NCBI GenBank assembly: GCA_015711825.1
Contig: JACVJD010000016.1
Coordinates: 1 to 42,166 of the forward strand
Direction of reading: 5' to 3'
Length of the DNA stretch: 42,166 nt
Source of the DNA: Candidatus Solincola daggyaiensis
GTDB lineage: Bacteria; Actinomycetota; Geothermincolia; Geothermincolales; RBG-13-55-18
Shown: positions 1 to 42,166 of the stretch, piece after piece
How positions within the stretch are numbered: the first letter of the stretch is position 1
How the letters are laid out: every line of letters starts with the position of its first letter
Program-made: the position numbers and the translations under genes
The notes under the pieces: model-generated
Told to the model about the DNA's origin: nothing
Seen by the model: only the letters and a program-made list of their open reading frames with translations
Database searches by the model: none

Positions 1-1015
1 CCGACTGCGCCCAGCCGGTCATGGGGCCGCCCATGATCAGCTTGGCGGGGTTGCCCACCAGGCCCCCGCAGGCGTCTATGAGGGCGGAGATGGGGGTGCC
101 GATGGCGCAAAGCAGGTTGGAGGGCTCGCGCACCCCGGGGCCGGTGACCGTGAGCACCCGCTCATAGAGGGGCTTGCCCCAGGCCGCCGCCTCGAACAGC
201 GCCACCGCGGTGCCCACGTTCTGCACCAGGCAGCCCACCTCTGAGGGGAGCTTTCCGGGGGGGACCTTCCTTCCCGTGAGGGCGAAGATGAGCATCTTCT
301 CCGCCCCCTCCGGGTACTTCACCTCCAGTATCTCCACCTCCACGTCGGAAAGCCCGCCCGCTTTGGCGCGCAGGGCGTCGGCGGCGTCCATCTTGTTGGC
401 CTCCACCCCGAAGATCACCTTGCCCGCCCCCACCGCGGTCTTGAGTAGGCGGGCGCCGGCGATCAAGTCCTCGGTGCGCTCGAGCATCAGCCGGTGGTCG
501 CAGGTGAGGAAGGGCTCGCACTCGCAGGCGTTGATGATCACCGTGTCCACGGGCTTGTCCGCGGGGGGAGTGAGCTTGACGTGGGTGGGGAAGGCGGCTC
601 CCCCCATGCCCACCAGCCCCGCCTCGCGGGCGATGTCCCGGATCTCCTCCGCGCTGAGGGAGGCGAGGTCCTTGCCGGGCTTCTTCTCAAACTCCGGCTG
701 GGAGGGGTCGGCCGCGATGACCACGCTTTTGACCTTGGCGCCGGTGAAGTTGGGCAGCTCGGCGATCTCCTTCACCGTCCCCGCCACCGAGGAGTGCACG
801 GGGGCGGAGACGAAGGCCTCGCTTGCCCCGATCTTCTGGCCCGGCTCCACGCGGTCGCCCTCCTTGACCAGGGGCTCGTTGGGGGCCCCGATGTGCTGGG
901 AGAGGGGGATGACCACCTCCGCGGGCACCGGCGCTCTCTTGATGGCCTTGCCCGAGGCCAGCTCCTTTTGGTAGGGGGGATGGATGCCTCCCTTGAAGGT
1001 CTTTGCCTCCGCCAT
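1..1015 (-). CDS. rnfC: RnfC-like electron transport complex subunit (3' end outside window)
   Basis: RnfC is the peripheral NADH/FMN and Fe-S subunit of the Rnf ferredoxin:NAD+ oxidoreductase. The visible 338 codons begin MAEAKTFKGGIHPP and contain the RnfC_N region and then the Complex I 51K-like nucleotide-binding region. That region carries the loop GLVGMGGAAFPTHVKL, the stretch INACECEPF, and the RnfC hallmark IMGGPMTGW just before the cut. The SLBB part and the two C-terminal [4Fe-4S] motifs expected in the family would lie outside the window. The ATG is at 1015, one base beyond the TGA of the upstream Fe-S gene, so the two genes are tightly coupled. Whether the remaining rnf genes follow, or this is a stand-alone RnfC-like partner of the Fe-S subunit, cannot be seen. 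Family assignment is firm; complex membership is inference. Confidence 0.9.
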   Translation of the reverse strand, partial: MAEAKTFKGGIHPPYQKELASGKAIKRAPVPAEVVIPLSQHIGAPNEPLVKEGDRVEPGQKIGASEAFVSAPVHSSVAGTVKEIAELPNFTGAKVKSVVIAADPSQPEFEKKPGKDLASLSAEEIRDIAREAGLVGMGGAAFPTHVKLTPPADKPVDTVIINACECEPFLTCDHRLMLERTEDLIAGARLLKTAVGAGKVIFGVEANKMDAADALRAKAGGLSDVEVEILEVKYPEGAEKMLIFALTGRKVPPGKLPSEVGCLVQNVGTAVALFEAAAWGKPLYERVLTVTGPGVREPSNLLCAIGTPISALIDACGGLVGNPAKLIMGGPMTGWAQS

Positions 1016-1016
1016 C

Positions 1017-1826
1017 TCACTCACCCCCCGCCGCGCTCTTCTCTTTTTGCAGTTTTTCCATACGGCGATGGCGCGCGTTGATGGCGGCGGCCGTCCCGAC
1101 GCCTATTACCACGGCGGCGGCGGCAATGCCGCCACCGGGCTTTACCAGCGCGTTCCAGACGGCGACTCCCGCCGGCACCGTGGGCTTGTCCGGCAGGCCG
1201 TAGGTGGAGGGCTTGTCCTGCAAAACGTAGATGTAGTGCATTCCCCCGACCTCTTCCTTGCCGTAGATACAGGCGTTGGGATAATCCTTTTTGTACTCGG
1301 CAAGCTTGGCCTCCGCAGCTTTGATCATGTCGTCACGATCCCCGTAGGTAAGGCACCCCGTGGGGCAGTGGGTGGAGCAGGCGGTGGCGATGCCCGCAGC
1401 CCTGCGGTCCGGGCAGAAAATGCAGCGGAAGATCTCCTTCTTCTCCTCATCGTACTTGCAGGCCTGGAAGGGACAGGCGCTCACGCAGTAGTTGCACCCG
1501 ATGCACTTCTTGGCATCGAAAACCGTGTACCCTTCGTCGTCCTTGTGGGTGGCTCCCGTGGGGCAGGCCTTGACGCATGCCGCGTCCTCACAGTGCATGC
1601 ACTGCGTCTTGGTGAATCGATAAACCGGCCTGTCGCCGTCATCGATCTCCTTGACCGCCACCCTCATCCAGGTTTTGGGGGTGATGGCCGGCGGGATGTT
1701 CAGGTCGGCATAAGCTTCGACCTTTTCCAGGTCTTCGTAACCCGTCTCGTTCCAGTGCTTGCAGGCTACTTGGCAAGCCTTACAGTTGATGCACTTGGAC
1801 GGGTCGACCAGGACAGCCTTGCTCAT
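1017..1826 (-). CDS. FdnH/HybA-like four-cluster [4Fe-4S] subunit with C-terminal membrane anchor
   Basis: A 269-residue electron-transfer subunit. Sixteen cysteines form four clusters: CINCKACQVACK at 12-22, CMHCEDAACVKACP, CIGCNYCVSACP, and the split CIFC...CSTHCPTGC group. This is the layout of beta subunits of formate dehydrogenase-N, HybA and DMSO-reductase-family enzymes. A hydrophobic helix near residues 225-255, followed by arginines, resembles the FdnH membrane anchor. No twin-arginine signal is present, so export would depend on a partner. The ATG at 1826 has an AGGAGGGG Shine-Dalgarno site. The gene is immediately followed by the rnfC-like gene; no molybdopterin catalytic subunit is visible. 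The neighbour suggests electron exchange with NAD or ferredoxin instead of a typical formate dehydrogenase, which is inference. Confidence 0.88.
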   Translation of the reverse strand: MSKAVLVDPSKCINCKACQVACKHWNETGYEDLEKVEAYADLNIPPAITPKTWMRVAVKEIDDGDRPVYRFTKTQCMHCEDAACVKACPTGATHKDDEGYTVFDAKKCIGCNYCVSACPFQACKYDEEKKEIFRCIFCPDRRAAGIATACSTHCPTGCLTYGDRDDMIKAAEAKLAEYKKDYPNACIYGKEEVGGMHYIYVLQDKPSTYGLPDKPTVPAGVAVWNALVKPGGGIAAAAVVIGVGTAAAINARHRRMEKLQKEKSAAGGE

Positions 1827-2288
1827 GGCCCCTCCTTTCTTGGCACGTTGAACTGCTCCTGACCATGATTCGAACTATGGATGATTCCTCTGCTGGGAGA
1901 AAATCCATCTGCTGGCCTTTTTCAGAGAGCATGCTTTTTCCAGGCTATGCTTATTTTATGAAATTCTAATAAATACCGCCGTAATTCTTATATATAAACG
2001 CTCTCGTGTCAACTTCACCTATCAAACTATGTGTGGTTGAGGATCCCCAGTAACGGCGGATAAGACCGAGGCTCTCCAGCGGGTAGGGTCATCTACGTTT
2101 ATCCCCCCGTTTTGGGGACATCGGAGGGGGACAAGTCTTGGTAAAAACTATCCCGCATGTATATGGATATAGATATAGACTTTTAAGGAAGATTCGGTTA
2201 TTCTTTCATAAATATCAATTTATATACTAGAACTGCCAAGAAAAAGCAGGCTTGGGCGTAACATTAAGCAGCAGATAAGGAGCAGGTC
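1827..2288. other. Long divergent intergenic region with promoter and dyads
   Basis: No credible gene. It separates the minus-strand Fe-S/RnfC genes from the plus-strand ArsR gene. It holds a minus-strand promoter (1983-2012), an imperfect palindrome centred on TTCGAA at about 1862-1880, and an AT-rich stretch with ATATGG/ATATAG hexamer repeats at about 2158-2185. Between 2060 and 2150 are GC-rich hairpin-forming segments, including TCCCC...GGGGA and GTAG...CTAC (the latter read on the minus strand). A TATACT hexamer at 2222-2227 could be the -10 of the ArsR gene. I could not match the structured part to a riboswitch class. Confidence 0.5.
1983..2012 (-). promoter_or_regulatory. Sigma70-type promoter for the Fe-S/RnfC genes
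   Basis: On the minus strand a perfect TTGACA -35 lies at 2012-2007. An AT-rich TATATAAGAA stretch around 1983-1992 supplies the -10, though the exact hexamer is uncertain. The implied leader is about 155 bases. No other TTGACA-type site lies closer to the ATG at 1826. Confidence 0.5.
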
Positions 2289-2624
2289 ATGAAAGCCCCA
2301 GAAAGCCTCATCGAGTACCGCGAGGAACTGTTCAAAGCGCTGTCCAACCTCAAGAGATTGCAGATCTTGGAATTGTTGTGTGATCGCGGTGAGATGTGCG
2401 TCTGCGACATCGCCCCCTTGCTCCATTCCGAGCAGTCCAACGTGTCGCAACATCTCGCGGTGTTGAAGGCTGCCGGCATACTGGGTTCTCGTAGGGACGG
2501 AACGCGGATTCTATACTGGATCGAGGACCCCAAGGTCTGCAGCGTCATCGACGCGGCCGACGAATACATAAGCCAGCTTCTTGACAAAAAGGAACGCGCA
2601 CTGCGGGAATTGATCGGGCACTGA
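2289..2624 (+). CDS. arsR: ArsR-family metalloregulator
   Basis: A 111-residue winged-helix repressor of the ArsR/SmtB family. It has the core LFKALSNLKRLQILELL, then EMCVCDIAPLL, then the recognition helix SEQSNVSQHLAVLKAAG and the wing RRDGTRILYW. The CxC in MCVCD matches the alpha-3 site of ArsR-type sensors (ELCVCDL), so As(III), Sb(III) or another thiophilic metal is the likely ligand. The ATG at 2289 follows AAGGAG. It is alone on the plus strand. The divergent partner is the Fe-S/RnfC pair and the gene to its right is a convergent UspA gene, so its regulon is not obvious. It is one of three ArsR proteins in the window. Confidence 0.9.
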   Translation: MKAPESLIEYREELFKALSNLKRLQILELLCDRGEMCVCDIAPLLHSEQSNVSQHLAVLKAAGILGSRRDGTRILYWIEDPKVCSVIDAADEYISQLLDKKERALRELIGH

Positions 2625-2950
2625 GCCTTCGGGTGCGCTTTTGCGCGTCGAAGCGATGCGGGACCGTTGCTGACCGGCAACACTTTACCGTCTCTATCCG
2701 CAAACGCGGCTGCCGCAGCGCTTTCCGGCGAGCTCTTTCCGGCGCCGCTCACGCCGGCGAAGAACAAGCGCCATGGAAGTGCGGCGATAACCCTGCTTGT
2801 TCCCCAACTGGGGCGTACTGTAAACATGACGGCGAAGAACGGGGTTCGCGGAAGCCCGGCGATAACGCTTCCATGGCATCGATGAATTGCGAATGCATGT
2901 CTCCGGCCATGACCGGCTCCCTTCTTTAAAGCCCCGGATCTAGTGCCCGC
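2625..2950. other. Intergenic region with hairpin and 75-bp-period imperfect repeat
   Basis: Convergent space between ArsR and the UspA gene. A stable hairpin (CTTCG 2627-2631 with CGAAG 2649-2653, plus inner GCGC/GCGC) sits right after the ArsR stop. It has no T-run after it, so it is at best a weak terminator. From 2755 a segment starting CGGCGAAGAAC and carrying CGGCGATAAC 27 bases later is repeated at 2830 with the same internal spacing. Open frames across it look non-coding. Confidence 0.45.
2755..2866. repeat. Imperfect direct repeat, two units, 75-bp period
   Basis: Unit 1 (2755-2791) and unit 2 (2830-2866) share CGGCGAAGAAC at the start, GGAAG in the middle and CGGCGATAAC at the end, all at identical offsets. 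The rest differs. The period is a multiple of three, so this may be a decayed coding repeat. A third, weaker copy further left is not convincing. Confidence 0.5.
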
Positions 2951-3820
2951 TCAACGGACGTACGGGACCAGCAGCACCGGGGCGTCGGAAGACCGCGCCA
3001 CGCTGTGGCTCACGCTTCCCAGGAACATCTCCTTGATAAAGCCGCGCCCCTGGCTTCCCATGACCACGAGATGCACGTCCTCCTCCTTTACGGTGCGGAT
3101 TATCTCCTGGAAAGGAGAGCCGAAGGCTATCCTCATATCCACCCTCACGTCTCCGCCGTCACGTAGGATCTTTTCCATGCTCTCGAGGCGCCTGTCGGCC
3201 AGTTCCCTCTCCACGGGATGGTCGACGTGCGCGCTGTCCATAACGTGGAGGAGGGTTATCCTGCGCGCTCCCCCCTGCGCCATCTTTTCCACCAAGGAAA
3301 AGGCGTGATCCGCGTTCTCGGAAAAATCCGTGGCGAACAGGACGTGCCGGGTGAAATCGCATCGCTCGACCGGCAGGCACTCGTTGGTGCAGGCGTTTTC
3401 CTCTCCCGGCTTCTTGCGGATGGGGATGACGAGCACCGGCCTTTTCGCGCTGTTGATGACGCCGTAGGCCACGCCGCCCAGTATCGCCCCGCTCACCAAC
3501 GAGTGGCCTTGAGAGCCGACCACGATGAGGTCGAAGCCCTCCTCCGCGGCGATGCGGTTGATCTCCGCCTTCGCGGAGCCCGTTACGACCTTCGTCTCCA
3601 CCGAGAACCCCTGCCTCTCAAGCAGGGTCTTCTGCTCCTCCAGTACGCCTTCAAGGGCATCGGTCGAATAGGACAAGGCGGCCGCGGTCGCCTCCTGCAT
3701 GCTTACGCACATCACCAGCAGACAGTGTTTCGCCCCGTACGCCTTCATCCCGCCCAGACAGCTCGCCACGGCGTAGGACGCGGGGGAAAGGTCGGTTGCT
3801 ATCAACAGGCGACTCAACAT
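2951..3820 (-). CDS. Tandem-domain universal stress protein (UspA family)
   Basis: A 289-residue protein made of two UspA domains. Domain 1 begins LIATDLSPASYAV and ends with the ATP-binding type motif GSQGHSLVSGAILGG. Domain 2 begins HVLFATDFSENADHAF and ends GSQGRGFIKEMFLGS. Both fit G-x2-G-x9-G(S/G), the nucleotide-binding signature of ATP-binding Usps. The proteins are cytosolic and linked to stress survival in general; the exact role is unknown. The ATG at 3820 has GGGAGG upstream. It is the last gene of the minus-strand arsenic operon, 75 bases after the small membrane protein gene, which suggests a role during metalloid stress (inference). A second tandem Usp lies at 7246-8121. Confidence 0.92.
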   Translation of the reverse strand: MLSRLLIATDLSPASYAVASCLGGMKAYGAKHCLLVMCVSMQEATAAALSYSTDALEGVLEEQKTLLERQGFSVETKVVTGSAKAEINRIAAEEGFDLIVVGSQGHSLVSGAILGGVAYGVINSAKRPVLVIPIRKKPGEENACTNECLPVERCDFTRHVLFATDFSENADHAFSLVEKMAQGGARRITLLHVMDSAHVDHPVERELADRRLESMEKILRDGGDVRVDMRIAFGSPFQEIIRTVKEEDVHLVVMGSQGRGFIKEMFLGSVSHSVARSSDAPVLLVPYVR

Positions 3821-3895
3821 TACCCTTACCTCCCTAGTAAGCCGGGCACCGGCAAGCCGTTGCGCCCGGTCCGGTCCTTGAGCCCGCGTGGGCGC

Positions 3896-4264
3896 TTACA
3901 GGCTGCCCTCCGTCCCTGCCGCGCTTTCCCCGGACACTCGCTCGCACAACTCCACGGCGGACCGCGTCGCCATGGTCAACACGGGGCACCACACCTTCGG
4001 AATATCCGGTTCCTTCTCTCCCTTTGCCAGGCGCTGGAAACCCGGACGGAGCTTGCGCAGGTTAAGCGCGGAGGCGGTAAACATTATCATCATCCCCAGC
4101 ATGACCGCCGCCCCCGAGAACGCCATGCCGGTGCGCCGGGAGACCGAGCCGCCGCTTATGCGTCTAAGGACCGCCGCTATGGCCACGGACAGGGCGCACC
4201 ATGACGACATCACCTTTAGATAAGCCGGCAGATTATCCTTGGACAACAGCGGGTATTCTTCCAT
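3896..4264 (-). CDS. Small two-helix membrane protein of unknown function
   Basis: A 122-residue protein that I do not recognise. Two hydrophobic segments are visible at about residues 17-35 and 47-67, separated by a basic, polar loop (RRISGGSVSRRTG). The C-terminal half is soluble and contains WCPVLTMATRSAVELCERV with two cysteines. The ATG at 4264 follows a good AGGAGAG site. It lies 18 bases after the arsD-like gene in the arsenic operon, so the frame is supported by position and coding character. A link to arsenite export or envelope stress is plausible but unproven. Confidence 0.75.
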   Translation of the reverse strand: MEEYPLLSKDNLPAYLKVMSSWCALSVAIAAVLRRISGGSVSRRTGMAFSGAAVMLGMMIMFTASALNLRKLRPGFQRLAKGEKEPDIPKVWCPVLTMATRSAVELCERVSGESAAGTEGSL

Positions 4265-4282
4265 GGCCTCTCTCCTTTCCTC

Positions 4283-4894
4283 TCAGCAGCATCCGCCCTG
4301 CGCTCCGTCGGCGCCGGAAGGCCCGGATGCGGACGGGCCGCAGCATGAAGATGCCTCCACACCCTCCCTCTCGCCGAGATACCTTTCGGCGAGCGCCAGC
4401 ATGTGGCGGGCCGGGCTGTCCTTCACCATCTGCGCCAGCTCCACGGCGCGGAACATATCCTCCTTGGAAACTCCCATCTTCCGTGCCTGGCTGAAATGGT
4501 GCTTGAAGCACGGCTCGCAGTTGGACGCGATCGCGGCCCCGATGGCCACCAGCTCGGCCACCGCCGGCGTGAACAGGCTCTCCCCCACCGCGTCCAGGCC
4601 CAGGCAGGCAGCCAGCTCTACCCGCGACGGGTAGGCGCCGCTGGCCACCACTTCGCCGTCCACCACCACCAGGGGCAAGGCCTCCTGGCCCTTTTCCGTA
4701 AGCAAGGAGCGGACCAAGTCGTCTTCGGCGAACGCGACGGGCGTCTGGGCGGGGTTGAACCTCTCGACCGCCACGCCCCGCTTTTCGAGCCACTTCAGGT
4801 CCGCGGCGAACCTCGCCAGCTCCGGGTCCACGCTCGGCCCGCAGACGCCCGTTGAGCAACACATGGGGGGATCATAGACTTTCACCGTCTTCAT
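4283..4894 (-). CDS. arsD: ArsD arsenite metallochaperone fused to an AhpD/CMD-like domain
   Basis: A 203-residue two-part protein. Residues 1 to about 100 are ArsD: YDPPMCCSTGVCG places cysteines at 12, 13 and 18, the exact positions that bind As(III) in known ArsD. ArsD normally passes arsenite to the ArsA ATPase. Residues from about 110 to 180 look like a carboxymuconolactone decarboxylase/AhpD domain, with the redox motif SNCEPCFKHH (CxxC-x3-H). The tail is Cys-rich, with CC pairs at SSCCG and GGCC. The ATG at 4894 was chosen over an upstream in-frame ATG because GAGGAAAA precedes it. No arsA is present; the neighbour is Acr3. The added domain could recycle thiols or reduce bound metalloid (inference). 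Confidence 0.88.
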   Translation of the reverse strand: MKTVKVYDPPMCCSTGVCGPSVDPELARFAADLKWLEKRGVAVERFNPAQTPVAFAEDDLVRSLLTEKGQEALPLVVVDGEVVASGAYPSRVELAACLGLDAVGESLFTPAVAELVAIGAAIASNCEPCFKHHFSQARKMGVSKEDMFRAVELAQMVKDSPARHMLALAERYLGEREGVEASSCCGPSASGPSGADGAQGGCC

Positions 4895-4940
4895 ATTTTC
4901 CTCCGCCTCTTTATTCGATCCATGCATTGAACACCTCTGC

Positions 4941-6128
4941 TCAGGCCGCCTCCTCCTGCGGCCCGGCCTCCGCCGGCACCCCGGCATGGCGCCGGTCTAT
5001 CCACCCCTTGGTCCTCTTGGCTATCCACACCAGGGAGAGCATGATGGGCACCTCCTCCAGCACCCCCACCACCGTGGCCAGGGCGGCGCCCGACTTCAGA
5101 CCGAAGAGGGATACCGCCACCGCCACCGCCAGCTCGAAGAAGTTGGAGGCGGCCACGAAACCGGCCGGGGCCGCCACCTCGAAGTTGATCCGCCACAGCC
5201 AGGCCCAGCCGTAGCTGAAGGCGAAGATGAAGTAAGTCTGGATGGTCAGGGGGATGGCGATAAGGATGATGTGCACCGGGTTCTCGATGATGGTCTTGCC
5301 CTGGTAGATGAAGAGGATGATCAGGGTGATGAGCAGGCTCACTACGGTGACGTTGCTCAGCTTCTTCAGGAACACGTTCTCGAACCAGTCGAGCCCCTTG
5401 CGCTTGATGAGCTGCTTGCGGGACACGTAGCCGAAGGTGAGCGGGATGACCACGAAGAGCACCACCGAGAGGATGACCGTGTCCCAGGGGATCTTTATGC
5501 CGGATACCCCCATGAGGAACACCACGATGGGAGCGTAGGCGAAGAGGATGATGGTGTCGTTGATGGCCACCTGGATGAGGGTGTAGGCGGGGTCTCCGTC
5601 GGCCAGGTAGCTCCAGACGAAGACCATGGCCGTGCAGGGTGCGGCCCCCAGCAGGATGGCCCCGGCCACGTATTCCTTGCCCAGGTCGTGGGGGATCCAG
5701 GCGCGGAATACGAACAGTAAGAAGAGGCTTGCGAATAGATACATGGTGAACGGCTTCACCAGCCAGTTGGATACCGTGGTCACCACGACCCCCTTGGGCT
5801 TTTTCCCCGCCTGCAGGATGCTCGCGAAGTCGATCTTGAGCATCATGGGGTAGATCATCAGCCAGATGAGCACGGCGATGGGCAGGGAGACCTGGGCGTA
5901 GGTGGCCTTTTCGAGGGCGTCGGCCGTCGCCGGGATGAAATAGCCGATGAGGGTGCCGATGACGATGCATATTATCACCCAGATGGAGAGGTAGCGGTCG
6001 AAGATGCTCATGTGCTTCTTCTCTCCCGCGCCCGCCTCGCAGGCCGCCTCGGAAGCAGCCGGGCCTGAGGCGCCGTTGACGCTCTGCGCGGAGGCGGGCT
6101 TGCGGTCTCCCGTGTTTTTACTGCTCAA
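4941..6128 (-). CDS. acr3: Acr3-family arsenite exporter
   Basis: About 395 residues, with ten predicted membrane helices starting at [14 protein letters not shown]. It carries the family motifs [21 protein letters not shown], with the conserved Cys needed for As(OH)3 export, and [12 protein letters not shown], with the conserved Glu. It exports arsenite across the cytoplasmic membrane using the proton gradient. I take the TTG at 6128 as the start because AAAGGAGGAG ends five bases upstream. An ATG 27 bases further up would place this site inside the coding region. This gives a 39-residue hydrophilic N-terminal extension rich in Ala and Ser before the first helix. An internal ATG at 6011 is the alternative start. 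It heads the arsenic operon, under a promoter that overlaps that of the divergent arsR. Confidence 0.92.
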
Positions 6129-6156
6129 CTGCTCCTCCTTTGCTCGCAATATCATA

Positions 6157-6208
6157 TTGACATATTTAGATATATGGTTATATTATTTGCGTAATAGCGC
6201 GTTGTCAA
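6157..6208. promoter_or_regulatory. Overlapping divergent promoters and ArsR operator candidate
   Basis: Plus strand (arsR): TTGACA 6157-6162, 16-base spacer, TATATT 6179-6184. Minus strand (acr3): TTGACA 6208-6203, 17-base spacer, TAATAT 6185-6180. The two -10 boxes overlap, so polymerase cannot occupy both. An inverted repeat CATAT-N6-ATATG at 6161-6176 lies within the plus promoter and just downstream of the minus -10, a good position for an ArsR operator controlling both directions. Confidence 0.8.
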
Positions 6209-6225
6209 GATTTGTGATCAGGGAT

Positions 6226-6594
6226 ATGAAAGCAAAGCCGTCAAGCTCATCGTGGAAAATCGCTTTAGCGCACGGCGGCGAGACATGCCCCGCCGGCAAG
6301 CGCCTGGAGCTTCCCGAGATCGACGAGCGGGCGATAGCGGAAGCGGCGGAGATACATAAGATGCTGTCGGACGAAACACGGCTGAAGATACTAGCATACC
6401 TGCAGGCGGGGGAGCTTTGCGTCTGCGATATCGTCGATGCCTTGGGAAAACCGCAATCCACCGTTTCCCACCACCTCTTCCTGCTGCAGAACGCCGGTTA
6501 TATAAAAGCGAGAAAACAGGGTCGCTGGAACATGTATTCCCTCAGCGACAAAGCGAAAGCGCACGGCGGCTCTTTTCTGGAAGCCGTCAGGTAA
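6226..6594 (+). CDS. arsR: ArsR-family arsenic-responsive repressor
   Basis: A 122-residue winged-helix regulator divergent from acr3. The core [16 protein letters not shown] is followed by the As(III)-type site [11 protein letters not shown], the recognition helix [17 protein letters not shown] and the wing RKQGRWNMY. This arrangement matches ArsR proteins that derepress arsenic operons when As(III) binds the CxC pair. The start is uncertain. ATG 6226 has only a close AGGG upstream, and an in-frame GTG at 6214 is the alternative. The N-terminal extension has one further cysteine (GETCPAG), which could complete a metal site. It probably represses both itself and acr3 through the shared operator region. 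Confidence 0.9.
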
Positions 6595-6680
6595 GGCCTG
6601 CCTTTACCTTTATATAGACCTTTTACGATTCAAGTTCGAGCGGAGTCGGAACGAACGTCTCTAATCCGGAGGGTTGTGCG

Positions 6681-7013
6681 ATGAAGGAGAGTGGGGCGTC
6701 CCTGAAGGGTCGTAAGCTTGCGGCGGCCGCCATGGTGGAATACCAGGATGGCGCGGTGGTAAGCCGGGAGGTAGTGGGCGGGGAGAAAGGCTCGGTGACG
6801 GCCTTCGCGTTCGACAAGGGTCAAGGTTTGAGCGAGCATACCGCCCCCTTTGACGCCACGGTGCTGGTGCTGGACGGCGAGGCGGAGGTGAGGATCGCAG
6901 GGGAACCACTGCACCTGGCAAGGGGAGAGATGGTGATCATGCCGGCCGATGTGCCCCATTCCCTGCACGCCGTCGAGCGCTTCAAGATGCTGCTGATCAT
7001 GATCCGGGCCTGA
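6681..7013 (+). CDS. Cupin-domain protein
   Basis: A 110-residue single-domain cupin. Motif 1 is around GLSEHTAPFDATVLVLDGEA and motif 2 around LARGEMVIMPADVPHSLHA. Two histidines and a glutamate-rich barrel suggest a bound metal ion, though the usual GxxxxHxH is reduced to a single His in motif 1. GGAGGG precedes the ATG at 6681. It follows arsR after 86 bases on the same strand and may be cotranscribed. Small cupins of this kind are common in anaerobes and have no assigned reaction. A GC hairpin (AGGGGC 7021-7026 with GCCCCT 7033-7038) follows the stop and may help termination. A second, diverged small cupin lies at 15494-15802. Confidence 0.85.
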   Translation: MKESGASLKGRKLAAAAMVEYQDGAVVSREVVGGEKGSVTAFAFDKGQGLSEHTAPFDATVLVLDGEAEVRIAGEPLHLARGEMVIMPADVPHSLHAVERFKMLLIMIRA

Positions 7014-7245
7014 GGTTTCCAGGGGCCCCGCAGCCCCTCAATGAGATAGATGCATGCAAGCCGTATGGCCGATACCCGCAGGTCGGTTCCCCGGGCTACC
7101 ATAATTAATACATAAGAGCCAAATATTGCAACGCTTTCGGCTAAAAAATCAGACCGACAGAGACGCCGAAGCCAGGCTCGCTGCGTTCTTTACTTAAATA
7201 TCAGCGGCGGCAGGAGGATACCGGGGTCTTATGGATCATGGGAGA

Positions 7246-8121
7246 CTACGGCCTTGCCCTCAACACCAGGACCGGGACCTCGCTGTGGCTGACCACGCCC
7301 TCCGCCACCCCGCCGATCAATCTCTCCGGCAGGCGACGGTGCCCCAGCGCCCCCACCACGATGAGGGAGGCGCCGATCTCCCCCGCTACCCTTATGATGG
7401 TCGCGACCGGGCTCCCCTCCTCCAGCCGGGTTTCGACCATGCTGCAGCGGGGCTCCAGGCAGGAGGCGAGCTCGCGCAGCTTCTCCATCCTGCGCTCGGC
7501 CCTCTCTTCCCCGGCCATCGTCTCCAGGGCGCCCGCCCATTCGTCGCCCTCCTGTTGCACGTGCAGGAGGGTCACGTCGTCGCAACAGGTGGTGATCATC
7601 TCCTCAAGCAGGGGACGGACGCTCTCCGCGTAGGTGGAGAAATCGGTGGCGATGAGCACCTTCTCGAAGAGCAGCTCGCAGACCGCCTCGCAGCCAAACC
7701 CCTTGTCCTTCTCGTGGATCCTGCACTTGTGCACCATAACCGGCCGGTCGGCCAGCTTGAGCACTTTGCTGGTGACGCTCCCGGTGATCAAGCGCTCAAA
7801 GAACCCCGCCCCGTGTCCGCCGAGGTAGATAAGGGAGGCGCCGTCCTCTTCCGCCACGCGCAGGATCTCCTTCGCGGGGGGCCCGACCTCGATCTTCTCG
7901 CTGACCCTCAATCCCCCTACCTCGATGGAACGGACCAGGCGTTCGAGTTCTTTATGGGCATAGCTTCTCAACATGCCCTCGGCCATCTCGGCGTGCCTGG
8001 CATCTACCACGTAGAGCAGTGTCAATTCCTTCATCCCCGCCTGGATCAACTCCTCGACGCAGTTTAAAAGCCTCTCGGTGTACGGCGAAAAATCCACCGC
8101 GAAGAGAACCTTCTCGAACAT
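7246..8121 (-). CDS. Tandem-domain universal stress protein
   Basis: A 291-residue protein with two UspA domains. Domain 1 starts FEKVLFAVDFSPYTERLL and has GGHGAGFFERLITGSV; domain 2 starts FEKVLIATDFSTYAESV and has GALGHRRLPERLIGGVAE. Both retain the G-x2-G-x9-G pattern of ATP-binding Usps. I start at ATG 8121 because AGGAGGGATC directly precedes it; an upstream in-frame codon has no site. Cysteines are more frequent than usual (CRIHEKDKGFGCEAVCELL in the linker; TTCCDD in domain 2), which may mean redox or metal sensitivity. It lies 108 bases after DUF169 at the end of the ArsR-headed operon, mirroring the UspA at the end of the Acr3 operon. Confidence 0.92.
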   Translation of the reverse strand: MFEKVLFAVDFSPYTERLLNCVEELIQAGMKELTLLYVVDARHAEMAEGMLRSYAHKELERLVRSIEVGGLRVSEKIEVGPPAKEILRVAEEDGASLIYLGGHGAGFFERLITGSVTSKVLKLADRPVMVHKCRIHEKDKGFGCEAVCELLFEKVLIATDFSTYAESVRPLLEEMITTCCDDVTLLHVQQEGDEWAGALETMAGEERAERRMEKLRELASCLEPRCSMVETRLEEGSPVATIIRVAGEIGASLIVVGALGHRRLPERLIGGVAEGVVSHSEVPVLVLRARP

Positions 8122-8229
8122 GATCCCTCCTATACGGCTCGACCGGCGGATGCCCCGACCGCAACCGCCTTCCCGGCATGAAAACATGGGCTCCGGAGCG
8201 CGGTTTTCGCCTTCACCGCAAGGCCCGCC

Positions 8230-8961
8230 TCAATCCTCGCTGCGCTCGAGCAGCGCTTGATAGACGTTTTTCCCCCTCACGCGCGGCATGGCCTTTTCCC
8301 GCAGGGACGCGAGGGAATCCACGATATCGTCAAGGTATTTCGCCGGGAAACCGAGCACGCATTCTCCCTCCGCCAGGTCGGTGGCCTCGCGGCAACCGTA
8401 GCAGCCTATGGACATGTTCATGCGCTGCTGCACAAAGGGAGTGATGGTCACGTCCACGCAGGTGGCCTGGAGCACCGCGGTGTCGAAATGCAGCCTGCCC
8501 CCGGTCTTGAACACGTGGGCCAGCGCGATCCACATCAGGTGCTCGGCCAGGGACTCCACCACCACCACGTCGGGCTGGTGTTCCGCCTCCCCCAAGGGGC
8601 ATACGGACACCATCTTGTACCGGCCCATCTCCAGGCGCTGCATGGTGGAGAAGGTGTGCTGCACCGCTTCCGGGTTGCCGAATATCCCCATCGCCGCCGG
8701 CATCTCCCCGCTGGTTAGGCGAGGCGGGGGATCATCGAACCCCAGGGCCCACGCGGCGGCCGGGCACGCGATGTTCTCGGGAGTAAGCAGAACATGCTTG
8801 CCCTCCCTCGCCTCCATGAGCACCTGGCAGTATCGCCGCTTCTCCGGCAGGTCGTATCCCGGCAGGCGGACGAATTCCTCGTGGAACTTCACCGCCACCG
8901 GGCTGGTGGACATCCCCAGTATCTCCTTTATCAAGTTCGCTTTAACCTCCAACCCCGACAT
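8230..8961 (-). CDS. DUF169-family protein
   Basis: A 243-residue protein of the DUF169 family, soluble and of unknown biochemical function. Recognisable features are the opening VKANLIKEILGMSTSPVAVKF, RYCQVLMEAREGK, the invariant-looking CPAAAWALGFDDPP, and a C-terminal CYGCREATDLAEGE followed by VLGFPAKYLDDIV. The several cysteines could bind a metal or cofactor. DUF169 genes are frequent in anaerobes and archaea. The ATG at 8961 has GGAGATAGG upstream. It follows the split permease by 18 bases, so it is likely part of the same transport and redox operon. Confidence 0.85.
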   Translation of the reverse strand: MSGLEVKANLIKEILGMSTSPVAVKFHEEFVRLPGYDLPEKRRYCQVLMEAREGKHVLLTPENIACPAAAWALGFDDPPPRLTSGEMPAAMGIFGNPEAVQHTFSTMQRLEMGRYKMVSVCPLGEAEHQPDVVVVESLAEHLMWIALAHVFKTGGRLHFDTAVLQATCVDVTITPFVQQRMNMSIGCYGCREATDLAEGECVLGFPAKYLDDIVDSLASLREKAMPRVRGKNVYQALLERSED

Positions 8962-8979
8962 CTTCCTATCTCCAAAATA

Positions 8980-9567
8980 TCAACCGTCTGCCGCTTCAAT
9001 GGCTTCGTCAGGAGCCTCATAGCCGTGCTTGAAGAAAACCCTTCCTATAACCTCGCTTAAGGCCACCACCACCACCAGGGTGGTCAGATAGCGCACGAGC
9101 GTGAACTTCCAGCCCAGGAACTGGAACTCCATAAGCTCCGCGGGGAGCTTGATGCAAGCCCAGGCGGAAAGGAAGATGATGATGTTCGCGACCTTGGCGC
9201 CCTTTTTCAGCAGCACCGCCGCCAGCGGGAAGGCCACGTAGAGCGGTCCCATGGGGATGCTCCCCAGGATGAACGAAAGGATGACCCCCTTGACCCCTGA
9301 TCCCTCACCGAGAAACCTGACGATGAACTCCCTTTCCACCCATACGCTCACCAGGCCCATGATGATGAACACCGCGGGGAGGATTATGGCCATCTCCTTG
9401 AAATACTCCCAGGCCACGTGCCGTGCTTGACCGCCCTTATCGGGAAACGCGATCACCACGGCCACGAAGACGGGCGCGAGGAGGAAGAGCGCGGCGTAAT
9501 CCCACCGCATCCTCTTTCTCAGACTCCGCTTATTTCCGTCGGCCTCGGCGTTGCCGTTCCCGCTCAC
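8980..9567 (-). CDS. COG0701-type permease, second half-size subunit
   Basis: A 195-residue membrane protein with about five helices, resembling one half of a COG0701 (DUF318/ArsP-like) permease. Features include LPAVFIIMGLVSVWVEREF, the helix-break ILGSIPMGPLYVAFPLAAVLLKKGA and a final helix region LVVVVALSEVIG. The start is a GTG at 9567 overlapping the TGA of the preceding half by four bases (GTGA), so the two are translationally coupled and probably form a heterodimer. The substrate is unknown; relatives move arsenicals or other thiophilic compounds. Neighbours with CxxC and Cys-rich proteins support a thiol or metalloid substrate (inference). Confidence 0.82.
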   Translation of the reverse strand: MSGNGNAEADGNKRSLRKRMRWDYAALFLLAPVFVAVVIAFPDKGGQARHVAWEYFKEMAIILPAVFIIMGLVSVWVEREFIVRFLGEGSGVKGVILSFILGSIPMGPLYVAFPLAAVLLKKGAKVANIIIFLSAWACIKLPAELMEFQFLGWKFTLVRYLTTLVVVVALSEVIGRVFFKHGYEAPDEAIEAADG

Positions 9568-10049
9568 CTTATGATCACCCCAATCACCACTGCGATGGCT
9601 ATGGCGGCGGCAAAACTCAAGGCGTTCCTGGCGATGGCGAATCTCTTTCCCAGCTCCTTGATCTCCAGGGGGAGGAACACGAAACCCACCATGGTCAGGG
9701 TGGTGATGAAGGCCGCGGTGGCCATGATCCCCGCCCCCATGTCCAGCATGGACCTGGCCAGGGGAAAGGCGATGATCACCGGTATGAAGAGCACCGCCCC
9801 CAGGAGCGAGGCGATGGCCACCCCCAGCGCGCCGCTGTTCTGGCCGATCACCCGCGCGATCCACCTGGGGGGGACGAAGCCGATTATCAGTCCCACCACC
9901 AGAATAATGGCCAGGATGCTGGGCAGAAGCCTTAAAAACCCCTTATAGGCCACGCGAAGCGCGGCCGCCGTCTTCCTGCGATCCTTGACCACGCTCAGCA
10001 GCAACAGCACGCCGGTAAGTGCCAGGATGACCTCGGTGGTCAGGTCCAC
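9564..10049 (-). CDS. COG0701-type permease, first half-size subunit
   Basis: A 161-residue membrane protein with about four to five helices. It is the first half of a split permease. It contains LRLLPSILAIILVVGLIIGFVPP, GQNSGALGVAIASLLGAVLFIPVIIAFPLARSML (described by position: residues about 68-102) and a final helix ending VIGVIIR. The glycine-rich ASLLGAVLFIP equals the helix break of full-length COG0701 permeases. A GTG at 10049 follows GGAAGGGG. A full-length homologue is encoded three genes upstream (10868-11932), so the operon carries both a one-gene and a two-gene permease. They may be duplicates with different substrates. Confidence 0.82.
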   Translation of the reverse strand: MDLTTEVILALTGVLLLLSVVKDRRKTAAALRVAYKGFLRLLPSILAIILVVGLIIGFVPPRWIARVIGQNSGALGVAIASLLGAVLFIPVIIAFPLARSMLDMGAGIMATAAFITTLTMVGFVFLPLEIKELGKRFAIARNALSFAAAIAIAVVIGVIIR

Positions 10050-10086
10050 GCGACTTTCCCCTTCCTTTCCCGGTCCGTCGGCCCCG

Positions 10087-10410
10087 TCACAGGGCGTCTT
10101 CCAGGAAGTTGACGCAGGCGTCCTCGGGCTCGAAGAGGCCCGCCGCCACCTCCACCGCCTTGAGGGTCGCCGCGGGCACGATGCAGGAGTTGCGGCAGCA
10201 GTGCTCCGAGGCGGCGCGGTACACCGCCGTGTCCCGCATGGGCAGGGTCATCTCGCTGCCGGGGTTGACCTCATTGAGCGCCTCCGCCAGCCCCGCGATG
10301 TGCTCGCAGGAGGTCTCGAACTGCAGGGACACGGTGGTCCGGCCGCTCTTGCGGGCGGTGATCACCGTCTCCTTGCCGCATTGCCCGCCCTTCACGAAAA
10401 CGATGGCCAT
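10087..10410 (-). CDS. DUF6951-like small Cys-rich protein
   Basis: A 107-residue soluble protein with six cysteines. It opens MAIVFVKGGQCGKETVITA, continues with SLQFETSCEHIAGLAEAL, and has a cluster EHCCRNSCIVPAATLKAVEVAAG and EDACVNF. The pattern of a Cys early in the chain, a second after the beta-hairpin and a CC..C group matches small proteins placed in DUF6951 in databases, as I recall them. The function is unknown; cysteine spacing suggests metal or Fe-S binding. I start at ATG 10410 with GAGGACTGGAA ahead. It sits between the DGC protein and the split permease, each 30-40 bases away. Confidence 0.72.
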   Translation of the reverse strand: MAIVFVKGGQCGKETVITARKSGRTTVSLQFETSCEHIAGLAEALNEVNPGSEMTLPMRDTAVYRAASEHCCRNSCIVPAATLKAVEVAAGLFEPEDACVNFLEDAL

Positions 10411-10442
10411 TTCCAGTCCTCTCCCGCCCCGGCCCGCGACTC

Positions 10443-10829
10443 CTATTCCTGCTTTGCCGCCAGGGCTTCCTCGATGCGGCGCTTGACGTCCGCTTTGATC
10501 CTGTCCTTCTCCGCCTCGTCGTAGGTGAGCACCGGGGCCTTCTTCACCCCGTAATCCTCCACCATCTCCACCCGGATGTCCGGCTTGCGGCCGGAGTGTT
10601 CCTCCACGATCTTGGAGCAGCACATCACCGGGCAGCCCTCGATGATCACGAAGAGCTCCGCCCCCGCGATCTTGCCCAGGCCGGTGTCCTTGTCGATGGC
10701 CACCGCGGGCAGGCATACCAGGTGGTAGTCCTCGTTCTCGTTCACCAGTTCCGTGGCCACCGCCCCGGCCAGTTGCCCGGTGTTGGCGGCGCCGTAACAA
10801 GTGGCGATGACAACCTTGAACTCCGCCAT
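10443..10829 (-). CDS. DGC-domain putative zinc-binding protein
   Basis: A 128-residue protein of the DGC family (putative zinc-binding, PF08859-like). It starts KVVIATCYGAANTGQLAGAVA, has HLVCLPAVAIDKDTGLGKI in the middle, and the diagnostic segment IIEGCPVMCCSKIVEEHSG. The family takes its name from Asp-Gly-Cys, and here the Asp is Glu. It has a ferredoxin-like or Rossmann-like fold in relatives; the biochemical role is unsettled. ATG 10829 has AGGAGGAAGAG directly upstream. It is the gene after the full-length permease, a frequent pairing with thioredoxin-like CxxC proteins and permeases. Confidence 0.85.
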   Translation of the reverse strand: MAEFKVVIATCYGAANTGQLAGAVATELVNENEDYHLVCLPAVAIDKDTGLGKIAGAELFVIIEGCPVMCCSKIVEEHSGRKPDIRVEMVEDYGVKKAPVLTYDEAEKDRIKADVKRRIEEALAAKQE

Positions 10830-10867
10830 CTCTTCCTCCTTTTCTCTTCCGTTCCTACAACCTTTTC

Positions 10868-11932
10868 CTACTTTGCGAACATCCCGAAGACGTATCCCGT
10901 GAGCATGGCGAAGACGCACACCAGCAGGATATATGTGCCGGCTTTCTTGAAGCCCATGATGCGGATGAGCACGATCATGCTGGGCAGGGACAGCGCCGGC
11001 CCCGCGAGCATCAGGGCCAGGGCGGGCCCTCTGCCCATGCCCAACTCCAGGAGGCCCTTGACGATGGGCACCTCGGTGAGGGTGGCGAAGTACATCAGGG
11101 CGCCGGACACGGAGGCGATGGCGTTCCCGCCGATGGTGTTGCCGCCCACGTAGCGGGCGATCACGTCCGAGGGGATAAGCTCCTTGACCACGCCCACCAG
11201 GAAGACCCCGACCAGCAGCACGGGCAGGATCATCTTCACCATGCGCCAGGTCTCGGAGAACCAGGTCTTTATCTCCTCGCGCGTGAACCAGCGCTTCACG
11301 ATGTAGATGACCAGGGCGACGAGGAGTATCTCCCCCGCGTATTTGATGATGGTGGGCATCTTCGCCGTGCCGTAAACCAGGATGGCGATCATGGCTCCGA
11401 AATAGATGAGGTTCTGGTAGCCCGGCCTCACCCTGCCGTCGTCGTAGGCGAAGGCCTCGGCGTCCTCGGCCGATTTGACCCTGGCGGCTTCCTGCTTGTG
11501 GAAGACGGCGGCCATGATGAGGCCGATGACGAAGGCGAATCCCACCGCGCCCACGATACGGGCGATCCCCAGGTCGTATCCCAGCAGGTTCATGGAATAG
11601 GTCATGGCCAGGATGTTGATGGCCGGGGAGGAATAGAGGAAGGCGATGGCCGGCCCCAGGCCCGCCCCCTTCTCGCGGATGCCGGTGAAAAGGGGGAGCA
11701 CGGTGCAGGAGCAGACGGCGAGGATGGCGCCGGACACCGAGGCCACCGAGTAGGCCAGGCCCTTGTTGGTCTTCGGCCCGAAGTAACGCATCACCGCCGC
11801 CGTGTTCAGGAACGCGGTGATGGCCCCGGCGATGAAGAAGGCCGGGATGAGGCAGAAGAGCGTATGCTGGGCCACGTAATCTACCAGGGTGCGCAAGCCC
11901 TCCATCATCAGTCCGCCGAAGGTCATTTTCAT
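10868..11932 (-). CDS. COG0701 (DUF318/ArsP-like) full-length permease
   Basis: A 354-residue membrane protein with about eight to ten helices in two homologous halves. Half 1 contains ASVSGAILAVCSCTVLPLFTGI, whose CSC and Pro-Leu motif is the family hallmark; half 2 contains ASVSGALMYFATLTEVPIVKGL at the equivalent place. A cytoplasmic linker with acidic residues (SAEDAEAFAYDDGRV) joins them. Relatives include ArsP, an exporter of trivalent organoarsenicals, and permeases of unknown substrate. The CSC cysteines could touch a soft-metal substrate. ATG 11932, GTG 11935 and ATG 11926 are close start alternatives behind GGGAAG. It lies downstream of an ArsR gene and a CxxC protein gene, fitting metalloid export (inference). 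Confidence 0.88.
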   Translation of the reverse strand: MKMTFGGLMMEGLRTLVDYVAQHTLFCLIPAFFIAGAITAFLNTAAVMRYFGPKTNKGLAYSVASVSGAILAVCSCTVLPLFTGIREKGAGLGPAIAFLYSSPAINILAMTYSMNLLGYDLGIARIVGAVGFAFVIGLIMAAVFHKQEAARVKSAEDAEAFAYDDGRVRPGYQNLIYFGAMIAILVYGTAKMPTIIKYAGEILLVALVIYIVKRWFTREEIKTWFSETWRMVKMILPVLLVGVFLVGVVKELIPSDVIARYVGGNTIGGNAIASVSGALMYFATLTEVPIVKGLLELGMGRGPALALMLAGPALSLPSMIVLIRIMGFKKAGTYILLVCVFAMLTGYVFGMFAK

Positions 11933-12204
11933 CACTTCCCGTTTATGCTATTTACTTCCTGCAACCCCTATCCCGTTGCGATGCCGCGTATCTTCCCTCC
12001 GCACCGCTGTCCCGAAAAGCGGGAATATGCCTTTTCCGCCGGTACGGACGCCGCCGCCTATACCCTCCCGCATGGTCCGGGAACGGCTTGAACCGGACGC
12101 CGAAAAAATCGTTTCTCAGGCTCGCGCCCAGTCTCGTGTTCCCGGATCGCCACGCTCCCGCTCCGCCGTGCTCCGGTCTCCCGCCTGCCCCGTTCCCGGG
12201 CAGG
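11933..12204. other. Intra-operon gap with hairpin
   Basis: About 270 bases between the thioredoxin-like gene and the permease. No gene seen. A hairpin TCCCG-AAAAG-CGGGA lies at about 12010-12024 and could act as an RNA-processing or stabilising element. No clear promoter, so cotranscription across the gap is assumed but not shown. Confidence 0.35.
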
Positions 12205-12438
12205 TCAGGACTGCAACCAGCTCCGGATCTCCTTTTTGTCCGGCACCTTTCCCTTGGAGACCACCTTGCCGTCGATGACCACGCCGGGGGTGGTGAGGAC
12301 GTTGTACTTCATGATCTCGCCCATCTCCGTGACCTCGTCCACCTGGATATCCAGACCCAGCTCCTCCACCACCTGCCGGATGGCCTCCTTGGTGGCCTTG
12401 CACTTCTTGCACCCCGGTCCCAGTACCTTGATCTCCAT
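12205..12438 (-). CDS. Small thioredoxin/glutaredoxin-like redox protein (CxxC)
   Basis: A 77-residue protein of the redox-active disulfide protein 2/thioredoxin_3 family. It has MEIKVLGPGCKKCKATKEAI, giving the active-site pair C10-x2-C13, and the cis-Pro loop NVLTTPGVVIDGKVV. It acts in the cytosol as a small disulfide reductant or thiol carrier. ATG 12438 follows GAGGTGAGAG; a GTG three codons upstream is less likely. Homologues are commonly encoded next to COG0701 permeases, as here, where it may deliver a thiol-bound substrate or keep transporter cysteines reduced (inference). Confidence 0.92.
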   Translation of the reverse strand: MEIKVLGPGCKKCKATKEAIRQVVEELGLDIQVDEVTEMGEIMKYNVLTTPGVVIDGKVVSKGKVPDKKEIRSWLQS

Positions 12439-12489
12439 CTCTCTCACCTCGCTTTTGTTAAGGCTCCGACTTTTTCTCTTACCCGGCCC

Positions 12490-13008
12490 TTACAGACCGA
12501 GTTCGCGCAGTTTCTCCAGCTTTTCCTCCATTCCCTCCTCGAGCAGGGGAGGGCAATCCTCGATCTCCTTCTCGCCCTCCACGACCTTCGCGGCGAAGGC
12601 CATGCAGGAAGCCATGCCGCACCTGCCGCAGTTGGTGCGGGGCAGGAAGCGCAGGATGTCCAGGAGCTTCGGCGGTACCCTCGTGGTATGGTCGGGCGTG
12701 ATCTGTTCCCTTTTCTCCCAGATGTCGTTTATGAAATCCACCGCCTTTTTCGCCGTCCTCTCAGCGTGCTTGCGGTCTTTCAGGGGTTTTATGTTGATGG
12801 CATTACGCTGCAGCGAATACTTGTACACGCCGTCTCCCCACACCAGCGCGGGTGCCTTGGGCTGGTAAAAACCGTTCTTCACCGCGGCGTTGACGTAGGG
12901 CATCACCGGCGCGAGGTCCACGTCCGTCTTGACTATGGCCACCCAGATGGGAGACCCCGGGTCGCATGGGGGCGAGAACATCTCCAGCTCGTAGTGGTTG
13001 ATAAGCAT
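12490..13008 (-). CDS. Fe-S cluster (PF04060-type) domain protein
   Basis: A 172-residue protein. The N-terminal 120 residues (opening MLINHYELEMFSPPCDPGSP) do not match a family I know. The C-terminal part has RFLPRTNCGRCGMASCMAFAAKV, then ending in DCPPLLEE. That is the four-Cys [4Fe-4S] domain found in RnfB, corrinoid Fe-S proteins and related redox proteins. The ATG at 13008 is preceded by AGGTAAAGAGAG. It lies between the small coupled protein of the ArsR operon and the CxxC protein. A role in electron supply to the CxxC protein or a metalloid-reducing step is possible, not shown. Confidence 0.82.
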   Translation of the reverse strand: MLINHYELEMFSPPCDPGSPIWVAIVKTDVDLAPVMPYVNAAVKNGFYQPKAPALVWGDGVYKYSLQRNAINIKPLKDRKHAERTAKKAVDFINDIWEKREQITPDHTTRVPPKLLDILRFLPRTNCGRCGMASCMAFAAKVVEGEKEIEDCPPLLEEGMEEKLEKLRELGL

Positions 13009-13063
13009 CTCTCTTTACCTGCTTTCGTTTCTCGGCTTCCTCCCGGCTCACGTGGTCCGGCGA

Positions 13064-13282
13064 TCAACCTCCGGCGCTCTTCTTCCCCGTGACGATCTCG
13101 CCCTGATTGGGGTGGTACGATTCCTCGAACACAGGCACGCAGTGGGGAAGGTCCGCTTCCTTCACCTTTTTCTCCAGCACGTCGCGGATGAAGGCCAGCG
13201 CTTCGTCCCGGTCCTCGTCGGTCAGGATGCGCTTGATGCGGATGAGTTCCTCCTCGCCGAAGGAAACGGCTATCTTCTTCAT
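13064..13282 (-). CDS. Small acidic-basic helical protein, paralogue of 14799-14999
   Basis: A 72-residue soluble protein with no family that I know. The N-terminal 45 residues form a predicted helical block, EEELIRIKRILTDEDRDEAL, nearly repeated in the small protein at 14799-14999 (EDELIWLKRIITDQDREEAL). The C-termini diverge. The ATG at 13282 overlaps the ArsR stop in an ATGA, so translation is coupled to the regulator. The heptad-like charge pattern suggests oligomerisation. Coupling to ArsR suggests a modulator or partner of the regulator or of the downstream Fe-S protein, which is a guess. Confidence 0.8.
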   Translation of the reverse strand: MKKIAVSFGEEELIRIKRILTDEDRDEALAFIRDVLEKKVKEADLPHCVPVFEESYHPNQGEIVTGKKSAGG

Positions 13283-13692
13283 CCTCTTTTCCCTCCTCGC
13301 CCGTTCGCCTCGCTACCCTGCCCAGCTCGCGCCACCGATGCAGGCGCGCAACACGCCGCTTCCGGTCCTTCTCCGGCTTCGCCCCGGTGGCCGAGATAGC
13401 GCAGAAATATCTCCGTGAGCTCCCCGAGTCTCGCCTCCGCCACCGCATAGTACGAAGACGTCCTCTCCTTCCTCGCCTTCAGAAAACCGGCTTCTTTGAG
13501 CACGCTGAGGTGGTGTGAGGCCAGTTGCTGCGAGATGCCGAGCTCCCTTTCCACCTCGCACACGCAGCGCTCCCCCATGAAGAGCAGGCAGATGATGCGC
13601 AGGCGGTTTGGGTCGGACAGGACCTTCAGCCCCTCCGCGAGTTCCACTATTCCGGGATCCGCAGCACATTTAAGCGCTTGCCCTTCGGCCAT
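13279..13692 (-). CDS. arsR: ArsR-family regulator heading the permease operon
   Basis: A 137-residue winged-helix repressor. It has LAEGLKVLSDPNRLRIICLL, the candidate metal site ERCVCEVERELG (CxC), the recognition helix SQQLASHHLSVLKEAG and the wing RKERTSSYYAV. The C-terminal tail is unusual: acidic, Gly-rich, with ACCAP, giving extra cysteines as found in some ArsR sensors. The ATG at 13692 lies about 40 bases after the start of transcription predicted from a perfect promoter. The stop overlaps the next start (ATGA). As the first gene of a nine- or ten-gene operon it is the obvious autoregulator. Confidence 0.92.
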   Translation of the reverse strand: MAEGQALKCAADPGIVELAEGLKVLSDPNRLRIICLLFMGERCVCEVERELGISQQLASHHLSVLKEAGFLKARKERTSSYYAVAEARLGELTEIFLRYLGHRGEAGEGPEAACCAPASVARAGQGSEANGRGGKRG

Positions 13693-14059
13693 CTCTCCAA
13701 CCTTTCACCAATATATGTTTGTACTAATCGCTGTTTTTGATTATAAGGGTCTTCCTGTGCTTGTCAATGAGCTTCGTATGTTCCCGTCGGAACATCGCAA
13801 TCACGAGGGCGTCCGGCCTAGACCGGACGTCTTAACCAGATGGGACGTCCGGAAAAGGGCATGAAACGCGCCGTCTTTCCGTCATAATCCTTCCCTGGCA
13901 GGTCATGCGAGGAGGAGGGGAGAGAGAACCATATAGCGGGATTATTAATTCCCATTATAACCCTAATAATATTGTATAATATGTATGCCACTTGGAAACC
14001 GGAGCATTCTACCGGCAGTCTGGATCGAACACCGTTGCAGCGAGCCTTAAGGAGGTATG
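13693..14059. other. Divergent regulatory region with several dyads
   Basis: No gene. From left to right it holds the minus-strand promoter (13740-13767) and the inverted repeat ATGTTCC-N4-GGAACAT at 13778-13795. Next come GTCCGG-N6-CCGGAC at 13811-13828 and a third GTCCGG near 13847. Further right, ATTATA (13954-13959) pairs with TATAAT (13975-13980). That TATAAT is a likely -10 for the plus-strand gene at 14060; its -35 is poor, as expected for an activated or regulated promoter. Confidence 0.6.
13740..13767 (-). promoter_or_regulatory. Consensus promoter of the ArsR-permease operon
   Basis: On the minus strand TTGACA (13767-13762), 16-base spacer, TATAAT (13745-13740): both hexamers are perfect. 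Transcription would begin near 13733, giving a leader of about 40 bases to the ArsR ATG. A partly symmetric AATATATGTTTGTACTAAT stretch lies in the leader and could be the ArsR operator. Confidence 0.8.
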
Positions 14060-14434
14060 ATGCAGGTAAGTGAGGCAATGCAGAGGTCCATTGACGCCTT
14101 GGCGGCGCTTCCGGGCTATATCTGCCACGGGTTGGTGAACTACCGCAAGGGCGTTTCCGCCCTCAACGAGGACTCCGATCCTCAGGACGAAGCCAATTAT
14201 TTTCCCCAGCAATGCACGGCCATCATCCAAACCCTGGAGAAGTCGCTGCAGAACCTCGACGGAGGCGCGCCCGACAAACTGATGGTGGAGTCGTCCAAGA
14301 TGACCATGATGATCTATCCCGTGAACGACACCTATTTCTGCGGGGTGGGGCTCATGCCCGGAACCCCCACGGAAGACGCGGCTCGCATCCTCGAGGAGCT
14401 GCGAGGAGCGTTCCGGGACCAGCTCTCCGGCTAA
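14060..14434 (+). CDS. Protein of unknown function, possibly roadblock/LC7-like
   Basis: A 124-residue soluble protein. I cannot assign it firmly. The pattern resembles roadblock/LC7 folds: an N-terminal helix, LPGYICHGLVNYRKGV, a long central helix TAIIQTLEKSLQNL, the strands DKLMVESSKMTMMIYPVND and TYFCGVGL, and a final helix AARILEELRGAF. Such proteins act as small GTPase regulators or scaffolds in bacteria, but no GTPase is adjacent. AAGGAGGT lies right before two tandem ATGs; the second (14060) gives the better spacing. It is first on the plus strand, divergent from the ArsR operon and sharing its control region. Confidence 0.65.
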   Translation: MQVSEAMQRSIDALAALPGYICHGLVNYRKGVSALNEDSDPQDEANYFPQQCTAIIQTLEKSLQNLDGGAPDKLMVESSKMTMMIYPVNDTYFCGVGLMPGTPTEDAARILEELRGAFRDQLSG

Positions 14435-14798
14435 CAAGCATACGGCTTCCAAGCCGGCGAGCGCTTGAGTCCGCTTAGATCGTGGTTTTCGGCCGAGGCG
14501 ACCCTCCGCTTCTCCCTCTCCGGGTGCCGGTAGCGGAATCGTGCCCTAAGCAGGGGAAAGCGCTTAATGGCTCTCCCGGACCTGGCACCGCTGCGTATGG
14601 AGTGCTCTCCGCCTTCCGAATCGGTTGCGGGGGAAGAGGCGGGGCCCCACGGCGGCGAGAAAATCGCGCGTTTCTCAAGGGCGCTGGTGCTGTTTTAAAC
14701 AAAGGCCGCGCCATCTGGAAGCTCGCGGTGGGAAACTCCCGGGGGAATCACGGGTACAATATCGTAAAGGGCGGTGCGAGCGGAGACGGGAGGTCCGC
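14435..14798. other. Intergenic region without recognisable gene
   Basis: GC-rich. A compact hairpin (CGGCTTCCAAGCCG, 14443-14456) follows the stop at 14434 but has no T-run. TACAAT at 14755-14760 is a possible -10 for the next gene. An open frame across the region has the arginine and proline-rich, low-complexity look of a chance frame and has no convincing Shine-Dalgarno site. Confidence 0.4.
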
Positions 14799-14999
14799 GT
14801 GAGAAGGATGTCTTTGAACCTAGATGAGGACGAGCTGATCTGGCTGAAGCGGATCATCACCGACCAGGACCGGGAGGAGGCCCTGGCCTTCGTCAACAAG
14901 ATCCTCAAGCCCTGCGTTAAGGAGGCTGAGCGCCCCACGGGGCTGCAGAGGACCTTCGACGCGGGGGGTCCGCCGGGACAGATCGGCGCCCCACGTTAG
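14799..14999 (+). CDS. Small helical protein, paralogue of 13064-13282
   Basis: A 66-residue protein. The start is a GTG at 14799, five bases after GGGAGG, and not the ATG four codons later. With the GTG it aligns from its first residue with the paralogue, MKKIAVSFGEEELIRIKRI against MRRMSLNLDEDELIWLKRI. Both continue into TD(E/Q)DR(D/E)EALAF. The C-terminal 20 residues are Gly/Pro-rich and unrelated. The role is unknown. One copy is coupled to ArsR, this one precedes arsC by 36 bases, so the family appears tied to arsenic or metalloid genes in this genome. Confidence 0.75.
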   Translation: MRRMSLNLDEDELIWLKRIITDQDREEALAFVNKILKPCVKEAERPTGLQRTFDAGGPPGQIGAPR

Positions 15000-15035
15000 C
15001 GTATAACGGGATGCGGTAAAGAAGAGAGGTCGAGC

Positions 15036-15437
15036 ATGGGCGAGAAGAAGGTGCTGTTCGTATGCGGTGAGAACGCCGCCCGCAGCCAGATGGCCGAGGC
15101 CATATTCAACCACCTGGCGCGAGAATGGCGCGCGGAGAGCGCCGGGACCCTCCCGGGAATAGAGGTGAACCCCTTGGCCGTCCAGGCCTTGGCCGAGGAG
15201 GGCTTGGACATCTCCGCCAACGTTCCCAAATCACTGGACCTCGAGCGCCTGGACGATTTCGAGCGCATCATCTCCTTCGGCTGCATCGTGAAGAGCGTGT
15301 TCCCGGCGCGCGACCGCCTGGAGGAATGGCCGCTGCCTGACCCCGGCAAGGGGGACCTGGAGATGATGCGCGCCACGCGGGACGAGATCAAGCGCCTGGT
15401 ATCGGCCTTGGTCGAGGAGCTGGAGGGGAGGGCCTGA
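15036..15437 (+). CDS. arsC: LMW-phosphatase-type arsenate reductase (ArsC)-like protein
   Basis: A 133-residue member of the low-molecular-weight phosphatase/ArsC family. The P-loop is VCGENAARSQMAEAIF, with catalytic C10 and R16 (CX5R), and the general acid region is WPLPDPGKGD. Thioredoxin-coupled ArsC enzymes reduce As(V) with three cysteines (about 10, 82, 89). Here C83 is present (SFGCIVKSVFP) but the third is missing. Electrons may therefore come through another thiol, as in mycothiol- or glutathione-linked enzymes, or the protein may be a phosphatase. GAGAGG precedes the ATG. The neighbourhood (Acr3, ArsD, three ArsR) favours an arsenic role. Confidence 0.85.
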   Translation: MGEKKVLFVCGENAARSQMAEAIFNHLAREWRAESAGTLPGIEVNPLAVQALAEEGLDISANVPKSLDLERLDDFERIISFGCIVKSVFPARDRLEEWPLPDPGKGDLEMMRATRDEIKRLVSALVEELEGRA

Positions 15438-15493
15438 GCGAACCGCCCCTCTTTGCCGCGTATGCCCGATTCGGCAACGCCTATCGCCCGCCT

Positions 15494-15802
15494 TTATGCC
15501 CTTGGGGGCACCTGGATGCCGAGGATCCTCGCGCCTTCCTCGCTGCGCATGGAGAACAGCGCCGGCTCCGAGATCAGGCACCACCCTTCGTCAAGCGCCG
15601 CCTCCTCCCCGTTCACCTTCACCACCGCTTTCCCCGAGACGACGGCGAAGACGACGTTCGAGGCCATCTCGCAAGGCGGTATCACTCCTCCGGCCGGAAG
15701 CGAGATGATCCTCGCCGTGAATTCCCGTGAGCGATGGATGACGTTCTTCTCCCTCTCCTCGAAGGTATGCGCCTCCATGGCCATAAGGTCGAACACCTTC
15801 AT
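15494..15802 (-). CDS. Cupin-domain protein
   Basis: A 102-residue single cupin. It starts MKVFDLMAMEAHTFEEREKNV; the barrel includes ISLPAGGVIPPCEMASNVVFAVVSG (two half-motifs lacking the usual HxH) and ALDEGWCLISEPALFSM. With the metal-binding histidines lost it may bind a small ligand without metal or act structurally. ATG 15802 follows AAAGGAG by six bases; an ATG eight codons upstream has no site. It is divergent from the padR-like gene and convergent with arsC, so it may be a target of the PadR regulator. Confidence 0.82.
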   Translation of the reverse strand: MKVFDLMAMEAHTFEEREKNVIHRSREFTARIISLPAGGVIPPCEMASNVVFAVVSGKAVVKVNGEEAALDEGWCLISEPALFSMRSEEGARILGIQVPPRA

Positions 15803-15826
15803 GTCAAACTCCTTTCCCTTCACCAT

Positions 15827-15943
15827 GCGGGAAATTGACCCGCCATCCTCGACAAGACATTATTTTTTGAATATTATCATATTGATAGTATTATTAGTAT
15901 AGAAGTATTTGAGATTGCAGATTACGTAAAGGAGATGTTTCAC
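15827..15943. promoter_or_regulatory. AT-rich divergent control region with TATCA-TAT-TGATA dyad
   Basis: Between the cupin and padR-like genes. A perfect inverted repeat TATCA (15875-15879), TAT, TGATA (15883-15887) lies in a very AT-rich stretch. TTGATA (15882-15887) can serve as a -35 for the PadR gene. The dyad is the natural operator candidate for autoregulation, although it does not look like the ATGT-N8-ACAT sites of classical PadR. Confidence 0.55.
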
Positions 15944-16360
15944 ATGTGCGGGCGTAGCGATTTAGGCCATGGCTGCTGCGAGGGGAATCACGCCGACTCT
16001 GCGGCGGGAAACCGGAGATCCTGCGGCTGCGGCGGCAATATCCCCCACCACTTCATCCTGCCGGCCATACTGCTCCTGCTGGACCAGGAGCCCTCACACG
16101 GGTATTCCCTGCTGCGCAAGCTTTCCGACCTGGGCATCGCCGAGTCGGGCATGAGCCCCGCCACCGTCTATCGCATACTCTCCAGGCTGGAGGGGGAGGG
16201 GCTCGCCGTCCACGAGCACGCCGACGACGGCCAAGGCCCGACCCGCAAGGTGTACTCGCTGACCGACGAGGGGAGAGAGGCCCTCGCCGAGTGGAGGTCC
16301 CACATCGAGAGGACCCGCAAGCTCCTGGACTGGTTCACCGCGGGAGGCTCGCGTGGCTAG
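15944..16360 (+). CDS. PadR-family regulator with Cys/His-rich N-terminus
   Basis: A 138-residue transcription factor. The core is a PadR winged helix: ILPAILLLLDQEPSHGYSLL, LSPATVYRILSRLEGEGL with M in place of the first L, and RKVYSLTDEGREALAEW. The C-terminal helix is short (class II type). Before the core lies a stretch of about 33 residues, MCGRSDLGHGCCEGNH and SCGCGGNIPHHF, with five cysteines and several histidines, a likely metal or Fe-S site. ATG 15944 is nine bases from AAAGGAG; an ATG nine bases earlier touches the site. The next two genes on this strand are an ABC exporter, the probable target. Confidence 0.88.
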   Translation: MCGRSDLGHGCCEGNHADSAAGNRRSCGCGGNIPHHFILPAILLLLDQEPSHGYSLLRKLSDLGIAESGMSPATVYRILSRLEGEGLAVHEHADDGQGPTRKVYSLTDEGREALAEWRSHIERTRKLLDWFTAGGSRG

Positions 16361-16405
16361 CCGGGGGCTGGCCGGGAGGCTTTCCCCTGCGAGCCGGCCT
16401 CGCCC

Positions 16406-17416
16406 GTGCTGTGTTCGGACTCGCCGCTTAAGGGGGTGGCGGGCATAACCGCGCGCGATGACTTTTCCGCCATCGAGGTAAGGGAACTGCGCAAACGCTA
16501 CGGCGATATGACGGCCGTTGACGGCATCTCCTTCCGGGTCGAGCCGGGCGAGCTTTTCGGGTTCCTCGGACCCAACGGGGCAGGCAAGACCACCACGGTG
16601 AACATCCTCACCGGCGTGTCCCTTCCCACGGCGGGCTCCGCTTCCGTTTTCGGCCACGACGTGGTGAAGGACCCCTTCCGCGCCAGGGAGGCGATAAACG
16701 TCGTGCCTGAGGTCTCCAACGCCTACCCCGAGTACACGGCCTGGAGCAACCTCATGTTCACCGCTTCTCTCTACGGCGTGCACCGCGGAGAGGCGGAGCA
16801 AAGAGCGGAGGAGTTGCTGCGCGCCTTCGGCCTCCACGACAAGCGCAAGGTGAAGGTCAAGGGGTTCTCCCAGGGGATGAGACGTAAGCTGGTCATCGCC
16901 ATGGCCCTTATCAACCGGCCCAGAGTGCTGTTTATGGACGAGCCCACTACCGGTCTGGACGTGCAGAGCGTCCTCTCCATCCGCGAGATGGTGCGCGACC
17001 TCAACCGCAGCGGCATCACCATATTTCTCACCACCCATAACCTCAACGAGGCCAACATCCTCTGCGACCGCGTTGCCATCATCAACCGCGGCAAGATCGT
17101 GGCCATCGACACCCCGGAAAACCTCAAGAGCGCCGCACGCCGGGTGCAGGCGGTGGAGGTGTCTTTCGACCGCATGTCCCCGGAAACGGAGGTTGAGGTG
17201 GCTTCCCTGGCGGGGATCAAGGAGGTCTCCCGGCGGGGGGACAAGCTGCGCCTGCTCACCGACGACCCTTCTGCCGCGGTGTCCGCGCTCGCCCGCTTCG
17301 CGGGAGAAAGGTATCTGGCAATATCTTACATCAACACGCCCGGTCCGAGCCTGGAGGATGTCTTCATTCAGCTCACCGGGACAGGAACGTCCACGAGCCG
17401 GGGGGGAGATAGATGA
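16406..17416 (+). CDS. ABC transporter ATP-binding protein (DrrA/NatA type)
   Basis: A 336-residue ATPase of a drug or ion exporter. It has Walker A GPNGAGKTT, Q-loop PEVSNAYPEY, signature FSQGMRRKL (SQGMRR variant), Walker B VLFMDEPTTGLD and H-loop TTHNL. A C-terminal extension of about 100 residues (from VQAVEVSFDRMSP) is typical of DrrA-like proteins. The start is uncertain: GTG 16406 has no clear site, and an in-frame GTG at 16436 behind TTAAGGGG is possible. The stop overlaps the permease start (ATGA). With the PadR gene upstream it resembles PadR-controlled efflux units; the substrate is unknown. Confidence 0.92.
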   Translation: MLCSDSPLKGVAGITARDDFSAIEVRELRKRYGDMTAVDGISFRVEPGELFGFLGPNGAGKTTTVNILTGVSLPTAGSASVFGHDVVKDPFRAREAINVVPEVSNAYPEYTAWSNLMFTASLYGVHRGEAEQRAEELLRAFGLHDKRKVKVKGFSQGMRRKLVIAMALINRPRVLFMDEPTTGLDVQSVLSIREMVRDLNRSGITIFLTTHNLNEANILCDRVAIINRGKIVAIDTPENLKSAARRVQAVEVSFDRMSPETEVEVASLAGIKEVSRRGDKLRLLTDDPSAAVSALARFAGERYLAISYINTPGPSLEDVFIQLTGTGTSTSRGGDR

Positions 17417-18180
17417 TCGCCGAGGCCCTGTCCCCGGAGAGGCTGGGCAAAGAGCTCCGCCGCGCCCTGGTGATAGCGGGCAAGGACATACGCATCTACT
17501 GCCTCAAGCCGCCGGTGCTGCTCTTCGGACTGGTCTTTCCCTTCTTCCTCTTCTTGGCCTTCTTCGTGGGGAAAAGGGGGCCGATCGAGGAGGGGATACC
17601 CGGGCTGATATGTATCTCGGTGTTCTTCGCCTCTTCGAACATCGCCCCTGCCGGCATGCCCTTCGAGAGGATGACCAAAACCTTCAGCCGTTACCTCTCC
17701 GCCCCCCTCTCCCTTACCTGGATGGTCTTCGGCAAGACCCTGGCCGGGTTCTTCTTCGGTGTGGCGGTCTCCGTCATCCCATTGCTGGTGGGGATCATCG
17801 GTTATGGAACCAGCGTCACCTCACCCGGCCTGCTCATCCTGGCCTTGCTCGCGGGCGGCATGTGCTTCTCCTGCCTGGGAACGCTGGTGGGATCCATGCC
17901 TACCGAGGCGCCGGGAAACGCCATGACCGTGCTCAACTTCGTGCGCCTACCCCTGCTTTTTATGAGCGGCATCTTCGTCACCCTGGAGGAGATGCCCGCC
18001 TGGGCGCGCGGGCTGGCGGCGGTCTCCCCCCTCACCTACGCCAACGACCTATTGCGCCGCGGCACGGGGTTCGCGGGGTACTACGGCTGGTGGCTTGACC
18101 TGCTGGTGCTGCTCCTCTACGCAACCGCTTTCTTCTTCATCGCCGCCTGGATCTTCAACCTCTCCCGCCGCCGCTCGTGA
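17413..18180 (+). CDS. ABC-2 type permease
   Basis: A 255-residue integral membrane protein with about six helices. It is the permease partner of the preceding ATPase (four-base overlap). It has the N-terminal amphipathic segment ALVIAGKDIRIYCLKPPVLL, a helix FGLVFPFFLFLAFFVG, the inter-helix AGMPFERMTKTFSRYLSAPLS, and the ABC-2 hallmark MSGIFVTLEEMPAWARGLAAVSPLTYANDLLR near the end (given by position: about residues 180-212). The pair would form a homodimeric exporter of two ATPases and two permeases. Its substrate could be an antibiotic, lipid or metal-thiolate; nothing in the sequence decides. Confidence 0.92.
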   Translation: MIAEALSPERLGKELRRALVIAGKDIRIYCLKPPVLLFGLVFPFFLFLAFFVGKRGPIEEGIPGLICISVFFASSNIAPAGMPFERMTKTFSRYLSAPLSLTWMVFGKTLAGFFFGVAVSVIPLLVGIIGYGTSVTSPGLLILALLAGGMCFSCLGTLVGSMPTEAPGNAMTVLNFVRLPLLFMSGIFVTLEEMPAWARGLAAVSPLTYANDLLRRGTGFAGYYGWWLDLLVLLLYATAFFFIAAWIFNLSRRRS

Positions 18181-18600
18181 CCGACGGCCGCAAAGAGGAG
18201 ACGAGTGGGGAGCCGCAGGCTGCCGGGGATGCCGCCTTCGATGCCTCCAGGTTCCGTAACCGGAAATGAGCGCCTTCTGCGGCCGCAGCGCGCCGACATC
18301 AACCCGGAAGAGAGCGGCGCCAGCCGCGAGCCCGGCCGGGTCGAGCTGACCCTGGGCCCTTCCCTCCCCTGGCGGTGGAGTTATCCTCCACCCTCAAGTC
18401 CACCCGGCCGCGCATCCACAACTACGGGCCGCGCTGGCAGTTTATGCCCCAAGGGCCGGAAGAGCCTGCGTGATCCATAAAAGGCCGTGCCTCCCGCAAC
18501 ACGGCCCGGCATGCAAGCCGGGCATGCAGAAAACCGCCGGGCAGTATTCCACAACATGGCGGCTGGCCACGAAACGTTCCGGCATGCAAGAGCAGAAAGT
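18181..18600. other. Intergenic region, possible minor ORF, terminator of tRNA-Ser
   Basis: No confident gene. A GTG at 18177 overlapping the permease stop opens a 30-residue frame ending 18269. It is hydrophilic and has no known relatives, and could be chance. Two copies of CCGGCATGCAAG occur near 18506 and 18570. The left half contains an intrinsic terminator for the minus-strand tRNA (see 18477-18506). Confidence 0.4.
18477..18506 (-). terminator. Intrinsic terminator downstream of tRNA-Ser
   Basis: Read on the minus strand: GGCCGTG, 10-base loop, CACGGCC, then TTTTAT. The seven-base stem is perfect and GC-rich. It lies about 95 bases after the CCA end of the tRNA, and no other minus-strand gene intervenes. 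Confidence 0.8.
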
Positions 18601-18692
18601 TGGCGGAGAGGGTGGGATTCGAACCCACGGAACCCCGCGAAGGGCTCAACGGTTTTCGAGACCGCCCCATTCGTCCGCTCTGGCACCTCTCC
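18601..18692 (-). tRNA. tRNA-Ser (anticodon CGA)
   Basis: Read on the minus strand it begins GGAGAGGTGCCAGAGCGG and ends CCTCTCCGCCA. The acceptor stem GGAGAGG/CCTCTCC is perfect, the discriminator is G as expected for serine, and CCA is encoded. The anticodon loop CTCGAAA gives CGA, reading UCG. The long variable arm (CCC-TTCGC-GGG) is the class II feature of tRNA-Ser, and the T arm is GTGGG-TTCGAAT-CCCAC. Length 92 bases including CCA. Confidence 0.96.
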
Positions 18693-18814
18693 GCGCACCA
18701 ACGTTATTGCCATGGAACGGCTCCGGCTGCACGCGGCTGAGCCCTTGGTCAAACGACAGCGGTGATCTTTGCCCGACTGCCGGTGAAAAAGAAGGCGCGG
18801 CCGGGAAGACGGCG

Positions 18815-20485
18815 CTATGGCGAGGGTTTACCGCCGTTGCGCCCGGTCTCGAAGAATTCCCGCAGGATGTCGCGGCACTCCTCCTCCATGATGCCGTCGG
18901 CGACGTCCAGGCGGTGGTGGGTGGTCTCGTCGTGGACGAGGTTGTAGCGGCTGCCCGCCGCCGACCGCCCCTCCGTCCTCGTCTCCGGCCATCCCCCCAG
19001 GCGCCTGAAGATGTCCTCGCCGAAGCTCGTGGGCAGGGGCTCGCCCGGGATCATCCTGTAGGTGCGCTTCCCGTCCTCGCCCCGCTCGGCGCGCAGAAAG
19101 AGCGCCCCGTCCTGTCCCCGCCGGTGAAAGCTCTCCGCCAAGGCGTAAAGGTGCGTGACGTAGAAGACCCTGATGCCCGACTCCAGCAGCGCCTGCACGA
19201 CCTGGCGCGCGATCTCCGATCCCTCCCTCTCGTTCGTCGCCGCGAAGGACTCGTTTAAGAGCAACATGCTGCGTGGCGTCGCCTCGTCGACTATCTCGCT
19301 CATCCTGCTCAACTCCTCGTCCAGCCTTCCATGCACCATGGCGGCATCCTCCTCCCGAATGAAATGGGTGAAAACGCGGTCGCGCACGCCGGCGCGAAAC
19401 GACTCCGCCCCCACGAACATGCCGCACTGCATCATCAGCTGGGCGAGGCCCACGCTGCGCAGGAAGGTGGATTTCCCGCCCGAGTTGGCCCCGGTTATCA
19501 TCACCAGCGACTTTCCGTCCGCCTCCACATCGTTGCCCACCACCCTTTCCCGCACCCGCAACGTCAGGCAGACGTCGTAAAGGCCGCGGCAGGACAGCGC
19601 GGGAGCGCTCCAGGGTCGGGGAACGGGGAAGCAGGTCGGCTCGCCCTTTTCGGCAAGCCGCTCATGGAGGTTCAGGCAGCTCACGTAGAACCCCAACTCC
19701 AGGCGGAGCATGGTGAAGAAGGCGAGGATGTGATCCTTGGACGCGGCGAGCGCGTCGGCGACGAGGTTGAGTCCGCGGTCGGTCAACTCCCTCAGCGCCC
19801 TCGCGCCGGCTTCATCGCGGGGGTGGATGTCGAAGGAGTACGAGTCGCGGGGCCATATCCCCATCCGTTCCTTCAATCCCTGCTTCTGCTTGCCGCCGGG
19901 CGTGCGGAGCATGTAGTCTTTTCCTTTGCCGCCCCTGCCGAGCCTCGCGCTGATGAGCATGCCGTCGCGGAACTTGAGCCTTTCCAGGTGCCCGTCCACG
20001 CTCTGGAGGTACTCGTCGTCGAGCTCCCTCACCAGCATGGCGAAGAAGCCGGTCATGCCCTCGGAGCGGAAGCCGGCCGCGCGCTCGTCGGCGATGACCC
20101 GCAGCCTTTTCAACAAGCCCATGAACATCTCGAGGGCCTCCACGGAAGAGCGGAGGATCCCGGAGGGATGCTTGGTGAAAAACCCCCAGGACTTGAGCTT
20201 CCTCTCCCTGACCACGCCCTCCACCGCGATGGCGTACATCTCCCTCACCACCTCCGCGTGGGTGATGCAGTCCTCAAGGACCCGCTGGCGGTAGGCGATG
20301 GCCTCGGGATCGTCGAGGCTCGCCAGGAGCACCTTTTTGGAGACCTCGAAAAGAAAGGCGTCGCCCCGCGCCATGGCCTCGAAGAGCGTGGCCAGGTCGA
20401 GGTCCAGGATAACCTCCTCCTGGCGGCGGGACGGCTCCACCTGCGGGTCGAAGTCCCTGTCCCTGTACAGGAGGTGAACTTTCAC
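18815..20485 (-). CDS. MutS-family ATPase, second member of a coupled pair
   Basis: A 556-residue protein with a MutS core (lever/clamp-like helices) and the C-terminal ABC-type ATPase. Walker A is at about 331-340 (TGANSGGKST), followed by VGLAQLMMQCGMFVGAES, HFIREEDAAMVHGRLDEEL and the Walker B segment MLLLNESFAATNEREGS. The usual MutS LLDE is LLNE, so the acidic pair is reduced to one Glu. The mismatch-recognition domain I (Phe-x-Glu) and the C-terminal nuclease Smr domain of MutS2 are absent. The start is a GTG overlapping the previous stop (GTGA). It lies behind a fluoride riboswitch with the next gene. Probably partners its neighbour; the DNA substrate is unknown. Confidence 0.88.
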   Translation of the reverse strand: MKVHLLYRDRDFDPQVEPSRRQEEVILDLDLATLFEAMARGDAFLFEVSKKVLLASLDDPEAIAYRQRVLEDCITHAEVVREMYAIAVEGVVRERKLKSWGFFTKHPSGILRSSVEALEMFMGLLKRLRVIADERAAGFRSEGMTGFFAMLVRELDDEYLQSVDGHLERLKFRDGMLISARLGRGGKGKDYMLRTPGGKQKQGLKERMGIWPRDSYSFDIHPRDEAGARALRELTDRGLNLVADALAASKDHILAFFTMLRLELGFYVSCLNLHERLAEKGEPTCFPVPRPWSAPALSCRGLYDVCLTLRVRERVVGNDVEADGKSLVMITGANSGGKSTFLRSVGLAQLMMQCGMFVGAESFRAGVRDRVFTHFIREEDAAMVHGRLDEELSRMSEIVDEATPRSMLLLNESFAATNEREGSEIARQVVQALLESGIRVFYVTHLYALAESFHRRGQDGALFLRAERGEDGKRTYRMIPGEPLPTSFGEDIFRRLGGWPETRTEGRSAAGSRYNLVHDETTHHRLDVADGIMEEECRDILREFFETGRNGGKPSP

Positions 20486-22053
20486 GGCGCCATCCTCCTC
20501 TTGAGGCGGTCGTACGTGAGGCCGTACTTGGCGGCGATGGCGGCGGCGAACGCGAGGCCGTCGGCGGGCCTCCTCTCTATCCTGAAGGTCCGCCGCGCCG
20601 GGTTCTCCGGCTCCACCACGCTTACCATGCTCACGACGGAGTCGTCCAGCCGCGCTAGCTCCTCGACGAAGGTCACCAGGACGCATACCGCGCCGAGCCG
20701 CATGATCTGCTCCATCATCTTCTTGCCCAGAAAGAGGGCGTCGTGCAGGGTGGTGGAAGAGAAGATCTCGTTGATGACGATGACGCTCTGCGAGGTGGCC
20801 TCCCGGAAGATCTCCCGTATCCTCACCAGGTCGTCTTCGAGCTTCCCCAGCGGGTTATCGAAGTCCTCCTCGCGCTCAAAGTGCGTGAAAAGAGCGTCGA
20901 AGGGAATAAGCCGCGCCTCTTTGCCCGGCACGGGACAGCCGATGCCGCACAGGTAGTGCAGCTGGCCGAACATGCGCGCGAAGGTAGTCTTCCCACTCTG
21001 GTTCGGGCCGGTGACCACGATGACGCGCTCCCGGCCACCGAGGTGGAAATCGTTGCTCACCACCCGCGATCCCTCGGGCACCAGCTTGGCCGCGAGCGCC
21101 AGATCGAAGGCGTCCCGGCAATAGACCTCCCTCGATCCTTCCAAGATCTCGGGGTAACAGAAGTCGAGTCCGGCGGCCTTCAACGGCGCGATGAATTCCA
21201 GGTAACCCAGGTAGAACTGGACCTCGCGGTCGAAATCGCGGATGGTGCCGTCGATAAAATCCCGCCGGCGCCGGCAGTATTCCTCCAGCTTGGTAAAGAC
21301 CTCCCCGAAGAGGAGCGCCACGCGGTCGAGGATGGCCGCCTCCACGTGGTTCATGCCCGGACCGTGGTGGAAATCGAAGCGGTAGTCTTTCACCTCACCC
21401 TGCTTGAACTTCTCGAAGATCCGGAGCACCTCGGCGCTGTAGTCCTCCTCCGACCCGTACCTGCGCACCCGCACGCGGTTGCCCTTTATGTGCACGCAGT
21501 AGCTCACCCCGGCAAGCTCTTCCTTCAGCTCCTTGGTCTCCGCGCAGAGGGAGGTGAAAGCCGGGGAACCGACGTAGGCGGAGAGGTAGCCGCGCAGAGC
21601 CACGAACCCGCGCGACCTCACCTCCATTGCGGCGAGGTCGCAGGCCAGGCGGCGCACGGCCTCGCAGTAGGCGTCCACCACCTCGACGAACCAGCCTTGC
21701 TTGAGGCGCTGGTAATGCAGCTTATCGATCATGGCGAGGTAGCGGCGCACCTCGCGCATGCTCAGCGTGAACGACGAAACGGCCTCGAAGAGCGCGTCGT
21801 CCTCCAGGTCCCGGAATACCTCCTGGCGATAGCGGATGGCGTCGCCGCTGTCCAGTTTCGCGTAGAAGAACGGGGCCAGCTCGTACTCCTCGCGGCCGGT
21901 GAGGACGGAATCGAGGACCTGGTCGAGGTTGAGGTCGCAGAAGAAGGCGGGCTGGTCCTCGCCGCCATCTCCCCGGCGGCTCTCGGGGCCCTCGAAGAGG
22001 ATGCTGTGAAAAGCCCGCACCTCCTCCTCGCGCGCCGCGGCCGATCCTACCAT
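20482..22053 (-). CDS. MutS-family ATPase, first gene of a fluoride-riboswitch unit
   Basis: A 523-residue MutS-like protein. About 330 residues of helical core precede an ATPase with Walker A VVTGPNQSGKTTFAR (about 348-360), then HYLCGIGCPVPGKEARL, HFEREEDFDNPLGKLEDDL and Walker B SVIVINEIFSSTTLHD. Here too Asp of the DE pair is Asn. It is clearly homologous to, but diverged from, the next gene. The ATG at 22053 has a plausible GAGGGGAT site. It sits about 200 bases after the terminator of a fluoride riboswitch and about 340 bases after a consensus-like promoter. MutS genes have been reported among crcB-motif (fluoride riboswitch) targets, as I recall, without a known mechanism. Confidence 0.88.
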   Translation of the reverse strand: MVGSAAAREEEVRAFHSILFEGPESRRGDGGEDQPAFFCDLNLDQVLDSVLTGREEYELAPFFYAKLDSGDAIRYRQEVFRDLEDDALFEAVSSFTLSMREVRRYLAMIDKLHYQRLKQGWFVEVVDAYCEAVRRLACDLAAMEVRSRGFVALRGYLSAYVGSPAFTSLCAETKELKEELAGVSYCVHIKGNRVRVRRYGSEEDYSAEVLRIFEKFKQGEVKDYRFDFHHGPGMNHVEAAILDRVALLFGEVFTKLEEYCRRRRDFIDGTIRDFDREVQFYLGYLEFIAPLKAAGLDFCYPEILEGSREVYCRDAFDLALAAKLVPEGSRVVSNDFHLGGRERVIVVTGPNQSGKTTFARMFGQLHYLCGIGCPVPGKEARLIPFDALFTHFEREEDFDNPLGKLEDDLVRIREIFREATSQSVIVINEIFSSTTLHDALFLGKKMMEQIMRLGAVCVLVTFVEELARLDDSVVSMVSVVEPENPARRTFRIERRPADGLAFAAAIAAKYGLTYDRLKRRMAP

Positions 22054-22258
22054 GCTCGATCATCCCCTCTGTCTTGACGGCGCCCCTCGCGCCTTGCCGT
22101 GCGCCCTGTTTCGGCGGTCGCCGCGGGCGTGGAGCCCGAAAACCCCTCGGCACCCTGCCTTTACGCCGTTTTTTTTCATCCCTCGCTCTCCATGACCGTC
22201 CTCTAAGCTCCCGGGTCGGGCCTATAGCGCCTCCTGCCGGGTCGCCGTTCCAAGCCGA

Positions 22259-22295
22259 AAAAAAATATAGCTTCCATCACACCGATAGAAGCTAT
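22259..22295 (-). terminator. Terminator of the minus-strand fluoride riboswitch
   Basis: On the minus strand ATAGCTTC-TATC pairs with GATG-GAAGCTAT around the loop GGTGT (one mismatch in the stem), followed by A and seven Ts (22265-22259). The 5' arm contains AGCTTC, the strand that also forms the riboswitch pseudoknot, so ligand binding and termination are mutually exclusive. Confidence 0.85.
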
Positions 22296-22330
22296 CATCC
22301 CCAAAGGGCATCTGGTGAGCCTCATCACCC
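22280..22330 (-). promoter_or_regulatory. Fluoride riboswitch (crcB motif) upstream of the MutS pair
   Basis: Minus strand: P1 GGTG/CACC encloses ATGAGGCT; P2 is CCC-TTT-GGG; then comes the conserved GATGATAGCTTCTA. GAGGCT in the P1 loop pairs with AGCTTC to form the pseudoknot. This is the order and sequence of the fluoride aptamer known from Thermotoga petrophila (GATGAGGCC...TGATGGCCTCTAC). The adjoining terminator marks it as an ON switch: fluoride stabilises the pseudoknot and prevents termination. Confidence 0.9.
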
Positions 22331-22397
22331 GGCTGCTCGCCCCGCCGGCCCCGCGGCCCGCGGCTCATCGCTCATGGCCGCAATGCCGGCAGTTTCA

Positions 22398-22426
22398 ATG
22401 CTATAAACGAGAGGCGGCCCTGTCAA
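22398..22426 (-). promoter_or_regulatory. Promoter of the MutS pair
   Basis: Minus strand TTGACA (22426-22421), 17-base spacer, TAGCAT (22403-22398). It lies about 60 bases upstream of the riboswitch, so the aptamer is within the predicted transcript. Confidence 0.75.
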
Positions 22427-22577
22427 CGAAGCGGGTCATGCCGCCGGCCACCGCGAGCTCCTTCCTCGACGCGCCCTTTCCCTCTTCCGGCGCCCTTGCC
22501 GCCGCGAGCCTCCGACGCCGAAAGGGCCGGCCGTAGGCTTGTGTCGGGATGGGACATCATTGTGGTATCATATGTAA

Positions 22578-22630
22578 AGAGGCGATGAGGCTCGCCTGTG
22601 CGCCCGTTTGCGGCTGATAGCTTCTACCAG
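22578..22630 (+). promoter_or_regulatory. Fluoride riboswitch (crcB motif) upstream of 64/242-residue genes
   Basis: Plus strand: P1 AGGCG/CGCCT (22580-22596) encloses ATGAGGCT; P2 GCC/GGC follows; then GCTGATAGCTTCTACC. GAGGCT pairs with AGCTTC as the pseudoknot. The sequence aligns closely with the minus-strand switch 250 bases away and with the published fluoride aptamer. No strong plus-strand promoter is obvious; TATCAT at 22566-22571 is a candidate -10. Confidence 0.92.
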
Positions 22631-22652
22631 CGCGGTAGGAGCTTTTGTTTTT
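22619..22652 (+). terminator. Terminator of the plus-strand fluoride riboswitch
   Basis: AGCTTCTACC (22619-22628), loop AGCGC, GGTAGGAGCT (22634-22643), then TTTTGTTTTT. The 5' arm is the pseudoknot strand of the aptamer. The hairpin ends 20 bases before the GTG of the downstream gene, so termination would block the whole unit without fluoride. Confidence 0.9.
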
Positions 22653-22671
22653 CAAAAGGAAGGGGAGCGTT

Positions 22672-22866
22672 GTGGGGTACGAGGAGCTCTGCGAGGGGAA
22701 TGCCGGGGCCGTCGACAGGTTCTTCCTCCAGGAGGAAGGCGGCAGCGATTCCTTCGTCGAGCGCCTGCGGGCCATCAAGGGAAGGCTCGCGTGCGAGCGC
22801 TTTCTTGCAGGCGAGGAGGCGGACGGCCTGATGGAGGAGGTCATGGAGGGAACGCATGCGCCCTAG
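22672..22866 (+). CDS. 64-residue protein of unknown function, fluoride-switch controlled
   Basis: A short acidic soluble protein starting GTG (22672) behind GGAAGGGGAG. It reads MGYEELCEGNAGAVDRFFLQ and then SFVERLRAIKGRLACERFLAG, ending MEGTHAP. It is mostly helical, with two cysteines and no membrane segment or signal. I know no family for it. Its last eleven bases overlap the next gene, implying translational coupling. It could be an adaptor or the N-terminal partner of the larger protein. The riboswitch directly upstream makes it a candidate component of fluoride tolerance. Confidence 0.7.
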   Translation: MGYEELCEGNAGAVDRFFLQEEGGSDSFVERLRAIKGRLACERFLAGEEADGLMEEVMEGTHAP

Positions 22867-23584
22867 GCCGGGGCAAGAGGAGGGCTCGGTGGTCGAGCAG
22901 CTGCTCGCATCCATGGGCGTGCGCCGCCGCCCGGATCCCTTTGCGCACCTGAGCGGACAGGGAGAAAACGCGACCGGGTGGTTGCGGGCCAGGATCGACG
23001 CGTGCGTAGGAAGCGGCGTCTGCCCCCTATGCGACGCGCGCCGCTCCAGTCTGTCGGATTTCCTGTTCTGGCTGCCGGCCAACCTTCGCGATGCCCAATA
23101 TTTCCTTTCTCTTCTGGCAGGCGGCGGCTTTTGCCCCGACCATCTAGATGCGGCCATGGCCCACCTGCGCGATTTTCCCTACAGCCAGGTACGCCTCTTC
23201 GCCCTCATGCGCATGCTCCTGGAGGAGGGACGCTTCGCTACCAGCCGGTCTTGCCATCTCTGCCGAGCGCTGGAGGAGAGCAGGCAGGCCTACGAGCAGG
23301 CGTTAAAGGACCGCTGCGACGCGGTAAAAGACACCGGTTCGCCGAAATCCTGCCTTTGCCCGCGCCACGCCCGGACCTTCGGTCGCGCACTCTCCGCGGG
23401 TGGCGGTATTTACGTGGGGGAAAAGGAGATGTTCCCCGGGCTGGGAGGATCCCGCAGGGCCGCCCTCATGCGATCCCTGGAGGAGATCGCGCAGGGGTTC
23501 CACGCCATGGAGATGAGCGAATTGCGTAGAAGGCTCGGCGCGTGCGAGTCGCTGCTGCGCGAGGCGATGGCCCTGACCGCGTAG
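22856..23584 (+). CDS. 242-residue protein with two CxxC...CxxH modules, fluoride-switch controlled
   Basis: A soluble, largely helical protein. Module 1 has C56-P-L-C59 and C93-P-D-H96; module 2 has C133-H-L-C136 and C168-P-R-H171. Each is a four-ligand site suited to Zn2+ or another metal, separated by a helical spacer of 31-33 residues. The style (CPLC then FCPxH) resembles DUF6062-type proteins, although I cannot confirm membership. There are no membrane helices, so it is not an exporter. The ATG at 22856 overlaps the 64-residue gene. It is the last gene of a unit behind a fluoride riboswitch, so expression should rise with fluoride; how it would help the cell is unknown. Confidence 0.85.
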   Translation: MRPRPGQEEGSVVEQLLASMGVRRRPDPFAHLSGQGENATGWLRARIDACVGSGVCPLCDARRSSLSDFLFWLPANLRDAQYFLSLLAGGGFCPDHLDAAMAHLRDFPYSQVRLFALMRMLLEEGRFATSRSCHLCRALEESRQAYEQALKDRCDAVKDTGSPKSCLCPRHARTFGRALSAGGGIYVGEKEMFPGLGGSRRAALMRSLEEIAQGFHAMEMSELRRRLGACESLLREAMALTA

Positions 23585-23939
23585 GGCTCCCCGCACCGCG
23601 CCCGCGAGGGCCCTTGATCACGCGAGGGAAGGGCAAGGCCACATGGGCACCTGGCTCCAAAGCCCGATGATGTTCGTGAGGTAGGAAGGGGCGCCGTTCA
23701 ACAGTCCGGCGATCCTCTCCCTCTACGGCAAGCGTGTGCCGCGGCGCGCCACCCGGGCGCCCGGATCCCGCTCCCTCCCCCGGGAGTGGGGTATGAGAGT
23801 CCGCCGTCATCGTTCCGATCCCGCAGCAGGGAGCACACCTCCATGGCCTCCCCGACCTCGCCCCGATACCACCCGGGCAACCTGCGCCTGCCGGAAGGCA
23901 TCAGGCGCAAAATGTTGCTCGCAAGGCGGCCTGCGCATA
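23585..23939. other. Convergent intergenic region with perfect hairpin
   Basis: Lies between the fluoride-switch unit and the CrtC-like gene. A perfect eight-base inverted repeat TGCGCCTG (23883-23890) and CAGGCGCA (23902-23909), with an 11-base loop, is 30 bases beyond the CrtC-like stop. Neither side has a T-run. It may stabilise or terminate either transcript. An 81-codon minus-strand frame here starts with TTG and shows no Shine-Dalgarno site; I leave it out. Confidence 0.4.
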
Positions 23940-25130
23940 TCAAGGGATAAACCTGCGAAAGGGAACGTCCACGGGGATCTTTCCCCTGCGCAGGGTGAGG
24001 ATGATGTGCTCGGTTATGGTGTCGCCGGAGATCTCGATCCTCTCCCCTTCCAGAACGACGTATCCCGAGTAACCGGCCTCGAAGCGGTAATAGCAGGGCT
24101 GCGACAGCCTGGATAAACGCTTTCTCAGCCGGGCGGGAACCCCCATGTTCTCGAGCAGATCGATGTGCTCCGGTATGTTTTCAACCCGGAACTCCACCTC
24201 CCCCGCCGTGCCGCCTTCCTCGAAGCGGAACCCGTAACGGTGCGGATAGACCTGGATGCCGAAGTCGTCGATGCCGTAATCCTCGAAATGCCATTCCGCG
24301 CGGAAGGTCTCCGACACCAGGCGGTCCCCCCGCGCCACCAGCAACATGGGTATGTGGGCGCCGCCGCACGAGCGGCCGCAGATGACGTCGGCGAAGAGCA
24401 TGGTTATGCCGCTCTCGCGGTGCATGAGCCTTCCCCAATGCCAGCGCTCGATCATCACCGAGGATGGAAAATTGCCCCAGTTATGGTCGTGGTAACCCTC
24501 TCCCTTCACCTCCACCGTTCCGCCGGGGTAGGACAGCGTGCCCTCCACCGCCGCCCGCGGTTGGGGCACGAGCCATCCGAAGGCCAGGGGGTAGTTGGGG
24601 TACCCGAACATCATCTGCCCGTTGCCCAGGGCCCACCCCGGAAGCAGGTTCCGGAACACGAGATGGGCGGCGAACTCGCCGTGCTCCAGGTCCACGCGGT
24701 ATTCGGGATAGCTTCCGCGTATGCGGTTTCCCGCCAGCTCCACGTCGCATCGGTGGGGCGAGGCCTTGAACTCAGAGCGCGGGATGTTAACGTGGTTGTT
24801 GTAACAGGTGCCGTCAGGCAGGTACACGTGCAGCCACATCAACGACTTGGTCCGGCTGAACTTCCAGGTGTCCGGATCCATGAGCCCGCATACCACGGCG
24901 TGGCCGTCCTCGAACTTCGCGTCGAAGTACCACCACTCGAAGCCGAAACGCCCGCCGGGACGGTGCCAGCCGTCGAAGTGCTCGGGAATGCCCCGGTTCA
25001 GGTCATGGGGATGGCGCCCCGCCGGCAATCCCTGGAAAAAGACCGGCAGCTTGCGACGCCCCGGCAACGCCGCGGCGAGCATGCGCGGCAGCGAGACCCC
25101 GGCCACCGCGTCCTCTTTCATCCCGTTCAT
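23940..25130 (-). CDS. CrtC/AttH-like (carotenoid 1,2-hydratase family) lipocalin-fold protein
   Basis: A 396-residue protein of the CrtC/AttH superfamily: two lipocalin-like barrels. The hallmark FEWWYFDAKFEDGHAVV lies near residue 63, with YHDHNWGNFPSSVMIERWHWG at mid-chain, as in hydroxyneurosporene synthase. CrtC adds water to the terminal double bond of acyclic carotenoids; AttH relatives act on other lipids. No signal peptide is clear. I start at ATG 25130, behind GGTGAGGAGAG. It is the final gene of the large redox cluster, 11 bases after an FAD protein, close to two CrtI-like flavoproteins. Without a phytoene synthase gene in view, a carotenoid role is not certain. Confidence 0.82.
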   Translation of the reverse strand: MNGMKEDAVAGVSLPRMLAAALPGRRKLPVFFQGLPAGRHPHDLNRGIPEHFDGWHRPGGRFGFEWWYFDAKFEDGHAVVCGLMDPDTWKFSRTKSLMWLHVYLPDGTCYNNHVNIPRSEFKASPHRCDVELAGNRIRGSYPEYRVDLEHGEFAAHLVFRNLLPGWALGNGQMMFGYPNYPLAFGWLVPQPRAAVEGTLSYPGGTVEVKGEGYHDHNWGNFPSSVMIERWHWGRLMHRESGITMLFADVICGRSCGGAHIPMLLVARGDRLVSETFRAEWHFEDYGIDDFGIQVYPHRYGFRFEEGGTAGEVEFRVENIPEHIDLLENMGVPARLRKRLSRLSQPCYYRFEAGYSGYVVLEGERIEISGDTITEHIILTLRRGKIPVDVPFRRFIP

Positions 25131-25141
25131 CTTTTCTCTCC

Positions 25142-26218
25142 TCACCCTCGCAGCCCGCCCGCCTGAATCCATCTCAGGCCGGGTATCTGGTACGACATTA
25201 TCTTGCCGTACAAGTCGGGTCTGGAGCAGGAGATGCCCAGGAAGGCGCGCAGCACCCGTCGCCGCATGGCCATAGGGGTGGCGTCCATGAGGCGCCTGAG
25301 CGCCCAGGCCGCGCGGTAAAAGGAGAGCACCTCCCGGTAAAGCTCGAAAGCCTTCGCCTTATCGTCCACCGCCAGCGCCGCGATCCTTCCGCTCACCAGC
25401 GAGGCGTGCACGCCGAAAAGAAAGAGGGGGTCGTTCATGGATGCCAGGGTGCCGGCGATAATCTTGTCGCCCACGAAGAGCCTGGGATTGTCGAGGGCGC
25501 TCACCGCCACCGCGCCGCGGAAAAGGTGCCATTCATGAAAGGCGATCCCCTCGTCCTCGTGCAGCATCTCCGCCCACCTGTCCACCAGCTCTCGCTTCAC
25601 CGGCCCGCTGCGGTCGAAGAAGAGGGCGTAGGCGATGCCGTTGGCGTTGGCCAGGTAGCAGTAGTCGCGGGTCATGTCGCTGAAATAGGCGATGGCCTTG
25701 GGCTCGCCCTCATACCTGGCGGTGGAGGTGTAACCGTAAACCTGCCGGAAGGGTATGTCCAACGCCAGGAAGGACTCGAAATGCAGGCCGGTGGCGATGA
25801 TGCTGTCGGGGGGAAGCTGCGCGAGGTCGGCCTGGGAGCGCAGGCGCCATGCGAACTCGAATTCCACCCCCGCCTCAACCGCCTTGCCGTAGAGGTAGTT
25901 CTCGATGGAGGTCGAGCGCGCTCCCCTCTCCACGGCGTGAAGGTGCAGTAGGCCGCCGTCTATATCGTACTTCTCGCTGTAGGCGTACGAGCGCATGGCG
26001 CGCGTCGGGGTCACCTGGGGGGGTTTCAACTCCACCCCCGTGCACGCGCCCAGGAGGTCGGGAAGCATGGGCGTGGAGTCCACCGAGGGGTGGTTCTCGG
26101 GCTCTCCCCCTACCCTGTCGTATTTTTCCAATACGGTCACCTTATGGCCCGCGCGGGCGCAGTTTATCGCCGCCACCAGCCCCGCGAGGCCCGCGCCCAC
26201 CACGGCTATCTCCGCCAT
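25142..26218 (-). CDS. FAD-dependent oxidoreductase, geranylgeranyl-reductase-like
   Basis: A 358-residue flavoprotein with a Rossmann start MAEIAVVGAGLAGLVAAINC (GxGxxG) and the end of the first FAD strand VTVLEKYDRVGG. The middle includes IIATGLHFESFLALD, and a late segment NPRLFVGDKIIAGTLASMND has the usual position of the GD motif that touches the FAD ribityl chain. The C-terminal helices (YRAAWALRRLMDA) resemble those of geranylgeranyl reductase-like or lipid-modifying enzymes. The substrate is unknown. Start alternatives GTG 26227, ATG 26224 and ATG 26218 lie within nine bases. It is cotranscribed with the CrtC-like gene. Confidence 0.82.
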   Translation of the reverse strand: MAEIAVVGAGLAGLVAAINCARAGHKVTVLEKYDRVGGEPENHPSVDSTPMLPDLLGACTGVELKPPQVTPTRAMRSYAYSEKYDIDGGLLHLHAVERGARSTSIENYLYGKAVEAGVEFEFAWRLRSQADLAQLPPDSIIATGLHFESFLALDIPFRQVYGYTSTARYEGEPKAIAYFSDMTRDYCYLANANGIAYALFFDRSGPVKRELVDRWAEMLHEDEGIAFHEWHLFRGAVAVSALDNPRLFVGDKIIAGTLASMNDPLFLFGVHASLVSGRIAALAVDDKAKAFELYREVLSFYRAAWALRRLMDATPMAMRRRVLRAFLGISCSRPDLYGKIMSYQIPGLRWIQAGGLRG

Positions 26219-26600
26219 CTCCATCACCCCTTTCCGTCAAACGGGTCATCGGTCACCGAACCCGGGCCATGCCGCCGCAATGCCGCCCAGGGAGATAATG
26301 CACGCCCGCGCCCTCGGGTCCCACGCCTTGCTTTCCGGGCTCTTCGCCGCAAAAGGCGGATTATTCCGGCCCTATCGAGCCCTCGACGATGTCGGCCATG
26401 CCTTAACCGCCTGCATTTACCGATCGCCGTCGCCTCTCCGCCATCTTTTCACTCCCTCTTCCGGGAAAGACCTTTCGTCATAACCTCGCCAGGGGATCGC
26501 CGTACCCTGCGGTCGCCCGCGAGTTTGACGCCCTCGCAAAACGCTTCCTGCCCCGGCGACCACGGGCTCGGCCTCCGCGCCGAAGACGCCGTAGTCGCCG
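26219..26600. other. Intra-cluster gap without recognisable gene
   Basis: About 380 GC-rich bases between two minus-strand flavoprotein genes. A small hairpin (CGCC-GCAAAA-GGCG, near 26350) is the only structure I noted. No TTGACA/TATAAT-like promoter is obvious. Possibly a decayed spacer or the site of an undetected promoter. Confidence 0.35.
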
Positions 26601-28100
26601 TCAGGAAAGGATCCCTGCGAGGTAGAGGGCGCTCGCCGCCGCCTGCTCCGTTCCCACCCCCCGCGCGCCCGCGTCGGTGCCCACCAGCCACAGGCCCTCC
26701 ACGGGCGTGCGGCAGGAGGGCTTGGCGAGCCCGGTCTGCCCCACGCACTGCGCGAGGCCGATACACTCCCCGCTGGGCTTGCCGGTGATGGCCGCGGTGT
26801 GGGAGATGTGGGTGCGCATGCTCCACTCCACGTTACCCTTCACGGCGGGGAACAGCTCCAGGAGCCTTTCCTCCGCGCGGTCCAGGATGCGCTCGCATTG
26901 CTCGACGTTCTGCGGCGTGACCTCGCTGGGACCCGGCACGCCCATGATCAGGAGCTGCCTGCCCAAGGGCGCCACGTAGGGATCCCACTCCGAGGGCATG
27001 GGCACGAAAAGCAGGGGGTCCTCCGGCACTCCCCCCTGCTCTATGTATTCGAACATGTGGTCGGGATGCACGTGGGGCTTGTTGAAAAAGCTCGGCGCCC
27101 CCACGTCGACCACCCGCCGCGACAGCCCGTACTTGGCGGTGATGAAGGAATAGGAGTAGCGCAGCCCCCTGACGTAGGCAGCGTACTCGGAGGGGAAGTT
27201 CTCCTCCCCCGCCAGCTCCAGGGTGCGCTTGATGCCCGCGTTGGAGACCACCACCTCGGCGGGGAAGAACTCCCCCTCCTTGCTCTCCACTCCCCTCACC
27301 CTTTCCCCCTCCACGCGGATGCGGGCGGCCTCGCAGCCCAGGCGCAGCCTCCCTCCCGCGCGCAGAAAAGCGCGCAGGAAGGAACCGGGTATCTCGCGCG
27401 CCGAGCCGCGGGGCACCCCCAGGCTGCGGTTGCGGTAGATGGAGGCGTAGCACCACAGGAACTCCCCCGCCGCGGCCATGGAATAGGGCACCACCAAAAG
27501 CACCATGCACAGGGTGGCGAGGGTGCCCAAAAACCCCAGGTCGTCGGTGACGCGGTGGGCGAACTCCTGCAGGGTGATGCCGTCGAGCTCGGTCAGCAAG
27601 GCCTCGTCGCGCCTCGCTATGCGCACCACGGCGTCGAGCACCTCGCGGGGGCGCATGCGCTTGGCGGCGCGGTAGGTCTCCTTTTCCAGCAGCCGCATGC
27701 GCTTGGCGGCGTCGCGCTCGCCCTCCCCGGCTATGCGCCGGTCCAGCGCCACCGCCTTGAGGTTCTCCACCAGACCGCGGGGATCGAACTGGTTCTGGTA
27801 GGCCAGCATGTGCACGCGACCGCTGCTGATGATGTCGGACATAGGGTTGGAGACGCACCATTCCAGGTCGCCTCCGACCCGGCGGTTGAGGTCGCCGTGG
27901 GGGCCGCGCGGTCCCATGGAATACATGTGCACGCCGGAATCCACCACGTACCCGTCCTTGACGAAAGAGGAACACTTACCGCCGTAAAAGGGGTTTTTCT
28001 CCAGCAGGGTCACCTGGTGGCCCCTGGACTGCAGCAGGGCCGCGATGCCCGCCCCTCCGATCCCGGATCCGATCACCACCACTTGCTTGTTCCCGGTCAT
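26601..28100 (-). CDS. CrtI-family (phytoene desaturase-like) flavoprotein
   Basis: A 499-residue FAD oxidoreductase. It has the dinucleotide motif VVVIGSGIGGAGIAALLQS, the CrtI-type VTLLEKNPFYGGKCSSF and YVVDSGVHMYSMG, and the C-terminal FAD-binding block GLWLVGTDAGARGVGTEQAA. Members desaturate, isomerise or saturate polyprenoid chains. ATG 28100 follows GGGGAGGAAGAAG. It differs from the other CrtI-like protein here by the longer arginine-rich segment at 130-180. The neighbouring FixC/FixX pairs could provide or drain electrons. The substrate may be a carotenoid, squalene-like lipid or quinone side chain. Confidence 0.85.
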   Translation of the reverse strand: MTGNKQVVVIGSGIGGAGIAALLQSRGHQVTLLEKNPFYGGKCSSFVKDGYVVDSGVHMYSMGPRGPHGDLNRRVGGDLEWCVSNPMSDIISSGRVHMLAYQNQFDPRGLVENLKAVALDRRIAGEGERDAAKRMRLLEKETYRAAKRMRPREVLDAVVRIARRDEALLTELDGITLQEFAHRVTDDLGFLGTLATLCMVLLVVPYSMAAAGEFLWCYASIYRNRSLGVPRGSAREIPGSFLRAFLRAGGRLRLGCEAARIRVEGERVRGVESKEGEFFPAEVVVSNAGIKRTLELAGEENFPSEYAAYVRGLRYSYSFITAKYGLSRRVVDVGAPSFFNKPHVHPDHMFEYIEQGGVPEDPLLFVPMPSEWDPYVAPLGRQLLIMGVPGPSEVTPQNVEQCERILDRAEERLLELFPAVKGNVEWSMRTHISHTAAITGKPSGECIGLAQCVGQTGLAKPSCRTPVEGLWLVGTDAGARGVGTEQAAASALYLAGILS

Positions 28101-28393
28101 CTTCTTCCTCCCCGCCGACCTTTTCCGCCTCGCCTCACGCTCCCGGCAGAGCCCACACCACTCCGCGCCGCCTCCGTTACGCAAGCCCGCAACCGCCGTT
28201 TTGGCGGCTTTTCCCCTTCCCTGTGACGTCCGCCGGCGTATCGCCTTTCCTATCCCCCCTCCATGCCCGACCGCGGGAAGGCGTCCCCGCTCACGAGGCG
28301 GCGACTTCCTTCCCCCCGCCGTCCACGGGCGCCCCGCTTTCCGCGCTCACCGTCCCGGCCGCCAAGAGCCCGCTCTTTCTCCCGCTCGCTCGC
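28101..28393. other. Spacer between two CrtI-like genes
   Basis: A GC-rich 293-base gap on the minus-strand cluster. I see no gene, promoter with recognisable hexamers, or terminator. Confidence 0.3.
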
Positions 28394-29863
28394 TCAATCG
28401 GCGCGCCTCCCCTTTCTCCTCGCGCGCAGGGAGCGCGCCGCAAGCGCCGTTCCCGCCAGCGCCGCCCCCGCCGCCAGCCCGCCCTTGAGGTAGGAGTTGT
28501 AGAGGGTGGGGCGGGAGAAGAGGGTCGCCTCCTTCCCCAGGTGCTCGTAGAGGGCATGGCCCACCGCGATATGGGCGGAGGCGCAGGCGTTCTCCATGCC
28601 CGCGGAGATGAAGGTCTTGGTGTAGTCGCCGCAGAGGTAGAGGTTGGGATAAGGGGTGCGCTGGGGCGGGCGAAAGCGGTCCGCGCCCGGCCTCTGGGCG
28701 AAGATGCCCTGGCGCTCCCTGATCACCATCCACTTCCTCACCTCGGCGGTGCGCGCCGCCGGCATGATGCGCCTGAACTCCTCCAGCACCAGGGCGAAGA
28801 TGCGCTCCGAGGGCAGGCCCCGGAGGTGGAAGGCGGGGGTGAGGACGAACTCCACCATCGAGCCGGTGGCCTTTTCGGCGAACCGGGGGACGATGGTGTG
28901 CATGTCCGCGAAGCAGTTGAAGGTCCCCCGCATCTGGGCCGCGATGTTGCGCATGTCGGTGACAAAACGGTCGAACCATATCTGCACCGACAGCGAGGGG
29001 GCCTCCTCGAGGCGCCAGATGTCCAGAAAATACCGGTAGTCCAGGGCCTGGTCGGGGAGGATGCGGCGCAGCTCGTAGTAGGGCAAGGCGCTGATGTAGA
29101 AGTCGGCGGTGACGGTCTCGCCGTCCTCGGTGCTCACCCCCTCCACCTCGTTCCCCCGCACCAGGAGCTCGGTCACCCTCCGTCCCGTCTCCACCTTGCC
29201 GCCGCGCTCCTCGATGTAGCGCCGCGCGGGCTCGACGTAGATCTCCCCCAGCCCGCCGTTGGCGAAACCGATGCCCGGGTTGAGCATGTACTCCTTGTTG
29301 ATGAAGGAGGACGTCCAGTAGAGCAGGGCCTTGGCCGAGACCTGGTTGAGCTCCAGGAAAGTCAGTCCCGCGCCTCCGGGACGGAAGTGGGCGGTGGCGT
29401 TGCGGGTGACGCCGTGGCGCTTGAACCATTCCAGCAGGGTGATGTCGTCGCAGGCATCCAGCTTCTCCTTGGACATCAAAGCCGAGGCCAGGATGGCCAG
29501 GCCCAGGCTGGCCTGGTCGATCACGGACATGGTGGGGGAGCGCATGGCCTGCAGGATGGTGCGCAAGCCGCCGCCGATGGGGAGAAGGCCGCACCTGCCG
29601 CCCTCGTCGTAGTTGGTGATGCCCTGCGTCCAGTGCGGGGGCTCCGCCCCCACTTTGGAAAGAAAACCCAGGCAATTGCAGTAATGGGGCATGAAGATGT
29701 GCAGGGCGTTGTCCACCGTGTCCCCGTCCCCGTCCACCCAGGAGGTCGCCCTGCCCCCCAATATTCCCGTGGCCTCGAGCAGGTGCACCTGGATACCGAA
29801 GTCGCAAAGGTCGCTGGCGGCGCAAAGGCCCGCCATGCCCCCTCCCATCACCAGTGCCTTCAT
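28394..29863 (-). CDS. CrtI/HpnE-like flavoprotein desaturase with C-terminal membrane segment
   Basis: A 489-residue FAD oxidoreductase beginning MKALVMGGGMAGLCAASDL, with ILGGRATSWVDGDGDTVDNALHIF as in zeta-carotene desaturase and squalene-associated HpnE. Its C-terminal FAD motif is NLYLCGDYTKTFISAGMENA. After the catalytic part comes a hydrophobic segment (LKGGLAAGAALAGTALAA) ending in basic residues, a probable membrane anchor that could dock it near lipid substrates. AGGGAGGAGAG precedes the ATG. HpnE/ZDS-like enzymes act on long isoprenoids; no squalene or phytoene synthase is present here, so the real substrate is open. Confidence 0.85.
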   Translation of the reverse strand: MKALVMGGGMAGLCAASDLCDFGIQVHLLEATGILGGRATSWVDGDGDTVDNALHIFMPHYCNCLGFLSKVGAEPPHWTQGITNYDEGGRCGLLPIGGGLRTILQAMRSPTMSVIDQASLGLAILASALMSKEKLDACDDITLLEWFKRHGVTRNATAHFRPGGAGLTFLELNQVSAKALLYWTSSFINKEYMLNPGIGFANGGLGEIYVEPARRYIEERGGKVETGRRVTELLVRGNEVEGVSTEDGETVTADFYISALPYYELRRILPDQALDYRYFLDIWRLEEAPSLSVQIWFDRFVTDMRNIAAQMRGTFNCFADMHTIVPRFAEKATGSMVEFVLTPAFHLRGLPSERIFALVLEEFRRIMPAARTAEVRKWMVIRERQGIFAQRPGADRFRPPQRTPYPNLYLCGDYTKTFISAGMENACASAHIAVGHALYEHLGKEATLFSRPTLYNSYLKGGLAAGAALAGTALAARSLRARRKGRRAD

Positions 29864-30119
29864 CTCTCCTCCCTATCCTTTTCGCCTACCGCTCTTTTAC
29901 CGGGGCAGCCCCGGTTTCCGTACCCCGCATGCCGCCTCGCAGCCCTCTTTTCTCATCCCCTCCGGCGCCTTCCCGCGTATGACAGGGGGCTTAAAAACCC
30001 TTTCCCTTTCCCGATCCTCCCCTTCCGCGTCCAGGGCCGGCGCCTTCCTTCCCGGCGGCGGAGAGGGGCGAAAAGGCCGCCTCCACGCCGCGGGGCCCGC
30101 ATCCTCCAGCGACATGCCC

Positions 30120-31448
30120 CTACAGGAACGACCTTGCGGCCGCGGCGGCATCCAGCCCGCTGCGCAGCGCCGCCTCCACCGAGGGCATGTACATGTACTC
30201 ACCGGCGAAAAAGAGGCCTTTGACCTCTCCCGCGCCCTTCCTTTTCATCTCCAGCACCGACCCCAGCATGCCCGGCGGAGAGAGGCAGACCGCCTCGCGC
30301 CAGCGGCGCACCTCGGCGAAGAGAAGCCTGTCGGGCATGGCGGGGAAATGGCGCCGGATCTCCTCCGTCACCCGCCTGACCACCTCCCCGTCCTCCATGG
30401 CCAGCAGCTCCTGGGAATGGCGCCCGTAGGTGAAGCAGTGGATGAGCGAACACCCCTCGGGGGCGTAGTAAGGCGACTTCACCGCGTTGTCGCAGAGGTT
30501 CATGAAGGAGCCCTCGCGGCGCGGGAATCCCACTCCGTACCATGCGTCCGGGAAGAGCCGCCGCTGCAGGGCCAGGATGACGTGGCAGCAGGCGCTGTAG
30601 CGCACCTTCTGCAGCGGGCCGCGCAGGGAGGCGGGCAGGTCGGGCATGAGCTCCAGGGCGGTGGTGGCGGTGGTGGCACAGACCACCGCGTCCGCGTCCA
30701 CGAACCCCTCGTCGGTCTCCACCCCCTTGACCCTTCCCCCCTCCAGCACGATGCGCCTTGCGGGCGTTCCCAATCTCAACCTCTCGCGGTGCTCCTCGGC
30801 GAGGCGGGAGGCCAGGGTGCCGAGGCCGCGCCGGAAGGTGAAGACCCCGTGCAGGATCTTCCAGAGCAGCGTCAGGGCGTAGCCGGCCGCCACCTCCTCC
30901 GGCTCTCCCAGGGTGAGGTTGGTCACCACCGGCTGAACCAGCCCTTCCAGCACCTCCCCGCCCCCGTGGCGCAAAGCGAAATCGGCGGCGCTCTCGCCGT
31001 CGAGGTCCAGGGTCTTCTCCGGCGCCAGCAGGTCGTAATCCCTTCTGCGCCGCAGGAAGGCGGGCATGAACCTCGCCATCTGCGCCAACCCCGCGGGGGT
31101 GAATCCCTGGGTATTCATGAGCAGGCGGCGGTGGCGCCAGAGCACCTTGGGGTCGCTGTCTATGACCCCGGTGTAGAACCTCTCGCCCTTGAGGTTGGCG
31201 GCCTTGAAAAGATAGCCGCAAAGCTCGCCCTCCAGTCCGAGGTCGCGGGAGATCTCCGCCACCGCCCGGCTGTCCCGGAAGACGAACTGCGCGCCGAGGT
31301 CGAGGGCGAAGCCCTCCCTCCACGCCCCCGAGATGCGACCGCCCGCCGACTCCTCCCTCTCCAGCGCCGTGACCTCGACGCCCGCCCTGTGCAGCGCGTG
31401 CAGGGCGGCGAGCCCCGCGGTTCCCGCTCCCACCACCATGACCTTCAT
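30120..31448 (-). CDS. FAD-dependent amine-oxidase/PPOX-like oxidoreductase
   Basis: A 442-residue flavoprotein with MKVMVVGAGTAGLAALHALH, VTALEREESAGGRISGAW, LDLGAQFVFRDSRAV, and the C-terminal FAD motif GLFFAGEYMYMPSVEAALRSG. These are features of the protoporphyrinogen oxidase/CrtI/monoamine oxidase superfamily. The protein could oxidise a porphyrinogen, an amine or a polyprenoid. No other haem genes are near, so I favour a lipid or isoprenoid substrate by context. GGAGGGG precedes the ATG at 31448. It follows the second FixX-like gene by 34 bases. Confidence 0.85.
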   Translation of the reverse strand: MKVMVVGAGTAGLAALHALHRAGVEVTALEREESAGGRISGAWREGFALDLGAQFVFRDSRAVAEISRDLGLEGELCGYLFKAANLKGERFYTGVIDSDPKVLWRHRRLLMNTQGFTPAGLAQMARFMPAFLRRRRDYDLLAPEKTLDLDGESAADFALRHGGGEVLEGLVQPVVTNLTLGEPEEVAAGYALTLLWKILHGVFTFRRGLGTLASRLAEEHRERLRLGTPARRIVLEGGRVKGVETDEGFVDADAVVCATTATTALELMPDLPASLRGPLQKVRYSACCHVILALQRRLFPDAWYGVGFPRREGSFMNLCDNAVKSPYYAPEGCSLIHCFTYGRHSQELLAMEDGEVVRRVTEEIRRHFPAMPDRLLFAEVRRWREAVCLSPPGMLGSVLEMKRKGAGEVKGLFFAGEYMYMPSVEAALRSGLDAAAAARSFL

Positions 31449-31482
31449 CGCATCCCCTCCAGGTGTCGATCGCCGCGGCGCC

Positions 31483-31776
31483 TCAGGCGAACTTATAGAC
31501 CACCCCCGAGCCTCCGGGCGGATAGGTGAAGTCGATGGCCCCCGACTCGCAGGCGATGAAACAGCTCCCGCACTCCATGCATTTCTCGCGGTAGTCCGCC
31601 TCCAGCCGGGCGCGTCCCTCGCGCATCTTCCAGAGGTCCATGGGGCAGATGATCACGCATCCCGAGCAACCCGTGCACTTCTCGGCGTCGAAGAGGATGA
31701 AGTCGCTCGGCGCGGGCACGATCTCGCTCAGGGCGAACTTGTCCAGCTTCTCGCCGTGCTCCTCCTTGCGGCTCAT
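31483..31776 (-). CDS. FixX-like ferredoxin (second pair)
   Basis: A 97-residue ferredoxin with two clusters, CTGCSGCVIICPMDLW and CMECGSCFIACESGAIDF, ending PPGGSGVVYKF, the FixX signature. FixX-type proteins pass electrons to or from FixC, an ETF:quinone oxidoreductase relative. A four-base overlap (ATGA) with the FixC-like stop shows coupled translation. It is a paralogue of the ferredoxin at 35029-35310 with matching length and ends. Confidence 0.92.
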   Translation of the reverse strand: MSRKEEHGEKLDKFALSEIVPAPSDFILFDAEKCTGCSGCVIICPMDLWKMREGRARLEADYREKCMECGSCFIACESGAIDFTYPPGGSGVVYKFA

Positions 31777-33170
31777 GCTTCCACCTCCCCTCCCGTCATC
31801 TGCGCTACCATGGCCGCGACTCCCTTGATCATCTCTATGCGTTTGCGCAGGCTATCCCCTCCCGTCTCCAGGAGGATGGGCGCGTAAACCCGCAGCATGC
31901 CCATGAGCAGCGGCAGGTTCTCGAAGAGGATGGGGAAAAGGCGGTTGATGCTCACCGCCTTGGGCTCCTGGCAGTTCCACAGCATGTTGTTGCTGAGGTC
32001 CACCAGCAGGTCGGTGGCCTCGTCGAATATCACCGGGTCGCCCAGCATCTCGAAGAGCTGGCGCAGCTGTACCCCGGCGATGAACTCCTGCCCCACCGGG
32101 CTCTGCTCCAGCCGGTCGCAGTAGCGCTGCATGGAGGAAGCGGAGGTGTCGCCCTCCTGCAGGGCCTCGTGGGCCGTCTCCGCGGCCAGGCGCCCGGAAT
32201 ACATGGCCTGCCAAACCCCTTCCGCCCACAGGGGCTCCGGCACCCCCGCCGCGTCTCCCACCAGCATGAAGCCGCCGGTGTAGATGCGCCGGTTGAACTG
32301 GTCCATCCACGGCAGCATATGCGCCTGCCACTCCCGGGGCCTGGCGTCGAGGGCGGTGAGCTGCCGCTGGATGGGGGGGCAGTTGATCATCTGCAGGACC
32401 TCTTTGGCGGGGTTGATGCGCTTGCGCACCGCCCGGGATACCAGGCTGTTGGTCACCCCCGGCCCTCCCACGTGCACGCCGTCGGCCATGACGATGAGGT
32501 AAAGCCCGCCGAAGCCGGGGGCGAAATAGGTCTGGAAGCAGTTCTCGTGGATGACCGCGTCCGCCCTCTCTTTGGGCACGGCGTAGTCCACCGTGCACAG
32601 CGACACCACCTCGTCGCGGCCGAACTTCTCCCGCAGGCCCGCCATGCGGGCGGTCATGGACATCACCCCGTCCGCCCCGATGACCACGGGGGCGCGGTAT
32701 TCCTCGCCTCCCTCGGTGCGCACGCCGCACACCTTTCCCGCCTCCCACACCATTCCCGTGACCAGGGTCTTGAGCCTGAGCTCCGCGCCTTTCCGCACCG
32801 CCCGCTCCGCCAGGTAGCGGTCGAGCTCGGGGCGGTACATGGTCTTGACGAAGTAATCGCGGCCCTCGGGATAGCTGATGCGCCGCGAGGTGGCGGTGAC
32901 CATGCTGAACCGCTCCTCCATCTCCGGCGGAGGGGAGAGGAAATGCGCCTGCGTCCTCCTCCCGATCCTCATGGAAGGAAATTCCACCTCCTTGAGGAAG
33001 GGGAAATCCCTCTCTCCCTTGGAGGAGAGGGCAAACCCCGAGGCGTTCTTCTCCCCGGGGTAATTGGCCCGTTCCAGCATCAACGCCTTCATGCCCAGTT
33101 CCGCGGCGGTCATGGCCGCCACGCTTCCCCCCGGGCCCGCGCCCACCACGATGAGGTCATAACTCTCCAT
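31773..33170 (-). CDS. FixC-like/geranylgeranyl-reductase-family flavoprotein (second pair)
   Basis: A 465-residue flavoprotein. The N-terminus YDLIVVGAGPGGSVAAMTA and LERANYPGEKNASG match FixC and ETF-QO. VVIGADGVMSMTARMAG follows, and the second FAD contact is GGFMLVGDAAGVPEPLWAEGVWQAMYSGR. FixC moves electrons between ferredoxin/FixX and a quinone pool; related geranylgeranyl reductases saturate isoprenoids with ferredoxin electrons. No EtfA/EtfB genes occur in the window. The C-terminal 100 residues are helical (LLMGMLRVYAPILLET), perhaps membrane-associated. GGGGGTG precedes the ATG. Confidence 0.9.
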   Translation of the reverse strand: MESYDLIVVGAGPGGSVAAMTAAELGMKALMLERANYPGEKNASGFALSSKGERDFPFLKEVEFPSMRIGRRTQAHFLSPPPEMEERFSMVTATSRRISYPEGRDYFVKTMYRPELDRYLAERAVRKGAELRLKTLVTGMVWEAGKVCGVRTEGGEEYRAPVVIGADGVMSMTARMAGLREKFGRDEVVSLCTVDYAVPKERADAVIHENCFQTYFAPGFGGLYLIVMADGVHVGGPGVTNSLVSRAVRKRINPAKEVLQMINCPPIQRQLTALDARPREWQAHMLPWMDQFNRRIYTGGFMLVGDAAGVPEPLWAEGVWQAMYSGRLAAETAHEALQEGDTSASSMQRYCDRLEQSPVGQEFIAGVQLRQLFEMLGDPVIFDEATDLLVDLSNNMLWNCQEPKAVSINRLFPILFENLPLLMGMLRVYAPILLETGGDSLRKRIEMIKGVAAMVAQMTGGEVEA

Positions 33171-33251
33171 CGCGCACCCCCTTTTACTTTCCTTCCCGCC
33201 TCGCCCCCGTCAACGGGGGGAAGCCGAATCCATCCAGGCTTTTTCCCTCCC

Positions 33252-34880
33252 TCACCTCGCCTCTTCCTCGCGCAGCCAGTCGCGCTCCTGCATCAGCCTT
33301 CTCAGCTCTTCTACCTTCCCCGGCTCGATGCCCGAGAAGTCCATGTCCTCCTCGCCCAGGTAGAGGGAGGCGTCGGCGGCGGAGCAGGGATCGAAGGCGC
33401 GCGCGAGCTCCCTCTGCCAGCGGTTGAAACGCCCCTGCAGGGGGGCGATGAGCTTGCGCTGTTCGGGAAAGATGTTCCAGGGCTGGTCGGTGCACTGCTC
33501 CATGGCGGTGAGGAGGAAATCGAAGGCCATGCCCTTGAGGGCCGCCACGTGGGCCTCGTTCCTGGGGTCGTAGTACCACAGCTCCTCGCTGTGGTTTATG
33601 GTCCCGTCCTCCCAGAGCATGTCCACGCACGCGTCCGCCAGGTCGTCCACGCATCCTCCCTTGGCGATCCACTCGCGCTTTATCTCCTCGCCGGACGCGT
33701 CCCACGCCACCGCGGTGTCCCAGGCGTCGTCGGGCCCCAACCCCGACTGCATCTGGCCGCCGGCCCGGAAAGACATGGGAGGCACCGCCCCGCTGATGAC
33801 CGACCACCAGAAAGTGCCCCCCAGCGCCATGGCGCCGAAATCCATGATCATCCCGGAATGGGCGTTGACGATCTCGCGCAGGACCGCGTCACGGTACTCC
33901 ATCTCCCCCGCGGAGCTCGCCGCCATGATGAGCATGGTGCCGTGCTGGATGGAGGAGAGGGCGGCGCGCAGGTTGGGAAAGCCTGCCAGCTTCCTGGTCA
34001 GGCGGGGCGCCACGATCACCGGCACCACGCCTATGGGGCTCTTCATGACGTTGTAATCCAGTCCCTCCCGGCTGACGCTGTAGGTCGCCTCCGCCCAGCT
34101 CCGGCGGTCCGGGAAGATGAGCAGGTAGAGGCGGAAGTTCCACGGCAGCTCGAGCTCCATGTCGTAGAAAAGCCCCTTTATCTCGGGTCGCGGCGGCCCG
34201 GGCCAGGGGAAGAGCTTTAGGGCGCAGGCGGTAAAGACGCCGTTGCCGGAAAGGCCCCCCGCTTTTCCGCGCATCACCCCTCGCAGGGACGGCCCCGGGC
34301 CGTCGGCGCAGAACCATCCCAGGCCCGATCCCGCGCTCCCCAGGCGCAGCACCTCGCCGTCGGGCAGCACCCACTCCACCCCCATGAGGTTGCGCGGGCT
34401 GTAGGTCCCGTCCCATCCCGGGCCGAAGGCGGCGCAGGCGCTGGCCAGCGGGGAGACTCCCGCCCCCGCGGCGATCATGTGCGTGTTCAGCCCCACCTTC
34501 ATGGCCTCCGCCCGGAGCTGCCCGCCGATGGCGTAGGGCTCGACCACCGCGATCATGTTCTTCTCGTCGATGTCCAGCACGCGGTCCATGCGGCGCAGGT
34601 CCAATTGCACCACCCCCTCGCCGGAAGGCCCCGCCCAGGCCCCCCAGCCGGTGGAGAAGGCCTTGAAGCGCAGGCCGTGCCGGTTGCAGGCTTTCACCAC
34701 CGCCTGCACCTCGGCCGTGGAAGCGGGCAGAACCACCGCTTCCGGACGCGTCACCCACGGATGCGGACGGTTGTTGAAAGTCGGTTGCCAGGCATAGGTG
34801 TCGAGCACCGCGGGCTCGCGCGAGGCGTTCTCCGGCCCCACCGCCTGCACGAGTTCCTCGAAGCACTGGTCGCTGATCAT
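33252..34880 (-). CDS. GlcD-type FAD-linked oxidase, copy C
   Basis: A 542-residue flavoprotein of the PCMH/VAO class. The FAD-binding half has VVLPASTAEVQAVVKACNRH, FKAFSTGWGAWAGPSGEGV, RMDRVLDIDEKNMIAVVEPY, and PLASACAAFGPGWDGTYSPRN. The C-terminal cap ends with NRWQRELARAFDPCSAADAS. Such proteins oxidise alpha-hydroxy acids or similar substrates and pass electrons to CCG Fe-S partners. It resembles copy B across its length. Together with FixC and FixX genes it forms the second repeated block. GAGGGGGTAAGG precedes the ATG at 34880. Confidence 0.88.
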   Translation of the reverse strand: MISDQCFEELVQAVGPENASREPAVLDTYAWQPTFNNRPHPWVTRPEAVVLPASTAEVQAVVKACNRHGLRFKAFSTGWGAWAGPSGEGVVQLDLRRMDRVLDIDEKNMIAVVEPYAIGGQLRAEAMKVGLNTHMIAAGAGVSPLASACAAFGPGWDGTYSPRNLMGVEWVLPDGEVLRLGSAGSGLGWFCADGPGPSLRGVMRGKAGGLSGNGVFTACALKLFPWPGPPRPEIKGLFYDMELELPWNFRLYLLIFPDRRSWAEATYSVSREGLDYNVMKSPIGVVPVIVAPRLTRKLAGFPNLRAALSSIQHGTMLIMAASSAGEMEYRDAVLREIVNAHSGMIMDFGAMALGGTFWWSVISGAVPPMSFRAGGQMQSGLGPDDAWDTAVAWDASGEEIKREWIAKGGCVDDLADACVDMLWEDGTINHSEELWYYDPRNEAHVAALKGMAFDFLLTAMEQCTDQPWNIFPEQRKLIAPLQGRFNRWQRELARAFDPCSAADASLYLGEEDMDFSGIEPGKVEELRRLMQERDWLREEEAR

Positions 34881-35028
34881 CGCCTTACCCCCTCTACTGC
34901 CCCGCTCTCATATCTCCAGTGGCCGTAACCCCCCTTTTCGCGCCACCCCGGAGGGCGGACGCCGCGCGCACTCCCCACCGCGGGGACGCGCGGCCGCCTC
35001 CCGCATGGCGGGACGCCGTAAGGCGCGG

Positions 35029-35310
35029 TCATCCGAAGCGTATGGTCACGCCGGTCCCGCCCGCCGGGTAGGAGAAGTCGACGGCCCCGCGCGCGCATAT
35101 CTCCCAGCACGCCGCGCACTCCAGGCACAGCTCGCGGTAGCGCGGCGCCAGCCTCGCCTTTCCCTCCCTCAGGGACCACAGCCCGGCCGAGCATACCTTG
35201 ACGCAGAGCCCGCACCCGTCACAGCGTCCGGGGTCGAAGGAGATGAAGTCGCCGGTGTCCCCCTCGCCCCGGTAAACGAGCTCTTTCACCTCGAAGTCGA
35301 TCCCCTCCAC
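35029..35310 (-). CDS. FixX-like ferredoxin (first pair)
   Basis: A 93-residue protein with CDGCGLCVKVCSAGLW and CLECAACWEICARGAVDF, ending YPAGGTGVTIRFG. It has both clusters, but the first lacks the usual Pro after the fourth Cys (CS in place of CP). The GTG start at 35310 lies five bases beyond the FixC-like stop, with GGGGAGG ahead. Partner of the adjacent FixC-like protein. Confidence 0.9.
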   Translation of the reverse strand: MEGIDFEVKELVYRGEGDTGDFISFDPGRCDGCGLCVKVCSAGLWSLREGKARLAPRYRELCLECAACWEICARGAVDFSYPAGGTGVTIRFG

Positions 35311-35314
35311 CTCC

Positions 35315-36769
35315 TCACCTCCCCGCCGCTTCCTTCAGCCTCGACCCTAGTCTGCGGTTTAAAAGCTCCAGCGCCCTCAGGTAGGTCTGGTCCGGAAGCA
35401 GCCTCAGCAGGGGCAGCTTTCCCTTCGCCTGCAGGAGGGCCTTCTTTACCACCTGGGGAGAAACGGCGGCGCCAAGCGGCTTTATATATCTCTCCCCGAA
35501 CTCCGAGAACTCAGGCACGAGGTCGAAGAGGTGCTCGAGGTGCCGGTTAAGGCAGCTCACGTGGTCGTCGCTCCAGTCGAAGAGCACCGAGAAGGGATGG
35601 ATCTCGCTGAGCTCGAGGATGAGCTGGATGAGCCTCTTCATGAGCTCGGGATCGAATATGGAGTGATCCCAGATCTCCACGAACTCGGGGCCGAAGGAGT
35701 GCTCCAGCCCCAGGGGAGAGGCCTTCCACCTGCGCTCGTATTCCGCCAGCGCCTTTTCCGAGACGTCGCCGCGCGATATCGCCCAGGCGGCGGTCTCGGC
35801 GGCGATCTTGCCCGACATGCAGGCGTGCCATATCCCCTCCCCGTCCAGGGGACAGGGAAAACCGCCCGCGTCCCCCACCAGCATCATGCCCCCGGTATAG
35901 GTCCTGGGCGGCTTCTTGAGCCAGGGGAGGAGGTGGGCCTGGTATTCCCTCGGCCTGGCCTCCACCACCTTGCAGAACTTCTGAAAGGCGGGTATCTCCA
36001 TCACCCGCCTGAGCATGTCCGGGGGCCTGGTGTCCCAGTCGGGCCTGAGCCACTTGCCCGCGCCGAGATGGAAGCTCTCGCGGAAGTTCACCTGGTAAGC
36101 GCCGTTGAAGGGGCCGAACCAGCACCATTCCGCGTTTCCCACCACCGCGTCCAGCTTGTCCTCGTCGCAGACGAAGTCGATCTGCGGCACCAGGGTGCAC
36201 CCGCCTCCCCAGCGCCCGCGCATGCCCGACCTCCTGGCCAGGGTGGACATGGCACCGTCGGCGGCTATGACCACCTCCGCGCGCAGCCGCTCCCCCTTCT
36301 CCGTCACCACCCCCCTGACCGTCCCCTTCTCCATGATCACGTCACATGCCAGGGTGGACGTGCGCAGCTCCGCGCCCGCGCTCACGGCGAGGTCGGCGAT
36401 GAGGGGATCGAGGTCGGAGCGATAGATGGAAGCCCCTGCCATCCCTTTGTCGAGGGAGCCCGACCACCTGCTGCCGTCGCGGTCCGAGCCCGTGGTGCCC
36501 TGCACCAGGCGCAGGCGGTTTTCCTCGTCCACCACCTTGATGACGATCATGTCGATGCGCCGGTAGGAGGAGAGGTAGGGCAGCTTGCCCATGATCTCCG
36601 GGAAATCGCGCCACCACCTCGTGCCCAGGCCCGCGCCGGAGGAGTTCTTCTCGCCCGCATACCTCCCCCGTTCCAGGAAAAGGGTTTTCAAGCCGAGTTC
36701 CGCCGCCGTCTTGGCGGCGTAGGAGCCGCCGGGTCCGGCTCCCACCACCACCACGTCCCAACTCTCCAT
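35315..36769 (-). CDS. FixC-like/geranylgeranyl-reductase-family flavoprotein (first pair)
   Basis: A 484-residue paralogue of the FixC-like protein at 31773-33170. It has WDVVVVGAGPGGSYAAKTA, LERGRYAGEKNSSG, VVIAADGAMSTLARRSG and GGMMLVGDAGGFPCPLDGEG. The GD motif, the EKN(A/S)SG segment and the late REYQAHLLPW block are shared by both paralogues. It should bind FAD and accept electrons from or donate them to the adjacent FixX-like ferredoxin. AGGGGGTG precedes ATG 36769; a longer in-frame start upstream is not needed. It is the second gene of the first oxidase-FixC-FixX block. Confidence 0.9.
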   Translation of the reverse strand: MESWDVVVVGAGPGGSYAAKTAAELGLKTLFLERGRYAGEKNSSGAGLGTRWWRDFPEIMGKLPYLSSYRRIDMIVIKVVDEENRLRLVQGTTGSDRDGSRWSGSLDKGMAGASIYRSDLDPLIADLAVSAGAELRTSTLACDVIMEKGTVRGVVTEKGERLRAEVVIAADGAMSTLARRSGMRGRWGGGCTLVPQIDFVCDEDKLDAVVGNAEWCWFGPFNGAYQVNFRESFHLGAGKWLRPDWDTRPPDMLRRVMEIPAFQKFCKVVEARPREYQAHLLPWLKKPPRTYTGGMMLVGDAGGFPCPLDGEGIWHACMSGKIAAETAAWAISRGDVSEKALAEYERRWKASPLGLEHSFGPEFVEIWDHSIFDPELMKRLIQLILELSEIHPFSVLFDWSDDHVSCLNRHLEHLFDLVPEFSEFGERYIKPLGAAVSPQVVKKALLQAKGKLPLLRLLPDQTYLRALELLNRRLGSRLKEAAGR

Positions 36770-36977
36770 GGCGTCACCCCCTCGCGCCCCGCCTCCACGC
36801 CTGCGGCGGGGCATCCGCCTCGGGACCGCGTTCTCTGACCGCGTGGCGATTTATCTCGAAAGCCCACGCTATCTTGCCCTAAAAACCTTCTCGCGCGGGC
36901 TCGTCATCTCCAACCCTTTCCCCTCCAAGCCCAGGCGTCCCGGCGGTCTGCACACGCATCCCCGCCACCGCACGCTT

Positions 36978-38639
36978 TTATGCCTCCGGCTTCAACTTCT
37001 CGATCAGCTCGTTAAGCCGCTTTACCTTCGCCCCGTCCACCGCAGAGAGATCGAAAGCCCCCTCGCCGCAGTAAAGGGTGGAGTCCGCCGCTTCCCCCGG
37101 ATCCAGGGCCTTTGATACCTCTCTCTGCCAACGGTTGAACCCTCCCGCCAGCGGTCCGATTATGGCGCGCACGCGCGGGTCGGACGAGAACATGGGTTCC
37201 ATGCACTGCTCCAGGGCGGCGATGGTGAAGTCCAGGAATATGGGCTCCAGGGCGGCGCGGTGCTCGGGCTTGCGGTGGTCGAACTGGTAGACCACCTCGC
37301 AGTGCGCCCACATGTTGTTCTCGTAGGGCACGTAGTAGGGGTTGTCCCCCATGTCGTCGAGTATGCCGCCCTTGGAGATCCATTCCTCCTTGATCGCCAG
37401 GCAGGCGTCTCTCCAGTTCTCTTGAGTGTCCAGGGCGTCGTTGCGGTCCAGGGCGGTATTGAAGGAACCGCCGATCCTGAACACCAGGGCCGGGATAGTC
37501 GCCCGCACGAAACCCATGAGGGCCATGCGCACGAAGGGCTTCTGGGTGCTCATATCCAACGCGATGCCGCCGGCGTCCTCCACTATGGACAGCAAGGACC
37601 CCGCCTGGTAATCCAGCTCCTCCCGCGAATTCGCCGCCAGCACCATCATGATGGTGTACTCCAGCGTCTTTCCCATGAGATCCCTTATGGCCTTGGTGTC
37701 CGTGAGCCTCTTGAAGAGCCTCGGGGTCATCACATTCAGGTATGCGGCGGTGGCGGTGCGCAGGGCGTTGTAACCTATCTCGGCCTCCCCCATCTTGAGC
37801 ACCGCCTCCAGGAAAGAGGCGCGGTCGGGAAAGGCGCAGAGGTAAAAGCCCATGTTCTCCGGGATCTCGGAGCGAGCGTCCAGGAGGCACCCCTCGGTCT
37901 CTATGCGCGGTGGACCGGGCCAGTTGTAGAGCTTGAGGGCGCACTTGGTAAAGATACCCAGCCCGGACAGGGCCCCCGCGGACCCGCGCATGACGCCGCG
38001 CAGGGAGGGGCCGGGGCCGTCCCCCGAGAACCATCCCAGGCCGGAACCCGGCGCCCCCAGCCGCAGCACCTCGCCGTCGGGCAGCACCCACTCCGCTCCC
38101 AGCACGTTGCGGGGGCTGTAGCTCATGTAGATGCTGTCGTGCCCTACTCCCCATCCCGAGGTGGCGCTGGCGAGGGGGGAGCAGTTGGGCCCCGAGCCGT
38201 GGATGTGCAGGTTCAGGCCCTTTTTCATCACCTCCGCCTGGATCTGGGCGGCGATGGCGTAGGGCTCCACCACGGCGTACATGTTCTTCTCGTCGATCTC
38301 CAGGATGCGGTTCATGCGGCGCAGGTCCACCTGCACCACGTTGTCGTAGGTGGGGCCGCACCACACGCCCCAGCCGGTGGAGAAAGCCTTGAACTTGAGA
38401 CCGTGGCGGTTGCAGGCGCGCACCACCGCCTGCACCTCCGCGGTGGATCCCGGCAGCACCACCGCCACGGGGCGCTTCACCCACCGCTCCGTGGGGTGGT
38501 CGTTGTTGGTGGGCTGCCAGGCGTAGCCGTCCAGCACCCCGGGCTCGCGGGAGGCGTTCTCGGGCCCCACCGCCTCCTCGAGGTCGCGGTAGGCCTCCTC
38601 GGAGATGGTCCCGAAGGTCTTGGCGGCGGTCTCGCTCAT
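36978..38639 (-). CDS. GlcD-type FAD-linked oxidase, copy B
   Basis: A 553-residue PCMH-type flavoprotein strongly similar to copy C: VVLPGSTAEVQAVVRACNRH, FKAFSTGWGVWCGPTYDN, RMNRILEIDEKNMYAVVEPY, SGLGWFSGDGPGPSLRGVMRG and a terminal NRWQREVSKALDPGEAADS. Differences concentrate in the cap domain (residues 280-450), which usually sets substrate specificity. The ATG at 38639 has GGGAGTGAGG upstream and lies 14 bases after the HdrD/GlpC-type gene, the likely Fe-S electron acceptor. A 208-base gap separates it from the FixC-like gene. Confidence 0.88.
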   Translation of the reverse strand: MSETAAKTFGTISEEAYRDLEEAVGPENASREPGVLDGYAWQPTNNDHPTERWVKRPVAVVLPGSTAEVQAVVRACNRHGLKFKAFSTGWGVWCGPTYDNVVQVDLRRMNRILEIDEKNMYAVVEPYAIAAQIQAEVMKKGLNLHIHGSGPNCSPLASATSGWGVGHDSIYMSYSPRNVLGAEWVLPDGEVLRLGAPGSGLGWFSGDGPGPSLRGVMRGSAGALSGLGIFTKCALKLYNWPGPPRIETEGCLLDARSEIPENMGFYLCAFPDRASFLEAVLKMGEAEIGYNALRTATAAYLNVMTPRLFKRLTDTKAIRDLMGKTLEYTIMMVLAANSREELDYQAGSLLSIVEDAGGIALDMSTQKPFVRMALMGFVRATIPALVFRIGGSFNTALDRNDALDTQENWRDACLAIKEEWISKGGILDDMGDNPYYVPYENNMWAHCEVVYQFDHRKPEHRAALEPIFLDFTIAALEQCMEPMFSSDPRVRAIIGPLAGGFNRWQREVSKALDPGEAADSTLYCGEGAFDLSAVDGAKVKRLNELIEKLKPEA

Positions 38640-38653
38640 GTCCCTCACTCCCC

Positions 38654-39934
38654 TCAGGCCGGAGCCGGCACGCTTATCCCGGCGGCGGTCACCGCCAGGT
38701 CGATAAGGTCGTAGACGGGAAGGTCGATGCCCGCCTGGGAGGCGGTGTCCCGGAAGGCGCGCACGCACCAGGGGCAGGCGGTGGCCAGGGCCTCGGCCCC
38801 CGAGGCCAGGGCCTCCTCCAGCCTCTCGGCGGCCGTCCAGAGGGCGAAGTCGGGGAAGGCCTCCAGGACCCCTCCCCCCGCCCCGCAGCACCAGGCGTAC
38901 TCCCGGATCCTCTCCATCTCCGCCAGGCCCGCCCCGGGCAGGGCGCGCAGGAGCCTGCGGGGCTCCTCGTAGACGCCCTTTCTCCCCGCGCGCTTGAGGC
39001 TCATGGGGCGCTCCAGCTTGTCGCCTTTCCAGTCGGAGAGGAAGGGCTCCCCCATCCTGCCCAGGTGGCAGGGGTCGTGGTAGGTGAAGAGGGTGGGGAG
39101 GGAATTCCGCAAGCGCAGCCTGCCGCCGGCGAGCAGGCGGTCCAGGTACTGGGTTATGTGCAGCACCTCGCAGGGGAGCTCCTTGCCCATCCTGGGGTAG
39201 AGGTAGCGCAGGTGAGCGTAGCCGTCGGCGCAGGCGGTGACCAGGGTGCGGGCCCCGGAGGCCTTGACGCGGGAGAGGAGGTCGTCGGCGTAGTTGGCGG
39301 CCTCCCCGCGGTAGCCCAGCTCGTAGGCCCGGCCCCCGCAACAGGACTCCTCCGCCCCCGCTATGCCCACCTCCACCCCGGCGTCAAGCAAGAGGGAGAC
39401 CGCGCCCCTTAAGGTGTCCCGCAGGTCGGGGTCGTAGGAGTAGCGGCAGCCGGCGTGGAAGAACACCTCGCAGGTCTCCCGGTTGATGTCCTTTAGCGGC
39501 AGGCCGGCCGCCCACTCCCCCCGCCTCTCCTTGGGCTCGCCTAAGACGTTGTCCTCGCGCTTGAGGGCGTCGATTACCGCCATGTGCTCCACCAAAAGCT
39601 CCCCGGACTCCACGCAGAAGGCCCGCAGCTCCAGGAGCACCTCGGTCAAGTCGATGTCGTCGCGGTAGACCTTGCAGGCGGTGTCGCAGGCCCCGCAGAG
39701 CTGGCAGCGGTAGACGATCTCCGCTACCGCCTCGTTGAGCTCGGATCTCCCCTCGAGGATGGAGTTTGCGATGATCATCCTGCCCGATCCGGAGTAGGCG
39801 TGGAAGTTGTAGCGGCAGATGGAGGGGCAGTTCTTGGCGAAGCGCCAGCTCTTGATCTGGTTGAAGGGCACCCACTTGCAGGAGGAGCAGCGGGAGCATC
39901 CCTCCATGTCTCTCTTGTAGTCGGCAAGGGCCAT
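38654..39934 (-). CDS. CCG-domain (HdrD/GlpC-like) [4Fe-4S] protein
   Basis: A 426-residue Fe-S protein. The N-terminus has an unusual Cys set (EGCSRCSSCKW, NCPSICRYNF), then CQLCGACDTACK and a CP-less second cluster region. It then has two CCG domains: CEVFFHAGCRYSYDPDLR with EESCCGG, and YHDPCHLGR with YAWCCGAGGG. CCG domains hold the special clusters of HdrB, GlpC and lactate dehydrogenase LldE partners. It would take electrons from the adjacent FAD-linked oxidases and pass them to a quinone or the FixC/X pairs. AGGAGGTG precedes the ATG; the start abuts a short ORF stop. Confidence 0.9.
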   Translation of the reverse strand: MALADYKRDMEGCSRCSSCKWVPFNQIKSWRFAKNCPSICRYNFHAYSGSGRMIIANSILEGRSELNEAVAEIVYRCQLCGACDTACKVYRDDIDLTEVLLELRAFCVESGELLVEHMAVIDALKREDNVLGEPKERRGEWAAGLPLKDINRETCEVFFHAGCRYSYDPDLRDTLRGAVSLLLDAGVEVGIAGAEESCCGGRAYELGYRGEAANYADDLLSRVKASGARTLVTACADGYAHLRYLYPRMGKELPCEVLHITQYLDRLLAGGRLRLRNSLPTLFTYHDPCHLGRMGEPFLSDWKGDKLERPMSLKRAGRKGVYEEPRRLLRALPGAGLAEMERIREYAWCCGAGGGVLEAFPDFALWTAAERLEEALASGAEALATACPWCVRAFRDTASQAGIDLPVYDLIDLAVTAAGISVPAPA

Positions 39935-40027
39935 CTAGGACACCTCCTCGGTCTGGAAGCGGAGCTTGCCGCGGTTGAGCACGTGATGGGGGCAGAGCGT
40001 ATCCTCTACCCTGGGCGCGCCTGCCAT
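39935..40027 (-). pseudogene. 30-codon remnant of a GlcD-type oxidase 3' end
   Basis: An open frame of 30 codons placed exactly between two genes: its ATG abuts the stop of copy A and its TAG abuts the next ATG. Its peptide ends TLCPHHVLNRGKLRFQTEEV, against ILDPDHVLNRGKLCFEAREV at the end of copy A, and 24 bases (39962-39985 and 40055-40078) are identical at a 93-base offset. I read it as the tail of a deleted paralogue or a tandem duplication. It could still be translated as a coupling peptide. Confidence 0.7.
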
Positions 40028-41506
40028 CTAGACCACCTCCCGGGCCTCAAAGCAGAGCTTGCCGCGGTTGAGCACGTGGTCGGGGTCCAGTATCGCCTTC
40101 ACCTTGCGCAGGGCGGCCACGGTGTCGGGGCAGCGGGCGTAGGCCAGCTCCGCCCAGGGGCCGTAGGGGCGGGAGAAGAAGGCCCCGGCCTCCGAGAGGG
40201 CCCGCGAGGCGGAGAGGAAGAGGGCCTGCGCCATCTCCCGGTCGGCGGGCCGGAAGTAGAGGGTGAACTCCACGTGCACGTTCCTCCCCTGCTGGATGGG
40301 CTGGATGTAGGCGCCGATCCTCTGGGCGGGGTAGGAGAAGCGCTCCGCCTCCGCCTCCATGATCTCGAGGAAGGCGGGCACCCGGTCCAGGGTGGAGAGG
40401 AAGAAGAGGTCCAGGAAGTCCCCCCGGGGGGCGGTCTTGTAGTAGGGCTCGGGGGAGGGAGAGGAGAGGATGCGCTCCATCCCCTTCCAGGAGCAGCCCG
40501 CCACCTCCGGGGAGGGCACGACCCCCGCCGCCTGGGCGTGGCGGGCGAGGTCGCGCTCCTGGTAGGCCACCCTTTCTTGCGGCAGGTACTCGTAGCCCGA
40601 GACCCCGTAGACGGCCGTCCAGGGGGCCTGCCTTTGCGCCAGGGCGTCCACCTCCTCCCCGCCTTTCTCCGAGATGAGGGCGGCCAGGGCGTAGGAGTTG
40701 AGGATCAGCCACTCGTCTGCGAGCTTGGGGCGCAGGGAGCGGTAGGTGAACTCCGAGAGGCGGGAGAGCTTGCGGTCGGGGACGAACCAGATGCGGTGGA
40801 TGGTGGGCTTGACCTCCAGCTTCAGGGTGCACCAGGTGACCGCGGCCATGGTCCCCTGGGCCCCCTGCACCACGCGCACGAAGTCGGTCTGGGCCGGGCC
40901 CATGGGGTTCTTCTGGGCCCCTCCCGCCGCCCACTGCTGCTCCAGGGATCCGGGGCCGGCGGCCGACCCGGTCCTGAAGAGGTCGCCTGAGCCGAAGACC
41001 AGCTCGGTGCAGAGCATGGGGTCGGTCATGTCCCAGTGGTACTTGGGGATTATGATGGGCTCGCGCTCCAGGGCGGAGGCGAGCACGGACTTGCCCCGCT
41101 TGGGGCGCAGGGGCATGAGCACCTTGAGGCCCGCGGCGTCGGCCTCGGGGATGAGGCGCTCGAAGGTCACCCCGGGCTCGATGAGGGCCACCTTGTTGCG
41201 CCGGTCCAGGCGCACGATCCTGTCCATTTTGGACATGTCCACCATGATCCCCTCGCCGGCGGGCACGGAGTCCCCCCTGAGGCGGGGCGGGGCGGAGGAG
41301 GAGAAGACCAGGTTCAGCTTCTCTTCCCGGGCGAGCTTTAGGAGCGCGCGCACCTCGGCGGTGGAGGAGGGGCGCACCAGGGCCGCGGGCTCTCCCCCCG
41401 CAACCGCTCCCCCCGAGCGCCAGGAGGAGAGGACGCCCTCGTCCTCGGTGACGTCCTCTGCGCCCACGATGGCGGAGAGCTTCTGCTTGAGCTCGGGCGC
41501 GATCAT
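40028..41506 (-). CDS. GlcD-type FAD-linked oxidase, copy A (most diverged)
   Basis: A 492-residue member of the same PCMH family, shorter than copies B and C and more diverged. It has AALVRPSSTAEVRALLKLA, LVFSSSAPPRLRGDSV, MDRIVRLDRRNKVALIEPGV, GAQKNPMGPAQTDFVRVVQG and the classic C-terminal LDPDHVLNRGKLCF. The last motif is that of D-lactate/glycolate dehydrogenase GlcD. ATG 41506 lies within the stop of a small upstream ORF (ATGA) behind GGTGAGGAG. It precedes the CCG-domain protein, an arrangement like GlcD-GlcF. Confidence 0.88.
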   Translation of the reverse strand: MIAPELKQKLSAIVGAEDVTEDEGVLSSWRSGGAVAGGEPAALVRPSSTAEVRALLKLAREEKLNLVFSSSAPPRLRGDSVPAGEGIMVDMSKMDRIVRLDRRNKVALIEPGVTFERLIPEADAAGLKVLMPLRPKRGKSVLASALEREPIIIPKYHWDMTDPMLCTELVFGSGDLFRTGSAAGPGSLEQQWAAGGAQKNPMGPAQTDFVRVVQGAQGTMAAVTWCTLKLEVKPTIHRIWFVPDRKLSRLSEFTYRSLRPKLADEWLILNSYALAALISEKGGEEVDALAQRQAPWTAVYGVSGYEYLPQERVAYQERDLARHAQAAGVVPSPEVAGCSWKGMERILSSPSPEPYYKTAPRGDFLDLFFLSTLDRVPAFLEIMEAEAERFSYPAQRIGAYIQPIQQGRNVHVEFTLYFRPADREMAQALFLSASRALSEAGAFFSRPYGPWAELAYARCPDTVAALRKVKAILDPDHVLNRGKLCFEAREVV

Positions 41507-41640
41507 CTCCTCACCTCCCCAGGGCTCGCGGGGGCGGCGGCGCGTCCCGGCCCGCGCCGGCAGTAGAGGGCCCCCTCCCATGCCGTCTCCTCCCCTCCCA
41601 GGACGGAGGGGGGCTTGCGCTCCATGTCCTTTACAAACAT
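41503..41640 (-). CDS. Short ORF of 45 residues upstream of oxidase copy A
   Basis: Starts MFVKDMERKPPSVLGGEETA and is rich in Gly/Pro/Arg toward the end. Its TGA overlaps the ATG of the oxidase (ATGA), and GGGGGAAGAAG precedes its own ATG. The position supports translation, but the composition is of low complexity and no family is evident. It may be a coupling leader peptide instead of a functional protein. Confidence 0.4.
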   Translation of the reverse strand: MFVKDMERKPPSVLGGEETAWEGALYCRRGPGRAAAPASPGEVRR

Positions 41641-41654
41641 CTTCTTCCCCCTTT

Positions 41655-42050
41655 TCAGGCCGTCCGTCCCAGCAGGGCCAAAACCCGCTCCTTGAGGGAG
41701 GGGGGCGGGGCCCCGGTGGCCGCCCGGGCCAGGTTGGCCCGCATGCCCGCCACCGCAAGCCTCCTCACCGCGGAGAGGTCCAGCAGGCGGGAGAGCAGCT
41801 TCATCAGGCCGTCGTTTTCCAGGTATCTCATCAGGGGGCCGGCGCGGTCCAGCAGGCGGTCCACCCTGGCCACCGTCTCCGGCTTGGCCTCGTCCAGCCG
41901 GTTCAGGAGGTCTCCCATGTTCATGCCCGTATCGGCCATCACCCCCTCCAGGGCCTCTCCCTGGATGGCCATGAACTTGTCCAGCACGCCGTTGCGCCAG
42001 GCGCAGCGCATGACCTTGAACACCTGCGCGGGGTCGAGCGCCAATGCCAT
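41655..42050 (-). CDS. Helical protein of unknown function at the head of the redox cluster
   Basis: A 131-residue alpha-helical soluble protein: LDPAQVFKVMRCAWRNGVLD, MNMGDLLNRLDEAKPETVAR, MRYLENDGLMKLLSRLLDL, and a last helix NLARAATGAPPPSLKERVLA. The repeats of helix-Gly/Pro-helix recall DUF1641-like proteins that accompany formate dehydrogenases and sulfide:quinone reductases, but I cannot verify this. The start ATG 42050 (or GTG 42053) has a close GGAGG. The next upstream gene is a TetR-like regulator 36 bases away, which suggests regulation of the cluster. Confidence 0.7.
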   Translation of the reverse strand: MALALDPAQVFKVMRCAWRNGVLDKFMAIQGEALEGVMADTGMNMGDLLNRLDEAKPETVARVDRLLDRAGPLMRYLENDGLMKLLSRLLDLSAVRRLAVAGMRANLARAATGAPPPSLKERVLALLGRTA

Positions 42051-42086
42051 CACCTCCGTGTTTTCTCGCCGGCATCGCTTGAGAGG

Positions 42087-42166
42087 TCAGCCGGCCCTTA
42101 CCCCCCTCAGCACCACATCTATGGCGGTATCGAAAACCTCCTGGTAAGGTCTTTTACCGCGCGCGG
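42087..42166 (-). CDS. TetR-like regulator C-terminus (5' part outside window)
   Basis: Only 26 codons are visible: RGKRPYQEVFDTAIDVVLRG, then VRAG and a TGA at 42087. The end ...F.TAIDVVLRG is common in TetR/AcrR family regulators of fatty-acid or lipid genes. The DNA-binding domain is outside. It is the last visible gene upstream of the redox cluster on the same strand, so it could be its regulator. Confidence 0.5.
   Translation of the reverse strand, partial: ARGKRPYQEVFDTAIDVVLRGVRAG

Follow-up and report, generated by a model that had tools for sequence, protein, structure and literature searches.

Eleven minus-strand genes, an unusually long set, lie downstream of a consensus promoter in the genome of an uncultured actinobacterium (Table 1; positions refer to the window, the 42,166-nucleotide stretch of DNA that was analysed). 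Family searches bear out the gene list, ArsR to UspA with short gaps, that the initial annotation had given: nine of the ten intergenic gaps range from -4 to 108 nt. The tenth, between the ArsE and full-size permease genes, spans 272 nt in the window; of ten relatives measured, three have 37-57 nt there. Gene-order conservation had been proposed as a check, and the order is indeed kept in relatives. The full-size permease has alternative starts at GTG 11935 or ATG 11926; permB overlaps permA by 4 nt and has an alternative start at ATG 9510. Rfam yielded no riboswitch above the gathering score, and one tRNA (18604-18692).

Table 1. The operon, its promoter region and neighbouring genes
Feature	Position	Strand	Basis
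ArsD metallochaperone fused to AhpD/CMD domain	4283..4987	-	NF033727 124 bits, cut-off 90
Acr3 arsenite exporter	4941..6155	-	TIGR00832 385 bits, cut-off 282.8
Second ArsR; probably starts downstream of 6004	6004..6594	+	PF01022
Cupin protein	6681..7013	+	PF07883
Double universal stress protein (Usp)	7246..8121	-	PF00582 160.9 bits
DUF169 protein	8230..8961	-	PF02596 190.8 bits
permB, half-size ArsP_1-like permease	8980..9567	-	ArsP_1 40.9 bits
permA, half-size ArsP_1-like permease	9564..10049	-	ArsP_1 30.3 bits, just below 32.3 cut-off
DUF6951 protein	10087..10410	-	PF22263 87.6 bits
DGC-domain protein	10443..10829	-	PF08859 65.7 bits
Full-size ArsP_1 permease, CSC motif	10868..11932	-	PF03773 268 bits, cut-off 32.3
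ArsE/MTH895-family thioredoxin-like protein, CxxC	12205..12438	-	TIGR00412 106.3 bits, cut-off 62
[4Fe-4S] (FeS) protein, 172 aa	12490..13008	-	PF04060 61.7 bits
72-aa protein	13064..13282	-	no family matched
ArsR repressor	13279..13692	-	PF01022 (HTH_5) 57.7 bits; NF033788 over cut-off
Predicted operator copy 2, ACAAACATATATTGGT	13707..13722	-	exact; head-to-tail with copy 1
Predicted operator copy 1, AAAAACAGCGATTAGT	13723..13738	-	ACAAAYNNNNATTRGT with 1 mismatch
Promoter TTGACA-N16-TATAAT	13740..13767	-	12/12 consensus bases
125-aa protein, no family	14057..14434	+	homologue in same place in locus L070
72-aa protein paralogue	14808..14999	+	paralogue of 13064..13282
ArsC-like protein, low-molecular-weight phosphatase family	15036..15437	+	PF01451 (LMWPc type)

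The promoter, described earlier as perfect, is so at every consensus base; the two other promoter-like matches between 7000 and 14100 reach 9 of 12 each, and relatives have comparable promoters 5' of arsR. A dyad had been noted in the leader; the relevant element is probably a tandem repeat, two 16-bp copies lying immediately 3' of the -10 box and before arsR, a twin arrangement kept in relatives. A copy with at most one mismatch was found in 9 of 11 upstream regions (the window counted) at first scoring, and in 10 of 11 after one start was corrected. Shuffled upstream regions reach the operator score in 0.2% of trials, an optimistic figure because the pattern was written after these regions had been viewed. 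The cleaner test is the whole-genome count, in which the double site occurs once and a reversed control not at all.

The product of arsR scores 81.6 bits against the ArsR/SmtB repressor model NF033788 (cut-off 55). Its cysteines are Cys9 and the pair in Cys43-Val-Cys45; the N-terminal Cys and the CVC motif are present in all 11 aligned ArsRs of this operon type, whereas the ArsRs of two shorter operons (L197, L198) have CVC and lack the N-terminal Cys. By its sequence, this is a repressor with a predicted thiolate sensor site of the arsenic type.

The full-size permease belongs to PF03773, as does the methylarsenite permease ArsP (an exporter of trivalent organoarsenicals but not of As(III)), and falls below both NCBIfam transporter equivalog cut-offs: NF033936 (SO_0444, Cu/Zn efflux; 117.5 bits against 300), its best match there, and NF040736 (SaoE; 104.8 against 325). 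Its Cys-Ser-Cys motif is kept in 10 of 10 aligned proteins, whereas permAB has no conserved cysteine across 10 aligned pairs. The full-size permease and permAB therefore do not represent a single thiol chemistry in two forms, as had been supposed.

Against NF003195, the model for the large subunit of the corrinoid FeS protein (CFeSP), the FeS protein scores 62.3 bits (cut-off 306), with the match confined to residues 116-167. Its AlphaFold model (mean pLDDT 85) has what may be a TBP-like N-domain and a cluster domain of the CFeSP type. The modelled N-domain aligns to the TBP fold 2z8u with VIA-align Z 10.7 (88 residues, rmsd 2.3); Foldseek gave no match to the model at E <= 0.001, its best TBP row having E 0.077. 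The cluster domain aligns to the CFeSP large subunit with Z 9.6 and rmsd 1.2 A over 56 residues. A [4Fe-4S] domain is common to the FeS protein and the CFeSP large subunit, in sequence as well as in the model, but the protein described here, at 172 aa against about 442, has a putative TBP-like domain in place of the corrinoid-binding part. Homologues with about 40-48% identity (L107-L118) mostly have no other gene of the operon in the stretch read; the exceptions are L111, where the homologue lies behind acr3-arsM, and L115, with an ArsR-like gene. The FeS family as a whole is no arsenic marker.

Four cysteines of DGC (11, 39, 66 and 70) are invariant in 12 of 12 aligned proteins, as are three of DUF6951 (11, 35 and 76) in 10 of 10. 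The latter protein had been called DUF6951-like; its PF22263 score, over the cut-off, makes it a family member outright. A structure model of DGC was discarded (mean pLDDT 41, from four near-identical sequences), and neither the DGC nor the DUF6951 protein had a match in plasmid searches. Homologues of the 72-aa protein adjoin ArsR in two ars loci (L025, L106). Members of the wider DGC, DUF6951, FeS and permAB families are found away from arsenic genes too. A literature search, with most subscription journals outside its reach, listed no paper linking DGC, DUF169 or DUF6951 to arsenic handling; these three, together with the FeS protein, are candidates for new arsenic proteins. A Desulfovibrio nitrate-resistance gene of the DUF169 family was dropped as a parallel, its cluster being of a different type in the accessible part of that report (PMC4001038). 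Sister genomes have, next to ars genes, DGC joined with GcvH domains of the lipoate type.

Genes for Acr3, ArsD and an ArsC-like protein flank the operon on both sides, on other transcripts, and the ArsC-like gene is its divergent neighbour in relatives too. Elsewhere the host genome encodes ArsM (363 bits, cut-off 263) and, on contig C14, an ArsF/ArsG fusion. The full-size permease adjoins ArsE in all 27 loci with a full-length permease, a count that leaves out five listed loci lacking one and does not include G243, G221 or the split hits of G249 and G147:C93. In these 27 loci ArsR is near in 23, Acr3 lies within 8 kb in 18, ArsC is found in 12, DGC in 11 and DUF6951 in 5; nine have no strong Acr3 within 8 kb, which contig ends explain for some, not all.

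Several related Actinobacteriota place this pair inside ars operons. One (L192) reads ArsR-Permease-ArsE-DGC-Trx-CcdA-ArsM-Acr3, with DGC, ArsE, ArsM and Acr3 each above curated cut-offs; three others (L197-L199) read ArsR-ArsC-Permease-ArsE-Acr3-permAB, with Usp too in L198 and L199. Outside this group, Leptolinea has ArsR-ArsE-permease, and Acetoanaerobium ArsR-permAB-ArsR-permease-ArsE. Evidence beyond Actinomycetota is thin, since a contig scan with lineage-specific peptides returned nine loci, all from that phylum or its candidate genera. ArsM was found in 13 of the 15 permease-bearing genomes and in 8 of the 16 lacking the permease (Fisher p 0.054, uncorrected for relatedness); the two do not co-occur tightly. 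It is present in 10 of 10 genomes with the DGC-bearing operon and 11 of 21 without (p 0.012). Given the relatedness of these genomes, that association is not treated as proof.

Together, these observations favour, with a probability of about 0.72, an ArsR-controlled operon for arsenic detoxification, accessory to the acr3, arsD and arsC-like genes around it. The initial annotation had suggested export of a thiol-bound metalloid or sulfur compound. Export of such a metalloid under ArsR control is supported, and the reading narrows to arsenic because ars operons with Acr3, ArsC and, once, ArsM contain the same permease-thioredoxin pair; sulfur finds little support.

It is unlikely that the operon exports a different soft metal (copper, zinc, antimony, bismuth or lead), in line with the proposal for the SO_0444 branch, and merely travels with ars genes. 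This reading would suit the permease's best NCBIfam match and also the sensor, for an N-terminal Cys with a CxC motif could bind cadmium, lead or bismuth as well, CadC being the precedent. However, the permease misses the SO_0444 cut-off, and its frequent company is Acr3 and ArsC, with ArsM once. Decidedly less probable still is a role in transporting sulfur or selenium compounds or in thiol repair, with the ars genes close by coincidence or owing to the damage that arsenic does to thiols: a distant FeS homologue in Acetoanaerobium (L067) does adjoin a class-V aminotransferase (desulfurase-like), and a Se/S carrier-like protein adjoins an FeS paralogue on contig C14, but control lies with an ArsR bearing an arsenic-type Cys set, and linkage to Acr3, ArsC and ArsM recurs across families. 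Just as improbably, DUF6951 and the FeS protein might act on methylated arsenicals before export by a reductive or corrinoid-linked reaction, for example demethylation, in keeping with the CFeSP-type cluster domain and with two loci (L019, L020) whose DUF6951 genes adjoin corrinoid proteins and UroD-like methyltransferases (translations read by eye), but against an operon without a corrinoid protein or methyltransferase and a DUF6951 gene in just 5 of the 27 permease loci.

For the arsenic operon, we infer binding, electron flow and transport from the observed gene content, order and conservation, the operator and the conserved cysteines. A trivalent arsenical would bind the ArsR site formed by the N-terminal Cys and Cys-Val-Cys; the repressor would then leave the twin operator, which overlaps the predicted transcription start, and the operon would be expressed. 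The FeS protein may donate electrons that maintain the dithiol of ArsE, as well as other thiols, in reduced form, while DGC, DUF6951 and perhaps DUF169 would hold the arsenical and pass it on to the Cys-Ser-Cys permease for export. permAB would be a second transporter recruited to the same operon. The substrate of the full-size permease is perhaps trivalent arsenicals, with methylarsenite preferred, given that inorganic arsenite already has Acr3 as its exporter and that arsM is present in the genome; arsenite itself is a less favoured candidate.

A bolder and quite tentative proposal, with the odds against it, is that DGC, DUF6951, DUF169 and the TBP-like FeS protein form an undescribed arsenical relay of anaerobes. 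FeS electrons would keep ArsE reduced, the three- and four-Cys carriers would load methylarsenite or arsenite directly onto the permease, and permAB would export a companion species. If so, the relay would have a second form in the DGC-GcvH fusions.

Anoxic handling of trivalent and methylated arsenic is poorly known; ArsI and ArsH are oxidative routes, which would be of little use to anaerobes. The operon offers a context-based function for four uncharacterised families, DGC, DUF6951, DUF169 and the TBP-like FeS protein, and for the 72-aa orphan, and arsenic sensing can be tested on its one promoter, where the twin operator is defined.

Parts of this arrangement recur in known systems. The SaoE and SO_0444 branches are relatives of the full-size permease, which both NCBIfam models match well short of their cut-offs. 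ArsEFG, for roxarsone and nitarsone (PMC9144182, accessible text), likewise includes an ArsE-family thioredoxin, but the operon described here has neither ArsF nor ArsG among its genes. Published ars operons, in the excerpts available, contain a disulfide protein as a proposed redox partner, and arsP is common there; the electron route proposed leads to ArsC, and those excerpts are silent on DGC, DUF6951, DUF169 and the FeS protein. Operons with ArsP, the C. jejuni methylarsenite permease, also combine ArsR and Acr3 with a PF03773-type permease at a single arsenic locus, as far as the available portion of PMC6205960 describes them. Here, by contrast, the permease has its own ArsE plus DGC, DUF6951, permAB, DUF169, Usp and FeS genes, and its likeness to C. 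jejuni ArsP is at the level of family membership.

A consensus promoter (13767-13740) heads eleven minus-strand genes that end at 7246. Family searches bore out the gene list of the initial annotation: ArsR, a 72-residue protein, a [4Fe-4S] protein, a thioredoxin, a full-size permease, DGC, DUF6951, two half-size permeases, DUF169 and a double Usp protein. The thioredoxin belongs to the ArsE/MTH895 family; the full-size permease is ArsP_1; and the two half-size permeases, permA and permB (permAB), are ArsP_1-like, permB lying over the Pfam cut-off and permA slightly under it. The 72-residue protein is an orphan. Intergenic gaps measure -4 to 108 nt in nine of ten cases; only the ArsE-permease gap is longer, at 272 nt. 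In the related genome G254 this gap is 37 nt, and the architecture is the same, including Usp and the flanking genes. Promoter, gene identities and short gaps agree with the promoter-headed run first described, and we take the eleven genes as one predicted operon. The window is one entire contig of a 3.0 Mb draft genome; the closest named records are MAGs labelled Actinomycetota, Geothermincola and Solincola.

Gene order is conserved in relatives. Within Geothermincolia, the core ArsR-small protein-FeS-ArsE-permease (FeS being the [4Fe-4S] protein) is retained with DGC mostly next, followed by either DUF6951-permA-permB(-DUF169-Usp) or ArsR-Acr3. Among less closely related Actinobacteriota, the permease-ArsE pair forms part of short ars operons, ArsR-(ArsC)-permease-ArsE-Acr3; permAB is also present in three of these (L197, L198, L199), and Usp in L198 and L199. 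Locus L192 reads ArsR-permease-ArsE-DGC-Trx-CcdA-ArsM-Acr3, with DGC (96.2 bits), ArsE (109), ArsM (352) and Acr3 (393) all above cut-offs. ArsE adjoins the permease in all 27 loci with a full-length permease (from 32 listed). Other neighbours, by raw count, are ArsR (23), Acr3 (18), ArsC (12), DGC (11), FeS (11), permAB (9, including a weak match at L189), DUF6951 (5) and Usp (5); these labels come from in-house HMMs trained on the same loci, which separate permA from permB poorly, and some neighbours are missing because contigs end.

The operon's flanks within the window carry further ars genes: to the left, acr3 and a gene fusing ArsD to AhpD, each scoring above its curated cut-off, plus a second ArsR; to the right, a paralogue of the 72-residue protein and an ArsC-like gene, divergent from the operon as in several relatives. 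The partner of ArsD (4283-4987) is an AhpD/carboxymuconolactone decarboxylase-type domain. Positions 15494-18180 encode a cupin, a PadR regulator, an ABC ATPase and an ABC-2 permease; a similar set adjoins permAB at L025. A second ars cluster in this genome (contig C14, L120:5208-10200) encodes ArsR, a thioredoxin, an ArsF/ArsG fusion, a 122-residue protein, a Se/S carrier-like protein, an FeS paralogue and ArsE.

Elsewhere, permAB lies beside PadR-like regulators (contig C38 of this genome and Niallia, by eye), beside ArsR or another HTH regulator (Acetoanaerobium, Thermococcus), and close to selenium-molybdenum genes (Peptoclostridium). It is a separate module, joined to ars genes at least twice: in the window operon and in L197-L199.

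Immediately downstream of the -10 box stand two head-to-tail copies of ACAAAYNNNNATTRGT, each an imperfect dyad and a predicted operator. Counting the window's, nine of eleven upstream regions contain a copy at 0-1 mismatch, and in most a second lies exactly 16 bp off. The L101 region gives 6 mismatches with its mis-set start and 1 in the correct stretch; the best match at L106 has 3. The window holds two matches versus 0.10 expected from shuffles. Allowing up to 3 mismatches, the whole genome contains a single double site, and the reversed control has none. Two GC-rich palindromes were seen by eye upstream of the promoter (13810-13835 and about 13775-13795); they were not evident in the relatives' upstream regions inspected.

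Predicted operator copies and DGC/GcvH-type gene sets
Feature	Location	Strand	Remarks
Operator copy 1	window 13738-13723	minus	ACAAAYNNNNATTRGT with 1 mismatch
Operator copy 2	window 13722-13707	minus	ACAAAYNNNNATTRGT exact
DGC proteins, one GcvH-like fusion, lipoate-ligase-like gene	L080:725-3250
DGC proteins, one GcvH-like fusion	L077:1131-3160		ligase not found
DGC proteins, one GcvH-like fusion, lipoate-ligase-like gene	L078:2546-4901		near ArsR-Acr3-ArsE
DGC proteins, one GcvH-like fusion, lipoate-ligase-like gene	L079:7993-10426		near ArsR-Acr3-ArsE
DGC proteins, one GcvH-like fusion, lipoate-ligase-like gene	L076:3572-6029		beside FeS, ArsC, ArsE

All eleven aligned ArsRs of this operon type share an N-terminal Cys and a Cys-Val-Cys motif; in the short L197 and L198 operons, ArsR retains Cys-Val-Cys alone. 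A set of three thiols would suit trivalent arsenic, and we infer that ArsR may sense it. Conserved cysteines also mark DGC (four, 12/12 aligned), DUF6951 (three, 10/10), the full-size permease (Cys-Ser-Cys, 10/10) and DUF169 (three in 5/5, only one of the five clearly distant); permA and permB have no Cys common to all aligned proteins.

The FeS model (mean pLDDT 85, seven sequences) gave weak E-values in Foldseek. Its residues 1-99 resemble TATA-binding protein (Z 10.7, 88 residues, rmsd 2.3, many such entries tied), and residues 112-171 the cluster domain of the CFeSP large subunit (Z 9.6, 56 residues, rmsd 1.2). A shared fold proves no function; the proposed mechanism draws on the cluster domain only, which would act as an electron carrier. 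FeS homologues at about 40-48% identity mostly occur apart from the operon's remaining genes.

DGC recurs in five Geothermincolia genomes (G068, G122, G247, G090, G144) together with a fusion to GcvH and a protein resembling lipoate ligase, although HMM searches found no ligase-like gene in G122; in G144 the set adjoins FeS, ArsC and ArsE genes. By eye, DUF6951 genes adjoin corrinoid proteins and UroD-like methyltransferases (L020:10771-15040, L019:2714-5539) or DGC-like and OsmC-like proteins (L022). An ASKHA-type activator also lies near DUF6951 at L020, again by eye.

Inorganic arsenite is covered by Acr3. ArsM is encoded in this genome and within the L192 operon, and G144 has the order acr3-arsM-FeS (L111:604-3177); across 31 Geothermincolia genomes, ArsM and permease presence are only loosely linked. 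Campylobacter jejuni ArsP exports methylarsenite, not arsenite, according to a passage in PMC6205960. Trivalent arsenicals are the probable substrate (about 0.75); methylarsenite in particular is a tentative choice, at slightly under even odds.

The initial annotation suggested export of a thiol-bound metalloid or sulfur compound, which holds in part: the company of Acr3, ArsC and ArsM now narrows it to arsenic. The four uncharacterised families and the defined twin operator predicted here are what make the locus interesting. We read the window operon as an expanded ars operon, of a kind already known but new in composition.

Follow-up and report, generated by a model that had tools for sequence, protein, structure and literature searches.

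A fluoride-riboswitch operon of Candidatus Solincola daggyaiensis with a dynamin-derived first gene and a DUF6062-like C2CH protein

The window (the whole 42,166-nucleotide stretch of Candidatus Solincola daggyaiensis DNA that was analysed) carries two overlapping plus-strand genes behind a fluoride riboswitch (Table 1). The locus is very probably a fluoride-controlled operon that originated by deletion within a dynamin-like GTPase gene. This reading was adopted because of the switch with its terminator, the matches of both ends of the first product (P0001) to dynamins, the 11-bp overlap of the two genes, the intact operon in two relatives, and the linkage of dynamin and DUF6062 genes to fluoride switches.

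Table 1. Features of the fluoride-switch locus and related loci
Feature	Positions	Strand	Evidence
P0004, MutS domain V ATPase, second gene	18815-20485	-	PF00488 E 6.9e-22
P0003, MutS domain V ATPase, first gene behind minus-strand switch	20482-22053	-	PF00488 E 1.6e-17; relatives of about 56-60% identity in fluoride islands
Terminator overlapping 3' end of minus-strand aptamer	22267-22295	-	terminator scan
Divergent fluoride riboswitch aptamer, upstream of MutS-like pair	22279-22338	-	cmscan 25.1 bits, E 1.3e-4
Fluoride riboswitch aptamer RF01734	22572-22633	+	cmscan 29.6 bits, E 4.4e-6, end-to-end model match
Intrinsic terminator, 10-pair stem 22619-22643 plus T-tract	22619-22652	+	terminator scan, sequence
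ORF1/P0001, 64 aa, dynamin-like GTPase remnant after in-frame internal deletion	22672-22866	+	end alignments, ORF null set, breakpoint fit, overlap
Remnant part equivalent to dynamin residues 1-46 (N-terminal helices ahead of GTPase domain)	22672-22803	+	alignment with shuffles
Remnant part equivalent to last 20 residues and stop codon of Ca. G. primus dynamin	22804-22866	+	alignment with shuffles
ORF2/P0002, 242 aa, CxxC/CxxH protein, probable divergent DUF6062 relative	22856-23584	+	relatives, DUF6062 match of homologue, hhalign
First C2CH site: C56, C59, C93, H96 (CPLC 56-59, CPDH 93-96)	23021-23143	+	invariant alignment columns
Second C2CH site: C133, C136, C168, H171 (CHLC 133-136, CPRH 168-171)	23252-23368	+	invariant alignment columns
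Dynamin gene fragments, two same-genus genomes	L043 5955-6323; L044 7576-8042	-; +	one overlaps crcB, one adjoins truA

The plus-strand switch and its terminator

In an 851-base cmscan search, the plus-strand aptamer covered positions 1-64 of the 64 in RF01734. The Rfam gathering score for this family is 34 bits; both aptamers of the window fall below it and are hence missed at that threshold. The core pattern GGYGATGRRGCTCRCC (16 bases) had exactly two matches in the window, against 0.04 expected by chance. The terminator overlaps the 3' end of the aptamer, which is the usual layout of fluoride on-switches, and its T-tract runs to about 22652, leaving 20 bases to the GTG at 22672, the distance given in the original prediction. 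Fluoride-switch control of the locus, which had also been predicted, is supported by the presence of the aptamer and the overlapping terminator.

Most known targets of fluoride switches encode exporters, antiporters or enzymes that fluoride inhibits. The full-model match and overlapping terminator are common to the window switch and known on-switches of the fluoride (crcB) class, but the window copy scores below the gathering score and its targets fall outside the usual set of exporter, antiporter and enzyme genes. The sub-threshold score would also fit an aptamer that has decayed or lost its function, leaving the genes without fluoride control. This is very improbable, as all switches in this family of bacteria scored 22-36 bits and yet lie precisely upstream of dynamins, and both the core and the terminator are intact here. 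By analogy with characterised riboswitches, the operon would be induced by fluoride: the ligand would stabilise the aptamer, the overlapping terminator would fail to form, and transcription would proceed.

Intact operons and dynamin loss in relatives

Homologues of P0002 were found in two genomes of the same order, 'Candidatus Geothermincola primus' and 'Candidatus Geothermincola secundus'. In both, a fluoride switch (36.5 and 31.7 bits, respectively) is followed by a dynamin-like GTPase (593 or 597 aa) and then by the CxxC gene. The dynamin stop and the CxxC start of Ca. G. primus overlap by 11 bp, laid out as in the window. The intact dynamin relatives matched PF00350 (E 2.7e-29) and PF21808 (34.4 bits), with both the Dynamin_N domain and the helical trunk present. 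They matched PDB entry 2j68 by sequence (E 1e-34), and a Foldseek search returned BDLP (E 1.6e-16) as well as IniA. They resemble these bacterial dynamin-like proteins in both sequence and fold.

Other members of the host's genus have kept less. A C-terminal dynamin fragment alone remains in one genome (G001), where it overlaps crcB. In another (G002), a broken dynamin fragment lies beside truA, a gene that also neighbours the intact dynamin of the host. Judging from these gene remains, loss of the switch-linked dynamin gene is recurrent.

P0001 is a remnant of a dynamin gene

No match to P0001 was found in Pfam or NCBIfam. As a profile of the whole dynamin gave just a weak N-terminal stretch in P0001, pairwise and end-anchored tests were used. 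The N-terminal end scored 53 against the N-terminus of the host's other dynamin (shuffles 22 +/- 4.3), and the C-terminal end scored 47 against the C-terminus of the Ca. G. primus dynamin (shuffles 17 +/- 3.7). Within a null set of 3183 ORFs from the loci under study, the N-end score was reached by ten ORFs, all of them dynamins, and the C-end score only by the Ca. G. primus dynamin and P0001 itself. The best join fell after residue 44, just ahead of the first GTPase strand in a predicted dynamin model of low confidence (pLDDT 62). Relative to an intact dynamin, approximately 527 codons are absent, the deletion is in frame, and the GTPase domain with its G1-G4 motifs is missing.

Two other identities were rejected: a separate family, as both ends are dynamin ends, and a plain C-terminal dynamin fragment, as its first 44 residues resemble dynamin N-termini by score and the join fits best at residue 44. 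On these alignments, P0001 joins the two termini of a dynamin-like GTPase whose middle has been deleted; it is a remnant, neither an independent gene family nor a functional dynamin. Compared with BDLP and IniA, it retains both gene ends but entirely lacks the GTPase and the trunk.

The original prediction had described a gene pair of previously unnamed proteins, in which the 64-residue ORF was a second new fluoride-response protein. This did not hold: both ends match the dynamin found in the same operon slot of relatives, and the first member of the pair is a deletion remnant. The predicted coupling of the two ORFs was borne out by their 11-bp overlap. The predicted reading as a whole, with P0001 and the CxxC protein as a new pair of fluoride-response proteins that evolved together and the latter binding a metal that complexes fluoride, could draw on the fluoride linkage of the CxxC family and on the state of the P0001 ORF, which is open, is normal in codon-position GC (0.73/0.42/0.86), has a ribosome site and is coupled to the next gene. 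It is nevertheless highly unlikely. The dynamin matches at the equivalent operon position largely refute it for P0001, and metal-fluoride binding by the CxxC protein is conjecture.

P0001 could instead be a still functional mini-protein, in which the dynamin end helices were preserved for binding to the CxxC protein or to the dynamin that remains. These helices pack near each other in the dynamin neck, the deletion is in frame, its edge lying just ahead of the first modelled GTPase strand, and the codon-position composition is normal. Such a role is unlikely, however, since P0001 is a single example with no second copy found, the frame had to be retained anyway to keep translational coupling, and the two same-genus genomes G001 and G002 show ordinary decay of dynamin genes. 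An assembly artefact, with contigs or copies wrongly joined and an intact dynamin hidden, was also considered, given an assembly of 190 contigs with another dynamin copy. P0001 differs from that copy at both ends: 13 of 45 columns agree at the N-end, and the C-ends show no resemblance. The join keeps both the reading frame and the overlap, and the host genome yielded no additional dynamin pieces. An artefact is accordingly most improbable.

For the preferred deletion origin, the ancestral operon would have consisted of the switch, a dynamin-like GTPase and a DUF6062-like protein, as in Ca. G. primus and Ca. G. secundus. An in-frame deletion would then have removed the GTPase and trunk but spared the ribosome site, 44 codons at the start, some 20 at the end and the 11-bp overlap, so that the DUF6062-like gene would still be coupled to the switch. 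Transcription would run into the dynamin remnant, and the DUF6062-like protein would be produced by translational coupling. The host retains another, full-length dynamin under a switch of its own. On this account, the locus documents a translationally coupled operon losing its first gene by in-frame deletion with riboswitch control of the second kept.

P0002, a probable divergent relative of DUF6062 proteins

The original prediction placed two matched C2CH sites in the larger ORF, and all eight positions are present in P0002. None of the eight Cys/His columns varies in either alignment examined, one of the Geothermincola family and one of eleven DUF6062 proteins, and the CxxC and CxxH starts are 35-39 residues apart in both the P0002 family and the DUF6062 proteins. 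P0002 itself had no Pfam match at E <= 1 and did not reach the cut-off of DUF6062 (PF19538). The suggested HMM search for DUF6062 proved productive with relatives: the full-length Ca. G. primus homologue (L012) matched PF19538 with 20.1 bits and E 4.5e-4 (cut-off 27), and hhalign of the Geothermincola family against the eleven DUF6062 proteins gave E 7.2e-8 and Prob 94.6 over 60 columns, covering one module only: P0002 module 1 was paired with DUF6062 module 2. The two C2CH sites, their 35-39 spacing and the helical modules are thus common to P0002 and DUF6062, and in other families, too, DUF6062 genes are found behind fluoride switches. P0002 differs in having an N-terminal extension and a shortened linker, a single module that aligns by profile, and no significant Pfam match.

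No hydrophobic segment and no membrane exporter domain were found in P0002, in agreement with the expectation of a soluble, non-channel protein. Its AlphaFold model, built on an alignment that took in two rows from loci of other genomes, was all-helical with moderate confidence (pLDDT 70, pTM 0.65). A fold search with this model gave no PDB match, and a PDB sequence search with DUF6062 gave chance matches only. From its sequence, P0002 would be helical and cytosolic, its two C2CH sites stabilised by zinc; the assignment of zinc rests on the motif, since the model is of moderate confidence (pLDDT 70) and lacks a PDB match. A direct metal-fluoride-binding role, as suggested in the original prediction, is a speculative possibility.

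Linkage to fluoride switches across Actinomycetota

To place the two families in context, 396 Actinomycetota genomes were surveyed. The dynamin subfamily was present in 30 genomes, and in 28 of the 30 a same-strand fluoride switch lies 31-145 bp upstream, across ten families; because three switch-linked dynamins served to build the search model, this proportion describes that subfamily and not all bacterial dynamins. The Pfam DUF6062 model, which is independent of switches, gave 15 matches in 13 genomes. Nine of these 15 genes lie at most 2.1 kb downstream of a same-strand switch, in six families, compared with fewer than 0.02 expected by random placement. Related genomes within the linkage counts are not independent. 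The two dynamins L139 and L140 and the DUF6062 genes L106, L109, L112, L115, L116 and L117 had no fluoride switch nearby, even at a relaxed threshold, and weak switch candidates were seen in G003 and G014.

Individual loci showed several arrangements. In G117 and G084, DUF6062 is located directly 3' of a fluoride switch, and a frameshifted DUF6062 gene is also found behind a switch in G070. The order switch, dynamin, DUF6062 occurs in G217, a member of a distant family. DUF6062 or dynamin adjoins CrcB, DUF190, an Na+/H+ exchanger or MFS transporters in the surveyed loci, and DUF6062 elsewhere accompanies CrcB, a zinc-ribbon/HEAT protein, an Na+/H+ exchanger or MFS transporters. The original prediction would have been contradicted by homologues never occurring beside fluoride switches; DUF6062 was found downstream of switches in six other actinobacterial families, and this comparative genomic evidence favours the idea of a soluble fluoride-response protein.

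Clusters of four to six switches within about 9-18 kb were observed on G070:C89 (L092), G121:C39 (L093/L094) and G117:C26 (L095). These fluoride islands hold varying sets of hydrogenlyase-type complexes, MFS transporters, CrcB with DUF190, MutS-like pairs, enolase, dynamin and DUF6062. A zinc-ribbon and HEAT-repeat protein recurs beside CrcB, MFS or DUF6062 (L120, 969-1523, plus strand; L095, 4352-4849, minus strand) and is a candidate for a further fluoride-response family. A gene for a 277-aa protein without a Pfam match (L094, 1763-2596, plus strand) separates a canonical DUF6062 gene from a fluoride switch.

Export and fluoride defence in the host

The host assembly is 95% complete. Three fluoride switches were found in it, before the intact dynamin (contig 1), the MutS-like pair and the remnant-CxxC operon, and neither CrcB (PF02537) nor CLC (PF00654) had a match in this 95%-complete assembly. 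Some links to CrcB/Fluc operons with DUF190 exist, in that a switch-linked dynamin precedes crcB in G006, G008 and G004 and the dynamin fragment of G001 overlaps crcB, whereas the window operon has no exporter and none was detected in the host genome. Because the host combines three fluoride switches with the lack of a recognisable exporter, it offers a way to test for export-independent defence.

Since both families adjoin fluoride switches in many other Actinomycetota, they point to fluoride defence beyond ion export, and we infer that the DUF6062-like protein and the dynamin-like GTPase serve such a defence. It is possible that export-independent defence in Actinomycetota consists of a dedicated dynamin-like GTPase subfamily together with soluble DUF6062 C2CH proteins, and that some species, including the host, rely on it without a Fluc or CLC-F exporter. 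As to mechanism, the likeliest of those considered, maintenance of the membrane and of the pH and ion balance, is still a tentative one. The dynamin may protect or repair membranes under fluoride/HF stress, and the DUF6062-like protein may be a soluble zinc-site adaptor or partner of the dynamin or of ion transporters. The membrane role is proposed because bacterial DynA is linked to membrane surveillance (PMC8844932).

A literature search found no link of dynamin or DUF6062 to the fluoride riboswitch; a corresponding search for mutS also missed its link, which is filed under the older name crcB and shows how limited such searches are. Passages of a 2024 review name other fluoride-riboswitch targets. 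The dynamin subfamily and DUF6062 appear not to have been named before as fluoride-switch target families, and priority is not certain. The switch-preceded dynamin subfamily and the soluble C2CH family enriched beside switches are each a concrete candidate for a defence against fluoride that goes beyond export, and the linkage gives a first functional handle on DUF6062.

The minus-strand switch, the MutS-like pair and flanking genes

The minus-strand switch precedes two overlapping MutS-like genes (P0003 and P0004; 18815-22053). The start of P0004 was set at a GTG (VKVHLLYR) from comparison with relatives. No relative of the pair was found within the order, yet it is approximately 56-61% identical to pairs in the fluoride islands of other actinobacterial families, which suggests that it was acquired by horizontal transfer. 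A 2010 study had already described mutS genes behind crcB RNAs (Weinberg 2010, PMC2864571), and the minus-strand pair fits this association; it differs in having no canonical MutS domain other than domain V, and it stands outside the plus-strand operon. On the other side of that operon, the minus-strand region 23940-28184 encodes two FAD-dependent oxidoreductases together with a CrtC-like lipocalin-domain protein; their roles may relate to carotenoids or lipids.
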